Part shown: positions 1-64,000 of the stretch, piece after piece
Position numbering within the stretch: position 1 is the first letter of the stretch
How the letters are laid out: every line of letters begins with the position of its first letter
From: Schoenoplectus triqueter
Taxonomy: Eukaryota > Streptophyta > Magnoliopsida > Poales > Cyperaceae
Reading direction: 5' to 3'
NCBI GenBank assembly: GCA_964058805.1
Contig: CAXKVV010002152.1
Span: 1-64,000, forward strand
DNA: 64,000 bases
Notes under the pieces: generated by a model
What the model was told of the DNA's origin: nothing
Databases searched by the model: none
Seen by the model: the letters and a program-made list of their open reading frames with translations, nothing else
Program-made: the position numbers and the translations under genes

Positions 1-308
1 GATATGATATGTATTTATATTTGAATGAAAAAAGTGATTATATCTTAGTTTTATGTGTTTATACTTGTGATTATATCTATGTGTTTATATATTCAATGTT
101 GGTGTTCATAATTAGCATTAAGACGTTAATATTTCTAAAGAATTATCGTTGATGTTTGTGTGTTTATAAATCTGAAGTCGGTGTTTATAATTAGAATCTA
201 GATGTATTTGTCAATTTATTCCTTATTGTAATCAAAATAATAAAAACCTCATTAGTAGTTATGAACAATATAAATCTGTAATTAAAAATCTAAACTCCTG
301 GTTTCAGA
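1..308. other. AT-rich flank without genes
   Basis: This AT-rich stretch has no credible coding region. It contains scattered copies of a TGTTTATA word (for example near 55-62, 90-97 and 161-168) that look like decayed relatives of the 21-bp tandem repeat that follows. No terminal inverted repeat or LTR end was recognised. Confidence 0.6.
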
Positions 309-478
309 TGTTTATATTTTGCTTTTAGGTGCTTATATTTTGCTTTCAAGTGTTTATATCCTGCTTCGTAAGTGTTTATATTTTGATTTCAAGTGTTTAT
401 ATTTTAATTTTAGATATTTATATTTTACTTTTAAGTGTTTATATCTTACTTTGAAGTGTTTATATCTTACTTTAATGC
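309..478. repeat. 21-bp tandem repeat, about 8 copies
   Basis: Eight consecutive copies of a unit close to TGTTTATATTTTGCTTTCAAG are visible. All are 21 bp except one of 22 bp. Copies differ mostly by T/C and A/G changes in the second half of the unit. The repeat ends just before a GC-richer segment that leads into the satellite. Function is unknown; it is probably a minisatellite. Confidence 0.85.
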
Positions 479-597
479 AATCAGCTGGGTCGAGTCGGGT
501 TCAGACGGGTCGGGTCGGGTATAGATTTGGACAAGTTGGATCGAATCAGTTTGACTTTTTAGAAGAAATCGGATCGGGCCGGGTCAATTTATATGTT
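479..597. other. GGGTCGGGT-rich linker before the satellite
   Basis: A short segment with several GGGTCGGGT or GGTCGGGT words sits between the AT-rich repeat and the first satellite monomer. Such words are common in plant repeat-derived DNA. No gene or mobile-element end is recognisable here. Confidence 0.4.
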
Positions 598-3500
598 GCT
601 CGTTTTCGGCGGTACTGAGGGCATCAGGTCCCTTTTTAATGTTTTGCGCTCCCTGACTCATTTTCGGCGGTACCGTGGGCGTTGGGTCCCGTTTTCATGT
701 TTTGAGCGACCAGACTCTTTTTCGGCGGTACCGAGGGCGTCGGGTCCTAGTTTCATGTTTTGCGCTCCCTGACTCATTTTCGACGATATCGAGGGCGTCG
801 GGGCCCGTTTTAATGTTTTGCGCTCGCTGACTCGTTTTCGGCGGTACCGACGGCGTCAGGTCCCGTTTTAGTGTTTTGCGCGCCCGAACTCATTTTCGGC
901 GGTACTGAGAGCGTCGGGTCCCGTTTTCATGTTTTGCACGCCCGGACTCATTTTCGGCGGTACCGAGGGCGTTGGGTCCCGTTTTCATGTTTTGTGCTCC
1001 CGGACTCGTATTCGGCGGTACCGGGGGCATCGGGTCCCGTTTTCTTATTTTGCGCGCCTGGAATCGTTTTCTGCGGTACCGATGGGCGTCGGGTCCTGTT
1101 TTCATGTTTTGCGTGTCCGGACTCGTTGTCAGCGGTATCGAGGGCGTATCATCTCGTTTCATGTTTTCGGCGGTACCGAGGGCGTCGGGTCTCGTTTTCA
1201 TGTTTGCGCTCCCGGACTCGTTTTCAGCGGTACCGAGTGCGTCGGGTCCCGTTTTCATGTTTTGCGCTCCCGGACTCATTTTCGGCCGTACCGAGGGCGG
1301 CCCCCCCCGTTATCATGTTCTGCGCTCCCGGACTAGTTTTCGGCAGTACCGAGGGCGTCGGGTCACGTTTTCATGTTTTGTGCTCCCGGACTCGTTTTCG
1401 GCGGTACCGAGGGCGTCGGGTCCCGTTTTCATGTTACGCGCTCCCGGACAAGTTTTCGGCGGTACCGAGGAGTCCCATCTTATTTTCATGTTTTCCGCTC
1501 ATAGACATGTTTTCAGCGGTACCGACGATGTTAGGTCCCGTTTTCTTGCTTTGTGCTCCCGGACTCGTTTTCGGTGGTATCGTGGGCGTCGGGACCCGTT
1601 TTCATGTTTTGCGCTCCCGGAGTAGTTTTCGGCGGAACCGAGGGCGTCGGCTTCCATTTTCATGTTTTGCGCGCCCGAACTAGTTTTCGGCGGTACCAAC
1701 GGCTTTGGGTCCCATTTTCATGTTTTACGCTCTCGAACTCATTTTCTGCGGTACCGAGGGCGTCGGGTCCCGTTTTCATGTTTTGCGCTCTTGTACTCGT
1801 TTTCAGCGGTACCGAGGGCGTCGAGTCCAATTTTCATGTTTTGCGCTTCCGGACTCATTTTCGGCGGTACCGAGGGCGTCGGGTCCTGTTTTAATGTTTT
1901 GCGCGCCCGGACTCATTTTCGGCGGTACCGAGGTCGTCATATCATGTTTTCATGTATTCCGCTGCCAGACACGTTTTCAGCGGTACCGAGGGCGTCGGGT
2001 CCCGTTTTCATGTTTTGCGCTCCCGGACTCATTTTCGCTTGTACCGAGTGCGTCTCTTCCCGTTTTCATGTTTTCCGCTCCCAAACATGTTTTCAGCGAT
2101 ACCGAGGGCGTCGGGTCCAGTTTTCATATTTTGCGCTCTCGGACTCATTTTTTGTAGTACCGTGGGCGTCGGGTCTCGTTTTCATGTTTTGCGCTCCCGG
2201 ACTCTTTTTCGGCGGTAAGAGGGCGTCAGGTGCCTTTTCATATTTTGCGCTCCAGGACTCGTTTTCGGCGTTACCGAGGGCACCGGGTCCCGTTTTCATG
2301 TTTTACGCTCCCGGACTCGTTTTCAGCAGTGCCGAGGGCGTGGGGTCCCGTTTTCATGTTTTGCACTCCCGGACTCATTTTCGGCCGTTCCGAGGACGTC
2401 CCATTCTGTTTTCATGTTTTCTGTTACCGGGCATGTTTTTTGCGGTACCGAGGGCGTCGGGTCTCGTTTTCATGTTTTGCGCTCCCGGACTCTTTTTCGA
2501 TGGTACCGTGGGCGTCGGGACCCGTTTTCATGTTCTGCACGCCCGACTCATTTTCGGCGGTACCGAGGGCGTCAAATCCTGTCTTCATGTTTTCCGCTCC
2601 CGGATATGTTTTCGGTGGTACCGAGGGCGTCGGGTCCCGTTTTCATGTTCTGCGCTCCCGGACTAGTTTTCGGCGGTACCAAGGGCGTCGGGTCCCGTTT
2701 TCTTGTTTTGCGCTCCCGGACTCGTTTTCGGCGGTACCGAGGGCGTCGGTTCTCGCTCTCGGATATGTATTCGGCGGTACCGAGGACGTCGAGTCCCGTT
2801 TTCATGTTTTAAGCTCCCGGACTTGTTTTGTACTCCCGGAATCGCTTTCGGTGGTACCGTGGGCGTCAAATCCTGTTTTCATGTTTCGCGCACCCGGACT
2901 CTTTTTCGGCGGTACCGAGGGCGTCGGGTCCCGTTTTAATGTTATGCGCTCCCGGACTCATTTTCGGCGGTACCGAGGGCGTCGGGTCCCGTTTTCTTGT
3001 TTTGTGCTCCCGGACTCATTTTCGATGGTACCGGGGCGTCCCATCCCTTTTTCTTGTTTTGCGCCCCGAATCGTTTTTGGCGGTACCGAGGGCGTCCTAT
3101 CCCGTTTTCATGTTTTGCGCTCATAGACATGTTTTCTGCGGTACCGAGGGCGTCGGGTCCCGTTTCTTCTTTTGCACGCCCGAACTCATTTTCGGCGGTA
3201 TTATCTACGTCGGGTCCCGTTTTCATGTTTTGCGCTCCCGGACATATTTTCGGCGGTGTGGAGGGCGTTGGGTCCCTTTTTCATGTTTTACGCTTCTGAA
3301 CTCGTTTTCATCAGTACCGAGGGCGTCGGGTCCTGTTTTCATGTGTTGCGCTCCCGGACTCGTTTTTGGCCGTACTGAGGGTGTCTCGTTCCGTTTTCAT
3401 GTTTTCCGCTCCCGGATATGTTTTCGGTGGTACCGAGGGCGTCGGGTCCCGTTTTCATGTTCTGCGCTCCCGGACTAGTTTTCGGCGGTACCATGGGCGT

Positions 3501-5281
3501 CGGGTCCCGTTTTCTTGTTTTGCGCTCCCGGACTCGTTTTCGGCGGTACCGAGGGCGTCGATTCCCGCTCTCGGATATGTATTCGGCGGTACCGAGGACG
3601 TCGAGTCCCGTTTTCATGTTTTACGCTCCCGGACTTGTTTTGTACTCCCGGAATCGCTTTCGGTGGTACCGTGGGCGTCAAATCTCGTTTTCATGTTTTC
3701 CGCTCCCAGATATGTTTTCGGCGGTACCGAGGGCGTCGGGTCCTATTTTCATGTTTCGCGCACCCGGACTCTTTTTCGGCGGTACCGAGGGCGTCGGGTC
3801 CCGTTTTAATGTTATGCGCTCCCGGACTCATTTTTGGCGGTACCGAGGGCGTCGGGTCCCGTTTTCTTGTTTTGTGCTCCCGGACTCATTTTCGATGGTA
3901 CCGGGGCGTCCCATCCCTTTTTCTTGTTTTGCGCCCCGAATCGTTTTTGGCGGTACCGAGTGCGTCCTATCCCGTTTTCATGTTTTGCGCTCATAGACAT
4001 GTTTTCTGCGGTACCGAGGGCGTTGGGTCCCGTTTCTTCTTTTGCGCGCCCGAACTCATTTTCGGCGGTATTATCTACGTCGGGTCCCGTTATCATGTTT
4101 TGCGCTCCCGGACACATTTTCGGCGGTGTGGAGGGTGTTGGGTCCCTTTTTCATGTTTTTCGCTTCTGAACTCGTTTTCATCAGTACCGAGGGCGTCGGG
4201 TCCTGTTTTCATGTGTTGCGCTCCCGGACTCGTTTTTGGCCGTACTGAGGGTGTCTCGTTCCGTTTTCATGTTTTCTGCTACCGGACATGTTTTCGGCGG
4301 TACCGAGGGAGTCGGGTCCCGTTTCCATGTTTTGCGCGCCCGGACTCATTTTCTGCGGTACCAAGGGCGTCGGGTCCCGTTTTCATGATTTACGCTCCCG
4401 GACTCGTTTTCGGTGGTACCGTGGGCGTCGGGACCCGTTTTCATGTTCTGCGCGCTAGGACTCGTTTTTGGCGGTACCGAGGGCGTCGGGTCCCATTTTC
4501 CAGTTTACCGCACCCGGACATGTTTTCGACAGTAACGAGGGCGTCGGATCCGGTTTTCATGTTTTTCGCTCCCAAACATGTTTTCGGCGGTACCGAGGGC
4601 GTCAGTTCCAGTTTTAATGTTTTGCGCTCCCGAACTCATTTTCGGTGGTACCGTGGGCGTCGGTCCCGTTTTCATGTTTAGCGCGCCCGGCCTCATTTCG
4701 GCGATACCGAGGGCGTCAAATCCCGTTTTCACGTTTTCCGCTCCCCGGACATTTTTTCGGCGGTACCGAGGGCGTCGGGTCCCGTTTTCATGTTCTGCGC
4801 TCCCGGACTAGTTGTCAGCGGTACCGAGGGCGTCAGGTCCAGTTTTCATATTTTGCGCTCCCGGACTCGCTTTCAACGGTATTGAGGGCGTCATGCCCCT
4901 TTTCATGTTTTGCGCTCCCGGACTCGTTTTCGACGGTACTGAGGGCGTCGTGTCCCGTTTTCTTGTTTTCCGCGTCAGGACTCATTTTCGGTAGTACTGA
5001 GGGCGTCGGGTCCCGTTTTCATGTTTTGCACTCCCGGACACGTTTTCAGCGGTACTGAGGGCGTCGGGTGTCGTTTTCAGGTTTTGTGCGCCCGGACTCG
5101 TTTTCGGTGGTACCGTGGGTGTCAGTCCCGTTTTCATGTTCTCCGCTCGTACTCGTTTTCGGCGATACCGAGGGCATCAAATCTCGTTTTCATGTTTTGC
5201 GAACCCGAAATCATTTTCGGCGGTGCCGAGTGCGTCTGGTCCTGTTTTCATGTTTTGCGCGCCCAGACTCGTTTTTGGCGG
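598..5281 (+). repeat. 58-bp satellite array, forward block
   Basis: About 80 head-to-tail monomers of 58 bp. A typical monomer is 957-1014; the most conserved part reads CGGCGGTACCGAGGGCGTCG and is followed by a TTTTCATGTTTTGCGC segment. Successive GCGGTAC starts at 841-842, 899, 957 and 1015 give the 58-bp period. Nearly every monomer carries GGTACC and several CpG dinucleotides, in contrast to the AT-rich surroundings. Monomers differ by point changes and occasional indels, for example in the ACTCG, ACTCA, ACATG or ACTAG variant before the next TTTTCGG. The array is non-coding in my view, although it has few stops. Confidence 0.95.
2588..4270 (+). repeat. Higher-order duplication inside the forward satellite block
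   Basis: A block of about 14 monomers (near 2588-3400) is followed directly by a second copy (near 3401-4270). The copies share diagnostic variants, including a shortened monomer containing CTCGGATATGTATTCGG, a TACTCCCGGAATCGC junction and a GTATTATCTACGTCGGG monomer. The second copy has one extra 58-bp monomer near 3694-3751, so the lengths are about 813 and 871 bp. Segmental duplication by unequal exchange explains this. Confidence 0.8.
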
Positions 5282-5283
5282 AA

Positions 5284-8200
5284 GGTACCGTCGAAAATGA
5301 GTCCGGACGCGCAAAACATGAAAACGGGACCCGACGCCCTCGGCACCGCCGAAAACGAGTCTGTGCGCGCAAAACATGAAAACGAGAGCCGACGCCCTAG
5401 GTACCGCCGAAAATGAGTCCGGGCGCGCAAAATATGAAAACGGGACCTGACGCCCTCGGTATCGCCGAAAATGAGTCCGGGAGCGCAAAACATGAAAACG
5501 GGACCCCAAGCCGTCGGTACCATCGAAAATGAGTCCGGACGCGCAAAACATGAAAACGGGACCCGACGCCCTCGGTACCGCCGAATATGAGTCTGTGCGC
5601 GCAAAACAAGAAAACGAGAGCCGACGCCCTCGGTACCGCCGAAAATGAGTACGGGAGCGCAAAACATGAAAACGGGACCCCAAGCCGTCGGTACCGCCGA
5701 AAACTAGTTCGGGCGCGCAAAACATGAAAACGGAAGCTGACGCCCTCGGTTCCGCCGAAAACTACTCCAGGAGCGCAAAATATGAAAACAGGTGCCTACG
5801 CCCTCCGTACCGCCAAAATCATGTCTGGAAACACAAAACATTAAAATGGGAGCAGAAGCCCTCAGTACCGCCAAAAACGAGTTCGGGAGCGCAAGGCATC
5901 AAAACTGCACCCGGCGCCCTCGGTATCGCCGAAAACGAGTCCCGGCGCGCAAAAGATGAAAACGGGACCCGACGCCCTCGGTACCTCTGAAAATGAGTCG
6001 GGGAGCGCAAAACATGAAAACTGGACTCGACGCCCTCCGTATCGCCGAAAACGAGCTCGGGAGCGCAAAACATGAAAACGGGACCCGACGCCGTCAGTAC
6101 CGCCGAAAACGAGTTCGGGCGCGCAAATAATGAAAACGAGAGCCGACGCCCACGATAATGCCGAAAACTAGTCTGGAAGCGCACAACATGAAAATAGGAG
6201 CATACGCCCTCCGCACCGCCAAAAACAAGTCTAGGAATGCAAAACATGAAAACGGGACCCGACGCCCTCGGTACCGTCGAAAACGAGTCCGGCAGAGCAA
6301 AACAGGAAAACGGGACCCGACGCCCTCGGTATCGCCGAAAATGATTCTGGGCGCGCAAAACATGAAAAGGGGACCCGACGCCCTCAGTACCGCCGAAAAT
6401 GAGTCCGGAAGCGCAAAACATGAAAACGTGATCCAACACCCTCCGCACTGTCGAAAACGTTATCGGGAGCGCAAAATATGAAAACGGGATCTAACACCCT
6501 CGGCACCGCCGAAAACGTTCTCGGGAGCGCAAAACATGAAAATGGGACCCGACGCCCTCGGGACCACCGAAAATGTGTCTGGGAGCGCATAACATGAAAA
6601 AGGGACCCGACACCTTTCGCACCGCCAAAAACGTGTGCTGGAGCGCAAAACATGAAAACGGGACCCAACGCCATCGGTACCGTCGAAAATGAGTTCGGGC
6701 GCGCAAAACATGAAAATAGGAGCCTATGCCCTCCGAACTGCCGAAAACATGTCTGGGAACGCAAAACATGAAAACGGGACCTGACGCCCTTAGTACCACC
6801 GAAAACGAGTCCGAGCGCAAAACATGAAAACGGGAGTCGACGCCCTCGGTACCGCCGAAAACAACTCCGAAAGCGCAAAACACGAAAAACTGGACCCGAC
6901 ACCCTCGGTATCGCCGAAAACAAGTCCGGGCGTGCAAAACAAGAAAACGGGACACGAAGCCGTCGGTACTGCCGAAAACGAGTTCGGGAGCGCAAAACAT
7001 GAAAACGGGATATCTCGCACCCGGTACCGCCGAAAACGAGTTCGGTAGACCAAAAGTTGAAAAAGGGGACCATCGCCATCCGCACCGCCGAAAACGTGCT
7101 CGGTAGCGCAAAACATGAAAACGGGACCCGACGTTGTGGGTACCGCCGAAAACGAGTTTGGCGCGCAAAATATGAAAACGGGAGCCGAATCCCACGGTAC
7201 CGTCGAAAACTACTCAAGGAGCGCAAAACATGAAAACAGAAACCTATGCCCGCCGCACAACTAAAAAACGAGTCTGGACGCCCTCAGTACCACCGAAAAC
7301 GAGTCTTAGGCGCGTAAAAATGTAAACAGGAGCCGACGCCCTCGGTACCGTCGAAAATGAGTCCGGACGCGCAAAACATGAAAACGGGACCCGACGCCCT
7401 CGGTACCACCGAAAATGAGTCTGTGCGCGCAAAACATGAAAACGAGAGCCGACGCCCTCGGTACCGCCGAAAATGAGTACGGGAGCGCAAAACATGAAAA
7501 CGGGACCCCAAGCCGTCGGTACCGCCGAAAACTAGTTCGGGCGCGCAAAACATGAAAACGGAAGCTGACGCCCTCGGTTCCGCCGAAAACTACTCCAGGA
7601 GCGCAAAATATGAAAACAGGTGCCTACGCCCTCCGCACCGCCAAAATCATGTCTGGAAACGCAAAACATGAAAATGGGAGCAGAAGCCCTCAGTACCGCC
7701 AAAAACGAGTTCGGGAGCGCAAGGCATCAAAACTGCACCCGGCGCCCTCGGTATCGCCGAAAACGAGTCCCGGCGCGCAAAAGATGAAAACGGGACCCGA
7801 CGCCCTCGGTACCTCTGAAAATGAGTCTGGGAGCGCAAAACATGAAAACTGGACTCGACGCCCTCCGTATCGCCGAAAACGAGCTCGGGAGCGCAAAACA
7901 TGAAAACGGGACCCGACGCCGTCAGTACCGCCGAAAACGAGTTCGAGCGCGCAAATAATGAAAACGAGAGCTGACGCCCACGGTAATGCCGAAAACTAGT
8001 CTGGAAGCGCACAACATGAAAATAGGAGCATACGCCCTCCGCACCGCCAAAAACAAGTCTAGGAATGCAAAACATGAAAACGGGACCCGACGCCCTCGGT
8101 ACCGTCGAAAACGAGTCCGGGAGAGCAAAACAGGAAAACGGGACCCGACGCCCTCGGTATCGCCGAAAATGATTCTGGGCGCGTAAAACATGAAAAGGGA

Positions 8201-11200
8201 CCCGACGCCCTCAGTACCGCCGAAAATGAGTCCGGGAGCGTAAAACATGAAAACGGGATCCAACACCCTCCGCACCATCGAAAACGTTATCGGGAGCGCA
8301 AAACATGAAAATGGGATCTAACACCCTCCGCACCGCCGAAAACGTTATCGGGAGCGCAAAACATGAAAATGGGACCCGACGCCCTCGGGACCATCGAAAA
8401 TGAGTCTCGGAGCGCATAACATGAAAAAGGGACCCGACACCTTTCGCACCGCCAAAAACGTGTGCTGGAGCGCAAAACATGAAAACGGGACCCGACGTCA
8501 TCGGTACCGTCGAAAATGAGTTCGGGCACGCAAAACATGAAAATAGGAGCCTACGCCCTCCGAACTGCCGAAAACATGTCTAGGAACGCAAAACATGAAA
8601 ACGGGACCTAACGCCCTTAGTACCACCGAAAATGAGTCCGGGCGCAAAACATGAAAACGGGAGTCGACGCCCTCGGTACCGCCGAAAACAACTTTGGAAG
8701 CGCAAAACACGAAAAACCGGACCCGACACCCTCGGTATCGCCGAAAACGAGTCCGGGCGTGTAAAACAAGAAAACGGGACCCGAAGCCGTCGGTACCGCC
8801 GAAAATGAGTTCGGGAGCGCAAAACATGAAAACGGGATATCTCGCACCCGGTACCGTCGAAAACGAGTTCGGTAGAGCAAAAGTTGAAAAAGGGGACCAT
8901 CGCCCTCCGCACCGCCGAAAACGAGTTTGGGCGCGCAAAATATAAAAACGGGAGCCGAATCCCACGGTACCGTCGAAAACTAGTCAAGGAGCGCAAAACA
9001 TGAAAACAGAAACCTACGCCCGCCGCACAACTAAAAAACGAGTCTGGACGCCCTTAGTACCACCGAAAATGAGTCTTAGGCGCGTAAAAAACGAAATTAG
9101 GAGCCGACGCCCTCGGTACCGCCGAAAACGAGTCCGGGAGCGCAAAACATGAAAATCAGACCCGACGCCTTCACTATAGCCGAAAATGAGTCCGGACGCA
9201 CAAAACATGAAAACGGGACCCGACGCCCTCGGTACCGCCGAAAATAAGTTTGAGCGCGCAAAACATGAAAACGAGACCCGGCGCCCTTTGTACCGCCGAA
9301 AATGAGTCCGGGAGCGCAAAACATGAAAACGGGACCTGACGCCCTCCGCAACGTCGAAAACTAGTCCAGACGCGCAAAACATGAAAATAGGACATGATAC
9401 ACTCGGGATTGCCGAAAATGAGTTTGGGAGTGCAAAACATGAAAATGGTACAAAATGCCCTCGGTACCGCCAAAAAATAGTCCGGGCGCGCAAAACATGA
9501 AAACGGGACCTGACGCCCTCGGTACCGCAAAAACGAGTCCGGGAGTGCAAAACATGAAAATGGGACCCGACGGCCTCGGTTCCGCCGAAAATGAGTCCGG
9601 GAGCGCAAAACATGAAAACGGGTCCCGACGCTGTCGGTATCGCGGGAAACGACTATGGGAGCTCAAAACATGAAATCAGGAGTCGACGTCCTCGTTACCG
9701 CCAAAAATGAGTCTAGGAGCATAAAACAATAAAACGGGACTCGACACCCTCGATACCGACGAAAGCGAGTCCGGGAGCGCAAAACATGAAAATAGGACCC
9801 GACACACTCGGTACCGCCGAAAATGAGAACAGGTTCACAAAACATGAAAACGGGACCCGAGGCCCTCAAAACCGCCGAAAATGAGTCCGGGAGCGCAAAC
9901 CATGAAAATGAGACCCGCCGCCCTCCGCACCGTCGAAAACGTGCTCGGTAGCGCAAAACATGAAAACGGGACTCGACGCCGTCGGTACCGCCGAAAACGA
10001 GTTCAGTCGCGCAAAACATTAAAACGGGAGCCGACGCCCACGGTACTGTCGAAAACTAGTCCAGGAGCGCAAAACATGAAAACAGAAGCCTACTTCGCAC
10101 CGCCAAAAACATGTCTGGGAATGCAAAACATCAAAACGGGACCCGACTCCCTCGGTACCGCCAAAAATGAGTCCGGGCGCGCAAAACATGAAAACGGGAG
10201 CCGACGCCGTCGGTACCGCCAAAAAAGAGTTCGGGCATGTAAAACATGAAAACAGGAGCCTACGCCCTCGGTACCGTCGAAAACGAGTCCAGGAGCGCAA
10301 AACATTAAAATAGGAGCCTACTTCCTCCGCACCGCCAAAAATATGTCTAGGAACGCAAAACATGAAAACGGGACCTAACGCCCTCGGTACCGCCGAAAAC
10401 ATGTCCGGGAGTGCAAAACATGAAAACGGGACCCGACGCCCTCCGCACCGTCGAAAACGTGCTCAGGAACGATAAACATGAAAACGAGACACGACGCAGT
10501 CGGTACCGCCGAAAATGAGTTCGGACACGCAAAACATGAAAACGGGAGCCGACGCCCACGGTACCGTCGAAAACTAGTCCGGGAATACAAAACATGAAAA
10601 GAGGATCTTACGCCCTCCTCACCGCCAAAAACATGTCTGGGATCGCAACACATGAAAACGGGACCTCGCGCCCTCGGTACCGCCGAAAATGAGTCCGGAC
10701 GCGCAAAACTTGAAAACGGGAGTCGACGCCCTCGGTACCGTCGAAAATGAGTCCGGACGCGCAAAACTTGAAAACGGGAGTCGACGCCCTCGGTACCGTC
10801 GAAAATGACTACGGAAGCGCAAAACATGAAAACCGGACCCGAAGCCCTCGGTACCGTCGAAAACGAGGCCGGGAGCGCAAAACATGAAAACGGGACCCGA
10901 CGCCCTTCACACCGTCGAAAACGTGCTCGGTAGCGCAAAACATGAAAACTGGACCAAACACCGTCGGTACTATCGAAAACGAGTTCGGACGCGCAAAACA
11001 TTAAAACGGGAGCCGAAGCCCACGATACCGCCGAAAACTAGTCAGAGAGCGCAAAACGTGAAAACAGGAGCCTAGGCCCTCCGCACCGCCAAAAACATAT
11101 ATGGGAAAGTAAAACATGAAAATGGGACCCGACGCCCTCGGTACCGCCAAAAATGAGTCTGGGCCCGCAAAACATGAAAACGGGAGCCGACGCCTCGGTA

Positions 11201-11994
11201 CAGCCGAAAAAGAGTTTGGGCGTGCAAAACATGAAAACGGGAGTTGAAAATGAGTCTAGGAGCGCAAAGCATTAAAACAGGATCCTACGCCCTACGCACC
11301 GCCAAAAATATGTCTGGCAACGTAAAACATGAAAACGGGACCTAACGCCCTCGATACCGCTGAAAACGTGTCCAGGAGCGCAAAACATGAAAACGGGACC
11401 CGACTCCCTCCGCACCGTCGAAAACGTGCTCTGTAACGATAAACATGAAAACGGGACCCGACGCCGTCGGTACCGCCGAAAACGAGTTTGGGCGCGCAAA
11501 ACATGAAAACGGGAGCCGACGCCCATGTTACCGTCGAAAACGAGTCCAGGAGCGCAAAGCATTAAAATAGGAGCCTACGTCCTCCGCACCGCCAAAAATA
11601 TGTCTGGGAACACAAAACATGAAAACGAGACCTGACGCCCTCGGTACCGCCGAAAACATGAAAACAGGAGCCTACGCCCTTCGCACCGCCAAAAACATGT
11701 ATGGGAATGCAAAACATCAAAACGGGACCCGACTCCCTCGGTACCGCCAAAAATGAGTCCGAGCGCGCAAAACATGAAAACGGGAGCCGACGCCGTCGGT
11801 ACCGCCGAAAAAGAGTTCGGGCATGTAAAACATGAAAACAGGAGCCTACGCCCACGGTACCGCCGAAAACGAGTCCAGGAGCACAAAGCATTAAAATAGG
11901 AGCCTACTTCCTCCGCACCGCCAAAAATATGTCTAGGAACGCAAAACATGAAAACGGGACCTAACGCCCTTGGTACCGCCGAAAATGTGTCTAG
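5284..11994 (-). repeat. 58-bp satellite array, inverted block
   Basis: About 115 monomers of the same 58-bp satellite in the opposite orientation; each now reads GGTACCGCCGAAAAYGAGTC on the + strand. The flip occurs at 5282-5283, where two A residues separate the last forward GGCGG from the first inverted GGTACCGTCG. Several monomers are damaged, for example truncated units near 11237-11250 and 11655-11665. The block ends at 11991-11994, where the older LTR sequence starts. Because the two blocks are complementary, read-through RNA could fold into long imperfect double strands. Confidence 0.93.
5525..9115 (-). repeat. Large duplication (about 1.8 kb) inside the inverted satellite block
   Basis: The segment from about 5525 to 7345 is repeated from about 7350 to 9115. 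A diagnostic CATCAAAACTGCACCCGG variant occurs at 5897 and again at 7725, an offset of 1828 bp. Other shared markers are the AACCTAYGCCCGCCGCACAA segment near 7230 and 9010 and the GTCTTAGGCGCGTAAAAA monomer. Small internal deletions distinguish the copies. Shorter related blocks occur near 10019-10400 and 11562-11950. Confidence 0.75.
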
Positions 11995-12637
11995 TACCTC
12001 CTCCCATTCATTCGAGATGGATGATCCTCAGGAGATTCCGGAGAGAGATCTCCTGAGGGGTCATCCATTTGATTATTGTTCACTGACAGGTGGGTCCCAC
12101 ACCTCAGTGATAGACATCAAAAGAGACAAGAACAAACCTTAAAAATCAACACTCAGAGCAAACCCTAAGAGCTGGAGCAGTACAATCCCTATACAACAAG
12201 AACTGTGTCAATGCCAAGCCAGTATTTTGATACAGCCAATCACAAGAAATTTCAATGTGATTTTGCTTTCAAGGCTTATCAGGTGCCAATGTTGCAAACA
12301 CCTAACCAACCCAAGATTTGTGTTAACTATTGACAAGTAATCAACTATTGACCAAATTATTTTCATGGATATGGATTGAAAGTCAATTTCACAATACTGA
12401 TCAGATGCCAATGTTGCAAACATCTGATCAAGACTAGATTTGTATCAATTGTTGACATGTAATCAACTTTTGATCAAGTCAAACCCTAATGAAGTATCAA
12501 TACAAGTCTAATTGGTGTTTAATTAGGGGGTTTCTGCAAGAGAATTTTATTTGGCAGAGACACTGAGCTATGATTGAAATTTGGGATTAATTCAGAGGAG
12601 GAAACAAGGTTTTCTTGACAAATAAATTTTTAATATA
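11995..12637 (+). mobile_element. Older LTR, fragment 1 (5'-truncated)
   Basis: This segment aligns by eye with E1 LTR sequence from about 12845 onwards: the ACCTCCT-CATTCGAG box, the CTCAGGAGATT segment, the TGACAGGTGGGTCCCAC box and the paired GGTGCCAATGTTGCAAAC segments. The first ~200 bp of the LTR are missing where it abuts the satellite. Sequence resumes after E1 at 38654 with GGAAAAATGGAATTAAAAAT, exactly the order in the E1 LTR (13600 onwards). It is therefore an older relative into which E1 jumped. Confidence 0.8.
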
Positions 12638-12642
12638 AAGAG
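12638..12642. repeat. Target-site duplication of E1 (left)
   Basis: AAGAG immediately precedes the TGTTAAC start of the E1 5' LTR and recurs at 38649-38653 immediately after the 3' LTR end. Five base pairs is the length normally produced by Ty3/gypsy integrases. Confidence 0.92.
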
Positions 12643-13849
12643 TGTTAACCCTTGAAAGATTTCAAGGATGAATAGATGAATAAATGAAAATAAATTGATG
12701 ATTGATGACAAATAATAAAAGAGGGAAGGAGAGAAAGCAATGAAAGATGGCCCACTAATCAAGAGAGGTCGCTGCTTAACCCCGGAACAAATCCATTAAT
12801 TCCACAATGAAATGTCAGGGTGAGAGACGAGGATATAAATGCTCCACCACCTCCTACTCATTCGAGGTGGCTGACCCTCGGGAGATTTAGGAGAGAGAAA
12901 ATCTCCTGATGGGTCAGCCATTTGATTACATTTTTTCTGACAAGTGGGACCCACCTGGCAGTCCCTTGTAGATGAACCTAACAACATAGCCTATCTGATG
13001 AGTCACCCATGTGACCATTTTCACTGACAGGTGGACCCCACACCTCAGTGACCTATTATAGGAGTCAGAGTTGAACCCTAGAAATCTGCCTTTGGAACTA
13101 ACCCTAGAAAGGAGCTGAAGCAGTATAATCCCTATGCTACATGAAATGATGTCAATGCCAAGCTAGCATTTTGATGCAACTAGTCATGAGAAATTCCAAA
13201 TGTGATTTTGCTTTCAAGGCTGACCTGGTGCCAAAGCTGCGAGCAACCACCTAACCATGCTTTGATTTGTGTCAATTACTGATAAGTAGTCAGTTCTTTG
13301 ACCAAGTCACCCTCATGTTAAGGGATTGAAAGACAATTTCACAAGACTGATCAGGTGCCAAAGCTGGGAGCAACCATCTGATCAAGTCTAGATCTGTATC
13401 AACTGTTGACATGTAATCAACTGTTGATCAGATCAAGCCCTAATGAATATCAATATAAGTCTAATTGGTATTTAGTTAGGGTGGTTTCTGCAAGGGAGAG
13501 ATAATTGGCAGAGACACAGAGCTACAAATGAAATCTGGGATTAATTCAGAAGAAATAATAGGGTTTATTTGATAAAAGAATTTTTAATTCAGAGAGACAA
13601 GGGTAAAAATGGAATTAAAAATTACAGGGATGATCATCATGATTTTAGGGATTTTTGGTGAAATTTTCATGATTTTTGGATAAGTGGAACTATCAGAATA
13701 AATTCAGGGAAGATAAAACAGATTAAAAGGAAAGATCAAGGGCTGAGATTCAATCAAGGGTTCATCTGGGTGCAACTTGGGGACAGAGACACATCTGGGT
13801 GCAAGCTGGGGACTCCAAACACGCACACACAGAATAAGAGAAGAGAGAG

Positions 13850-14420
13850 GGTGTGACACGTGTCAGCACCCCATTGGGCCACCTCAGCATGTCAGTGCCA
13901 CGTGTCGACATTTCATTGGTCCACCTCACCCATGTGGGTCCCACATATCTGACAAGTGGGTCCCACCTATGCCACGTGGCAGTCAGCCAATGGTCTGCAT
14001 CAGCAGCCACCTCACCAGACAGATACAAATGGCCAGCTCTGATTGGACCACATCACAAGCCACATCACCACTTGAGCCACATGGCTATCTGTGAGTGGTC
14101 CACACCAGCAAGGGATATGCCAAATGGCAACACACAGGGTGAGCCACCTCAACAGCTGGGTGCCACATGGCACTTCCCTATTGGTCCACCTCAGCCATGT
14201 GGGCCCCACCATACTACAAGATGACTGACATGTGGGCCCCACCAACATGCCACGTGGCAAGCTGTGACAGAGCCACCTTGACATCCACGTGACACATGGC
14301 AATGCATCAGGCCATACACATCAGCAGACACAATCCTATTCAATTACACATGGCAGCTACCTATTGGATAAAGTCAGCACAGTGGACCCTGCCTAGTGCC
14401 ATGTGGCATCCACAGATCAA
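13850..14420 (+). promoter_or_regulatory. U3 array of CACGTG/CACATGG and CCAAT-type boxes
   Basis: About ten CACGTG or CACATG cores, mostly inside the longer palindrome-like GCCACRTGGCA, occur in under 600 bp (for example near 13858, 13908, 13973, 14081, 14164, 14252, 14283, 14346, 14399). They alternate with ATTGG/CCAAT words and with GTGGGTCCCAC palindromes (13935-13965). CACGTG cores are classic G-boxes bound by plant bZIP and bHLH factors, and ATTGG is the inverted CCAAT box. Position upstream of both TATA-like boxes suggests a shared enhancer. Binding is inferred, not shown. Confidence 0.6.
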
Positions 14421-14633
14421 GGCACAGTCAGCAATAATTACTGACTAATCATGGCTTAATCATACATCTAACCCTATCACAGCATGCCATGTCAGCTTGA
14501 TTATCTATGAGATGCTGACTGGTGGGGGCCACTTGCAAGAGAATGAGGCAGAGGCGCATATCAACAGTCATAAACCAGTCTCATACAAATAAGAAGCAGA
14601 ATTTAAATCAAAAGAGAAAAGGGAAGAACAAAC

Positions 14634-14775
14634 CTGGACCTTGCGCCGTCCCTCTCTGACAGGTCTCTCCCGGGAGCTTTGGTCCACATGCGCCGTGTGC
14701 ACCCGTAGACGGCTCTCCCCTCTCCCTTCTTCCTCTCTTCCTCTTCCTTCCGCGCGATGGAGAAGAAGGCGCCAT
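14634..14775 (-). other. Antisense PMD exon 1 copy in the E1 5' LTR
   Basis: This is the 5'-LTR copy of the short exon described at 33307-33448. It has an ATG at 14773-14775, an Arg/Lys-rich reading frame and a CCAG|GT donor at 14634. Here it points out of the element towards the older LTR and the satellite, so transcripts from it would have to splice to flanking DNA. Confidence 0.5.
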
Positions 14776-15556
14776 TGTCAAATAGAGTTGAATGCAGCTT
14801 CTTTCTTCAAAATTCCTTCACAGAGAGCTATGTAACATGGATTAAAGCTTGTATGAGTGATCAATTTTAAAAATTGAAAAGAAACAGTGAGTAATTGGTT
14901 GAGGCAATTGACGGAATTGAAATTGGGACTAACCTTTGTGAAGAGGCAGAAGACAAATTGATCACTTGTACACCTTCTTGCTACTTAGGCGATCTTGTTT
15001 GAGTGCAAAGGCAGTATCTTTGGAAGCTCTAAGCTGGTGTTCCACCAGATCACCATTAGAGGCCGAGACTGGTGATGAAGAGGTAATGATGGAGCATGCT
15101 ATTGATCACAGGAGTGTAAAGGATTGAGTTCTAGAGTTAAAATGATGAATTTAGAGACTGCAAATAGAAGAATTAGTGAAGGGAAGGTGAGATGGCAATG
15201 GAGACCCGGTTTGAAGGCTTAGAAGTGGAAAATGGATCTAAAGTGTCAAACAGAACCCTTACACCGACTCAATTGATTTATAGGAGTATGGGATGGATGT
15301 TAGAACTCTCAGAATGTTCTAGAAAGGTCTGGAATAATGGGAGACCGAAGCATGTGAGAGAGTGGCAAAAGGGTAAAAAAGAAGAGAAGAATAACTAACT
15401 CCAGCCGCAAGGGATTAGTTAGAGGCAGTTAGTTGAGTAGTAAGAAGTACAAATGGATCTTGACCATTGATTAAAATGAAGTTAAGGGCTAAGATTAGCT
15501 TAGGAACCATAATCCGGCCATTAATCACCTAACCAATCGCAATTAAGCAAGAGGCC

Positions 15557-15564
15557 TATATAAA
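15557..15564 (+). promoter_or_regulatory. Sense TATA box of the E1 LTR
   Basis: TATATAAA within CCTATATAAACACCC, followed by a purine-rich tract from about 15574. The same CTATATAAAC block occurs in the same relative place and orientation in the older LTR (40289) and in the E2 LTRs. This three-way conservation makes it the best candidate for the genomic RNA promoter. Confidence 0.7.
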
Positions 15565-15966
15565 CACCCTAGATGAAGAACAGAAAAAAAGAAGAAGAAA
15601 AAAAAACAAGAAAGGGAGAAAGAGAGAAGGGAGAGAAGAGTGAAAATAATAGAGAATAAGAGATAGAGAGAGAAGAGAAGAATTGATTGAAATCGGATTT
15701 GGCAATTGAAGAAGAAAATTCAAGCATTTTGACCGAATTGAGTTGGATTAGCACAATTACCCTTGTCATCTCTATCAAGAACCAAGGATAAGTAAGATTT
15801 TCATTTACAAATGTAATTGATATAGAATTAAAGTGTGATTCTTTTCTTTCTTTCTGAATTTGATTCTTCCTTTACCTTTTATCATCTATTCTTTTCATTT
15901 CTTGATTCTTTGAAAGCTATAAACATTTGCATAGAGGGTAATGCATTGAAATTAGATCAATTGGTG

Positions 15967-16078
15967 ATCGGTTGAAGGGTTTTTGTAACCCTCCCGATTT
16001 TGTATTTGATTTGGAATTATAATTCATTTTGAGTTGGTGATGGAAGTTGATTGAAGGGTTCCCGTAACCCTCTCAACT
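15967..16078 (+). other. Two bipartite stem-loops with variable outer stems
   Basis: The first (15967-15998) is ATCGG, TTGA, AGGGTT, loop TTTGT, AACCCT, C, CCGAT. The second (16045-16078) is AGTTG, ATTGA, AGGGTT, loop CCCGT, AACCCT, CT, CAACT. The inner stem is the same while the outer stem changes on both sides and still pairs. The older LTR has two more with the same plan at 40743-40820, where the inner stems change too. This points to a selected RNA fold in the leader. Confidence 0.65.
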
Positions 16079-17099
16079 CTCTCACAAGTTCAATTGCATG
16101 GGTTTAGTAAATTCATCGAGTGGAATTGATATACTGGTATACCATAGGGTGAATTGGGACTTTTTTTTATTTATTCTCGCAATTATCATGATAATGGGAT
16201 TAAAAACTATATCTAGGTAATAGTTGAGGAGTTTCATGGTCGCCTGAATGAGTTTTACAAATTTGATTTCATGAATTTAACTAATTCCATTAGATCAATC
16301 AGTATACTGATAAATATATCAGTACCGATCGTGCACTTCACTCAATTAGCATAGATTCATGGATTATTAACACTTTATACATCAATAATCCGCTCTAGAC
16401 AAGTCTAGGAATGTACAAGAATGTTGAGATTGCTTGCATATCGTGTATAGGCCGATTACAAACATAACTTGAGTTGGTACCAAACGGTACCGAGTAATCT
16501 TGAGCTCCATAGCCTTCTTGAATGAATTCAAATAGAAATTGACCATGTTATTTTGTTAAAGGAACTAGGGCGATGCTATATAACATGAAAATTGTGTAAA
16601 TTGATCGATGAATGAATCGAATTTGATATTAGAATCACTTCGGTACCGAGATGTACCACTGAGACAATTTGATGATGGTGTCTATTGAGAACCATCGCAC
16701 AGATCATTAATCGGACGCCGTAGAATAACTCCTCATGGAAAGACGACTCTGAGGCAGTTGTCTGATCGGAGGGAGATGGCCGCAGTCGCCGGCGCTGCTA
16801 AGAGCACGAATCTTGAAGCTTACGTTGACTGGAGAGTCAGGGAATCGTGGCAGCGCGGATATTGACGCGCACATGTGGATCTTGAAGAGATCGGACGTTT
16901 GGGATAAAATGACGTTTTTTTAAATAAAGATCCAGAATGAATCTGGGCCTTACATCTCGTATGGTTTAATCTTGAGGCGAATCCAGCGGCCCAAATAAGA
17001 ACGGAGTTAAAAGAAAGATGAGCGCCAATCTTGATGAAGATCCAAAGGCCCAGATTAGACCCATTAATTAAATAATAACAGAATACTAATGATATAGAA
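15999..17099. other. Leader part of the E1 LTR without recognised genes
   Basis: No supported gene. It holds several GGTACC-containing short palindromes (such as GGTACCAAACGGTACC near 16478 and GGTACCGAGATGTACC near 16642) and a low-AT segment around 16680-16870. The longest open frame here (antisense, 16820-17134) has no recognisable domain. Confidence 0.5.
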
Positions 17100-18360
17100 T
17101 AAATAAATGGTTTAAAAATGCTCCTGAACTCCAAATTGACCCAAATTTGTTTCTAAAGTTTTCTTATTTTTCATACTATTTTTCTATACAATAATATTCC
17201 AGTTTTAAAAATATAATCATGTTAAAACAATTTAAAAGCAAAAGACATTACATATATTGATATATTTGACTTAGCTTTGACTTGTCATTTTAAATACTAT
17301 AAAAATCCCAAAAATTCAAATAAAAATCATGAATAATAGTTAGATATATTTTACTGATTTTTCAAGTGATTTTTCATGAAATAATAGTGATAATAGTAAT
17401 ATACAATAATAAATAATGATATTAGCTCTATTCTTTGATAAATAAAAATAAACAATAATAGAAATTATGTTAATATTTTCTAAAAAAAAAAGAATAATAA
17501 AAATAATAAATAGTACAAAACATACAAAAATATATACAACCATTATAATAGATATTAAATGCATTTTCTTTTATAATAAAGAATGATAATGTAGTTTTAT
17601 AATAAAATGAATTGTATTTCTTTTGTTATTTCTATACAAATATACAATAAAAATATTTTGATGGATAAAATGCAATAAAATAATAGTTGTAATAAAGAAT
17701 ATAATGAATTCCATCCCTTATAGCTATTTTCAAATATTGATGGTAATAATAAGAATCTTATATTTTTCTATAGAAAATAATAAAAAAGATATATAATGAA
17801 AAACTATAATAAATAAGATAGAATATTAATAATGACTTCTTTTAGCTATTATAGATCTAAAAAAATAAAAAAAATAAAAATAAAAAATATAATAATATAG
17901 CTAACCACATTTTGATTTGTAAATAACTTTTACATAATGAATATTGTTTCAACATAATGAAATATAATTACTTTGGCTATTATAAACATTTTGAAAATAT
18001 AAATAAAAATCATTGCCATTTTATTTTCTATTATTTTTGTAAGTGATTTTCTACAAAATAAATAGAGTTTAGAAATAATAAAAATAAAATTCTACTATTT
18101 TAGTTATTATAAAAATCCCAAAAATATAGATAAAATTCTAGTTAATAGCTAACCCCTTTTTCTTATTATTTTTTGTAAATAATTTTTCTACATAGATAAA
18201 TAGAGTTTAAAAATAAAAAAAATATAATAAAAATAATAATAATAATAATAAAAAATATAATAATAATAATAATAATAATGAATAAATTCATTTTTATGAT
18301 AGAGATGATAATGGAAAATATTATGTAATAGGTTTTGTACATTTTGGAAATGAACAAAAA
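17100..18360. repeat. AT-rich degenerate tandem repeats and (TAA)n tract
   Basis: Extremely AT-rich sequence with loosely repeated units of roughly 115-130 bp built around CTATTATAAAAATCCCAAAA, a gap, then AATAGCTAA or AATAGTTA. A TAA/ATA microsatellite lies at about 18224-18280. Related repeats occur in the older LTR (63048-63480) and in E2 (about 43370-43770, reversed). The two ends of a unit are complementary, so each can form a long-loop hairpin. Confidence 0.6.
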
Positions 18361-18429
18361 TGCTCACATAAGGAGTGTAGAGCCACATGAGGATGTTTGG
18401 CACACATGATGTAACATTTAGAATGATTA

Positions 18430-19662
18430 GTCAGGACAAGAACATCTTGACGAAGGATAAACAAGGTTGCAACGGCAACACGAGAAGATACGTCGAGACG
18501 GGAACATTTTGACGTAGGATGACTAAAGCTTCGATAGCAACATGAGAAGATGCGTTGAGACAAGAACATCTCGACGTAGGATGATTAAGGCTTCGATAGC
18601 AACATGAGGAGATATGTCGAGACAGGAACATCTTGACGCTTGATGAAAAATAACCTGAGCTACGACATCAACATGAAGATACATGTCGACTCTGAGGAAG
18701 AAGAACATTACGATGTCCTAGAGAGGTGACATCTTAATGACTCACTGCCATGAGCAAGTAACTCATGATTGAATACGCTCACACAAGGGGTGTAGGGCAA
18801 CATAGTAATTTTGCACAAGTAATGCAACATATAGAATGATTAGTCGAGACAAGAACATCTTGACGCTCGCTGAAGAATGACCAAAGCTACGACATCAGCA
18901 TGGAGAGATATGTCGACTTTGAAGAAGAAGAACATTACGATGTCCGAGCGAAGCGACATCTTAATGACTCGGTGTCATGAACAAGTAATTCATGACCATT
19001 TGAGCTAGCAAGACTGAACTCATCCGTCGATAAGTTTGTCTCCTGGCTCATTTCCCGAGACTGTGAGATTAAATCGTTCTGTAGTAGATTCATCCACAAA
19101 ACAGTGAATGGGAACCGTTCTGTAGGTAGGTTCCTTCACTAACACATGCCTCAATGTTGAACTGGCCCAGCGCTTCAGGTTTGACATTGTGTGTAACTGT
19201 GTTTCCTAGGTTTATGAATCGGCTTAGTGCTTCGAATTCATGATCTAGAAGATCGGTGAGAAGAAACACGTGGGCCATATCCACCCTTCTCCTGATTCAC
19301 CAACCTCAAGATCAACCGGCTCAGCGCTTCGAGTTGTATTTTGTGTGATTGGTTGTTGACTAGTTAAGATTGAACCGTTCTGTAGTAGGTTTATCTTCTA
19401 GATCAACGGAGGTCGAGTCGTTCTGTATGTAGACTCACCTCAAGCCCCTCTGAAGAGACTAACCTGGTCTGTAGTAAGGTTACATCTCGAGGTGGCATAG
19501 ACTGAACCGATCTGTTTGTAGGTTCGTCTTCCATAGGACAAAACCGATCTGTTTGTAGGTTTGTCTTCCATAGAATTAAGTAAAGACCGAACCGATCTGT
19601 TTGTAGGTTCGTCTTCCATAGAATTAAGTAAAGACTGAACCGATCTGTTTGTAGGTTCGTCT
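18430..19662 (+). other. Dense array of covarying hairpins in the LTR U5/leader
   Basis: At least 20 short inverted repeats cover this stretch, in families. Type A has loop CRRGAACA: 18430-18451, 18489-18516, 18551-18578, 18615-18638, 18843-18864. Type B has loop near YGGCYYAGYGCTTCRR: 19152-19189, 19212-19243, 19313-19336. Type C has a loop of about 12 nt near GWTCTGTANGTA: 19067-19094, 19104-19139, 19367-19396, 19409-19441, 19455-19488, 19499-19529, 19537-19565, 19584-19614, 19632-19662, plus a variant-loop member at 19012-19040. Type D has loop CAAGTAA: 18749-18767 and 18975-18995. Stems differ between members but remain complementary. Most type C members also share an unpaired base on the 5' side below the fifth pair. 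Wobble pairs are G-U on the + (sense) strand. Confidence 0.75.
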
Positions 19663-19980
19663 TCCATGGACCCCTTTTGCGAACCCAGACGACCACTTGA
19701 CCATCTTTTAACTACACTATTTGCTTCTCTCTTTCAAAGATCCAGAGGTGCCTCGAGGTTAGTAGCCCAGGGTAATTAACGGTGGGGGCTTGCGCCCATC
19801 GGAATCTACAAGAACTCACAATCACTAAAAAACCCCCTGAATGTACATCCAAATCTCTCTAAACGGCAGAATCAGCCGGCACTTAGCAGATGCACGCTCG
19901 GGAGGGATCTCCGTGTCCTTCTTCCGCAACCCATCGCCCAGCGGCGGTGCGGAGCGCGCGAAAAAGGGTCGCACAGGATC

Positions 19981-19999
19981 TGGCACGCCCGGTGGGACC
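19981..19999 (+). other. E1 primer-binding site
   Basis: TGGCACGCCCGGTGGGACC starts 5 nt after the 5' LTR end, begins with TGG (complement of the tRNA CCA end), and is conserved at 57913-57931 in E2. The type is widespread in plant Ty3/gypsy elements. I suspect a tRNA-Arg primer, as in Ogre-like elements, but did not verify the isoacceptor. Confidence 0.85.
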
Positions 20000-20076
20000 T
20001 AGATTCTCCTCTTATCTCTGAAAGAGAGAGGCAAATAGAATAGTTAAGAGATACAAGTGGTCTTCTATGTGCTAAA

Positions 20077-23000
20077 ATGACTAATAATTTTCAAGTATTT
20101 TTGTTTTTGCAGGAAATGACATTCTTTGGAAACTTCAACCTCGCTCCCTACACCGTCACCCCTGCAAAGAGCCCAGAGGGCAAACTGTTCATGTTCTTCG
20201 GGACCATCCCGCAAGAACTCACTGTCTATGGCCCAGCTTCAGTGGCCACGATCACTCCCGCAACCGTCCGGATCTCCATCCCGGACGAGGAAGAGGACTC
20301 AATCACCCTGACTCCCAAGGGCATCTCAAATAATGTCATGGCCTCTCCTACTACCTCCCCAAAGAGGAGAAGGCGACCGTCCAAGAGGACAGCCCCAACG
20401 GCCGCAGCCCAAACTACCCGCAACTCTCAAGCGTCCAGGAAGAGGGCCCTGGATGCATACCAGAATCAGCTGGTGGCTAGGCCAGCTATCCCAGTCTCCA
20501 ACAAGTTCTCGGCTCTCCGAATAGTGGCCAAGAACTCGGCCACAGGCCAGCTCCGCCAGGCATGGGAGGTGCCTAAGCCCACATCTCGCCCAACTCAAAG
20601 GCCTCAACACCGCCAGTATAAGTCTCAAGCCCCTGCAGAAGCCATCTACAAGGCTCACAGGGCCCTCAAACAGAGGAAGAGCGTTAGAAACGCTAGGTCG
20701 AGACAATACGTCTCCCGCCCCAATCAATCTCAAGATATGGCTCAGCCGCAAGCCATTATCACAACTCCGCACCCAAGGAGGTTTATATCAAAGGCAACAC
20801 CTAGCGTCCAGCAGGTGTGGGTTCCAAAGGGTTCTCAACTAGCGAAACCCCAGTCTCAAGCCCAACCCAGAAAGACAGGCAACTCTTGCACTCCGTCCGA
20901 GAGTGTATTTAGCCGCCTAGGTCAGAAGAGTGTATTCAGCCGATTAGGCTCGAGAGTACCACTCAACAACCTAAAAATAACTGCCCCTGACCAAATGAAG
21001 AAGAAGAGAAGAACCGCTCGCTATGAAGAGCACTTCTCGGTTAACACCATCAGTATAAGCTATGACACTGATCCAGACACTGATGCTGAGGCGAACATGG
21101 CCCAGGATGACCAGTCCCCGCCTAATCAAGCTCACGTCACCAACACCAATAAAAATAATGGTAGAAAAGGGAGACCTCCCAAGAGAGCCAACCCCGAAGG
21201 CAACAGCAGGGAAGGAGAAGACCACAACGAAAACCCTGACTTCTTCGATAATGAAGATGACGTTGAAACACGTCCCGAAGTGCCTATCGATGAAATTGAA
21301 ATACTAAAAGGCCACATCGAGGCACGGGATGAAGAGCTGATTAGGCAACGGGAGCTAATCGCTACCATGCTGAAACAAAATGAAGAACTGATTAAGGCGG
21401 TCAAGTCATTGCAAGAATCACAAGACGCCAATTTCAAAGCTGGTAGCTCCCGTCAAGAAGGGGTCCACAGTACCAAAAGCAATCATAAGGGAAAACAACC
21501 CGTCGACTCTAAACCCCATCCACACAGAACAATAGAAGTGGAGGCTGAACCAACGGGAATATCCCGGAAAGAGATTCAAGCCATGATTGCCCAGCAAATG
21601 CAAATAGCTGGAGGTGGATACGCCATCCCTCCCGTTAAAAACTGTGGACATCCATACCCTGCCATATACGATTTAGAAGAATATCCTAAAGGGTATGTGA
21701 TCCCCCGCTTCAGGACCTTCTCCGGGGAAGGCAATAAAGACCTAAACCCCGAGCAACACTTGGCCCACTTTGTAGCCTCGTGCGGCAACACGGGCGGCAA
21801 TGACGCGCTGTTGTTGAGACAATTCCCTCAAAGCCTGGTGGGAACCGCCTTTCAATGGTACTATTCATTAGAAAACAACAGCATCAGGACCTGGGACGAG
21901 ATGGCGGACTCGTTCAGGGCACGATTTGTCATGGTGTCAGACAAGATAAACATAGCCGATCTGGCAAGCACTAAACCCAAGAAAGGGGAGTCAATGATAG
22001 ATTTTATCAATAGATGGCGGAACCTCAGCATCAAATGCGACCGCACATTAACTGAAGATGAGGCCGTCAACCTAATCATGAAAAACATTGACGGGTGGAT
22101 GGGCATGCTTCTTGGTGTGACAAAGGTCAACACATTTAAAGACTTGCTCAGATCGGTATCCAATATGGAAAGGATGTCACCGCACACTGTGCCGAACTTC
22201 ATGAATAATAGGCCGCAACGAGGAGCCCGAGCCGAGACTAAAGTGGCATTCACCTCGTTAAAGGATAAGATGGTCGCTAACGCAGATACTCAAAGCGGCA
22301 GCAGTGGCACAAATGGCAACAATTATAATAAGGGACCGAGGCCCAATATAGCAGGGAGTTCACGGAGTTTTGAGTCCCTCAAACAAAAGAAATCTAAACC
22401 GTACTCCTTCAGGAAAGATAAAGTTGCCCAAATCTTCAGAGGGGCACTAAAGAACGGTCTAGCCCTACCGGCCAGTAAACGCCCAGAAGATGCCGATAAA
22501 TCGGACGAACCCAACTTTTGCCCATACCATAGAGTACTAGGGCACTCGATTGAAGATTGCTGGGTCTTCAAAGATTGGGTCGAGAAGGCGTACAAAAACG
22601 GTGAAATTACTTTACCTAAAGGGTTCTTACAAAGTCCATCAGCCCATGAACAGGCCAATATGATCTCTCACGAGGAAGAGAAGATCCTGGACCAATTAAG
22701 TGAAGACCAGGAAGAACAATGGACTACACACTTATCGAAGAAATCGATTAAAATGTTTAAAACCCTTAAGAAAGAACCTGGTATGAGATGGAAAGACGAC
22801 ATCACGCCAGTGGTCCCACCGAAACCCAGGGTATATTATAAGGTGGACCAGAGCCAAGACCAGGTTCTTAAGAAGAGAAAGAAGCATAGAAGCAACAAGT
22901 CCAGAAAGAATAAAATTGAAGAATGCGAGCAGGGCAGTCCCGAGGCGATTACCCTTCAACACTTCATCTCCAAAGAAGATTGGGAGAGGTTAACCCTAGG

Positions 23001-23367
23001 TCAAAAGAAAGAAGATGTAGATGAAGAAATAAATAAAGAAGAAAGCGAAGAGATCTGGGGTGCTTCGTGCAACATGGTATATTCTTCTCACGACGAAGAT
23101 ATGCCAACATTAGAGGAGATGTTCTTCCTAAACGACGAAGGGGAAGCAAGCACCTCTGGGACCAAAAATGAAGAATGCAAAGCCGTGCTCCGGTCCGGGA
23201 CTTACATACCTGAGAGGCAAGCTCCCAAAGATTCTGATAAGGGAAAGGATAAGGCCCAGAACAAAGGTAAAGAGGCTGAGAACCTAAGCAAGAACCCAGA
23301 AAAGACCCGGTCGACGGGCGAAGAATACAATGTGTTGGCACATCTGCGCAAAATCCCAGGTTATTAA
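20077..23367 (+). CDS. Retrotransposon Gag polyprotein (E1)
   Basis: A 1096-residue nucleocapsid precursor that would form virus-like particles and bind element RNA. The N-terminus is basic and Pro/Ser/Arg-rich, with a tandem SVFSRLG motif (near residues 286-298) seen in plant Ty3/gypsy Gag proteins. A charged coiled-coil lies about 403-449. The Retrotrans_gag domain (about 545-700) contains FQWYYSLENNSIRTWDEM. A zinc knuckle of unusual CHHC type follows: C815, H818, H823, C828. The start is ATG 20077. A strong splice acceptor-like TTGTTTTTGCAG lies 20 nt inside, before a second in-frame ATG (20115), also present in E2, so the leader may be spliced. The frame ends just short of ORF2, which lies in the -1 frame. 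Confidence 0.93.
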   Translation: MTNNFQVFLFLQEMTFFGNFNLAPYTVTPAKSPEGKLFMFFGTIPQELTVYGPASVATITPATVRISIPDEEEDSITLTPKGISNNVMASPTTSPKRRRRPSKRTAPTAAAQTTRNSQASRKRALDAYQNQLVARPAIPVSNKFSALRIVAKNSATGQLRQAWEVPKPTSRPTQRPQHRQYKSQAPAEAIYKAHRALKQRKSVRNARSRQYVSRPNQSQDMAQPQAIITTPHPRRFISKATPSVQQVWVPKGSQLAKPQSQAQPRKTGNSCTPSESVFSRLGQKSVFSRLGSRVPLNNLKITAPDQMKKKRRTARYEEHFSVNTISISYDTDPDTDAEANMAQDDQSPPNQAHVTNTNKNNGRKGRPPKRANPEGNSREGEDHNENPDFFDNEDDVETRPEVPIDEIEILKGHIEARDEELIRQRELIATMLKQNEELIKAVKSLQESQDANFKAGSSRQEGVHSTKSNHKGKQPVDSKPHPHRTIEVEAEPTGISRKEIQAMIAQQMQIAGGGYAIPPVKNCGHPYPAIYDLEEYPKGYVIPRFRTFSGEGNKDLNPEQHLAHFVASCGNTGGNDALLLRQFPQSLVGTAFQWYYSLENNSIRTWDEMADSFRARFVMVSDKINIADLASTKPKKGESMIDFINRWRNLSIKCDRTLTEDEAVNLIMKNIDGWMGMLLGVTKVNTFKDLLRSVSNMERMSPHTVPNFMNNRPQRGARAETKVAFTSLKDKMVANADTQSGSSGTNGNNYNKGPRPNIAGSSRSFESLKQKKSKPYSFRKDKVAQIFRGALKNGLALPASKRPEDADKSDEPNFCPYHRVLGHSIEDCWVFKDWVEKAYKNGEITLPKGFLQSPSAHEQANMISHEEEKILDQLSEDQEEQWTTHLSKKSIKMFKTLKKEPGMRWKDDITPVVPPKPRVYYKVDQSQDQVLKKRKKHRSNKSRKNKIEECEQGSPEAITLQHFISKEDWERLTLGQKKEDVDEEINKEESEEIWGASCNMVYSSHDEDMPTLEEMFFLNDEGEASTSGTKNEECKAVLRSGTYIPERQAPKDSDKGKDKAQNKGKEAENLSKNPEKTRSTGEEYNVLAHLRKIPGY

Positions 23368-23384
23368 GTATATTTGACGCATTG

Positions 23385-25880
23385 ATGATGTCACAAGACC
23401 TAAGGGAGGTACTAATCCAGGCCTTGCAAGATCCCGAGAAGTACAAATCATACTTCATCGAGCAAAATATGCAGGAAGCCCTTTTCACCGCCAAGCGGGC
23501 CGCCTGTATAAATTTCACGGACGATGACCTCCTAATAGGCACCGTCGACCATAACCGCCCACTGTACATCACAGGAAATTGTGGAGGGCAAAAGATTGGC
23601 CGTATCTTGGTCGACGCAGGGTCTTCGATCAATATCATGCCGCTTAAAACTCTGAAGACCATCACCTTAGATGTGAAGAACCTATCTGATGAAAAGGTGA
23701 TTATTCATGGCTTCAATCAAAACTCCCAAAAGGCCCTGGGAGCTATAACTCTGAACCTGCAATGCGGAAGCCTAAGAGCGCCTACTAAATTCTATGTCAT
23801 TGACGCTGAAACCTCTTATCGGGCGTTGCTGGGTCGCCCGTGGCTTCATAGTAATCAGGTCATACCCTCTACTCTGCACCAATGCCTGAAATATATCGAG
23901 AATGGTAGGCAAAAGAGAATTGATGGGGATGTCAAACCATTCGGGGTGCATGAGATTAAATTCAATGACGCCCAATATTTTCTGCCCAAATCCGCTGTGG
24001 CGCCGAGCCGGCCAATAACAAAAGCAGGTCAGAAATCTCTTAATGAAAGCCCTAAATTTGACACCTCATCTGGAGAAGAAGAAGAGGTCAAATTCAATAT
24101 TAAACCCCGAGGTGCTCGAGCCCAAAGACCCGGAAGAAAGTCGGGTGAGGAAGCAACCTTCCGCTTCAAACAGGTGGCTACGTATAAGGCCCAAATAAAG
24201 CCGAGCGAAATCAAGTCAAGTGATTCTGAGGAGGAGGTCATTTTCAACTTTAAACCTACCAATGCCCCTCAAATTCAGATCACAGAGGCAACTTCAGGGG
24301 AAAACTCTGAAGAGTCCGATGACTCGGGCGATACCACCTCAGGGGAAGAATCTAGCCATAATCGTCAACCCTGGGAAGAGGAATCTGACGAAGAGATCAT
24401 CTATCACATCCTCAAGAAGCCATATAAAGGGCCTGAAACAGATAATGAAAGCGAGGAATCATTTATGATCAACACGGGATCCGGTAGCGGAAGGGATAAC
24501 CCGGTTAGGCCGAGGCCTATAAATGAAGAACGCTCATGGCGGGAAAACTTTGAAGGTCGCATCTGGAATGCGATCGATGAAATAAGGCACCAGGTTGAAA
24601 ATGACAGAAGGGAGGTGTCTGAACAATGGGAAGTAATGCAGGATATCAAAGTGCAACACAATGAAATCATGATAATGATTGAAAACCTGCAAACCGCAAT
24701 CTATAATTCCGAGCTACTCAAAGAAATGGCAAGCGAACCCCGCGCCGAGACCCCTGAAAGACAAGCACCCGATAGCGGTAAACGGGTAATTGTTATAGTA
24801 GATGAATCAAAGGGGGAAGAAACGAGAGCTAAACAATCGGCCGTCATGCAAACCCTCAAGGCCAAGAAGAGTAAACCATACTCTTTCCTGAAAAATAAGA
24901 CAGCTCGGATATTTGAGCAGGCCTTAAAGAGCGGATTGACACTTCCCGTTTGTAAACGACCCGCGGACATAGAAAGAGCCGGTGAAGGCGAATTCTGCCC
25001 TTATCATCGCATATTGGGTCACACCATTGAAGAATGATGGGTATTCAAAGACCTAATAGAAGAAGGGCACAGAAACGGGACAATCCAACTCCCGAAGAGC
25101 TTTCAACAAGACCCAGCTCCGCACAACTCGAATAACAAAGGTAAAGGGGTTGCCTATACGATCTCGCACACTCCCGTACCTAGCAAACCCAAGGTTGCGA
25201 GACGTAAGCCGATCAAAGAAATCTACCGCTCCAACTCAGTTATGAACATTGAAATAGAAGAGGAGATGGCAGCGCTAGAGATTACTGTGGTTCCCGAAAG
25301 GCATTTTAAAGACCTTATACCAAGGGAAGTGAACCACATTCAAACCCTAAAGACCTTTGTTGTGCCGGCAAAGGTAGAGCGCATCAAAGGGAAAACTATC
25401 ATCCACAAGGCTATAATTTTCTATCAGAGCGATTCAACTCAGTCTCTGAAGAACCCTGATCACAACACTTGGAAGAAGTGGGTGATAGAACAAGAATCGA
25501 AGAATGCAACGAGCGGTGACGCTGCATCTCATCCCTTTGGAAAGGAGCTGTACAAACTAGCAAAAAGGGCAAAATGTCTGAGAGACATATCCAAGGCCGA
25601 GGCCAAGCGCTTTGATGAACTCTGGAATGGCGGCCAGAATAAGGTTCTGGGCCTGGATGGTAAAATAAAATACACCCGAGGGTTAGGGTATAACTGCGAT
25701 GACGCAGCATGTCTTGAGGGGTCCCTTAACGAATACCATTCATATCAAGCAGAGAACAGCTGCTGCGCGGCAACAATTGAGAAGGTATACGAGGGCGGCG
25801 CATACCAACTCATAGACCATGAAGGTGAAAGGCCCATGCCACCGATTAATGGGCGATATCTGAAGAAGTACTACACATAG
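23385..25880 (+). pseudogene. ORF2: retropepsin-like domain, second CHHC module, integrase-tail remnant (interrupted)
   Basis: The frame is -1 relative to gag and homology-like sequence continues across the gag stop, as if one nucleotide were lost or a -1 frameshift were used. The aspartic protease signature D77-A-G-S-S is followed by ALLGRPWLH near residue 150. Then comes an acidic linker, a KPYSF module and a second zinc knuckle (C538, H541, H546) closely matching the one in gag. An in-frame TGA at 25035-25037 replaces the fourth ligand; E2 has Cys there. The same frame continues to 25880 with a GLGY motif and a GAYQLID...PPINGRYLKKYY tail typical of the end of plant Ty3/gypsy integrases. 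RT, RNase H and the integrase core are missing. In its present form it yields at most about 551 residues. Confidence 0.85.
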
Positions 25881-27612
25881 CCCAGAGCGGGGCCAACCGA
25901 GTAGTATCTATTGTAAATAAATAAGGAGGGAATAAGTGTTCGCTTACACACACGTGCACGAAACACAAACCCATGTCTAACCTCCACTTTTGCATAAAAA
26001 TTCCAAAAAACCTTATTTTTGCATTTGTAAATAGAATGCATCTAAAAATCCAAAACCACACAAACACATTTAGCCATACAACAAAATAAAAAATAGAATA
26101 AGAGAATTCAATGCCAAAACCACGCGAGAATGTAAGGCGAGAGCCTTGGTGTTTGGGCTCACAATACAAATACCACTGGGTTTGTCCACTTGATACAGAA
26201 TAAACGCAAAAATGGGCAGGGTTTGCAGTTTGTCCCTCAAACTATCTGTTGCCCGATGACGAAAGTTGCTCATATTGGTCGCCCGTGGCGCAAGCCAAGG
26301 GATAGGTCGAGCAAATTGGTGACTAATAATTAGTCGCTTCCGAGGGCATATAAATAAATAACTCTCGTACTATTAGTAACATGTATCACTAATAACCCAA
26401 AATCTACCTTCTTCTAATAAAATAAAAGGATATCTAAGTAAAACAATAAAAACCTATTTTCCTTACTCATTGATAAAAAATAAAAAATATAATAAAATCT
26501 TTTCAATAAGGGGTTGCCACCTTTGTCCCCGACACCATGAGTGTTATACAAAGCCAGGTTGGGTGCATTCATCCGCAAAAGCACCACACGCCCGAAGAAA
26601 TGATGTGTCATAATCCCACGGCGCATCATGGAGGGGTCAGACCAAGGGTTTATGCTTGTACCCGACATTTCATGTTAAACAAAGCGGCTCGCTTAAAGAA
26701 GTGACTTAGGTCATGGAGAGCGAACCTACCCGATGAAAGCCTGTCTCGCAGGGATGCGTGATGGATGTTTGAGGGTAGCCAAAATATAAAAAACCAGGTT
26801 GGGTACATTCATCCGCAAAAGTACCACACGCCCAAGGAGGTGATCTGTTTCTAATCCCAAAATAGATCATGGAGGGGTCAGACTAAGGGTTTATGCTTTT
26901 GCCCGACATTCAGTGTCAAATAAAGTAATTCGCTTAAAGAAGTGACTCAGGTCATGGAGAGCGGACCTACCCGATGAAAGCCTGTCTCGCAGGGATACGT
27001 GATGGATGTTTGAGGGTAGTACCCCCACAAAACAAATTGAGTGGAGATGAGTGAATGTGAGTTTCCACTTTAGCACGCAACGGTGCACAAATGAGGGGAG
27101 AGTGGGTGAGCTTCCACAAAATAAATGTCAATTAAATATGCAAGGAGCATCCACAAAATGGTGTTATCAATTGCATCCATAATCCAATTGATACTGGTAA
27201 GTTTATCCATCAGTAATAAAGGGATAAACGGGTTTATTCTGTACCCGGCCTAGAGGTCAATACAGACAGGTTCGGTATCCGTAAAATACCACGGTTACTT
27301 GAGTTTGTATTGCAATAAATAAAGATGAACATACATAGAATGAATGTAATAGGATGTTGTAAGATTTTCCTTTTATTATGATTAGACGCTGCGAAAGAAT
27401 GAAGCAGTTGTATTAGGCGCTTTTACAAATAGGATTGAAGGTGCATAATATGAAATTAATAAAGTACTTCCTCGCGCTGCAGAGGAAGTGACGAAGGGAT
27501 AGTAATAAAAGCAAGCATCATCAACAACAAAGAGACCAAGTATAACAAGCGTCAAAGTATACAATGACAAGTATGGCAAAAGAAGAAGAAAATAAGAAAT
27601 AAAGAGTACAAT
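25881..27612 (+). other. Untranslated structured spacer between ORF2 and the antisense gene
   Basis: No coding frame of note. It is full of inverted repeats: GACTAAT/ATTAGTC (near 26312), TTATTAGT/ACTAATAA (near 26370), a tandemly repeated hairpin block (26553-27019), ATCAATTG/CAATTGAT (near 27158) and GTTTATCC/GGATAAAC (near 27199). The same features are kept in E2 (51976-53717). As it lies downstream of both convergent transcription units, it could act in 3' end formation, in RNA packaging or as a boundary; this is unproven. Confidence 0.6.
26553..27019 (+). repeat. Two-copy tandem repeat with compensatory stem changes
   Basis: A unit of about 227 bp (26553-26779) recurs at 26793-27019, offset 240. 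In copy 1, GGTGC (26562-26566) and GCACC (26581-26585) flank the loop ATTCATCCGCAAAA. In copy 2 the same loop is flanked by GGTAC (26802-26806) and GTACC (26821-26825), so both sides of one pair changed. A second hairpin has loop core TAATCCCA with stem TGATGTG/CGCATCA in copy 1 (26601-26628) and TGATCTGTTT/AAATAGATCA in copy 2 (26841-26869). Both forms are conserved in E2. Confidence 0.8.
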
Positions 27613-28223
27613 CTACGGGCCCAAAAAGCGGGACTCCAGCTCTAATAGCACAGTACTAATGGTCTCCAGATAAGCATGGAGTGAGTGCCTATCCTCCTCT
27701 GAGGCTGCCTCGAAATCCAAGAACTGAGAGAAAGCACTATCCCGGGCGCTCGAATGAATCTGCAACTCCGGGAGACGTCCCGCCAGATGTCGAGAGAAGC
27801 CCTCTACTGACAATCTATGGTCCTCTAACTCCTGCACGAGCAGTCGAGCGGGCCCACCACTGACTCCCATGGAGCGGAGAGTGGCACAAGAAGAGAGCCG
27901 CTGAAGATAGCGGAGTCGAGCGGCCTCCAAGTGCCTGCGCAGCTCATGGATCTCTAACTCGTACTGGTATACGAGAGAGCTCGCATCCTGGTAAGCCCCA
28001 AGCAGCTCCTCACACCTCCTAGAAATGAAGGTACTCTGAAGATGAGGCGCGACGAGTAGAGCTGGCGCGATGGTATCCCGCATCAGCCTATACCAGTCGA
28101 AAGAGAAGCCACTGGGCAGAGAATCCAGGATCTCGAAATCTAGCGGATAGTCTCCGAAGAAGGTGTCTCGGAGTGCATCCCCTAGTGCGGCCAAGGTGAG
28201 CTTCACATCCCTCAATGTAACAT
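27613..28223 (-). CDS. PMD gene exon 7 (E1), C-terminal helical region
   Basis: Last exon of the antisense gene. It starts after a GCAG acceptor (28224-28225 on this strand) in phase 1 and ends at TAG 27613-27615. It encodes about 203 residues that look mainly helical: Leu/Arg/Glu-rich heptad-like stretches such as YELEIHELRRHLEAARLRYL and an EEDRHSLHAYLETISTVLLE segment near the end. Coiled-coil interaction is likely. E2 carries the same exon, also 611 nt long, with a handful of substitutions. No catalytic motif is recognised. Confidence 0.75.
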
Positions 28224-28295
28224 CTGCAAACAAAATAAATGGGTTAGACAAATTGTTATAATCAAAGAAGAAGTAGAAGGAAGAGAAGATCTAAC

Positions 28296-28385
28296 CTATC
28301 GCCTCGTCGCCTGAGACTGGCGGGACTGAATCAGGGATAGGGATGTCGGTCGCCTCAGGAGGACCCGCAGGTGCACTAGACCCGG
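28296..28385 (-). CDS. PMD gene exon 6 (E1)
   Basis: A 90-nt exon bounded by a TAG acceptor and an ATAG|GTTAGA donor, phase 1 at both ends. It encodes a Pro/Ala-rich linker. The exon is recognised because it keeps the frame between exons 5 and 7 and is conserved in E2 (51204-51293). Confidence 0.65.
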   Translation of the reverse strand, partial: PGLVHLRVLLRRPTSLSLIQSRQSQATRR

Positions 28386-28462
28386 CTACAAAATAAAATA
28401 AAAAAAAGCATAAGTACATGGAAAGTAAAGTACGGGCAAATAACAAAGGAAATATAAAGTAC

Positions 28463-28912
28463 CGGGAGAGGTATGAGGCTCAGTGAGACCCTCGCTAGCC
28501 GGGACCCCCGTCTCTGGGCTGTGGAATAGCTGCTCCACTAACCAACTCTCATCTAGCTCCGAGTCATAGTCGACTGTAGCCCTCTCAGTCGAGTCCTCCA
28601 CCCGAGCATCTGATGAAACTCCACCATCTATGGCCATGAGAGGCTGCCCATCGGGAGATGAAGAAGCATGAGATGGCCCTCCCTCGATCAATAATGGCTC
28701 GTCGCCTGCGGGCTTGACAGCCAATGGACTCCCCTGCTCGAAAGGAGCCTCCTCTGATTGTGCAAGAGTGAGCACCGGCCCCAGAACCACGTCAAATGAG
28801 TCGCCATCTCCAGTAGGCACCAATAAGATCGACGGTGAGGCAGGACCGTCGTAGAAGAAAGACTCCGAGCGGTGTGGAGATGCCATGTCATCGGCCTCAG
28901 GGTCTGTAAAAT
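28463..28912 (-). CDS. PMD gene exon 5 (E1), acidic region
   Basis: A 450-nt exon with acceptor TATGTAG|AT and donor CCCG|GTACTT, phase 1 at both ends. It encodes about 150 residues rich in Asp, Glu, Ser and Pro (such as DYDSELDESWLVEQLF), suggesting a disordered acidic linker or interaction region. In E2 the equivalent donor has been deleted. Confidence 0.7.
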
Positions 28913-28976
28913 CTACATATGAGAATGAAAATACTAGTGCATACTGGCAACTAAGTATTAAATGAAGCACGCGAAC

Positions 28977-29084
28977 CTGCGACGGCAAGGTCGGTGCAAA
29001 ACCCTGAAATGGCAGTGCTCGCAGGCGCCGATAGATCTGCTATGATGTCGTCTCGGGCAGCCTCCACAGGAGATGTCCCACGAG
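28977..29084 (-). CDS. PMD gene exon 4 (E1)
   Basis: A 108-nt exon between a TTTCAG|CTCG acceptor and a CGCAG|GTTCG donor, phase 1 at both ends, with the same length in E2 (50523-50630). It encodes a short linker beginning AxGTSPVEAARDD. The neighbouring introns are only about 64-78 nt, typical of plants. Confidence 0.65.
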
Positions 29085-29161
29085 CTGAAAAATAAACCCT
29101 AATCAGAGATGTAAATGAAGTGCGCCCGAATAAGAATAGGCGAGTCAGTAAAGAAAATCAC

Positions 29162-29335
29162 CCGGAGTGGGAGAAGGAAAGGAAGACGGGAAAGACGGCT
29201 GAGAGGCGCCGTCTCGATCTCTCTCCACGGTGGCTGGAGCCGGTGGCTCGACAGGTGGCTGAGAGTGAACGCCAACTACTCGTGGGCGAGGGACTGAGAA
29301 CCCGGGCTCCGCGTGATCATACTCGTAAGCCAACT
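29162..29335 (-). CDS. PMD gene exon 3 (E1), Pro-rich linker
   Basis: A 174-nt exon with acceptor GATTCAG|AG and donor CCGG|GTGATT, phase 1 at both ends, identical in length to E2 (50271-50444). It encodes a proline- and arginine-rich segment beginning ELAYEYDHAEPGFSVPRPR. Without splicing the frame would stop at the end of the exon, so splicing is needed to reach exons 4-7. Confidence 0.7.
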
Positions 29336-29412
29336 CTGAATCAAAAGAGAATTGGTTGAGATAAGACGAGGCTTATCAAAAAGAAACAACCTAAAGAGAT
29401 GATGAGGTGTAC

Positions 29413-31200
29413 CTGTGAGAATAGTCCTAACAGGAACACGAGAAAACCGGCTGTCTAAACCCTGAAAATCGACAGGCTCTGCGGCAATGGCCGGAAAAGG
29501 GCTGCGATCACGCGGAACGGTGCCATCTAATAGAGGCTGGTCATCTCGCGGACATGTACTCCGGACGACCACCGGAGGAGTATACGACTGGTAAGAGCGA
29601 ATAGCCTCATAATACCACTGCTGATAACGCCTCGTGAAGGTGGAAGCCCTAGAGGTGGATGCCATCTGGCAGCGAGTGCCTGTGCCTAGTCGGAAGAGGT
29701 GAGTGTAACACCATCCGATACCCTCCAAATCGGCCGCCAGTGATATAGGGCGGAGAAGAGGCGCTGGAATATCCTGATCCAAGCCAAACTGATGCGCGCA
29801 TCGATGCGGCGAATATGGCTCGATGAACATATAATCGCCCAATCTGAGAGGAAGAAAGCCCTGACGAATACTGATCAGGTACTCCAAATCGATAGGCCTG
29901 GCTCGGATGCTAGAGGAGTCAGAAGAGGGAACCCTACTGTCAATCACCATCCTGTCAGCAACCCTAGCTGCCCCACGGGCCACTGACCTATCTCGAGAGA
30001 AGCGCAGATGGTCTCGGCTCCTGAAGAATCTATACCGAGCAGCCTCCGGAGTCAATGAAGCTGGCTGCACCCCAGCTAAGTCACTCAGTAAAGGTAGGCG
30101 ATCTCGTAGCGTGACCGCCATGCCGGGATCATATGAGCCAGACCAATGTAAATGGAGCCATCCGCTAATCAGATGCCACGGAATCAGCTCCTGGCACTGT
30201 GAAGGACTACGGGATGAGGTCAGACCGCGGAGGCATCTATAAATGTTGGCCAGTACAGGCACGGCCAAAGAAATCCTGTCGCCACGCGCAATCAGGCTCG
30301 CCATGACGAACACCGAAGGCCGAATGGTGTATGCAGGGGAGCTAGGCAGTAAGAAATAACAGATCCACCAAGAGATGAAAGCTGTCAAATAAGTCTCCCG
30401 ATCCACGTCATGTGAACACAGGGTATCCTGAGAGGGGATAGGGCCGTCATGATGAATCTCGAGTCGACCTGTACCAAATGGATCTCTGGTGGAAGCCAAG
30501 CCCGTAGGGCGAGTATGGACCCGATCGGTGAAATAGGCGATCCAATGTCTGAATGGAACTCCGTGATGCCCCCTCCGTAGATGATAATAAATCTCATAAG
30601 TCCTCTGTAAAGAAGGCGGGAATCGAGTGAAGTCTCCCGAGTCAGCGGGTGAGACCATGAACTCGTCATAGAAATGGCCGAAGATCGGCAGCCCGGTCAA
30701 CTGCTGTATCTCTAGGAGGGTCGGAGTCAGCTCCCGATCGTCGATGAACAAAGTGTTGGTGGAATAGTTCCACCGCTCACAAAAGGCCCGTAGCCAGGGT
30801 GTATCGATATGATAATGAAACATAGACAAGAAAACCGAGTCATATATCCCGGCTCGCCTGAGCAGAGTCCCCTCCCGCATGAGCACATACCGGGTCCACT
30901 CTAGCTGATAGCCATGGCACTCTAAAGGAGTGATAAAGGGAGCAGTAGTCCATCTATGAGCCTCCCCGTCAATAATCTCCTTGCCCAGGAGATGTGTCAA
31001 AGGAGCCGTAGAGGCAACGCCTAAGGGCTGAAGGGGCATGATGTCATGAGGCTGATCATCTCTGAAGAATAAACCGCCGCCTCGCGGGTAGACAGGAGTC
31101 GCTCGGATGGCTGAGACGAGAGGAGTCCAATCGCTAGGATCCTCATAAAAAGAATGATAATGACTCAAGGGGCGACGCGGAATGGCGTCATGAGATGGAA
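29413..31200 (-). CDS. PMD gene exon 2 (E1), plant mobile domain
   Basis: The main exon (1788 nt, 596 codons) runs from a GGGTATTGTAG acceptor to a CACAG|GTACAC donor. It encodes a plant mobile domain (aminotransferase-like PMD, PF10536 type), visible as WLRAFCERWNYSTNTLF followed by ELTPTLLEIQQLTGLPIFG, the usual W...LT-x-LTGLP signature, near residues 190-225 of the predicted protein. PMD proteins occur in MULE-type DNA transposons, in host proteins such as MAIN/MAIL, and as extra ORFs in Tat-type retrotransposons; their molecular role is unclear. The open frame runs on upstream across the LTR border but has no ATG there, so I prefer the spliced start. E2 has the same exon length. Confidence 0.8.
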
Positions 31201-31265
31201 CTACAATACCCGAAGAAGAGAAGACGTCATGAGAAATGAAGAGATAGATAATAAGGAACAATGCA

Positions 31266-31303
31266 CCAAGACAAGCCTTTCGAGCGTTCAAGGCTCGTCT
31301 TGG
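31266..31303. other. Long hairpin beside the 3' LTR of E1
   Basis: CCAAGAC-A-AGCCTT and AAGGCT-C-GTCTTGG pair over 13 bp with one mismatch around a 10-nt loop. On the antisense strand the mismatch becomes a G-U pair. It is kept in E2 (48299-48336). The next 12 bases, ending GGGTGGCTCTT at the LTR border, stand where a polypurine tract is expected but are only partly purine, so the plus-strand primer is uncertain. Confidence 0.6.
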
Positions 31304-33306
31304 TGGGTGGCTCTTTGTTAACCCTTGAAAGATTTCAAGGATGAATAGATGAATAAATGAAAATAAATTGATGATTGATGACAAATAATAAAAGAGGGAA
31401 GGAGAGAAAGCAATGAAAGATGGCCCACTAATCAAGAGAGGTCGCTGCTTAACCCCGGAACAAATCCATTAATCCCACAATGAAATGTCATGGTGAGAGA
31501 CGAGGATATAAATGCTCCACCACCTCCTACTCATTCGAGGTGGCTGACCCTCAGGAGATTTAGGAGAGAGAAAATCTCCTGATGGGTCAGCCATTTGATT
31601 ACATTTTTTCTGACAAGTGGGACCCACCTGGCAGTCCCTTGTAGATGAACCTAACAACATAGCCTATCTGATGAGTCACCCATGTGACCATTTTCACTGA
31701 CAGGTGGACCCCACACCTCAGTGACCTATTATAGGAGTCAGAGTTGAACCCTAGAAATCTGCCTTTGGAACTAACCCTAGAAAGGAGCTGAAGCAGTATA
31801 ATCCCTATGCTACATGAAATGATGTCAATGCCAAGCTAGCATTTTGATGCAACTAGTCATGAGAAATTCCAAATGTGATTTTGCTTTCAAGGCTGACCTG
31901 GTGCCAAAGCTGCGAGCAACCACCTAACCATGCTTTGATTTGTGTCAATTACTGATAAGTAGTCAGTTCTTTGACCAAGTCACCCTCATGTTAAGGGATT
32001 GAAAGACAATTTCACAAGACTGATCAGGTGCCAAAGCTGGGAGCAACCATCTGATCAAGTCTAGATCTGTATCAACTGTTGACATGTAATCAACTGTTGA
32101 TCAGATCAAGCCCTAATGAATATCAATATAAGTCTAATTGGTATTTAGTTAGGGTGGTTTCTGCAAGGGAGAGATAATTGGCAGAGACACAGAGCTACAA
32201 ATGAAATCTGGGATTAATTCAGAAGAAATAATAGGGTTTATTTGATAAAAGAATTTTTAATTCAGAGAGACAAGGGTAAAAATGGAATTAAAAATTACAG
32301 GGATGATCATCATGATTTTAGGGATTTTTGGTGAAATTTTCATGATTTTTGGATAAGTGGAACTATCAGAATAAATTCAGGGAAGATAAAACAGATTAAA
32401 AGGAAAGATCAAGGGCTGAGATTCAATCAAGGGTTCATCTGGGTGCAACTTGGGGACAGAGACACATCTGGGTGCAAGCTGGGGACTCCAAACACGCACA
32501 CACAGAATAAGAGAAGAGAGAGGGTGTGACACGTGTCAGCACCCCATTGGGCCACCTCAGCATGTCAGTGCCACGTGTCGACATTTCATTGGTCCACCTC
32601 ACCCATGTGGGTCCCACATATCTGACAAGTGGGTCCCACCTATGCCACGTGGCAGTCAGCCAATGGTCTGCATCAGCAGCCACCTCACCAGGCAGATACA
32701 AATGGCCAGCTCTGATTGGACCACATCACAAGCCACATCACCACTTGAGCCACATGGCTATCTGTGAGTGGTCCACACCAGCAAGGGATATGCCAAATGG
32801 CAACACACAGGGTGAGCCACCTCAACAGCTGGGTGCCACATGGCACTTCCCTATTGGTCCACCTCAGCCATGTGGGCCCCACCATACTACAAGATGACTG
32901 ACATGTGGGCCCCACCAACATGCCACGTGGCAAGCTGTGACAGAGCCACCTTGACATCCACGTGACACATGGCAATGCATCAGGCCATACACATCAGCAG
33001 ACACAATCCTATTCAATTACACATGGCAGCTACCTATTGGATAAAGTCAGCACAGTGGACCCTGCCTAGTGCCATGTGGCATCCACAGATCAAGGCACAG
33101 TCAGCAATAATTACTGACTAATCATGGCTTAATCATACATCTAACCCTATCACAGCATGCCATGTCAGCTTGATTATCTATGAGATGCTGACTGGTGGGG
33201 GCCACTTGCAAGAGAATGAGGCAGAGGCGCATATCAACAGTCATAAACCAGTCTCATACAAATAAGAAGCAGAATTTAAATCAAAAGAGAAAAGGGAAGA
33301 ACAAAC

Positions 33307-33448
33307 CTGGACCTTGCGCCGTCCCTCTCTGACAGGTCTCTCCCGGGAGCTTTGGTCCACATGCGCCGTGTGCACCCGTAGACGGCTCTCCCCTCTCCCT
33401 TCTTCCTCTCTTCCTCTTCCTTCCGCGCGATGGAGAAGAAGGCGCCAT
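33307..33448 (-). CDS. PMD gene exon 1 (E1), LTR-encoded basic N-terminus
   Basis: ATG at 33446-33448 opens a frame of 47 codons plus one base, ending at a CCAG|GTTTG donor (last base 33307). Phase 1 matches the exon 2 acceptor at 31200, giving an intron of about 2.1 kb that crosses the LTR border. The peptide is strongly basic (SRGRKRKRGRRERG), a likely nuclear localisation signal. The two other LTR types have an ATG-initiated basic exon at the same place, also ending in phase 1 at CCAG|GT (39371-39521; 46214-46379), although their sequences differ. That parallel is the main support. No transcript evidence is available. Confidence 0.6.
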
Positions 33449-33948
33449 TATCAAATAGAGTTGAATGCAGCTTCTTTCTTCAAAATTCCTTCACAGAGAG
33501 CTATGTAACATGGATTAAAGCTTGTATGAGTGATCAATTTTAAAAATTGAAAAGAAACAGTGAGTAATTGGTTGAGGCAATTGACGGAATTGAAATTGGG
33601 ACTAACCTTTGTGAAGAGGCAGAAGACAAATTGATCACTTGTACACCTTCTTGCTACTTAGGCGATCTTGTTTGAGTGCAAAGGCAGTATCTTTGGAAGC
33701 TCTAAGCTGGTGTTCCACCAGATCACCATTAGAGGCCGAGACTGGTGATGAAGAGGTAATGATGGAGCATGCTATTGATCACAGGAGTGTAAAGGATTGA
33801 GTTCTAGAGTTAAAATGATGAATTTAGAGACTGCAAATAGAAGAATTAGTGAAGGGAAGGTGAGATGGCAATGGAGACCCGGTTTGAAGGCTTAGAAGTG
33901 GAAAATGGATCTAAAGTGTCAAACAGAACCCTTACACCGACTCAATTG

Positions 33949-33955
33949 ATTTATA
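33949..33955 (-). promoter_or_regulatory. Antisense TATA-like box in the E1 3' LTR
   Basis: TATAAAT on the - strand lies about 500 bp upstream of the exon 1 ATG and about 275 bp from the sense TATA box, pointing the other way. In E2 a TATTTAAA (45877-45884) has the corresponding place. Plausible core promoter for the PMD gene; weak on its own. Confidence 0.4.
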
Positions 33956-34229
33956 GGAGTATGGGATGGATGTTAGAACTCTCAGAATGTTCTAGAAATG
34001 TCTGGAATAATGGGAGACCGAAGCATGTGAGAGAGTGGCAAAAGGGTAAAAAAGAAGAGAAGAATAACTAACTCCAGCCGCAAGGGATTAGTTAGAGGCA
34101 GTTAGTTGAGTAGTAAGAAGCACAAATGGATCTTGACCATTGATTAAAATGAAGTTAAGGGCTAAGATTAGCTTAGGAACCATAATCCGGCCATTAATCA
34201 CCTAACCAATCGCAATTAAGCAAGAGGCC

Positions 34230-34237
34230 TATATAAA
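34230..34237 (+). promoter_or_regulatory. Sense TATA box of the E1 3' LTR
   Basis: TATATAAA, the equivalent of 15557-15564. From the 3' LTR it would direct transcription rightwards out of the element into the older LTR. Confidence 0.65.
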
Positions 34238-37101
34238 CACCCTAGATGAAGAACAGAAAAAAAGAAGAAAAAAAAAACAAGAAAGGGAGAAAGAGAGAAG
34301 GGAGAGAAGAGTGAAAATAATAGAGAATAAGAGATAGAGAGAGAAGAGAAGAATTGATTGAAATCGGATTTGGCAATTGAAGAAGAAAATTCAAGCATTT
34401 TGACCGAATTGAGTTGGATTAGCACAATTACCCTTGTCATCTCTATCAAGAACCAAGGATAAGTAAGATTTTCATTTACAAATGTAATTGATATAGAATT
34501 GAAGTGTGATTCTTTTCTTTCTTTCTGAATTTGATTCTTCCTTTACCTTTTATCATCTATTCTTTTCATTTCTTGATTCTTTGAAAGCTATAAACATTTG
34601 CATAGAGGGTAATGCATTGAAATTAGATCAATTGGTGATCGGTTGAAGGGTTTTTGTAACCCTCCCGATTTTGTATTTGATTTGGAATTATAATTCATTT
34701 TGAGTTGGTGATGGAAGTTGATTGAAGGGTTCCCGTAACCCTCTCAACTCTCTCACAAGTTCAATTGCATGGGTTTAGTAAATTCATCGAGTGGAATTGA
34801 TATACTGGTATACCATAGGGTGAATTGGGACTTTTTTTTATTTATTCTCGCAATTATCATGATAATGGGATTAAAAACTATATCTAGGTAATAGTTGAGG
34901 AGTTTCATGGTCGCCTGAATGAGTTTTACAAATTTGATTTCATGAATTTAACTAATTCCATTAGATCAATCAGTATACTGATAAATATATCAGTACCGAT
35001 CGTGCACTTCACTCAATTAGCATAGATTCATGGATTATTAACACTTTATACATTAATAATCCGCTCTAGACAAGTCTAGGAATGTACAAGAATGTTGAGA
35101 TTGCTTGCATATCGTGTATAGGCCGATTACAAACATAACTTGAGTTGGTACCAAACGGTACCGAGTAATCTTGAGCTCCATAGCCTTCTTGAATGAATTC
35201 AAATAGAAATTGACCATGTTATTTTGTTAAAGGAACTAGGGCGATGCTATATAACATGAAAATTGTGTAAATTGATCGATGAATGAATCGAATTTGATAT
35301 TAGAATCACTTCGGTACCGAGATGTACCACTGAGACAATTTGATGATGGTGTCTATTGAGAACCATCGCACAGATCATTAATCGGACGCCGTAGAATAAC
35401 TCCTCATGGCAAGACGACTCTGAGGCAGTTGTCTGATCGGAGGGAGATGGCCGCAGTCGCCGGCGCTGCTAAGAGCACGAATCTTGAAGCTTACGTTGAC
35501 TGGAGAGTCAGGGAATCGTGGCAGCGCGGATATTGACGCGCACATGTGGATCTTGAAGAGATCGGACGTTTGGGATAAAATGACGTTTTTTTAAATAAAG
35601 ATCCAGAATGAATCTGGGCCTTACATCTCGTATGGTTTAATCTTGAGGCGAATCCAGCGGCCCAAATAAGAACGGAGTTAAAAGAAAGATGAGCGCCAAT
35701 CTTGATGAAGATCCAAAGGCCCAGATTAGACCCATTAATTAAATAATAACATAATACTAATGATATAGAATAAATAAATGGTTTAAAAATGCTCCTGAAC
35801 TCCAAATTGACCCAAATTTGTTTCTAAAGTTTTCTTATTTTTCATACTATTTTTCTATACAATAATATTCCAGTTTTAAAAATATAATCATGTTAAAACA
35901 ATTTAAAAGCAAAAGACATTACATATATTGATATATTTGACTTAGCTTTGACTTGTCATTTTAAATACTATAAAAATCCCAAAAATTCAAATAAAAATCA
36001 TGAATAATAGTTAGATATATTTTACTGATTTTTCAAGTGATTTTTCATGAAATAATAGTGATAATAGTAATATGCAATAATAAATAATGATATTAGCTCT
36101 ATTCTTTGATAAATAAAAATAAACAATAATAGAAATTATGTTAATATTTTCTAAAAAAAAAAAGAATAATAAAAATAATAAATAGTACAAAACATACAAA
36201 AATATATACAACCATTATAATAGATATTAAATGCATTTTCTTTTATAATAAAGAATGATAATGTAGTTTTATAATAAAATGAATTGTATTTCTTTTGTTA
36301 TTTCTATACAAATATACAATAAAAATATTTTGATGGATAAAATGCAATAAAATAATAGTTGTAATAAAGAATATAATTAATTCCATCCCTTATAGCTATT
36401 TTCAAATATTGATGGTAATAATAAGAATCTTATATTTTTCTATAGAAAATAATAAAAAAGATATATAATGAAAAACTATAATAAATAAGATAGAATATTA
36501 ATAATGACTACTTTTAGCTATTATAGATCTAAAAAAATAAAAAAAATAAAAATAAAAAATATAATAATATAGCTAACCACATTTTGATTTGTAAATAACT
36601 TTTACATAATGAATATTGTTTCAACATAATGAAATATAATTACTTTGGCTATTATAAACATTTTGAAAATATAAATAAAAATCATTGCCATTTTATTTTC
36701 TATTATTTTTGTAAGTGATTTTCTACAAAATAAATAGAGTTTAGAAATAATAAAAATAAAATTCTACTATTTTAGTTATTATAAAAATCCCAAAAATATA
36801 GATAAAATTCTAGTTAATAGCTAACCCCTTTTTCTTATTATTTTTTGTAAATAATTTTTCTACATAGATAAATAGAGTTTAAAAATAAAAAAAATATAAT
36901 AAAAATAATAATAATAATAATAAAAAATATAATAATAATAATAATAATAATGAATAAATTCATTTTTATGATAGAGATGATAATGGAAAATATTATGTAA
37001 TAGGCTTTGTACATTTTGGAAATGAACAAAAATGCTCACATAAGGAGTGTAGAGCCACATGAGGATGTTTGACACACATGATGTAACATTTAGAATGATT
37101 A

Positions 37102-38335
37102 GTCAGGACAAGAACATCTTGACGAAGGATAAACAAGGTTGCAACGGCAACACGAGAAGATACGTCGAGACGGGAACATTTTGACGTAGGATGACTAAAG
37201 CTTCGATAGCAACATGAGAAGATGCGTTGAGACAAGAACATCTCGACGTAGGATGATTAAGGCTTCGATAGCAACATGAGGAGATATGTCGAGACAGGAA
37301 CATCTTGACGCTTGATGAAAAATAACCTGAGCTACGACATCAACATGAAGATACATGTCGACTCTGAGGAAGAAGAACATTACGATGTCCTAGAGAGGTG
37401 ACATCTTAATGACTCACTGCCATGAGCAAGTAACTCATGATTGAATATGCTCACACAAGGGGGTGTAGGGCAACATAGTAATTTTGCACAAGTAATGCAA
37501 CATATAGAATGATTAGTCGAGACAAGAACATCTTGACGCTCGCTGAAGAATGACCAAAGCTACGACATCAGCATGGAGAGATATGTCGACTTTGAAGAAG
37601 AAGAACATTACGATGTCCGAGCGAAGCGACATCTTAATGACTCGGTGTCATGAACAAGTAATTCATGACCATTTGAGCTAGCAAGACTGAACTCATCCGT
37701 CGATAAGTTTGTCTCCTGGCTCATTTCCCGAGACTGTGAGATTAAATCGTTCTGTAGTAGATTCATCCACAAAACAGTGAATGGGAACCGTTCTGTAGGT
37801 AGGTTCCTTCACTAACACATGCCTCAATGTTGAACTGGCCCAGCGCTTCAGGTTTGACATTGTGTGTAACTGTGTTTCCTAGGTTTATGAATCGGTTTAG
37901 TGCTTCGAATTCATGATCTAGAAGATCGGTGAGAAGAAACACGTGGGCCATATCCACCCTTCTCCTGATTCACCAACCTCAAGATCAACCGGCTCAGCGC
38001 TTCGAGTTGTATTTTGTGTGATTGGTTGTTGACTAGTTAAGATTGAACCGTTCTGTAGTAGGTTTATCTTCTAGATCAACGGAGGTCGAGTCGTTCTGTA
38101 TGTAGACTCACCTCAAGCCCCTCTGAAGAGACTAACCTGGTCTGTAGTAAGGTTACATCTCGAGGTGGCATAGACTGAACCGATCTGTTTGTAGGTTCGT
38201 CTTCCATAGGACAAAACCGATCTGTTTGTAGGTTTGTCTTCCATAGAATTAAGTAAAGACCGAACCGATCTGTTTGTAGGTTCGTCTTCCATAGAATTAA
38301 GTAAAGACTGAACCGATCTGTTTGTAGGTTCGTCT
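37102..38335 (+). other. Hairpin array in the E1 3' LTR
   Basis: The same families as at 18430-19662 with only rare base differences, such as CGGTTTAG for CGGCTTAG in the second type B loop (near 37894) and an extra G near 37460. No stem listed for the 5' copy is clearly broken here. Confidence 0.7.
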
Positions 38336-38648
38336 TCCATGGACCCCTTTTGCGAACCCAGACGACCACTTGACCATCTTTTAACTACACTATTTGCTTC
38401 TCTCTTTCAAAGATCCAGAGGTGCCTCGAGGTTAGTAGCCCAGGGTAATTAACGGTGGGGGCTTGCGCCCATCGGAATCTACAAGAACTCACAATCACTA
38501 AAAAACCCCCTGAATGTGCATCCAAATCTCTCTAAACGGCAGAATCAGCCGGCACTTAGCAGATGCACGCTCGGGAGGGATCTCCGTGTCCTTCTTCCGC
38601 AACCCATCGCCCAGCGGCGGTGCGGAGCGCGCGAAAAAGGGTCGCACA

Positions 38649-38653
38649 AAGAG
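38649..38653. repeat. Target-site duplication of E1 (right)
   Basis: AAGAG directly after the 3' LTR end, matching 12638-12642. Confidence 0.92.
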
Positions 38654-39370
38654 ATGGGGGAAAAATGGAATTAAAAATTATAGGAGTGATGATCATCATG
38701 AATTTAGAGATTTTTGGTGAAAATTTCATAATTTTTGGTGAAAATTTCATAAATTCAGAGAAAATAAAACAGATTAAATAGGCAGATCAAGGGCTCAGAT
38801 TTGATCACAGGTCTCTCTGTGTACAACTTGGGGACAGCAGCAGCCTTGGGTGCAAACTAGGTATGAGAAGCATGTAGAATACAAAATAGAAGAGGGGAGA
38901 GGGTGTGCCACGTGGCAGCACCAGAGTGGGCCAAGTCAGCCAACAATTGCCACATGGCAGTCTACTATTGGTCCACCTCACCACGGTGGGCCCTACCCTG
39001 GCACAAGTCACATGACAAGTAGGCCCCACCATAGTGCCATGTGGCAGTCAGCCAATGGTCCACATCAGCCAGCTCCTGCCACATGGCACAGCCACAGAAA
39101 GTCATTTCGGCATGCTTGTGCCACATGGCATCACACTACAGAGCCACCTCAGTAGCTACTAAACAGATCATTAATGCTAAGGGAGGTGTTTAACCTAACA
39201 GCCAAGCACAACATGCCTTAATCTGTGCACTAATGATAACTGTAAACCTAAGCTCATAGAGCTTACAGGTGGGCCCTACTAGTCAGATTTATATGTCTAA
39301 GGCGCAGAGAACCAAGTCTACACAATAATTCTAACTGAGATTTAAAAAGAGAAAAAATAGGAGTATGCAC

Positions 39371-39521
39371 CTGGCTCTTGTGACCTCTGCCTCCTCTGCA
39401 CCCTTCTTCTCTTATGCCTTGGCTCATATGTGCCAGGCGCAGGCACTGAGGGGCCTGCTCCCTCTCCCCTCCTTCTCCTTTTCTTCTTCCTCTCGACAGC
39501 CGAGATCGTTGAAGGCGCCAT
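39371..39521 (-). CDS. Antisense basic exon 1 in the older LTR
   Basis: ATG 39519-39521 opens 50 codons plus one base, ending at CCAG|GTGCAT. The peptide contains VERKKKRRRRGEG and a second RHKRRRVQRRQR cluster. It has the position, phase and basic character of PMD exon 1 in E1 and E2. Its downstream exons are not in this window, so the product is unknown and it may be only a relic. Confidence 0.45.
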
Positions 39522-40288
39522 CAATGGAGATTGAACAAAGGGCTGAGTTTCAAGTCAATTGCTCCTTACCTCAGTTATATCATACAAAGGAGAGCACGTG
39601 CATCATGTTAGATTTAAAAATGATGTAGTGTAGAGAGATAGGGCAGAGATAATTACCTCGAGTTGAAACCTTGAACTTATCAATTGAAGCTTAAAACTTG
39701 CAATTGATGTCTGGGAGAGCTTCCAAGACCTTAGGCGATGGTGTTAGAATAAGAATTGAGAAGATTTGAGTGTTGGAGATGAGAGATGAACCAATTCACC
39801 CCTCGACCTGGAAATAGGATGATCTAACACTATGTTAGAGCTATCAAATCGACAGAGAAGATGCACAAAGAGTTGCCTAACTCCAAATAGATGAGATTGA
39901 AGCTCTAAGATGCAAGAAATAAGCAAGGGATCAAGGTGAAAGGCTGAGACTTGATTATGAGCTTTTGAAGGAAGAAGAATATAAATTCAATTGACTGTTG
40001 TAAAATTGATTTAAAGGAGTGTACAAGTAGCATATAAAGGAGTGAATTGAGGTGTAGAAGGTTCTAGAAGGGGCTAGAAGAGCCTGAGGAAGTGAGAGAG
40101 CCGGTTAGTGATAAATTAGTAAATAAATGGAAAGTATAACAACCTTTAGACAATTATACATGACTCTAACACTGAGGGACTTGGTCCAATGGACCATGAG
40201 GCACAAGAGAGCAACTTGAGTGAGTGAAATAATGCACCAAGTTCAATTGAATTGAGAGAGTCAAATTTGGTCAAACCAAGCCAATCCC

Positions 40289-40296
40289 TATATAAA
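40289..40296 (+). promoter_or_regulatory. Sense TATA box of the older LTR
   Basis: TATATAAA in CCCTATATAAACTC, same orientation and context as in the E1 LTR. Confidence 0.65.
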
Positions 40297-40742
40297 CTCT
40301 CAATCAACAGTAAAAAAGAAGCAACATCTATAGATCGCCCATTACACCTCTGTGCTAATAAAAAGCCCTAGAGAGCAAGTGAGAAACCAATTGACCGATT
40401 GATCTCAACAAGTGTTGGGAGCTCGGTATACACTCATCTCCCCACCATTAGCAGTCAATTGAAGAGCTTGAAGTTGCAAGAGAAGAAGAGAGGTGAGTAA
40501 TTCAATGAAAAGTTGTGAGCTCGAGATATAATTGTACTCAATTTTATTCAAATCAGTGAATTTTGGTACTGTTCTTGGCATTCTTGTATCTTCTTCTTTC
40601 AATTCAATCAAATTCTTTAATTTTCTTGATTGAATTTCTCCTCTGAGCTATCGCCTTACTATCTAGATCTTCTCTGTTCTATTTTCTCATCTTTTTCTTG
40701 ATCAATTTAGTTACTAATGGGTTGAATCAGACGTGTGAACAT

Positions 40743-40820
40743 ATGCTAGTCGAAGATCAAGTGATCTCCTAGCATCACACCCTGATAATCGACTGATCGA
40801 AGACCATAGGTCTCTCAGTC
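40743..40820 (+). other. Two bipartite stem-loops in the older LTR
   Basis: First (40743-40775): ATGCTAG, TCGA, AGATC, loop AAGT, GATCT, C, CTAGCAT. Second (40791-40820): GACTGA, TCGA, AGACC, loop ATA, GGTCT, C, TCAGTC. Internal loop TCGA and the single 3' C are fixed while inner and outer stems both change with pairing kept. The plan equals that at 15967-16078. Confidence 0.7.
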
Positions 40821-41957
40821 TTTGTACTCTCAATTGATTGCTCAAAGGGATCGACTTTGATTGAATAAAATCAGTTGAAACTCTGAGCAATTGACGAAAA
40901 TTGAAGTATAAGCGTTGCAGTACCAATTGCATTATCAATTGAGAGGGTTATGCATTCAAATTGACTTTTAAGACATGGGCGATTAGCCCTGTGACAATGA
41001 AAAGAGTTGATTTTGACAATCAATTGAGAGTATAGTTTACAATCAGAAGTCAGTGATTAATATCGATCTCTGGCACTGCTCCGTGATAATTCAAATGAGA
41101 ACAAATGAAATTATAAGTACAAGGTGCCTCGTCGATGTTGATTAAAGCTTCAATCCACAAAATAAGTCAAGAATTAAGAAGAATTGCAACGAAACGTACT
41201 TCAATTGCGAGTTAGATGTTCTCGGTACCGAAGTTCGGTACAGAACTCGACCGTTAGAGGTGGCGCCGGCGATCTACCGCACTGATGCACGATCGGAGTG
41301 CGCAGTCACACTCTCCATACCAAGGCGACGCTAGCCATGGTGGCTGATCTCCGATCAGGCTGCCGGAGTACCAAGATCGCCTCTCCAGTGCACATCTCAA
41401 AGCATGGAAGAAGAGAGACAGAGAAGAACTGTCTCAGCACCAATCTCAGAAAATCACACGAATCCTAAGATAGATCCAAAAGATCTGGGCTATTGAATGT
41501 TTAGAAAATTAAAGCACAACTCAATCTGGGTCTTTAATCTGTCTAATGCACATCTTAATAATAATCTCACGGCCCAAGTAAAATAAAGAGTTAAATGAAA
41601 GATCTGTGCTAATCTCAACATGGATCCAACAGTCCAGAAAATTAAGCCCAATAGTCAATTAACAACAGAAAATTAAAAATAAATAGTAAATAAATCATTT
41701 GGAGGTCTTTTCAAACTCCAAATTTACTCAAATTTATTTCTAAAAATTCCTTGTTTTTCACAGTATTTTTCTATGTAAGAACATTTCAGTTTTAATAATT
41801 TTATCATACTGGAAAAATTTAAAAGTAAAAGGATTTTGTTTGCTTTTTTTCTGTTTGACAAAGCTTTGACTTGTTATTTTGGCTATTATAAAAATCCTAA
41901 AAATTCAAATAAAATTCTGAATAATAACCAACTCATTTTATATTATTTTTGTAAGTG

Positions 41958-41962
41958 ATTTT
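41958..41962. repeat. Target-site duplication of E2 (left)
   Basis: ATTTT directly before the TGTGCGAC end of the E2 LTR, repeated at 63043-63047. Confidence 0.9.
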
Positions 41963-42280
41963 TGTGCGACCCTTTTTCGCGCGCTCCGCACCGCCGCTGG
42001 GCGATGGGATGTGGAAGAAGGACACGGAGATCCCTCCCAAGCGTGCATCTGTTTAATGCCGGCCGATTCTGCCGTTTAGAATGATTTGGATGCACATTTA
42101 GGGGGTTTTTAGTGATTGTGAGTTCTTGTAGATTCCGGTGGGCGCAAGCCCCCACCGTTAATTACCCTGGGCTACTAACCTCGAGGCACCTCTGGATCTT
42201 TAAAAGGGAGAAGCAAATAGTATAGTTAAATGATGGTCAAGTGGTCGTCTGGATTCACTAAAAGGGGTGATCTCATGAAA

Positions 42281-43260
42281 GACGAACCTACTACAGATCG
42301 GTTCAGTCTTTACCGCCTCGAGAGATAACCTTACTACAGATCAGATTAATCTATTCAGAGGGGTTTGAGGTGAGTCTACTACAGAACGACTCAACCTCAG
42401 TTGATCTAGAAGATAAACCTACTACAGAACGGTTCAATCTTAACTAGTCAACAACCAATCACACAAAATACAACTCGAAGCACTAAGCCGGTTGATCTTG
42501 AGGTTGGTGAATCAGGAGAAGGGTGGATTTGGCCCACGTGTTTCTTCTTGCTGATCTTCTAGATCATGAATTCGAGGCACTAAGCCGATTCATAAACCTA
42601 GGAACACAACTGCGCACAAAGTCAAACCTGAAGCGCTAAGCCAGTTTAACATTGAGGCATGTGTTAGTGAAGGAACCTACTACAGAACGGTTCACATTCA
42701 CTATTTTGTGGATGAATCTACTACAGAACGATTCAATCTCACAATCTCAGGAGATGGACCAGAAGATAAACTTATCGACGGATGAGTTCAGTCTTACTAG
42801 CTCAACTAGTCATGAATTACTTGTTCATGACACCGAGTCATTAAGATGTCACTCCTCTTGGACATCGTAATGTTCTTCTCTCTTAGAATCGACATATCTC
42901 TTCATGTTGATGTCGCAGCCTTGATTATTCTTCAACGAGCGTCAAGATGTTCTTGTCCCGACTAATTATTTTAATATGTTGCATTACTTGTGCAAAATCA
43001 CTATGTTACTCTACACCCCTTGTGTGAGCGTATTTAGTCATGAATTATTTGTTCATGACACCGAGTCATTAAGATGTCACTCCTCTTGGACATCGTAATG
43101 TTCTTCTCTCTTAGAATCGACATATCTCTTCATGTTGATGTCGCAGCCTTGGCTATTCTTCAACGAGCGTCAAGATGTTCTTGTCCCGACTAATTATTCT
43201 AAATGTTGCATTACTTGTGCAAAATCACTGTGTTGCTCTACACCCCTTGTGTGAGCGTAT
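42281..43260 (-). other. Hairpin array in the E2 3' LTR, with a 228-bp internal duplication
   Basis: Same hairpin families as E1, diverged but still pairing: type C with stems GAACC/GGTTC (42284-42304), GAGTC/GACTC (near 42374) and GAATC/GATTC (near 42715); type B with CAAC/GTTG and ATGAAT/ATTCAT; and type D. The segment from about 42811 to 43030, holding types A and D, is repeated to about 43260 with few differences. In the type B member near 42630-42660 a G-U pair of E1 is replaced by A-U. Confidence 0.7.
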
Positions 43261-44900
43261 TTATTCACCTCTAAAATGTAAAAAGGATTATTACATTTTT
43301 ATTGATTTTTTTATTATTAAGATAATGTCTTTCATTATTATCTCTATTACAAAGGTGGATATATTTTTATTTTTAAACTCTATTTATTTCTGTAGAAAAT
43401 TATTTACAAAAATAATAGGCAAATGGATTAGCTATTATATGGAATTTTATTTAGATTTTTGGGATTTTTATAATAGCTAAGGTAATAGAATTTTATTTTT
43501 ATTATTTCTAAACTCTATTTATTTTTGTAGAAAATTACTTACAAAAATAATAGAAAATAAGTTGACTATTATTTATGATTTTATTTGGATTTATAAGATT
43601 TTTATAATAGCCAAAGTAATAGAATTTTTATTATTATATTTTTATTATTTTGAAATTCTATTTATTTTGTAGAAAATTATTTACAAAAATAATAGAAAAA
43701 ATAGCTGGCTATTATTCAGAATTTTATTTAAATTTTTAGGATTTTTTTATAATAGCCAAAATAGCAAGTCAAAGCTTGGTCAAATAGGGAAAAGCAAACA
43801 ATGTCATTTTGCTTTTAAGTTGTTTCAGTACTGTAAAATTCTTAAAATTGAAATGTTTTTATGTAGAAAAATACTATGAAAAACAAAGAATTTTTAGAAA
43901 CAAATTTGAGTCAATTTGGAGTCTAGGAACATTTTTAAATGATTTATTTACTATTTATTTTTGGTTTTCTGTTATTAATTAATAGTTGGGCTTAATTGAC
44001 TGGGCCAAGATTTAATTCTTTTATTTTACTGCGAATTGGGCCCAACATACAGCTGGGCCGGCTCTAGCCCTGTTAACTCCACCATTTAATGTGAGTCGTT
44101 GGATTGTATTAAGATTGGTGCAGAATTTTGTTTAAATGTTTAAATGTACTTGGGCCGTTGGATCTAGCTGAGATACGTGTTGAATAGGTTGAGGGCCCAG
44201 ATCTATTCTTCATTTTATTTCCTTTAACTTTTAACAAATCTCATCCGTTAATGGTTTTTAAAGATTAGCGATCGCTTCAATAGTCGTGCAGAGGAGATCC
44301 CCTCAGCCTCTGACTCCCCGATGCATTAAGATCCGTGCTGGGTGGCGTTTCCGGCGACCAGAGCTCTTCTCCTCCGATCAGGCTACTTCATTAACATCGT
44401 CTTAGTGCATAGAGTCTCTTTATGAAGTCGGATTAGAGATCGATACGGTGGTAGAAGCTATGTAATGGTACCGACTGAGGTGTACCAATCGGAATTGGTA
44501 CCGGATTGAATTCTTTATCAAATTCGATTGAATTGATCGACGTTCTTAACAATTTCGAACTTGACAAGCATCGTCTTGGCATGCCATTATGATTTGTAGT
44601 GAATAGAGGGCTTCTCTCATGCCAGTAGTAGTGCTGAACCACCTCGCCATTTGTCAATACACAGTACCGATTGGTTTCTCGTCTAAATTCGTTAGAATTA
44701 ACCGAAGTTCTTGACAATTGTAAATTTATTGAGCATCGCCTAGGTGTATTAAGGTGATCATAGATGAGTGTGAGAGATATTATTTACTGATAATCATGCT
44801 GAAGCATTTGTAGCCTAGGGGTGAATGGTACCGATTGGTACCGTTCTCAATTTCTCTCCAATTTGGAATGCTTATTGATCCTTTATACTCAATTAACACT

Positions 44901-45267
44901 TCTCAGGCCTAAAGGCTCACCCAGCTTTAGCTGGGGCCAGTGGCTCGCTGAGATTGTAGTGTTATTGATCGATTCATTCTTGAAGGATTTCAACGATACA
45001 CTGTTTTGTACCAGATTCGACAAACTTAATATGAAATTGCAAAGCTTACATTCTTAATTGAATGAATTAGACAGTTAAGGTGACTAAGAGATAACAAATT
45101 CATACCCTTCAGTTACTATGCAAGTAGATGCGAAGAAATCAAATGAAAATGGAAATTCATAATGCAAATCATATAATCATGGATTCTTGATACTTGTGAT
45201 TGATCCAGGCCTAAAGGCTCACCAATCACTTTGTGATTGGGCCAGTGGCACACTGAATTCAATCAAT
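44901..45267 (-). other. Two four-way-junction (cloverleaf-like) motifs
   Basis: Each copy has a closing stem, two fixed small arms (GCC-ACT-GGC and GCC-TTTA-GGC in the sense strand) and a central arm that varies. Copy 1 (44901-44953) closes with TCTCAG/CTGAGA and has central arm CCCAGC/GCTGGG. Copy 2 (45199-45267) closes with CAG/CTG plus ATTGAT/ATCAAT and has central arm CCAATCAC/GTGATTGG. Linkers are fixed. The arms are too short for a tRNA, and no T-loop or CCA end is present. Confidence 0.65.
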
Positions 45268-45626
45268 TTGTATTGATTGCAGTTATTTAAAAGATAAAAC
45301 AGTGAAGAAATGGAAGAAAAGAATGAACCCTCGAAAGAAAAGAACAATCAATGAGACAGAAATCCAATTAGTGGTCTAACAAACACCAATTGGATGCCTA
45401 GAGCTTGAATCAATGAAAGAAAAGCACAGAGAGGCCAATTGAATTGATTTGTATAGTTGATTACCTCGAATTCTCAATAGAAATACAAATCAGTCGATTT
45501 CTTGCTATTAATTCTTGCAATCTCTCTCTTCTCTATATTGAGTGACTACTAATGAGTGTATGTGAGTATGTATGTGCTCTCCTTTGCTCTGCCACCGGTC
45601 TCTCTCTTGCTGGTACCAAATCTCGG

Positions 45627-45634
45627 TTTATATA
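45627..45634 (-). promoter_or_regulatory. Sense TATA box of the E2 3' LTR
   Basis: TATATAAA on the - strand in CTATATAAACCGAG. Conserved with the other LTRs. Confidence 0.65.
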
Positions 45635-45876
45635 GAACTACATCGGCCAATTAACTCAATTGTGATTGGTTGGATGTCTCTCACTTGGATTGCCAGCTTG
45701 GATAGATCTTGACCCCTCTCTGTACTTCAATTAACGGCCGGGATTGAATTGTGTTTGTTGTTGAATCACATAACCGTTTCTGGTACCGGCTTTGACTGTG
45801 CCGCGATTTTGTTTGACTTCACCTTTCAATTACTTGTGTATTTCAACTGACAAGCGGGCCCGAGGTTGCTATCTAC

Positions 45877-45884
45877 TATTTAAA
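45877..45884 (+). promoter_or_regulatory. Antisense TATA-like box driving the E2 PMD gene
   Basis: TATTTAAA in CTACTATTTAAACACTCC, about 330 bp before the exon 1 ATG and about 250 bp from the sense TATA box, facing the opposite way. Candidate core promoter. Confidence 0.45.
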
Positions 45885-46213
45885 CACTCCACGGCCACTC
45901 TAAATGCCGTTTCACTCATTTACCACTTTCAATTTCACTGAGCCCATTTCTGTCCCGTTTTCTTCTTTTGATCAATTAGCATTTTACACCTTGAATTGCC
46001 TCACCAATTCACCTCCATTGGCGTCGTCTTGCCTTAAAGGATCCATCTTGTCGTGCAATTTGATCTCCATAGCGTCAATTCACCTCTTCTCATCGACTCA
46101 ATTTCCGGTAATAACTCGACTTCACCTTTTGTTCATCTCTTTTCGTCGATTGGTCTGGTAGCACCTATTACCCAATCGCCTAATCATCGCCACTCATTAG
46201 ATCATCTTCAGTT

Positions 46214-46379
46214 ATGGTGAGGCGTCAAGGGAAACGAAAGGCGCGAGCCATGCTTGAATTGGGTAATGGCGAGAAGAAGAGGGAGGGAGAAGGTTCTTCA
46301 GCCGGCTTGGATGCGCATGGCACACGTGATCCAAAGCGCAGAGGAGAGGAGGAGCAGCGACATAGAGCTCATGCACCAG
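46214..46379 (+). CDS. PMD gene exon 1 (E2), LTR-encoded basic N-terminus
   Basis: ATG 46214 opens 55 codons plus one base, ending at CCAG|GTTTAT. The peptide starts MVRRQGKRKARA and has further basic clusters (EKKREGEG, PKRRGEEE), so nuclear targeting is likely. Phase 1 fits the exon 2 acceptor at 48400-48401, giving a 2.0-kb intron. The sequence differs from E1 exon 1 although the downstream exons are nearly the same, so the N-terminus depends on which LTR type the element carries. Transcript evidence is lacking. Confidence 0.6.
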
Positions 46380-46639
46380 GTTTATCCCTTTCTTATTTTC
46401 CTTTTAAATTTGGCTGCGTTGAATTGAATGAATAGGCTAAATAGACTTAGTTCACAGCTTAACTATGCGCCTCTGTTTGCCTCTCTGACTGTTGGGCCCC
46501 ACTTGTAAGGTTTACAAGTCTAGGTCTATAGATCTGGTTGGTATTTGATTAGTGTAGCGATTAGAGTTAATAGGCTGATGTGGCTCTGCCGGATTGGTTG
46601 ATTTCTTATTAAGCAAACCCTTAATACTAATGATCTGTT

Positions 46640-47165
46640 AATGATGAGTGATGTGGCTCTGTGGTGTAATGCCATGTGGCACCTCATGCTGACTTGTACC
46701 AATCAGAAGAAGCCACATGTAGGACCTGTGTAATGACATGGCACCAATCTGTGCCTGCCACGTGGCACTAAGTGGGGCCCACTTGTCAGTCATTTCGTGG
46801 TATGGTGGGGCCCACAGTGGTGAGGTGGACCAATAGGGAAGTGCCATGTGGCACTCAGCTGTTGAGGTGGCTCACTCTGTGTGCTGCCATTTGGCATATC
46901 CCTTGCTGATGTGGACCACTCACAGATAGCCATGTGGCTCAAGTGGTGATGCGGCTTGTGATGTGGTCCAATGAAATCTGGCCATTTGTATTTGCCTGGT
47001 GATGTGGCTGCTGATGCAGACCATTGGCTGACTGCCACGTGGCATAGGTGGGACCCACTTGTCAGATATGTGGGACCCACATGGGTGAGGTGGACCAATG
47101 AGGTGTTGACACGTGGCACTGACATGCTGAGGTGGCCCAATGAGGTGCTGACACGTGTCACACCC
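46640..47165 (-). promoter_or_regulatory. U3 G-box/CCAAT array of the E2 3' LTR
   Basis: Repeated GCCACGTGGC, GCCATGTGGC, GACACGTGTC and CCAAT/ATTGG words with ATGTGGGTCCCACAT-like palindromes, matching 13850-14420 in E1. This is one of the better conserved parts between the two LTR types, which supports a regulatory role. Confidence 0.6.
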
Positions 47166-48298
47166 TCTCTCTTCTCTGATTCTGTGTATGTATGTTTAGG
47201 ATCCCCAGTTTGCACCCAGATGAATCTCTGTCCCCAAGTTGCACCCAGATGAACCCTTGATTGAATCTCAGCCCTTGAGCTTTCCTTTTAATCTGTTTTA
47301 TCTTCCTTGAATTTATTTTAATAGCTCTGCTTATCCAAAAATCATGAAATTTTCACCAAAAATCCCTAAATTCATGATGATAATCCCTGTAATTTTTAAT
47401 TCCATTTTTACCCTTGCCTCTTTGAATTAAAAATTCCTTTGTCTATAAAACCCTATTTCTTTCTCCGAATTAATCCCAGATTTCAATTGTAGCTCAGTGT
47501 CTCTGCCAATTATCTCTCTCTTGCAGAAACCACCCTAACTAAATACCAATTAGACTTATATTGATATTCATTAGGGTTTGATCTGATCAATAGTTGATTA
47601 CTTGTCAACAATTGATACAAATCTAGACTTGATCAGATGGTTGCTCCCAGCTTTGGCACCTAATCAGTCTTGTGAAATTTACTTTCAATCCCTTAACATG
47701 AGGGTGACTTGGTCAAAGAACTGACTACTTATCAGTAATTGACACAAATCAAAGCATGGTTAGGTGGTTGCTCGCAGCTTTGGCACCAGGTCAGCCTTGA
47801 AAGCAAAATCACATTTGAAATTTCCCATGATTAGTTGTATCAGAATACTAGCTTGGCATTGACACAATTCTAGTTGTATAGAGATTATACTGCTTCAGTC
47901 CTTAGGGTTTACTCTGAGGGTAAATCCTTAGGGTTTAATCTTGACTCCTTTGATGTTTGGTCACTGAGGTGTGGGGCCCACCTGTCAGTGAAAATGATTA
48001 CATGGATGACCCCTCAGGAGATCTCTTCCTCTCTCCTGAATCTCTTGAGCGTCATCCACATCAAATGAATAGGAGATGACAGGGTATTTATATCCTTGCT
48101 TTGCACTTAGGATTTCCTTGTGGGATTAATGAATTTGTTCCGGGGTTAGGCAGCGACCTCTTCTGATCAGTGGGCCTTCTCTTCCTTGTTTTCTCTTCTT
48201 TCCCCTTCTTATGATTTATTATCAACAATTGATATTTATTTTCATTTAATCGGCTACTCATCCTTGAAATTTTTCAAGGGTAAACAAAGAGCCACCCG

Positions 48299-48336
48299 CC
48301 AAGACGAGCCTTGAACACTCGAAAGGCTTGTCTTGG
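48299..48336. other. Hairpin beside the 3' LTR of E2
   Basis: CCAAGAC-G-AGCCTT pairs with AAGGCT-T-GTCTTGG around a 10-nt loop. Same structure as 31266-31303, with a G-U pair on the PMD coding strand. It lies in the predicted first intron. Confidence 0.6.
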
Positions 48337-48401
48337 TGCATTATTCTTTATCATCTGTCTCTTCACTTCTCATGACATTTTCTCTTCTTCGGGTATTGTA
48401 G

Positions 48402-50189
48402 TTTCTTCTCATGACGCCATTCCGCGTCGCCCTTTGAGTCACTACCATTCTTTTTATGAGGATCCTAGTGATTGGACTCCTTTCGTCTCAGCCATTCGAG
48501 CGACTCTTGTCTACCCGCGAGGCGGTGGTTTGTTCTTTAGAGATGATCAGCCTCATGACATCATGCCCCTTCGGCCCCTAGGCGTTGCCTCTACAGCTCC
48601 TTTGACACATCTCCTGGGCAAGGAGATTATTGACGGGGAGGCTCACAGATGGACCACTGCTCCCTTTATCACTCCCTTAGAGTGTCATGGCTATCAGTTA
48701 GAGTGGACCCGATACGTGCTCATACGGGAGGAGACTCTGCTCAGGCGAGCCGGGATATATGACTCGGTCTTCTTGTCGATGTTTCATTATCACATTGACA
48801 CTCCTTGGCTACGAGCCTTTTGTGAGAGGTGGAACTATTCCACCAATACTCTGTTCATTGATGACCGGGAGCTGACTCCGACCCTCCTGGAGATACAGCA
48901 GTTGACTGGGCTGCCGATCTTTGGCCACTTTTATGACGAGTTCATGGTCTCACCCGCCGACTCGGGAGACTTCACTCGATTTCCACCTTCTTTGCAGAGG
49001 ACTTATGAGATTTATCATCATTTACGGAGAGGGCATCCCGGAGTCCCATTCAGGCACTGGATTGCCTATTTCACCGACCGGGTCCATACCCGCCCTACGG
49101 GCTTGGCTTCCACTCGGGATCCATTTGGTACAGGTAGACTCGAGATTCACCATGATGGTCCCATCCCTTCTCAGGATACCCTGTGTTCACATGACGTGGA
49201 TCGGGAGACTTATTTGACTGCTTTCATCTCTTGGTGGATTTGCTATTTCTTATTGCCTAGCTCCCCAGCATACACCATTCGGCCTTCGGTGTTCGTCATG
49301 GCGAGCCTGATCGCGCGTGGCGACAGGATTTCTTTGGCCGTGCCTGTACTGGCCAACATTTATAGATGTCTTCGTGGTTTGACTTCATCTCGTAGTACTT
49401 CACAGTGCCAGGAGTTGATTCCATGGCATCTGATCAGTGGATGGCTCCATCTACACTGGTCTGGTTCATATGACCCCGGCATGGCGGTTGCGCTGCGAGA
49501 CCGCCTAACTTTATTGAGTGACTTGGCTGGGGTGCAGCCAGCTTCATTGACCCCGGAGGCTGCTAGGTACAGATTCTTCAGGAGTCGGGACCATTTACGC
49601 TTCTCTCGAGATAGGTCAGTGGCTCGTGGGGTAGCTAGACTTGCCGACAGGATGGTGATTGACAGTAGGGTCCCTTCTTCCGACCCTTCTAGCATCCGAG
49701 CCAGGCCCATTGACTTGGAGTACCTTATCAGTATCCGTCAGGGCTTCCTTCCCCTCAGATTGGGCAGTTATATGTTCATTGAGCCTTATTCGCCGCATCG
49801 ATGCGCACATCAGTTCGGCTTGGATCAGGACATTCCAGCATCTCTTCTCCGCCCTATGTCTTTGGCAGCCGATTTGGAGGGTATCGGATGGTGCTACACT
49901 CACCTCTTCCGACTAGGCACGGGCACTCGTTACCAGATGGTATCCACTTCTAGGGCTTCTACCTTCTCGAGGCGTTATCAGCAGTGGTATTATGAGTCCA
50001 TTCGCTCTTACCAGTCATATACTCCTCCGGTGGTCGTCCGCAGTACATGTCCACGAGATGGCCAGCCTCTATTAGACGGTACTGTCTCGCGTGATCGCAG
50101 CCCTTTTCCGGACATTGCCGTAGAGCCTGTCGATTTTCAGGGTTTAGACAGCCGATTTTCTCGTGTTCCTGTTAGGACTACTCTCACAG
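48402..50189 (+). CDS. PMD gene exon 2 (E2), plant mobile domain
   Basis: 1788 nt, the same length as in E1, between acceptor GGGTATTGTAG and donor CACAG|GTACAC. It encodes the plant mobile domain with the ELTPTLLEIQQLTGLPIFG signature and about 95% of the residues of E1 (by eye). No frameshift or stop interrupts it, so the exon is intact in both copies despite being antisense to the element's own RNA. That argues for selection or for recent descent. The open frame extends upstream only to a TAA at 48281, without an ATG. Confidence 0.8.
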
Positions 50190-50270
50190 GTACACTTCAT
50201 CATCCATTTAGGTTATTTTTCCTTTGGTAAGCCTCGTCCGCATCTCAATCAATTCTCCTTTTTGATTCAG

Positions 50271-50444
50271 AGTTGGCTTATGAGTATGATCATGCGGAGC
50301 CCGGGTTCTCAGTCCCTCGCCCACGAGTGGTTGGCGTTCATTCTCAGCCACCTACCGAGCCACCGGCTTCAGCCGCCGTGGGGAGAGATCGAGATGGCAC
50401 TTCTCGGTCGCCTTCCCCATTTTCTTTCCCTTCTCCCATTTCGG
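50271..50444 (+). CDS. PMD gene exon 3 (E2)
   Basis: 174 nt, phase 1 at both ends, acceptor TTGATTCAG and donor TCGG|GTGATT. Pro/Ser-rich linker as in E1. Read without splicing, it would stop at 50459-50461. Confidence 0.68.
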
Positions 50445-50522
50445 GTGATTTTCTCTACTGACTTGCCTATCCTTTATTCGGGCACACTTTACTTATAGTT
50501 CTGATTAGGGTTTATTTTCCAG

Positions 50523-50630
50523 CTCACGGGACATCTCTTTTAGAGGCAGCCCGAGATGATACCATGGCAGATTCACCAGTGTCAGCGAGCACTGTTCCCT
50601 CGGGATTCTGCACCGACCTTGCCGTCGCAG
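50523..50630 (+). CDS. PMD gene exon 4 (E2)
   Basis: 108 nt between TTTTCCAG and CGCAG|GTTCG, phase 1, coding for a short linker. Same length as E1. Confidence 0.65.
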
Positions 50631-50695
50631 GTTCGTGTTCATCATTTAATACTTAGTTGCCAGTACACATTAGTATTTTCATCCTTACATGTAGA

Positions 50696-51203
50696 TTTTA
50701 CAGGCCTTGAGGCTGATGATATGGCATATCCACACCGCTCAGAGTCTTTCTTTTATGACGGTCCTGCCTCACCGTCGATCTTGCTAGTGCCCATCGGAGA
50801 TGGTGACTCATTCGATGTGATTTTGGGGCCGGTACTCACTCTTGCGAGACCAGAGGAGGCTTATCTTGAGCAGGGGAGTCCATTGGCTGTCGAGCCCGTA
50901 GGCGACGAGCCATTATTGATCGAGGGAGGGCCATCCCACGTCCCTTCATCTCCTGACAGGCAGCCTCTCGTGGCTATAGATGGTGTAGCCTCATCAGATA
51001 GTCAGGTGGAGGACTCGACTGAGCAGGCTGTAGTCGATTATGACTCTGAGCTGGATGAGAGTTGGCTAGTGGAGCAGCTATTCAACAGCCCAGAGACGGA
51101 GGTCCCGACTAGAGAGGGTCTCACCGAGCCTCATGCCTCTTCCTTTGTCATTTGCTCATATTTTACTTTTCTATGTACTTATGCCTTTCATTTTATTTTG
51201 TAG
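50696..51203 (+). pseudogene. PMD gene exon 5 (E2), splice donor lost
   Basis: The acidic region of exon 5 is conserved, but the CCCG|GTACTT donor of E1 (28463) is missing: about 14 nt including the GT are deleted after GCCTCTTCC near 51141. Without a donor the frame runs on through the former intron to the TAG at 51201-51203, just before exon 6. The E2 product would then lack the C-terminal helical region unless a cryptic donor is used. This is the only clear lesion I see in the E2 PMD gene. Confidence 0.65.
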
Positions 51204-51293
51204 CTGGGTCTGGTGCACCTGCAGGTCCTCCCGAGGTGGCCGATACTCCCATCCCTGACCCAGTCGCGCCGGTCTCAGGCGACGAAGCGATAG
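51204..51293 (+). CDS. PMD gene exon 6 (E2)
   Basis: 90 nt from TTTTGTAG to ATAG|GTTAGA, phase 1, Pro/Ala-rich. It is conserved with E1 but can be reached only if exon 5 is spliced through a cryptic donor. Confidence 0.55.
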   Translation: MGLVHLQVLPRWPILPSLTQSRRSQATKR

Positions 51294-51364
51294 GTTAGAT
51301 CTTCTCTTCTTTCTATTTCTTCTTTGATTATAACAATTTGTCTGACCTATTTACTTTATTGCAG

Positions 51365-51975
51365 ATGTTACACTGAGGGATGTGAAGCTCACCTTGTCCG
51401 AGCTGGCGGATGCACTCCGAGATACTTTCTTCGGAGACTATCCGCTAGATTTCGAGATCTTGGATTCGCTGCCCGATGACTTCTCCTTCGACTGGTATAG
51501 GCTGATACGGGATACCATCGCGCCAGCTCTACTCGTTGCGCCTCATCTTGAGAGTACCTTCATTTCTAGGAGGTGTGAGGAGCTGCTCGGGGCTTACCAG
51601 GATGCGAGCTCTCTTGTATATCAGTACGAGTTAGAGATCCATGAGTTGCGCAGGCACTTGGAGGCTGCTCGACTCCGCTATCTTCAGCGGCTTTCTTCTT
51701 GTGCCACTCTCCGCTCCATGGGAGTCAGTGGCGGGCCCGCTCGACTGCTCGTGCAGGAGCTAGAGGACCATAGATCGTCAGTAGAGGGCTTCTCTCGACA
51801 TCTGGCGGGACGTCTCCCGGACTTACAGATCCATTCGAGTGCTCGGGATAGTGCCTTCTCTCAGTTCTTGGAGTTCGAGGCAGCCTCAGAGGAGGATAGG
51901 CACTCCCTTCATACTTATTTGGAGACCATTAGTACCGTATTGCTAGAGCTGGAGTCCCGCTTTTTGGGCCCGTAG
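51365..51975 (+). CDS. PMD gene exon 7 (E2), C-terminal helical region
   Basis: 611 nt after a TTATTGCAG acceptor, ending at TAG 51973-51975. It encodes the same helical, probably coiled-coil, C-terminus as E1 with about 15 replacements that are mostly conservative. The open frame is intact although splicing into it is impaired in this copy. Confidence 0.7.
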
Positions 51976-53717
51976 ATTGTACTCTTCATTTCTTCTTTTC
52001 TTCTTCTTTTGCCATGCTTGTTATTGTGTACAGGATACTTTGACGTTTGTTATACTTGGTCTCTTTGTTGTTGATGATGCTTGCTTTTATTATTATCCCT
52101 TCGTCACTTCCTCTGCAGCGCGAGGAAGTACTTTATTAATTTCATATTACGCACCTTCAATCCTATTTGTAAAAGCACCTGATTACAACTGCTTCATTCT
52201 CTTGCAGCGTCTAAGTATAACAAAGATAATAGAAAATCTTACACCATCCTATTACATTTATTCTATACATGCTTCTCTTTATTTATGGCAATACAAAACC
52301 TAAGTAACCGTGGTATTTTACGGATACCGAACCTGTCTGTATTGACCTCTAGGCCGGGTACAGAATAAACCCGCTTATCCCTTTATTACTGATGGATAAA
52401 CAAACCAGTATCAATTGGATTATGGATGCAATTGATAACACCATTTTGTGGATGCTCCTCATATACTTGATTGACGTTTATTTATGGAAGCTCACCCACT
52501 CTCCCCTCATTTGTGCACCATTGCGTGCTGAAGTGGAAACTCACATTCACTCATCTCCACTCAATTTGTTTTGTGGGGATCCTACCCTCAAACATCCATC
52601 ACGCATCCCTGCGAGACAGGCTTTCATCGAGTAGGTCCGCTCTCCATGACCTGAGTCACTTCTTTAAGCGAATTACTTTATTTGACACTGAATGTCGGGC
52701 AAAAGCGTAAACCCTTAATCTGACCCCTCCATGACCTATTTTGGGATTTGAAATGGATCACTTCCTTGGGCGTGTGGTACTTTTACGGATGAATGTACCC
52801 AACCTGGTTTTTTATATTTTGGCTACCCTCAAACATCCATCACGCATCCCTGCGAAACAGGCTTTCATCGGGTAGGTCCGCTCTCCATGACCTGAGTCAC
52901 TTCTTTAAGCGAGCCGCTTTGGTTTAACATAAAATGTCGGGTACAAGCGTAAAACCCTTAATCTGACCCCTCCATGATGCGCCGTGGGATTATGACACGT
53001 CATTTCTTCGGGCGTGTGGTGCTTTTACGGATGAATGCACCCAACCTGGCTTTGTATAACACTCGTGGTGTCGGGGACAAAGGTGGCAACCCCTTATTGA
53101 AAAGATTTTATTTTATTTCTAATTGAATGAGTAAGAAAATAGATTTTTATTGTTTTACTTAGATATCTTTTTTATTTTATTGGAGGAGAGTAGATTTTTT
53201 TGTTATTAGTGATACATGTTACTAATAATACGAGAGTTATTTATTTATATGCCCTCGGAAGCGACTACTTACTAGCCACCAATTTGCTCGACCTATCCTT
53301 TAGCTTGCGCCGCGGGCGACTAATATGAGCAACTTTCGTCATTGGGCGACATATAGTTTGAGGGACAAACTGCAAACCCTGCCCATTTTTGTGTTTATTC
53401 TGCATCAAATGGACAAACCCAGTGGTATTTGTATTGTGAGCCCAAACACCAAAGCTCTCGCCTTACACTCTCGCGTGATTTTGGCATTGAATTCTCTTAT
53501 TCTTATTTTTTATTTTGTTGTAGGGCTAAATGTGTTTGTGTGGTTTTGGATTTTTGGATGCATTCTATTTACAAATGCACAAGTAAGGTATTTGGGATTT
53601 TTATGCAAAAGTGGAGGTTAGACATGGGTTTGTGTTTCGTGCACGTGTGTGTAAGCGAACACTTATTCCCTTCTTATTTATTTACAATAGATACTACTCG
53701 ATCGGCCCCGCTCTGGG
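51976..53717 (-). other. Structured spacer of E2
   Basis: The equivalent of 25881-27612 with the same inverted repeats, including GTTTATCC/GGATAAAC (near 52378), ATCAATTG/CAATTGAT (near 52410) and TTAGTGATACATGTTACTAA (near 53204). No supported gene. Confidence 0.6.
52578..53049 (-). repeat. Two-copy hairpin repeat in the E2 spacer
   Basis: Matches 26553-27019. GGTAC (52776-52780) pairs with GTACC (52795-52799), and GGTGC (53018-53022) pairs with GCACC (53037-53041), around the same 14-nt loop. So the two stem versions are fixed in both elements. Confidence 0.78.
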
Positions 53718-54779
53718 CTATGTGTAGTACTTCTTCAGATATCGCCCGTTAATTGGTGGCATGGGCCTTTCACCTTCATGGTCTATGAGTTGGTATGCGC
53801 CGCCTTCGTATACCTTCTCAATTGTTGCCGCGCAGCAGCTGTTCTCTGCTTGATATGAATGGTATTCGTTAAGGGACCCTTCAAAATATGCTGTGTCGTC
53901 ACAGTTATAACCCAGCCCTCGGGTGTACTTTACCTTGCCATCTAGACCTAGAATTTTGTTTTGGCCACCATTCCAGAGGTCATCAAAGCGCTTGGCTTCT
54001 GCCTTGAATATCTCTTTTAAACACTTTGCCCTTTTTGCTAGTTTATACAGCTCCTTTCCAAAGGGATGAGATGCAGCGTCACCGCTCGTTGCATTCTCCG
54101 ACTCTTGTTCTATCACCCACTTCTTCCAAGTGTCGTGGTCAGGGTTCTTCAGAGGCTGAGTTGAGTCGCTCTGATAGAAAATTATAGCCTTATGGATGAT
54201 AGTTCTCCCTTTGATGCGCTCTACCTTTGCCGGCACAACAAAGGTCTTTAGAGTCTGGATGTGATTTACTTCCCTTGGCATGAGGTCTTTAAAATACCTT
54301 TCGGGAACCACAGTGATTTCTAGCGCTACCATCTCCTCTTCTATCTCAATATTCATGACTGAGTTGGAGCGGTAGATTTCCTTGATTGGCTTTCGTCTCG
54401 CCATTTTGGGTTCGCTAGGCACGGGAGTGTGCGAGATCGTATAGGCAACCCCTTTGCCTTTGTTATTCGAGCTATGCGGAGCTGGGTCTTGTTGAAAACT
54501 TTTCGGGAGCTGGATTGTTCCATCTTTGTGCCCTTCTTCTATAAGGTCCTTGAATACCCAGCATTCTTCAATTGTGTGACCCAGTATGCGATGATAGGGG
54601 CAGAATTCACCTTCGTTAGCCCTCTCTATGTCCGCGGGTCTTTTACAAGCGGGAAGTGTCAATCCGCTTTTTAGGGCCTGCTCAATTATCCGAGCTGTTT
54701 TATTTTTCAGGAAAGAGTATGGTTTACTCTTCTTGGCTTTGAGGGTTTGCATGACGGTTGATTGTTTAACCTTCGTCAT
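53718..54779 (-). pseudogene. ORF2 remnant of E2: CHHC module and integrase tail
   Basis: 353 residues from ATG 54777-54779. It retains the KPYSF module, an intact CHHC knuckle (CPYHRILGHTIEEC), the GLGY motif and the GAYQLID...RYLKKYY integrase-like tail. The protease and acidic linker are gone. The ATG lies at the deletion junction and overlaps the gag stop region by 14 nt in another frame, so this start was created by the deletion. Whether it is translated is unknown. The original stop and the sequence after the knuckle agree well with E1, showing that the TGA in E1 is a recent mutation. Confidence 0.7.
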
Positions 54780-57700
54780 TTAGGAAGAACATCTCCTCTA
54801 ATGTTGGCATATCTTCGTCGTGAGAAGAATATACCATGTTGCACGAAGCACCCCAGATCTCTTCACTTTCTTCCTTATTTATTTCTTCATCTACATTTTC
54901 TTTCTTTTGACCTAGGGTTAACTTCTCCCAGTCTTCTTTGGAGATGAAGTGTTGAAGGGTAATCGCCTCGGGACTGCCCTGCTCGCATTCTTCGATTTTA
55001 TTCTTTCTGGACTTGTTGCTTCTATGCTTCTTTCTTTTCTTAAGAACCTGGTCCTGGCTCTGGTCCACCTTATAATATACCCTGGGTTTTGGTGGGACCA
55101 CTGGCGTGATGTCGTCTTTCCATCTCATGCCGGGTTCTTTCTTAAGGGCTTTAAGCATTTTAATCGACTTTTTCGACAAGTGTGTAGTCCATTGTTCTTC
55201 TTGGTCTTCATTTAATTGGCCCGGGATCTTCGCTTCTTCATGAGAGATCATATTGGCCTGTTCGTGGGCTGATGGGCTTTGCAGGAACCCTTTAGGTAAA
55301 GTAATTTCGCCATTTTTGTACGCCTTTTCGACCCAATCTTTGAAGACCCAGCAATCTTCAATTGCGTGCCCTAGTACTCTGTGGTATGGGCAGAAGTTGG
55401 GTTCATCCGATTTATCGGCATCTTCTGGGCGTTTACTGGCCGGTAGGGCTAGACCATTCTTTAATGCTCCTCTGAAGATTTGGGCAACTTTATCTTTTCT
55501 GAAGGAGTACGGCTTAGATTTCTTTTGTTTGAGGGACTCAAAACTCCGTGAACTCCCTGCTGCATTGGGCCTAGGTCCCCTATTATAATTGTTGCCATTT
55601 GTGCCATTGTTGCCGCTTTGAGTATCTGCGTTAGCGACCATCTTATCTTTTAATGAAGTGAATCCCACCTTGGCTTCGGCTCGGGCTCCTCGTTGTGGCC
55701 TATTGTTCATGAAGTTCGGCACGGTGTGCGGTGACATCCTTTCCATATTGGATACCGATCTGAGCAAGTCTTTGAACGTGTTGACCTTTGTCACACCAAG
55801 TAGCATGCCCATCCACCCGTCAATGTTTTTCATGATTAGGTTGACGGCCTCATCTTCGGTTAATGTGCGGTCGCATTTGATGCTGAGGTTCCGCCATCTA
55901 TTGATAAAATCTGTCATTGACTCCCCTTTCTTGGGTTTAGTGCTTGCCAGATCGGCTATGTTTATTTTGTCAGACACCATGACAAATCGTGCCCTGAACG
56001 AGTCTGCCATCTCGTCCCAGGTCCTGATGCTGTTGTTTTCCAGCGAATAGTACCATTGGAAAGCGGTTCCCACCAAGCTTTGAGGGAATTGTCTCAACAA
56101 CAGTGCATCATTGCCGCCCGTGTTGCCGCACGAGGCCACAAAGTGGGCCAGGTGTTGTTCGGGGTTTAGATCTTTATTGCCCTCCCCGGAGAAGGTCCTG
56201 AAGCGGGGGATCACATACCCTTTAGGATATTCTTCTAAATCGTATATGGCAGGGTATGGATGTCCACAGTTTTTAACGGGAGGGATAGCGTATCCACCTC
56301 CAGCTATTTGCATTTGCTGGGCAATCATGACTTGAATCTCTTTCCGGGATATTCCCGTTGGTTCAGCCTTCACTTCTATTGTTCTATGTGGATGAGGTTT
56401 AGAATTGACGGGTTGTTTTCCCTTATGATTGCTTTTGGTACTGTGGACCCCTTCTTGACGGGAGCTACCAGCTTTGAAATTGGCGTCTTGTGATTCTTGC
56501 AAGGATTTGACCGCCTTAATCAATTCTTCATTTTGTTTCAGCATGGTAGCGATTAGCTCCCGTTGCCTAATCAGCTCTTCGTCCCGTGCCTCGATGTGGC
56601 CTTTTAATATTTCAATTTCATCAACGGGCACTTCAGGACGTGTTTCAACGTCATCTTCATTATCGAAGAAATCAGGGTTATCATTGTGATCTTCTCCTTC
56701 CCTGCTGTTGCCCTCGGGATTGACCCTCTTGGGAGGTCTCCCTTTTCTACCATTATTTTTGTTGGTATTGGTGACGTGAGCTTGATTAGGCGGGGACTGA
56801 TCATCCTGGGCCATATTCACCTCAGTATCAGTATCTGGATCAGTATCATAGCTTATACTGATGGTGTTGACCGAGAAGTGCTCTTCATAGCGAGCGGTTC
56901 TTCTCTTCTTCTCCATTTGGTCAGGGGCAGTTACCTTCAGACTGTTGAGTGGTATTCTCGAGCCTAATCGGCTGAATACACTCTTCTGACCTAAGCGGTT
57001 GAATACGCTTTCGGACGGAGTATTCGAGTTGCCTGCCTTGCTGGGCTTGGTTTGAGACTGGGTTTTCGTTGGCTGGGAACCCTTTGGGACCCACACCTGC
57101 TGGGTGCTAGGTGTTGCCTTTGAAGTAAACCTCCTTGAGTGCGGAGTCGAGACAATGGCTTGCGGCTGAGTTAAGTCTTCAGATTGATTGGGGCGGGAGA
57201 CATACTGTCTCGACCTAGCGTTTCTCACGCTCTTTCTCTGTTTGAGGGCCCTGTGAGCCTTGTAGATGGCTTCTGCAGGGGCTTGAGACTTGTGCTGGCG
57301 GCGCTGAGGCCTTTGAATCGGGCGAGGTGTGGGCTTAGGCACCTCCCATGCCTGGCGGAGCTGGCCTGTGGCCGAGTTCTTGGCCACTATACGAAGTGCC
57401 GTGAACTTGTTGGAGACTGGGATAGCTGGCCTAGCCACCAGTTGGTTCTGGTATGCATCCAGGGCCCTCTTCCTGGACGCTTGAGAGTTGCGGGTAATCT
57501 GGGCTGCGGCCGTTGGGGCTGTCCTCTTGGACGGTCGCCTTCTCCTCTTTGGGGAGGTAGCAGGAGAGGCCATTACATTGTTGGAAATACCCTTGAGAGT
57601 TAGGGTAATTGAGTTCTCTTCCTCGTTCGGGATGGAGATCCGGACGGTCGCGGGAGTGATCGTGGCCACTGGAGCTGGGCCATAGAAAGTGAGTTCTTGC

Positions 57701-57834
57701 GGGATAGTCCCGAAGAACATGAATAACTTGCCCTCTGGGCTCTGTGCAGGAGTGACGGTGTGAGGAGCGAGGTTGAAGTTCCCAAAGTATGCCATTTCCT
57801 GCAAAAACGAAAATACTTGAAAATCATTAGTCAT
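54766..57834 (-). CDS. Retrotransposon Gag (E2), C-terminally shortened
   Basis: 1022 residues from ATG 57832-57834 (an upstream in-frame GTG is not used as the start). Basic Pro-rich N-terminus, SVF(S/N)RLG tandem motif, coiled coil, Retrotrans_gag domain and CHHC knuckle all match E1 with scattered replacements. The frame stops at 54766-54768, directly at a deletion junction, so about 75 C-terminal residues of the E1 protein are absent. Since the capsid and knuckle regions are complete it might still assemble, but that is inference. The splice-acceptor-like CGTTTTTGCAG before the second ATG is conserved. Confidence 0.9.
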   Translation of the reverse strand: MTNDFQVFSFLQEMAYFGNFNLAPHTVTPAQSPEGKLFMFFGTIPQELTFYGPAPVATITPATVRISIPNEEENSITLTLKGISNNVMASPATSPKRRRRPSKRTAPTAAAQITRNSQASRKRALDAYQNQLVARPAIPVSNKFTALRIVAKNSATGQLRQAWEVPKPTPRPIQRPQRRQHKSQAPAEAIYKAHRALKQRKSVRNARSRQYVSRPNQSEDLTQPQAIVSTPHSRRFTSKATPSTQQVWVPKGSQPTKTQSQTKPSKAGNSNTPSESVFNRLGQKSVFSRLGSRIPLNSLKVTAPDQMEKKRRTARYEEHFSVNTISISYDTDPDTDTEVNMAQDDQSPPNQAHVTNTNKNNGRKGRPPKRVNPEGNSREGEDHNDNPDFFDNEDDVETRPEVPVDEIEILKGHIEARDEELIRQRELIATMLKQNEELIKAVKSLQESQDANFKAGSSRQEGVHSTKSNHKGKQPVNSKPHPHRTIEVKAEPTGISRKEIQVMIAQQMQIAGGGYAIPPVKNCGHPYPAIYDLEEYPKGYVIPRFRTFSGEGNKDLNPEQHLAHFVASCGNTGGNDALLLRQFPQSLVGTAFQWYYSLENNSIRTWDEMADSFRARFVMVSDKINIADLASTKPKKGESMTDFINRWRNLSIKCDRTLTEDEAVNLIMKNIDGWMGMLLGVTKVNTFKDLLRSVSNMERMSPHTVPNFMNNRPQRGARAEAKVGFTSLKDKMVANADTQSGNNGTNGNNYNRGPRPNAAGSSRSFESLKQKKSKPYSFRKDKVAQIFRGALKNGLALPASKRPEDADKSDEPNFCPYHRVLGHAIEDCWVFKDWVEKAYKNGEITLPKGFLQSPSAHEQANMISHEEAKIPGQLNEDQEEQWTTHLSKKSIKMLKALKKEPGMRWKDDITPVVPPKPRVYYKVDQSQDQVLKKRKKHRSNKSRKNKIEECEQGSPEAITLQHFISKEDWEKLTLGQKKENVDEEINKEESEEIWGASCNMVYSSHDEDMPTLEEMFFLNDEG

Positions 57835-57912
57835 TTTTAGCGCATAGAAGACCACTTGTATCCTTTAACTATTCTATTTGCTTCTCTCTTTCAAAGATAA
57901 GAGGAGAATCTA

Positions 57913-57931
57913 GGTCCCACCGGGCGTGCCA
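57913..57931 (-). other. E2 primer-binding site
   Basis: Reverse complement of the E1 site, 5 nt inside the 5' LTR end at 57937. Identical over 19 nt to 19981-19999. Confidence 0.85.
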
Positions 57932-58269
57932 GATCCTGTGCGACCCTTTTTCGCGCGCTCCGCACCGCCGCTGGGCGATGGGATGCGGAAGAAGGACACG
58001 GAGATCCCTCCCAAGTGTGCATCTGTTTAATGCCGGCTGATTCTGCCGTTTAGAATGATTTGGATGCACATTTAGGGGGTTTTTAGTGATTGTGAGTTCT
58101 TGTAGATTCCGGTGGGCGCAAGCCCCCACCGTTAATTACCCTGGGCTACTAACCTCGAGGCACCTCTGGATCTTTAAAAGGGAGAAGCAAATAGTATAGT
58201 TAAATGATGGTCAAGTGGTCGTCTGGATTCACTAAAAGGGGTGATCTCATGAAAGACGAACCTACTACA

Positions 58270-58945
58270 GATCGGTTCAGTCTTTACCGTCTCGAGAGAT
58301 AACCTTACTACAGATCAGATTAATCTCTTCAGAGGGGTTTGAGGTGAGTCTACTACAGAACGACTCAACCTCAGTTGATCTAGAAGATAAACCTACTACA
58401 GAACGGTTCAATCTTAACTAGTCAACAACCAATCACACAAAATACAACTCGAAGCACTAAGCCGGTTGATCTTGAGGTTGGTGAATCAGGAGAAGGGTGG
58501 ATTTGGCCCACGTGTTTCTTCTTGCTGATCTTCTAGATCATGAATTCGAGGCACTAAGCCGATTCATAAACCTAGGAACACAACTGCGCACAAAGTCAAA
58601 CCTGAAGCGCTAAGCCAGTTTAACATTGAGGCATGTGTTAGTGAAGGAACCTACTACAGAACGGTTCACATTCACTATTTTGTGGATGAATCTACTACAG
58701 AACGATTCAATCTCACAATCTCAGGAGATGGACCAGAAGATAAACTTATCGACGGATGAGTTCAGTCTTACTAGCTCAACTAGTCATGAATTACTTGTTC
58801 ATGACACCGAGTCATTAAGATGTCACTCCTCTTGGACATCGTAATGTTCTTCTCTCTTAGAATCGACATATCTCTTCATGTTGATGTCGCAGCCTTGATT
58901 ATTCTTCAACGAGCGTCAAGATGTTCTTGTCCCGACTAATTATTT
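58270..58945 (-). other. Hairpin array remaining in the E2 5' LTR
   Basis: The same type C, B and D hairpins as 42281-42960, with few differences (for example CGTCTCG for CGCCTCG near 58290). It ends at the deletion joint. Confidence 0.68.
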
Positions 58946-59656
58946 TAACTTTTAACTTTTAACAAATCTCCTTTAACTTTTAACTTTTAACAAATCTCAT
59001 CCGTTAATGGTTTTTAAAGATTAGCGATCGCTTCAATAGTCGTGCAGAGGAGATCCCCTCAGCCTCTAACTCCCCGATGGATTAAGATCCGTGCTGGGTG
59101 GCGTTTCCGGCGACCGGAGCTCTTCTCCTCCGATCAGGCTACTTCATTAACATCGTCTTAGTGCATAGAGTCTCTTTATGAAGTCGGATTAGAGATCGAT
59201 ACGGTGGTAGAAGCTATGTAATGGTACCGACTGAGGTGTACCAATCGGAATTGGTACCGGATTGAATTCTTTATCAAATTCGATTGAATTGATCGACGTT
59301 CTTAACAATTGCGAACTTGACAAGCATCGTCTTGGCATGCCATTATGATTTGTAGTGAATAGAGGGCTTCTCTCATGCCAGTAGTAGTGCTGAACCACCT
59401 CGCCATTTGTCAATACACAGTACCGATTGGTTTCTCGTCTAAATTCGTTAGAATTAACCGAAGTTCTTGACAATTGTAAATTTATTGAGCATCGCCTAGG
59501 TGTATTAAGGTGATCTTAGATGAGTGTGAGAGATATTATTTACTGATAATCATGCTGAAGCATTTGTAGCCTAGGGGTGAATGGTACCGATTGGTACCGT
59601 TCTCAATTTCTCTCCAATTTGGAATGCTTATTGATCCTTTATACTCAATTAACACT

Positions 59657-60023
59657 TCTCAGGCCTAAAGGCTCACCCAGCTTTAGCTGGGGCCAGTGGC
59701 TCGCTGAGATTGTAGTGTTATTGATCGATTCATTCTTGAAGGATTTCAACGATACACTGTTTTGTACCAGATTCGACAAACTTAATATGAAATTGCAAAG
59801 CTTACATTCTTAATTGAATGAATTAGACAGTTAAGGTGACTAAGAGATAACAAATTCATACCCTTCAGTTACTATGCAAGTAGATGCGAAGAAATCAAAT
59901 GAAAATGGAAATTCATAATGGAAATCATATAATCATGGATTCTTGATACTTGTGATTGATCCAGGCCTAAAGGCTCACCAATCACTTTGTGATTGGGCCA
60001 GTGGCTCACTGAATTCAATCAAT
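59657..60023 (-). other. Cloverleaf-like motifs in the E2 5' LTR
   Basis: Copies at 59657-59709 and 59955-60023, the equivalents of 44901-45267. The second copy differs at one linker base. Confidence 0.6.
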
Positions 60024-60382
60024 TTGTATTGATTGCAGTTATTTAAAAGATAAAACAGTGAAGAAATGGAAGAAAAGAATGAACCCTCGAAAGAAAAGAA
60101 CAATCAATGAGACAGAAATCCAATTAGTGGTCTAACAAACACCAATTGGATGCCTAGAGCTTGAATCAATGAAAGAAAAGCACAGAGAGGCCAATTGAAT
60201 TGATTTGTATAGTTGATTACCTCGAATTCTCAATAGAAATACAAATCAGTCGATTTCTTGCTATTAATTCTTGCAATCTCTCTCTTCTCTATATTGAGTG
60301 ACTACTAATGAGTGTATGTGAGTATGTATGTGCTCTCCTTTGCTCTGCCACCGGTCTCTCTCTTGCTGGTACCAAATCTCGG

Positions 60383-60390
60383 TTTATATA
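60383..60390 (-). promoter_or_regulatory. Sense TATA box of the E2 5' LTR
   Basis: TATATAAA on the - strand, the presumed promoter for E2 genomic RNA. Identical context to 45627-45634. Confidence 0.65.
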
Positions 60391-60969
60391 GAACTACATC
60401 GGCCAATTAACTCAATTGTGATTGGTTGGATGTCTCTCACTTGGATTGCCAGCTTGGATAGATCTTGACCCCTCTCTGTACTTCAATTAACGGCCGGGAT
60501 TGAATTGTGTTTGTTGTTGAATCACATAACCGTTTCTGGTACCGGCTTTGACTGTGCCGCGATTTTGTTTGACTTCACCTTTCAATTACTTGTGTATTTC
60601 AACTGACAAACGGGCCCGAGGTTGCTATCTACTATTTAAACACTCCACGGCCACTCTAAATGCCGTTTCACTCATTTACCACTTTCAATTTCACTGAGCC
60701 CATTTCTGTCCCGTTTTCTTCTTTTGATCAATTAGCATTTTACACCTTGAATTGCCTCACCAATTCACCTCCATTGGCGTCGTCTTGCCTTAAAGGATCC
60801 ATCTTGTCGTGCAATTTGATCTCCATAGCGTCAATTCACCTCTTCTCATCGACTCAATTTCCGGTAATAACTCGACTTCACCTTTTGTTCATCTCTTTTC
60901 GTCGATTGGTCTGGTAGCACCTATTACCCAATCGCCTAATCATCGCCACTCATTAGATCATCTTCAGTT

Positions 60970-61135
60970 ATGGTGAGGCGTCAAGGGAAACGAAAGGCGC
61001 GAGCCATGCTTGAATTGGGTAATGGCGAGAAGAAGAGGGAGGGAGAAGGTTCTTCAGCCGGCTTGGATGCGCATGGCACACGTGATCCAAAGCGCAGAGG
61101 AGAGGAGGAGCAGCGACATAGAGCTCATGCACCAG
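60970..61135 (+). other. Antisense PMD exon 1 copy in the E2 5' LTR
   Basis: Same exon as 46214-46379, intact, with donor CCAG|GTTTAT. In this LTR it points out of the element to the right, so any transcript would have to use flanking acceptors. Confidence 0.5.
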
Positions 61136-61393
61136 GTTTATCCCTTTCTTATTTTCCTTTTAAATTTGGCTGCGTTGAATTGAATGAATAGGCTAAATAG
61201 ACTTAGTTCACAGCTTAACTATGCGCCTCTGTTTGCCTCTCTGACTGTTGGGCCCCACTTGTAAGGTTTACAAGTCTAGGTCTATAGATCTGGTTGGTAT
61301 TTGATTAGTGTAGCGATTAGAGTTAATAGGCTGATGTGGCTCTGCCGGATTGGTTGATTTCTTATTAAGCAAACCCTTAATACTAATGATCTG

Positions 61394-61915
61394 TTAATGA
61401 TGAGTGATGTGGCTCTGTGGTGTAATGCCATGTGGCACCTCATGCTGACTTGTACCAATCAGAAGAAGCCACATGTAGGACCTGTGTAATGACATGGCAC
61501 CAATCTGTGCCTGCCACGTGGCACTAAGTGGGGCCCACTTGTCAGTCATTTCGTGGTATGGTGGGGCCCACAGTGGTGAGGTGGACCAATAGGGAAGTGC
61601 CATGTGGCACTCAGCTGTTGAGGTGGCTCACTCTGTGTGCTGCCATTTGGCATATCCCTTGCTGATGTGGACCACTCACAGATAGCCATGTGGCTCAAGT
61701 GGTGATGCGGCTTGTGATGTGGTCCAATGAAATCTGGCCATTTGTATTTGCCTGGTGATGTGGCTGTTGATGCAGACCATTGGCTGACTGCCACGTGGCA
61801 TAGGTGGGACCCACTTGTCAGATATGTGGGACCCACATGGGTGAGGTGGACCAATGAGGTGTTGACACGTGGCACTGACATGCTGAGGTGGCCCAATGAG
61901 GTGCTGACATGTGTC
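61394..61915 (-). promoter_or_regulatory. U3 G-box/CCAAT array of the E2 5' LTR
   Basis: Equivalent of 46640-47165. One CACGTG near 61910 has become CATGTG, and few other differences were seen. Confidence 0.58.
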
Positions 61916-63042
61916 ACACCCTCTCTCTTCTCTGATTCTGTGTATGTATGTTTAGGATCCCCAGTTTGCACCCAGATGAATCTCTGTCCCCAAGTTGCAC
62001 CCAGATGAACCCTTGATTGAATCTCAGCCCTTGATCTTTCCTTTTAATCTGTTTTATCTTCCTTGAATTTATTTTAATAGCTCTGCTTATCCAAAAATCA
62101 TGAAATTTTCACCAAAAATCCCTAAATTCATGATGATAATCCCTGTAATTTTTAATTCCATTTTTACCCTTGCCTCTTTGAATTAAAAATTCCTTTGTCT
62201 ATAAAACCCTATTTCTTTCTCCGAATTAATCCCAGATTTCAATTGTAGCTCAGTGTCTCTGCCAATTATCTCTCTCTTGCAGAAACCACCCTAACTAAAT
62301 ACCAATTAGACTTATATTGATATTCATTAGGGTTTGATCTGATCAATAGTTGATTACTTGTCAACAATTGATACAAATCTAGACTTGATCAGATGGTTGC
62401 TCCCAGCTTTGGCACCTAATCAGTCTTGTGAAATTTACTTTCAATCCCTTAACATGAGGGTGACTTGGTCAAAGAACTGACTACTTATCAGTAATTGACA
62501 CAAATCAAAGCATGGTTAGGTGGTTGCTCGCAGCTTTGGCACCAGGTCAGCCTTGAAAGCAAAATCACATTTGAAATTTCCCATGATTAGTTGTATCAGA
62601 ATACTAGCTTGGCATTGACACAATTCTAGTTGTATAGAGATTATACTGCTTCAGTCCTTAGGGTTTACTCTGAGGGTAAATCCTTAGGATTTAATCTTGA
62701 CTCCTTTGATGTTTGGTCACTGAGGTGTGGGGCCCACCTGTCAGTGAAAATGATTACATGGATGACCCCTCAGGAGATCTCTTCCTCTCTCCTGAATCTC
62801 TTGAGCGTCATCCACATCAAATGAATAGGAGATGACAGGGTATTTATATTCTTGCTTTGCACTTAGGATTTCCTTGTGGGATTAATGAATTTATTCCGGG
62901 GTTAGGCAGCGACCTCTTCTGATCAGTGGGCCCTCTCTTCCTTGTTTTCTCTTCTTTCCCCTTCTTATGATTTATTATCAACAATTGATATTTATTTTCA
63001 TTTAATCGGCTACTCTTCCTTGGAATTTTTCAAGGGTAAACA

Positions 63043-63047
63043 ATTTT
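63043..63047. repeat. Target-site duplication of E2 (right)
   Basis: ATTTT directly after the LTR end CA at 63041-63042. Confidence 0.9.
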
Positions 63048-64000
63048 CTATAAAAATAAATAGATTTTAAAAAAATAATAATAAAAATAAATTATATTAC
63101 CTTGGCTATTATAAAAATCCTAAAATTCAAATAAAATCATAAATAATAGCCAACTTATTTTCTATTATTTTTGCAAGTAATTTACTACAAAAATAATAAA
63201 AATAAAATGCTATTACTTTAGCTATTATGAAAATCCAAAAAATTCAAATAAATCCTAAATAATAGCCAATTTATTTCCTATTACTTTTGTGAGTAATTTT
63301 CTATAAAAATAAATAGAGTTCAAAAATAACAAAAATAAAATCCTATTACTTTGGTTATTATAGAGAAATCTCAAAAATTTAAATGAAATAAAAATCCTAA
63401 ATAATAGCCAACTTATTTTCTATTTTTTTTGTGACTCATTTTCTATAGAGATAAGTGGAGTTTGAAATAAAAATATATATAATGATAATAATAAAAAATA
63501 AAATAGAAAATGTATAATAAAAAATATATAAACATAATAAAAATATATAAAAAATAATAAAAAAATAAGGAATCGTTATAATCGTTATACGGTTTACCAA
63601 AACGTTGAACGCTTCACAAGACGTTGGTAACGCTTTGACTATTCTCTGACAAGTCAAAATATTCTAAAGAATCGTTGTAACGATTCCTTGAATTGTTGTA
63701 ATGATTCTCCAAAATGTTGAATGTTATACAGAGCGTTAGCAACGTTTTGACCTTTTAACCAATTTTCTGACAAGTCTAATATCTTCTGGAAGCGTTATAA
63801 CGATATGTGGAAGCGTTATAATGATTTGTTGAAGTGTTGTAACGGTTTGTTGAATCGTTACACGATTCCTAAGATGATGAATGATCAACAAGGTGATGAT
63901 ACACCTTGTTGACTGCTGATGAGACCTCACAATATGGTAGCTTCTGAACTAATTTGTCTAGGAGCTCATTCTCCGATAAACCTGTCTCAATGTTAGACCA
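63048..64000 (+). mobile_element. Older LTR, fragment 3, with AT-rich repeats and hairpins
   Basis: Continuation of 41957 after E2. Units of 116-133 bp begin at 63102, 63218 and 63351 with TTGGCTATTAT or TTAGCTATTAT and end with ATAATAGCCAA, so each can close on itself. From 63580 on, short hairpins based on GTTRTAACG appear (63669-63686, 63690-63707, 63852-63868), then CAACAAGGTG/CACCTTGTTG (63886-63911). The fragment runs off the window end before its LTR terminus. Confidence 0.7.

Follow-up and report, generated by a model that had tools for sequence, protein, structure and literature searches.

Hairpins with conserved loops occur near the primer-binding site (PBS) of retroelements. A structured 5′ region of the RNA is associated with packaging and dimerization in Ty1 and retroviruses, according to PMC4974528. 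PMC5902531 describes the leaders of CaMV and RTBV as long and structured; they contain short upstream frames and carry a packaging signal. Sirevirus LTRs contain high-copy symmetric motifs, which PMC2829016 describes as repeated palindromic boxes, nearly all with a CGG-CCG core, located upstream of the TATA box. For the Ogre elements (Tat group, Ty3/gypsy), PMC6317226 reports a plant mobile domain (PMD) in 57% of elements and, for both Ogre and Retand, a second RNase H domain located after the first and before integrase.

We analyzed a 64,000-nt stretch of Schoenoplectus triqueter DNA (contig CAXKVV010002152.1, positions 1 to 64,000), referred to here as the window. A first-pass annotation, made from the letters alone, had proposed that an LTR leader in the window carried an array of at least 20 hairpins with conserved loops and covarying stems. 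Pattern scans confirmed the array and its named stems, and counted 26 hairpins of eight types at 18430-19658 (five A, nine C, three B, three D, two E, two F, one G, and one X).

Under the placement that we favor, the array would give the RNA a structured 5′ region, as the packaging and dimerization structures of retroviruses and Ty1/Ty3 do. Those signals comprise a few unique hairpins, whereas here 26 small hairpins, repeated within several families, were spread over 1.2 kb. It shared with the Sirevirus motifs a high copy number of symmetric sequences in plant LTRs. However, the present array had fixed loops, varying arms, and an asymmetric bulge, and neither the window hairpins nor the listed C, A, and D arms contained a CGG-CCG core with dyad symmetry. 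The CaMV and RTBV leaders were similar in being long and structured with short upstream frames, but they form one large stem-loop, according to PMC5902531, whereas the structures here were many and small. A literature search of open papers, at the level of the titles and abstract openings listed, returned no array of dozens of covarying hairpins with several loop classes. Leader structures for packaging and dimerization (retroviruses and yeast elements) and Sirevirus LTR palindromes were already known.

The host element and its relatives

The array was located in a Ty3/gypsy LTR retrotransposon of about 26 kb (element 1; 12643-38648, plus strand) that had features of the Ogre/Tat group known from plants. 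The array-bearing 5′ LTR (12643-19975, plus strand; 7.3 kb) started with TG and ended with CA, and the 3′ LTR (31316-38648, plus strand) had its own array copy at 37102-38335. The two LTRs were 99.69% identical over 7,335 columns, with 19 mismatches and 3 gap openings, and the element was flanked on both sides by AAGAG (12638-12642 and 38649-38653), a 5-bp target-site duplication. The PBS, TGGCACGCCCGGTGGGACC (19981-19999, plus strand), began 5 nt past the 5′ LTR and is presumably of the tRNA-Arg type. A gag ORF of 1,096 aa (20077-23367, plus strand) matched Pfam PF03732 (E = 2e-7). Residues 101 to 300 of Gag were basic, with net charges of +17 and +15 per hundred residues, and this stretch could bind RNA. 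The next ORF (23382-25037, plus strand) contained an aspartyl-protease-like region, with similarity below the Pfam cut-off. A pattern scan for a CCHC zinc knuckle found none in the gag or protease frames of the window or in the frame of L069, a pol-bearing relative. An antisense ORF of 719 aa (29276-31435, minus strand) encoded a PMD (PF10536, E = 1.5e-26).

Reverse transcriptase (RT), both RNase H domains, and integrase were absent from element 1; the pol of a relative aligned up to residue 812 and resumed at residue 1921. The second element in the window, which was on the minus strand, had the same loss, with the relative's pol aligned to residue 832 and resuming at 1921. Both window elements (23382-25880 and 53718-54779) lacked the RT-to-integrase part, yet retained gag, protease, and the end of pol. 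Elements of this kind may form a family without pol that spreads in trans. Open frames of approximately 3,050 aa (3,037 to 3,121 aa) were found in relatives, at gag matches. In L069, the domain order was RT (953-1112), RNase H (1202-1305), RVT_3 (1375-1487), and integrase (1667-1764). Thus, a second RNase H lay between RNase H and integrase, a region that was absent from the window elements. This domain order, together with the antisense PMD ORF of element 1, points to Ogre; the assignment is based on these two features, of which the domain order is also described for Retand. The 5-bp target-site duplication and the large size were further likenesses to Ogre. The differences were the absence of RT to integrase from the window elements and the hairpin array, which does not appear in the available description of Ogre in PMC6317226.

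A homology search with Gag gave zero matches among 8,000 candidates scored. The corresponding search with the PMD protein gave 18 proteins among 8,000 candidates: 17 were JGI proteins without an organism, and the remaining one, from Rhynchospora (39% identity), was the only named relative among those candidates. One JGI protein cluster (49 members) was 98% identical to the PMD ORF (29276-31435, minus strand) across 72% of the ORF, which suggests that metagenomes contain DNA from this plant or from a close relative. Elsewhere in the window, positions 599-11991 were occupied by a big GC-rich tandem array, in which the self-match offsets inspected were multiples of 58 and the orientation switched near 5283, where the AT skew changed sign.

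Homologous hairpin arrays were present in both LTRs of the second element, at 57960-58960 and 41986-43202 (minus strand). Between the two window elements, the LTRs aligned at 12643-14262 and 18412-19975, with no alignment over the approximately 4 kb between them. The 5′ part of the LTR at 12995-14262 was 91% identical to the second element. Genome-wide, the pattern TCTGTNNGTAGGTT had 1,915 matches versus 12 for its reverse-read control, and TCTGTAGTARRTT had 885 matches versus 207. The longest type-C counts in the 103 sequences scanned were 17 loops, found in two loci. Locus L050 had stems that included GAACT/AGTTC, GAATC/GATTC, GGACT/AGTCC, and GATCT/AGATC; its array (300-2440) was longer and split, and was surrounded by more inverted repeats of the AACGTTATAACG kind. 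In locus L051 (oriented; 1-816), integrase-coding sequence ended about 10 to 20 nt from the first type-A hairpin, with no intervening U3 or PMD, an arrangement that is a deletion or a template switch. The array was retained in both window elements despite the RT-to-integrase loss, and the LTRs of element 1 were 99.7% identical.

Covariation and conservation of the hairpins

All of the hairpins are given here on the plus strand. The five type-A hairpins (18430-18451, 18492-18513, 18554-18575, 18616-18637, and 18843-18864) had 7-bp stems and the loop CAAGAACA or variants of it, and the first four were spaced 62 nt apart. The two type-E hairpins (18662-18688 and 18889-18915) and the two type-F hairpins (18706-18739 and 18933-18966) were on a 227-nt repeat. 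The three type-D hairpins (18749-18767, 18810-18828, and 18976-18994) displayed the loop CAAGTAA on CATGAG/CTCATG and CATGAA/TTCATG stems. The type-G hairpin (19016-19037) was within a longer stem at approximately 19001-19050 in the predicted folds. The three type-B hairpins (19158-19184, 19215-19241, and 19312-19338) were the tips of longer imperfect stems in a consensus fold of 90 copies, and hairpin X was at 19258-19291. Two type-C hairpins, C1 (19071-19091; loop GTTCTGTAGTA) and C2 (19112-19133; loop GTTCTGTAGGTA), preceded a group of seven that spanned 19372-19658, with starts at 19372, 19415, 19461, 19504, 19541, 19589, and 19637. Members of this group had a 5-bp stem and mostly a 5′ bulge and a lower stem, and the last three were spaced 48 nt apart. 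The type-C stems included GAACC/GGTTC, AAACC/GGTTT, GAGTC/GACTC, and (T)AACCT/AGGTT(A), and GAATC/GATTC occurred in the second element, on the minus strand. In the window copy, the C1 stem contained an A-C mismatch (AAATC/GATTC). The placement of units on tandem repeats of 62, 227, and 48 nt indicated that the array grew by duplication. Rfam at the gathering score returned no matches within the 64-kb window.

The array folded with z scores of -6.3 (plus strand) and -5.7 (minus strand) relative to 30 dinucleotide-preserving shuffles, with pair spans of at most 70. Three other LTR stretches gave plus/minus scores of 0.2/-0.8, -0.1/-1.2, and -4.6/-2.5, and a gag stretch gave -3.9/-3.0. Because control stretches also scored low, folding energy by itself was not decisive. 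The arms of the hairpins were compared with arms swapped between units. For type C, we scanned 103 sequences (100 loci and three window stretches, with L001 to L008 and L069 excluded). After the removal of other loop lengths, units with no neighbor within 200 nt, and flanks shorter than 20 bases, 1,073 units in 102 sequences remained. Among 786 distinct units, 741 had at least four of five upper pairs. The 136 distinct arm pairs (102 loci) were 63.8% Watson-Crick, compared to 44.7% (standard deviation [SD], 1.5) with swapped 3′ arms and a maximum of 49.4% in 1,000 swaps. The 14 type-D arm pairs found in at least two loci showed a similar excess (0.595 versus 0.435; null maximum, 0.536). The signal was weaker for type A, because type-A arms vary little. 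In the 15 type-A arm pairs found in at least two loci, the paired fraction was 0.981 versus 0.950 and the Watson-Crick fraction was 0.819 versus 0.756, with the null maxima equal to the observed values (0.981 and, in 500 swaps, 0.819). In all 39 type-A arm pairs, the paired fraction was 0.919 versus 0.888, with a null maximum of 0.916.

The first-pass annotation had also described, for most members, a lower stem separated by an unpaired base on the 5′ side only. With 375 of 419 distinct type-C cores, each with four or more of its five upper-stem positions paired (G-T counted), a one-base 5′ bulge was the best lower-stem geometry, with 1.68 of 3 pairs Watson-Crick versus 1.27 in swapped cores (SD, 0.03). 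A geometry without a bulge was slightly above its null (1.16 versus 1.04), and the remaining three were at or near the null. The one-base bulge was not universal: that of C2, at 19112, was larger.

As a held-out test, the window copy was folded alone and its pairs were scored in diverged copies, with redundant ones removed (66 to 93% identical; 42 of 90, 18 of 60, and 7 of 46 sequences across three blocks). When both sides of a pair had changed, pairing was kept in 70.6% of 459 cells (51 sites), compared to 39.3% for slid controls and 38.2% for random stem columns. When one side had changed (1,144 cells), 44.0% were paired, which was similar to the controls (41.4% and 48.2%). The ratio of double to single changes was 0.40, which was three to four times the control ratios of 0.13 and 0.11.

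An R-scape-like, tree-aware test on 54 of 96 sequences, thinned to less than 97% identity, found no significant pair, either in the 115 single pairs of the structure or in the full set of column pairs. Most columns had few substitutions, and we therefore relied on the aggregate and held-out tests. The aggregate and branch analyses used 90 of 96, 60 of 65, and 46 of 51 sequences in the three blocks after redundant copies were removed. The aggregate paired fractions were 0.970, 0.971, and 0.970, whereas the tree null gave 0.870, 0.867, and 0.742, and none of 150 simulations per block was as high; these fractions are biased upward because the structure was derived from the same sequences. Pairs with two Watson-Crick types that differed on both sides were clearly above the tree null in one block (12 versus 4.5; maximum of 11 in 150 simulations), and the excess was modest in the other two (19 versus 12.8, SD 2.9, and 6 versus 3.9, SD 1.7). 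On internal branches, summed over the three blocks, there were 71 steps from Watson-Crick to G-U, 58 from G-U to Watson-Crick, and 13 same-branch Watson-Crick doubles; stepwise compensation via G-U was common. For covariation above the phylogenetic background, the check named in the first-pass annotation, the outcome was thus mixed: the aggregate exceeded the tree null in all three blocks, but no single pair was significant.

Substitution rates differed between loops, stems, and spacers. On internal branches, paired columns of the three blocks had 0.55, 0.43, and 0.50 changes per column versus 1.43, 1.03, and 0.78 in unpaired columns. The contrast was weaker on terminal branches (2.07, 0.84, and 0.44 versus 2.29, 1.29, and 0.54). 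The motif search fixed T3, T5, T7, and the loop GTA of type C by construction, and loop conservation was therefore taken from branch rates. The internal rates per column were 0.12 for the A loop, 0 for the D loop, 0.30 for C loops, 0.60 for paired columns, and 1.20 for other unpaired columns; the blocks included one A and one D hairpin only, and the D loop comprised 7 columns with 0 internal changes. B loops showed no special conservation (1.07 changes per internal column). The terminal rates were 1.13 for C loops, 1.31 for paired, 1.35 for other, and 2.14 for B columns, and the A (0.62) and D (0.29) loops remained low. A near-fixed loop on a drifting complementary stem is the trace expected if the loop, on single-strand RNA, is read by a protein or by another RNA. 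The covariation of the predicted structures, the loop conservation outside type B, the sense orientation, and the presence of the array with and without pol were supported directly by these data. The selected, modular, covarying structure that had been proposed was supported by the held-out compensatory changes, by the swap nulls (type C, and types A and D), and by the stronger conservation on lineage branches. The array is very probably a modular structure in the RNA of an Ogre-like LTR retrotransposon.

Strand, position, and competing explanations

The wobbles had been read as G-U on the sense strand. In arm pairs found in at least two loci, the ratio of G-T to A-C was 17:9 for type C (one non-Watson-Crick position), 17:2 for type A, and 6:5 for type D. 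A larger type-C count, 37:18, was biased because units needed four or more of five pairs to be kept, with G-T counted as paired. Choosing the strand from wobbles on a structure predicted for one strand was circular and was replaced by helices predicted without G-U. In these helices, new wobbles were 50:44 on internal branches (not significant) and 215:150 on terminal branches (p = 0.0008); unpaired columns gave 201:231 on terminal branches (Fisher p = 0.0006). The antisense-predicted structure had the opposite preference on internal branches (49 G-U and 75 A-C), with 225 and 172 on terminal branches. Thus, the sense-strand reading was favored for types A and C and on terminal branches, but not for type D or on internal branches, and wobbles do not prove the strand. 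Choosing by folding energy was rejected, since both strands fold: the sense/antisense consensus folds were -147.1/-124.1, -78.9/-86.7, and -144.4/-139.7, and the antisense folds were not much weaker. Eight elements with frames of 3,037 to 3,121 aa, picked for long frames among the 73 gag matches listed, were examined for orientation relative to gag, and each of the eight had eight sense and zero antisense C loops upstream of gag. Taken with the mixed wobbles, this constant orientation makes a sense-strand RNA structure likely.

The leader position of the array is something that we infer, and U3 or an intron is also possible. If the array were in the 3′ untranslated region or in unspliced RNA only, it might act on export, 3′-end formation, or the selection of unspliced RNA. 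This explanation, which we consider unlikely, draws on a donor-like GGTAATTAAC at 19772, an acceptor-like TTTTTGCAG (20100-20112) that ends just ahead of an in-frame gag ATG, and the absence of ATGs between the array and the donor in the window copy; with these motifs, the leader could be spliced around the PBS. The GT of the donor was kept in 77 of the 84 loci where the motif was found but lost in 7, and the ATG-free stretch was present in only 33 of 84 loci (19 of 103 were not scorable). An argument for a promoter from that stretch fails on the same count. In addition, the approximately 4 kb upstream of the array differed between the window elements, whereas the array and the remaining LTR aligned, as expected of a fast-changing U3 and a conserved R-U5. 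Upstream of the array, which was the region searched, TATA-like boxes were at 17981, 17998, and 18108. The LTR stretch just upstream of the array (17060-18360) was very AT-rich, with 18% GC in 17001-18000. A further explanation, with still lower odds, is that the array controls or shuts off translation as a long structured leader with a ribosome shunt or an internal entry site, and packaging is secondary. There were 37 AUGs between 18361 and gag, with many short frames, where a scanned leader should have none; an mRNA that included the array would thus be unlikely to be translated by plain scanning. The same AUGs count against the leader reading that we favor and, with the donor-like and acceptor-like sites, they allow for an array that is removed from the gag mRNA by splicing or that precedes the start site. 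For the translation explanation, it is neutral that AUGs were not depleted (37 on the sense strand versus 30 expected by base composition). A precedent is CaMV, and putatively RTBV, in which ribosomes shunt over a structured leader with a packaging signal, according to PMC5902531; however, those shunted leaders are single large stem-loops and not many small fixed-loop hairpins, and the loop conservation seen here points to recognition.

The hairpins could also be palindromes in DNA that are recognized by transcription factors or by the PMD protein that the element encodes, for which the Sirevirus boxes, the antisense PMD protein, and the folding of both strands can be cited. In a palindromic site, the arms would be kept and the spacer left free to vary, whereas the C, A, and D loops were the most conserved parts and the arms varied in step; the one-base bulge was also asymmetric, on the 5′ side. 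L069 had a PMD match of a mere 46 residues in the 9.9 kb examined, although L069 is not known to carry the array. The loop-fixed, stem-varying pattern is better matched by selection on the structure of single-strand RNA than by palindromes in DNA, which we regard as improbable. Reverse transcription is prone to template switching, and tandem duplication (repeats of 48, 62, and 227 nt) followed by quasi-palindrome correction through such switching might produce perfect arms without selection. This artifact is very improbable: same-branch doubles were few (13 versus 71 and 58 stepwise G-U changes on internal branches), bulges and wobbles persisted where conversion of whole arms would erase bulges, and conservation was stronger on internal branches and in loops. 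Other ideas were dropped. The GUAGUA loop, which we take to resemble the U2 snRNA branch-site sequence, suggested mimicry, but the common UGUUUGUA loops do not fit. MicroRNA precursors require longer stems than these, and the stems here were too short. A Pumilio-like loop, loop-loop kissing, and a bulged-G fold of the C loop were also considered and dropped.

A proposed role for the array

The best reading overall, to which we assign a probability of roughly 0.4, is that the genomic RNA carries the hairpins as a multivalent cis-acting array, to which Gag binds in packaging or dimerization. The first-pass annotation had named packaging, dimerization, translation, and Gag binding as possible roles. 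Conserved RNA structure under selection, a mark of packaging and dimerization signals, was found here, though none of the 115 single pairs was significant. The position next to the PBS, the retention in pol-less elements (which would be served in trans), and the loop conservation fit a cis-acting mark on genomic RNA. The involvement of packaging and Gag, taken separately, is tentative and falls somewhat short of even odds, and we infer the transcription of the array, its position in the RNA, its ligand, and its function.

The array lies just upstream of the PBS and, according to the proposed mechanism, would most likely be transcribed as part of the R-U5 leader of the genomic RNA. Every unit would be a short stem displaying a near-fixed loop (CAAGAACA in A, GAUCUGU(U)NGUA in C, and CAAGUAA in D), with the B units as tips of longer stems and the C loop mostly presented on a stem with a 5′ bulge. 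Units would multiply via tandem duplication, after which the stems would drift with complementarity kept. The loops would serve as repeated sites at which the element's own Gag (no zinc knuckle was found in it) or another trans-acting factor binds, and the many copies would jointly mark full-length RNA for packaging and/or dimerization. It is a conjecture, which would fit, that the array is a mark confined to unspliced RNA. A more specific version, which is doubtful, is a repeat-copy packaging code: an Ogre-like, duplicating array of several loop classes that is read by a Gag lacking a zinc knuckle.

The array is compact, repeated, and well delimited, and its single hairpins are suited to probing, Gag-binding, and removal tests. 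If a repeat-copy code is true, then array length and the mix of loops could set packaging strength, and pol-less relatives could compete for the same particles. If the proposed role is upheld, LTRs would be shown to be able to hold long selected RNA structures.
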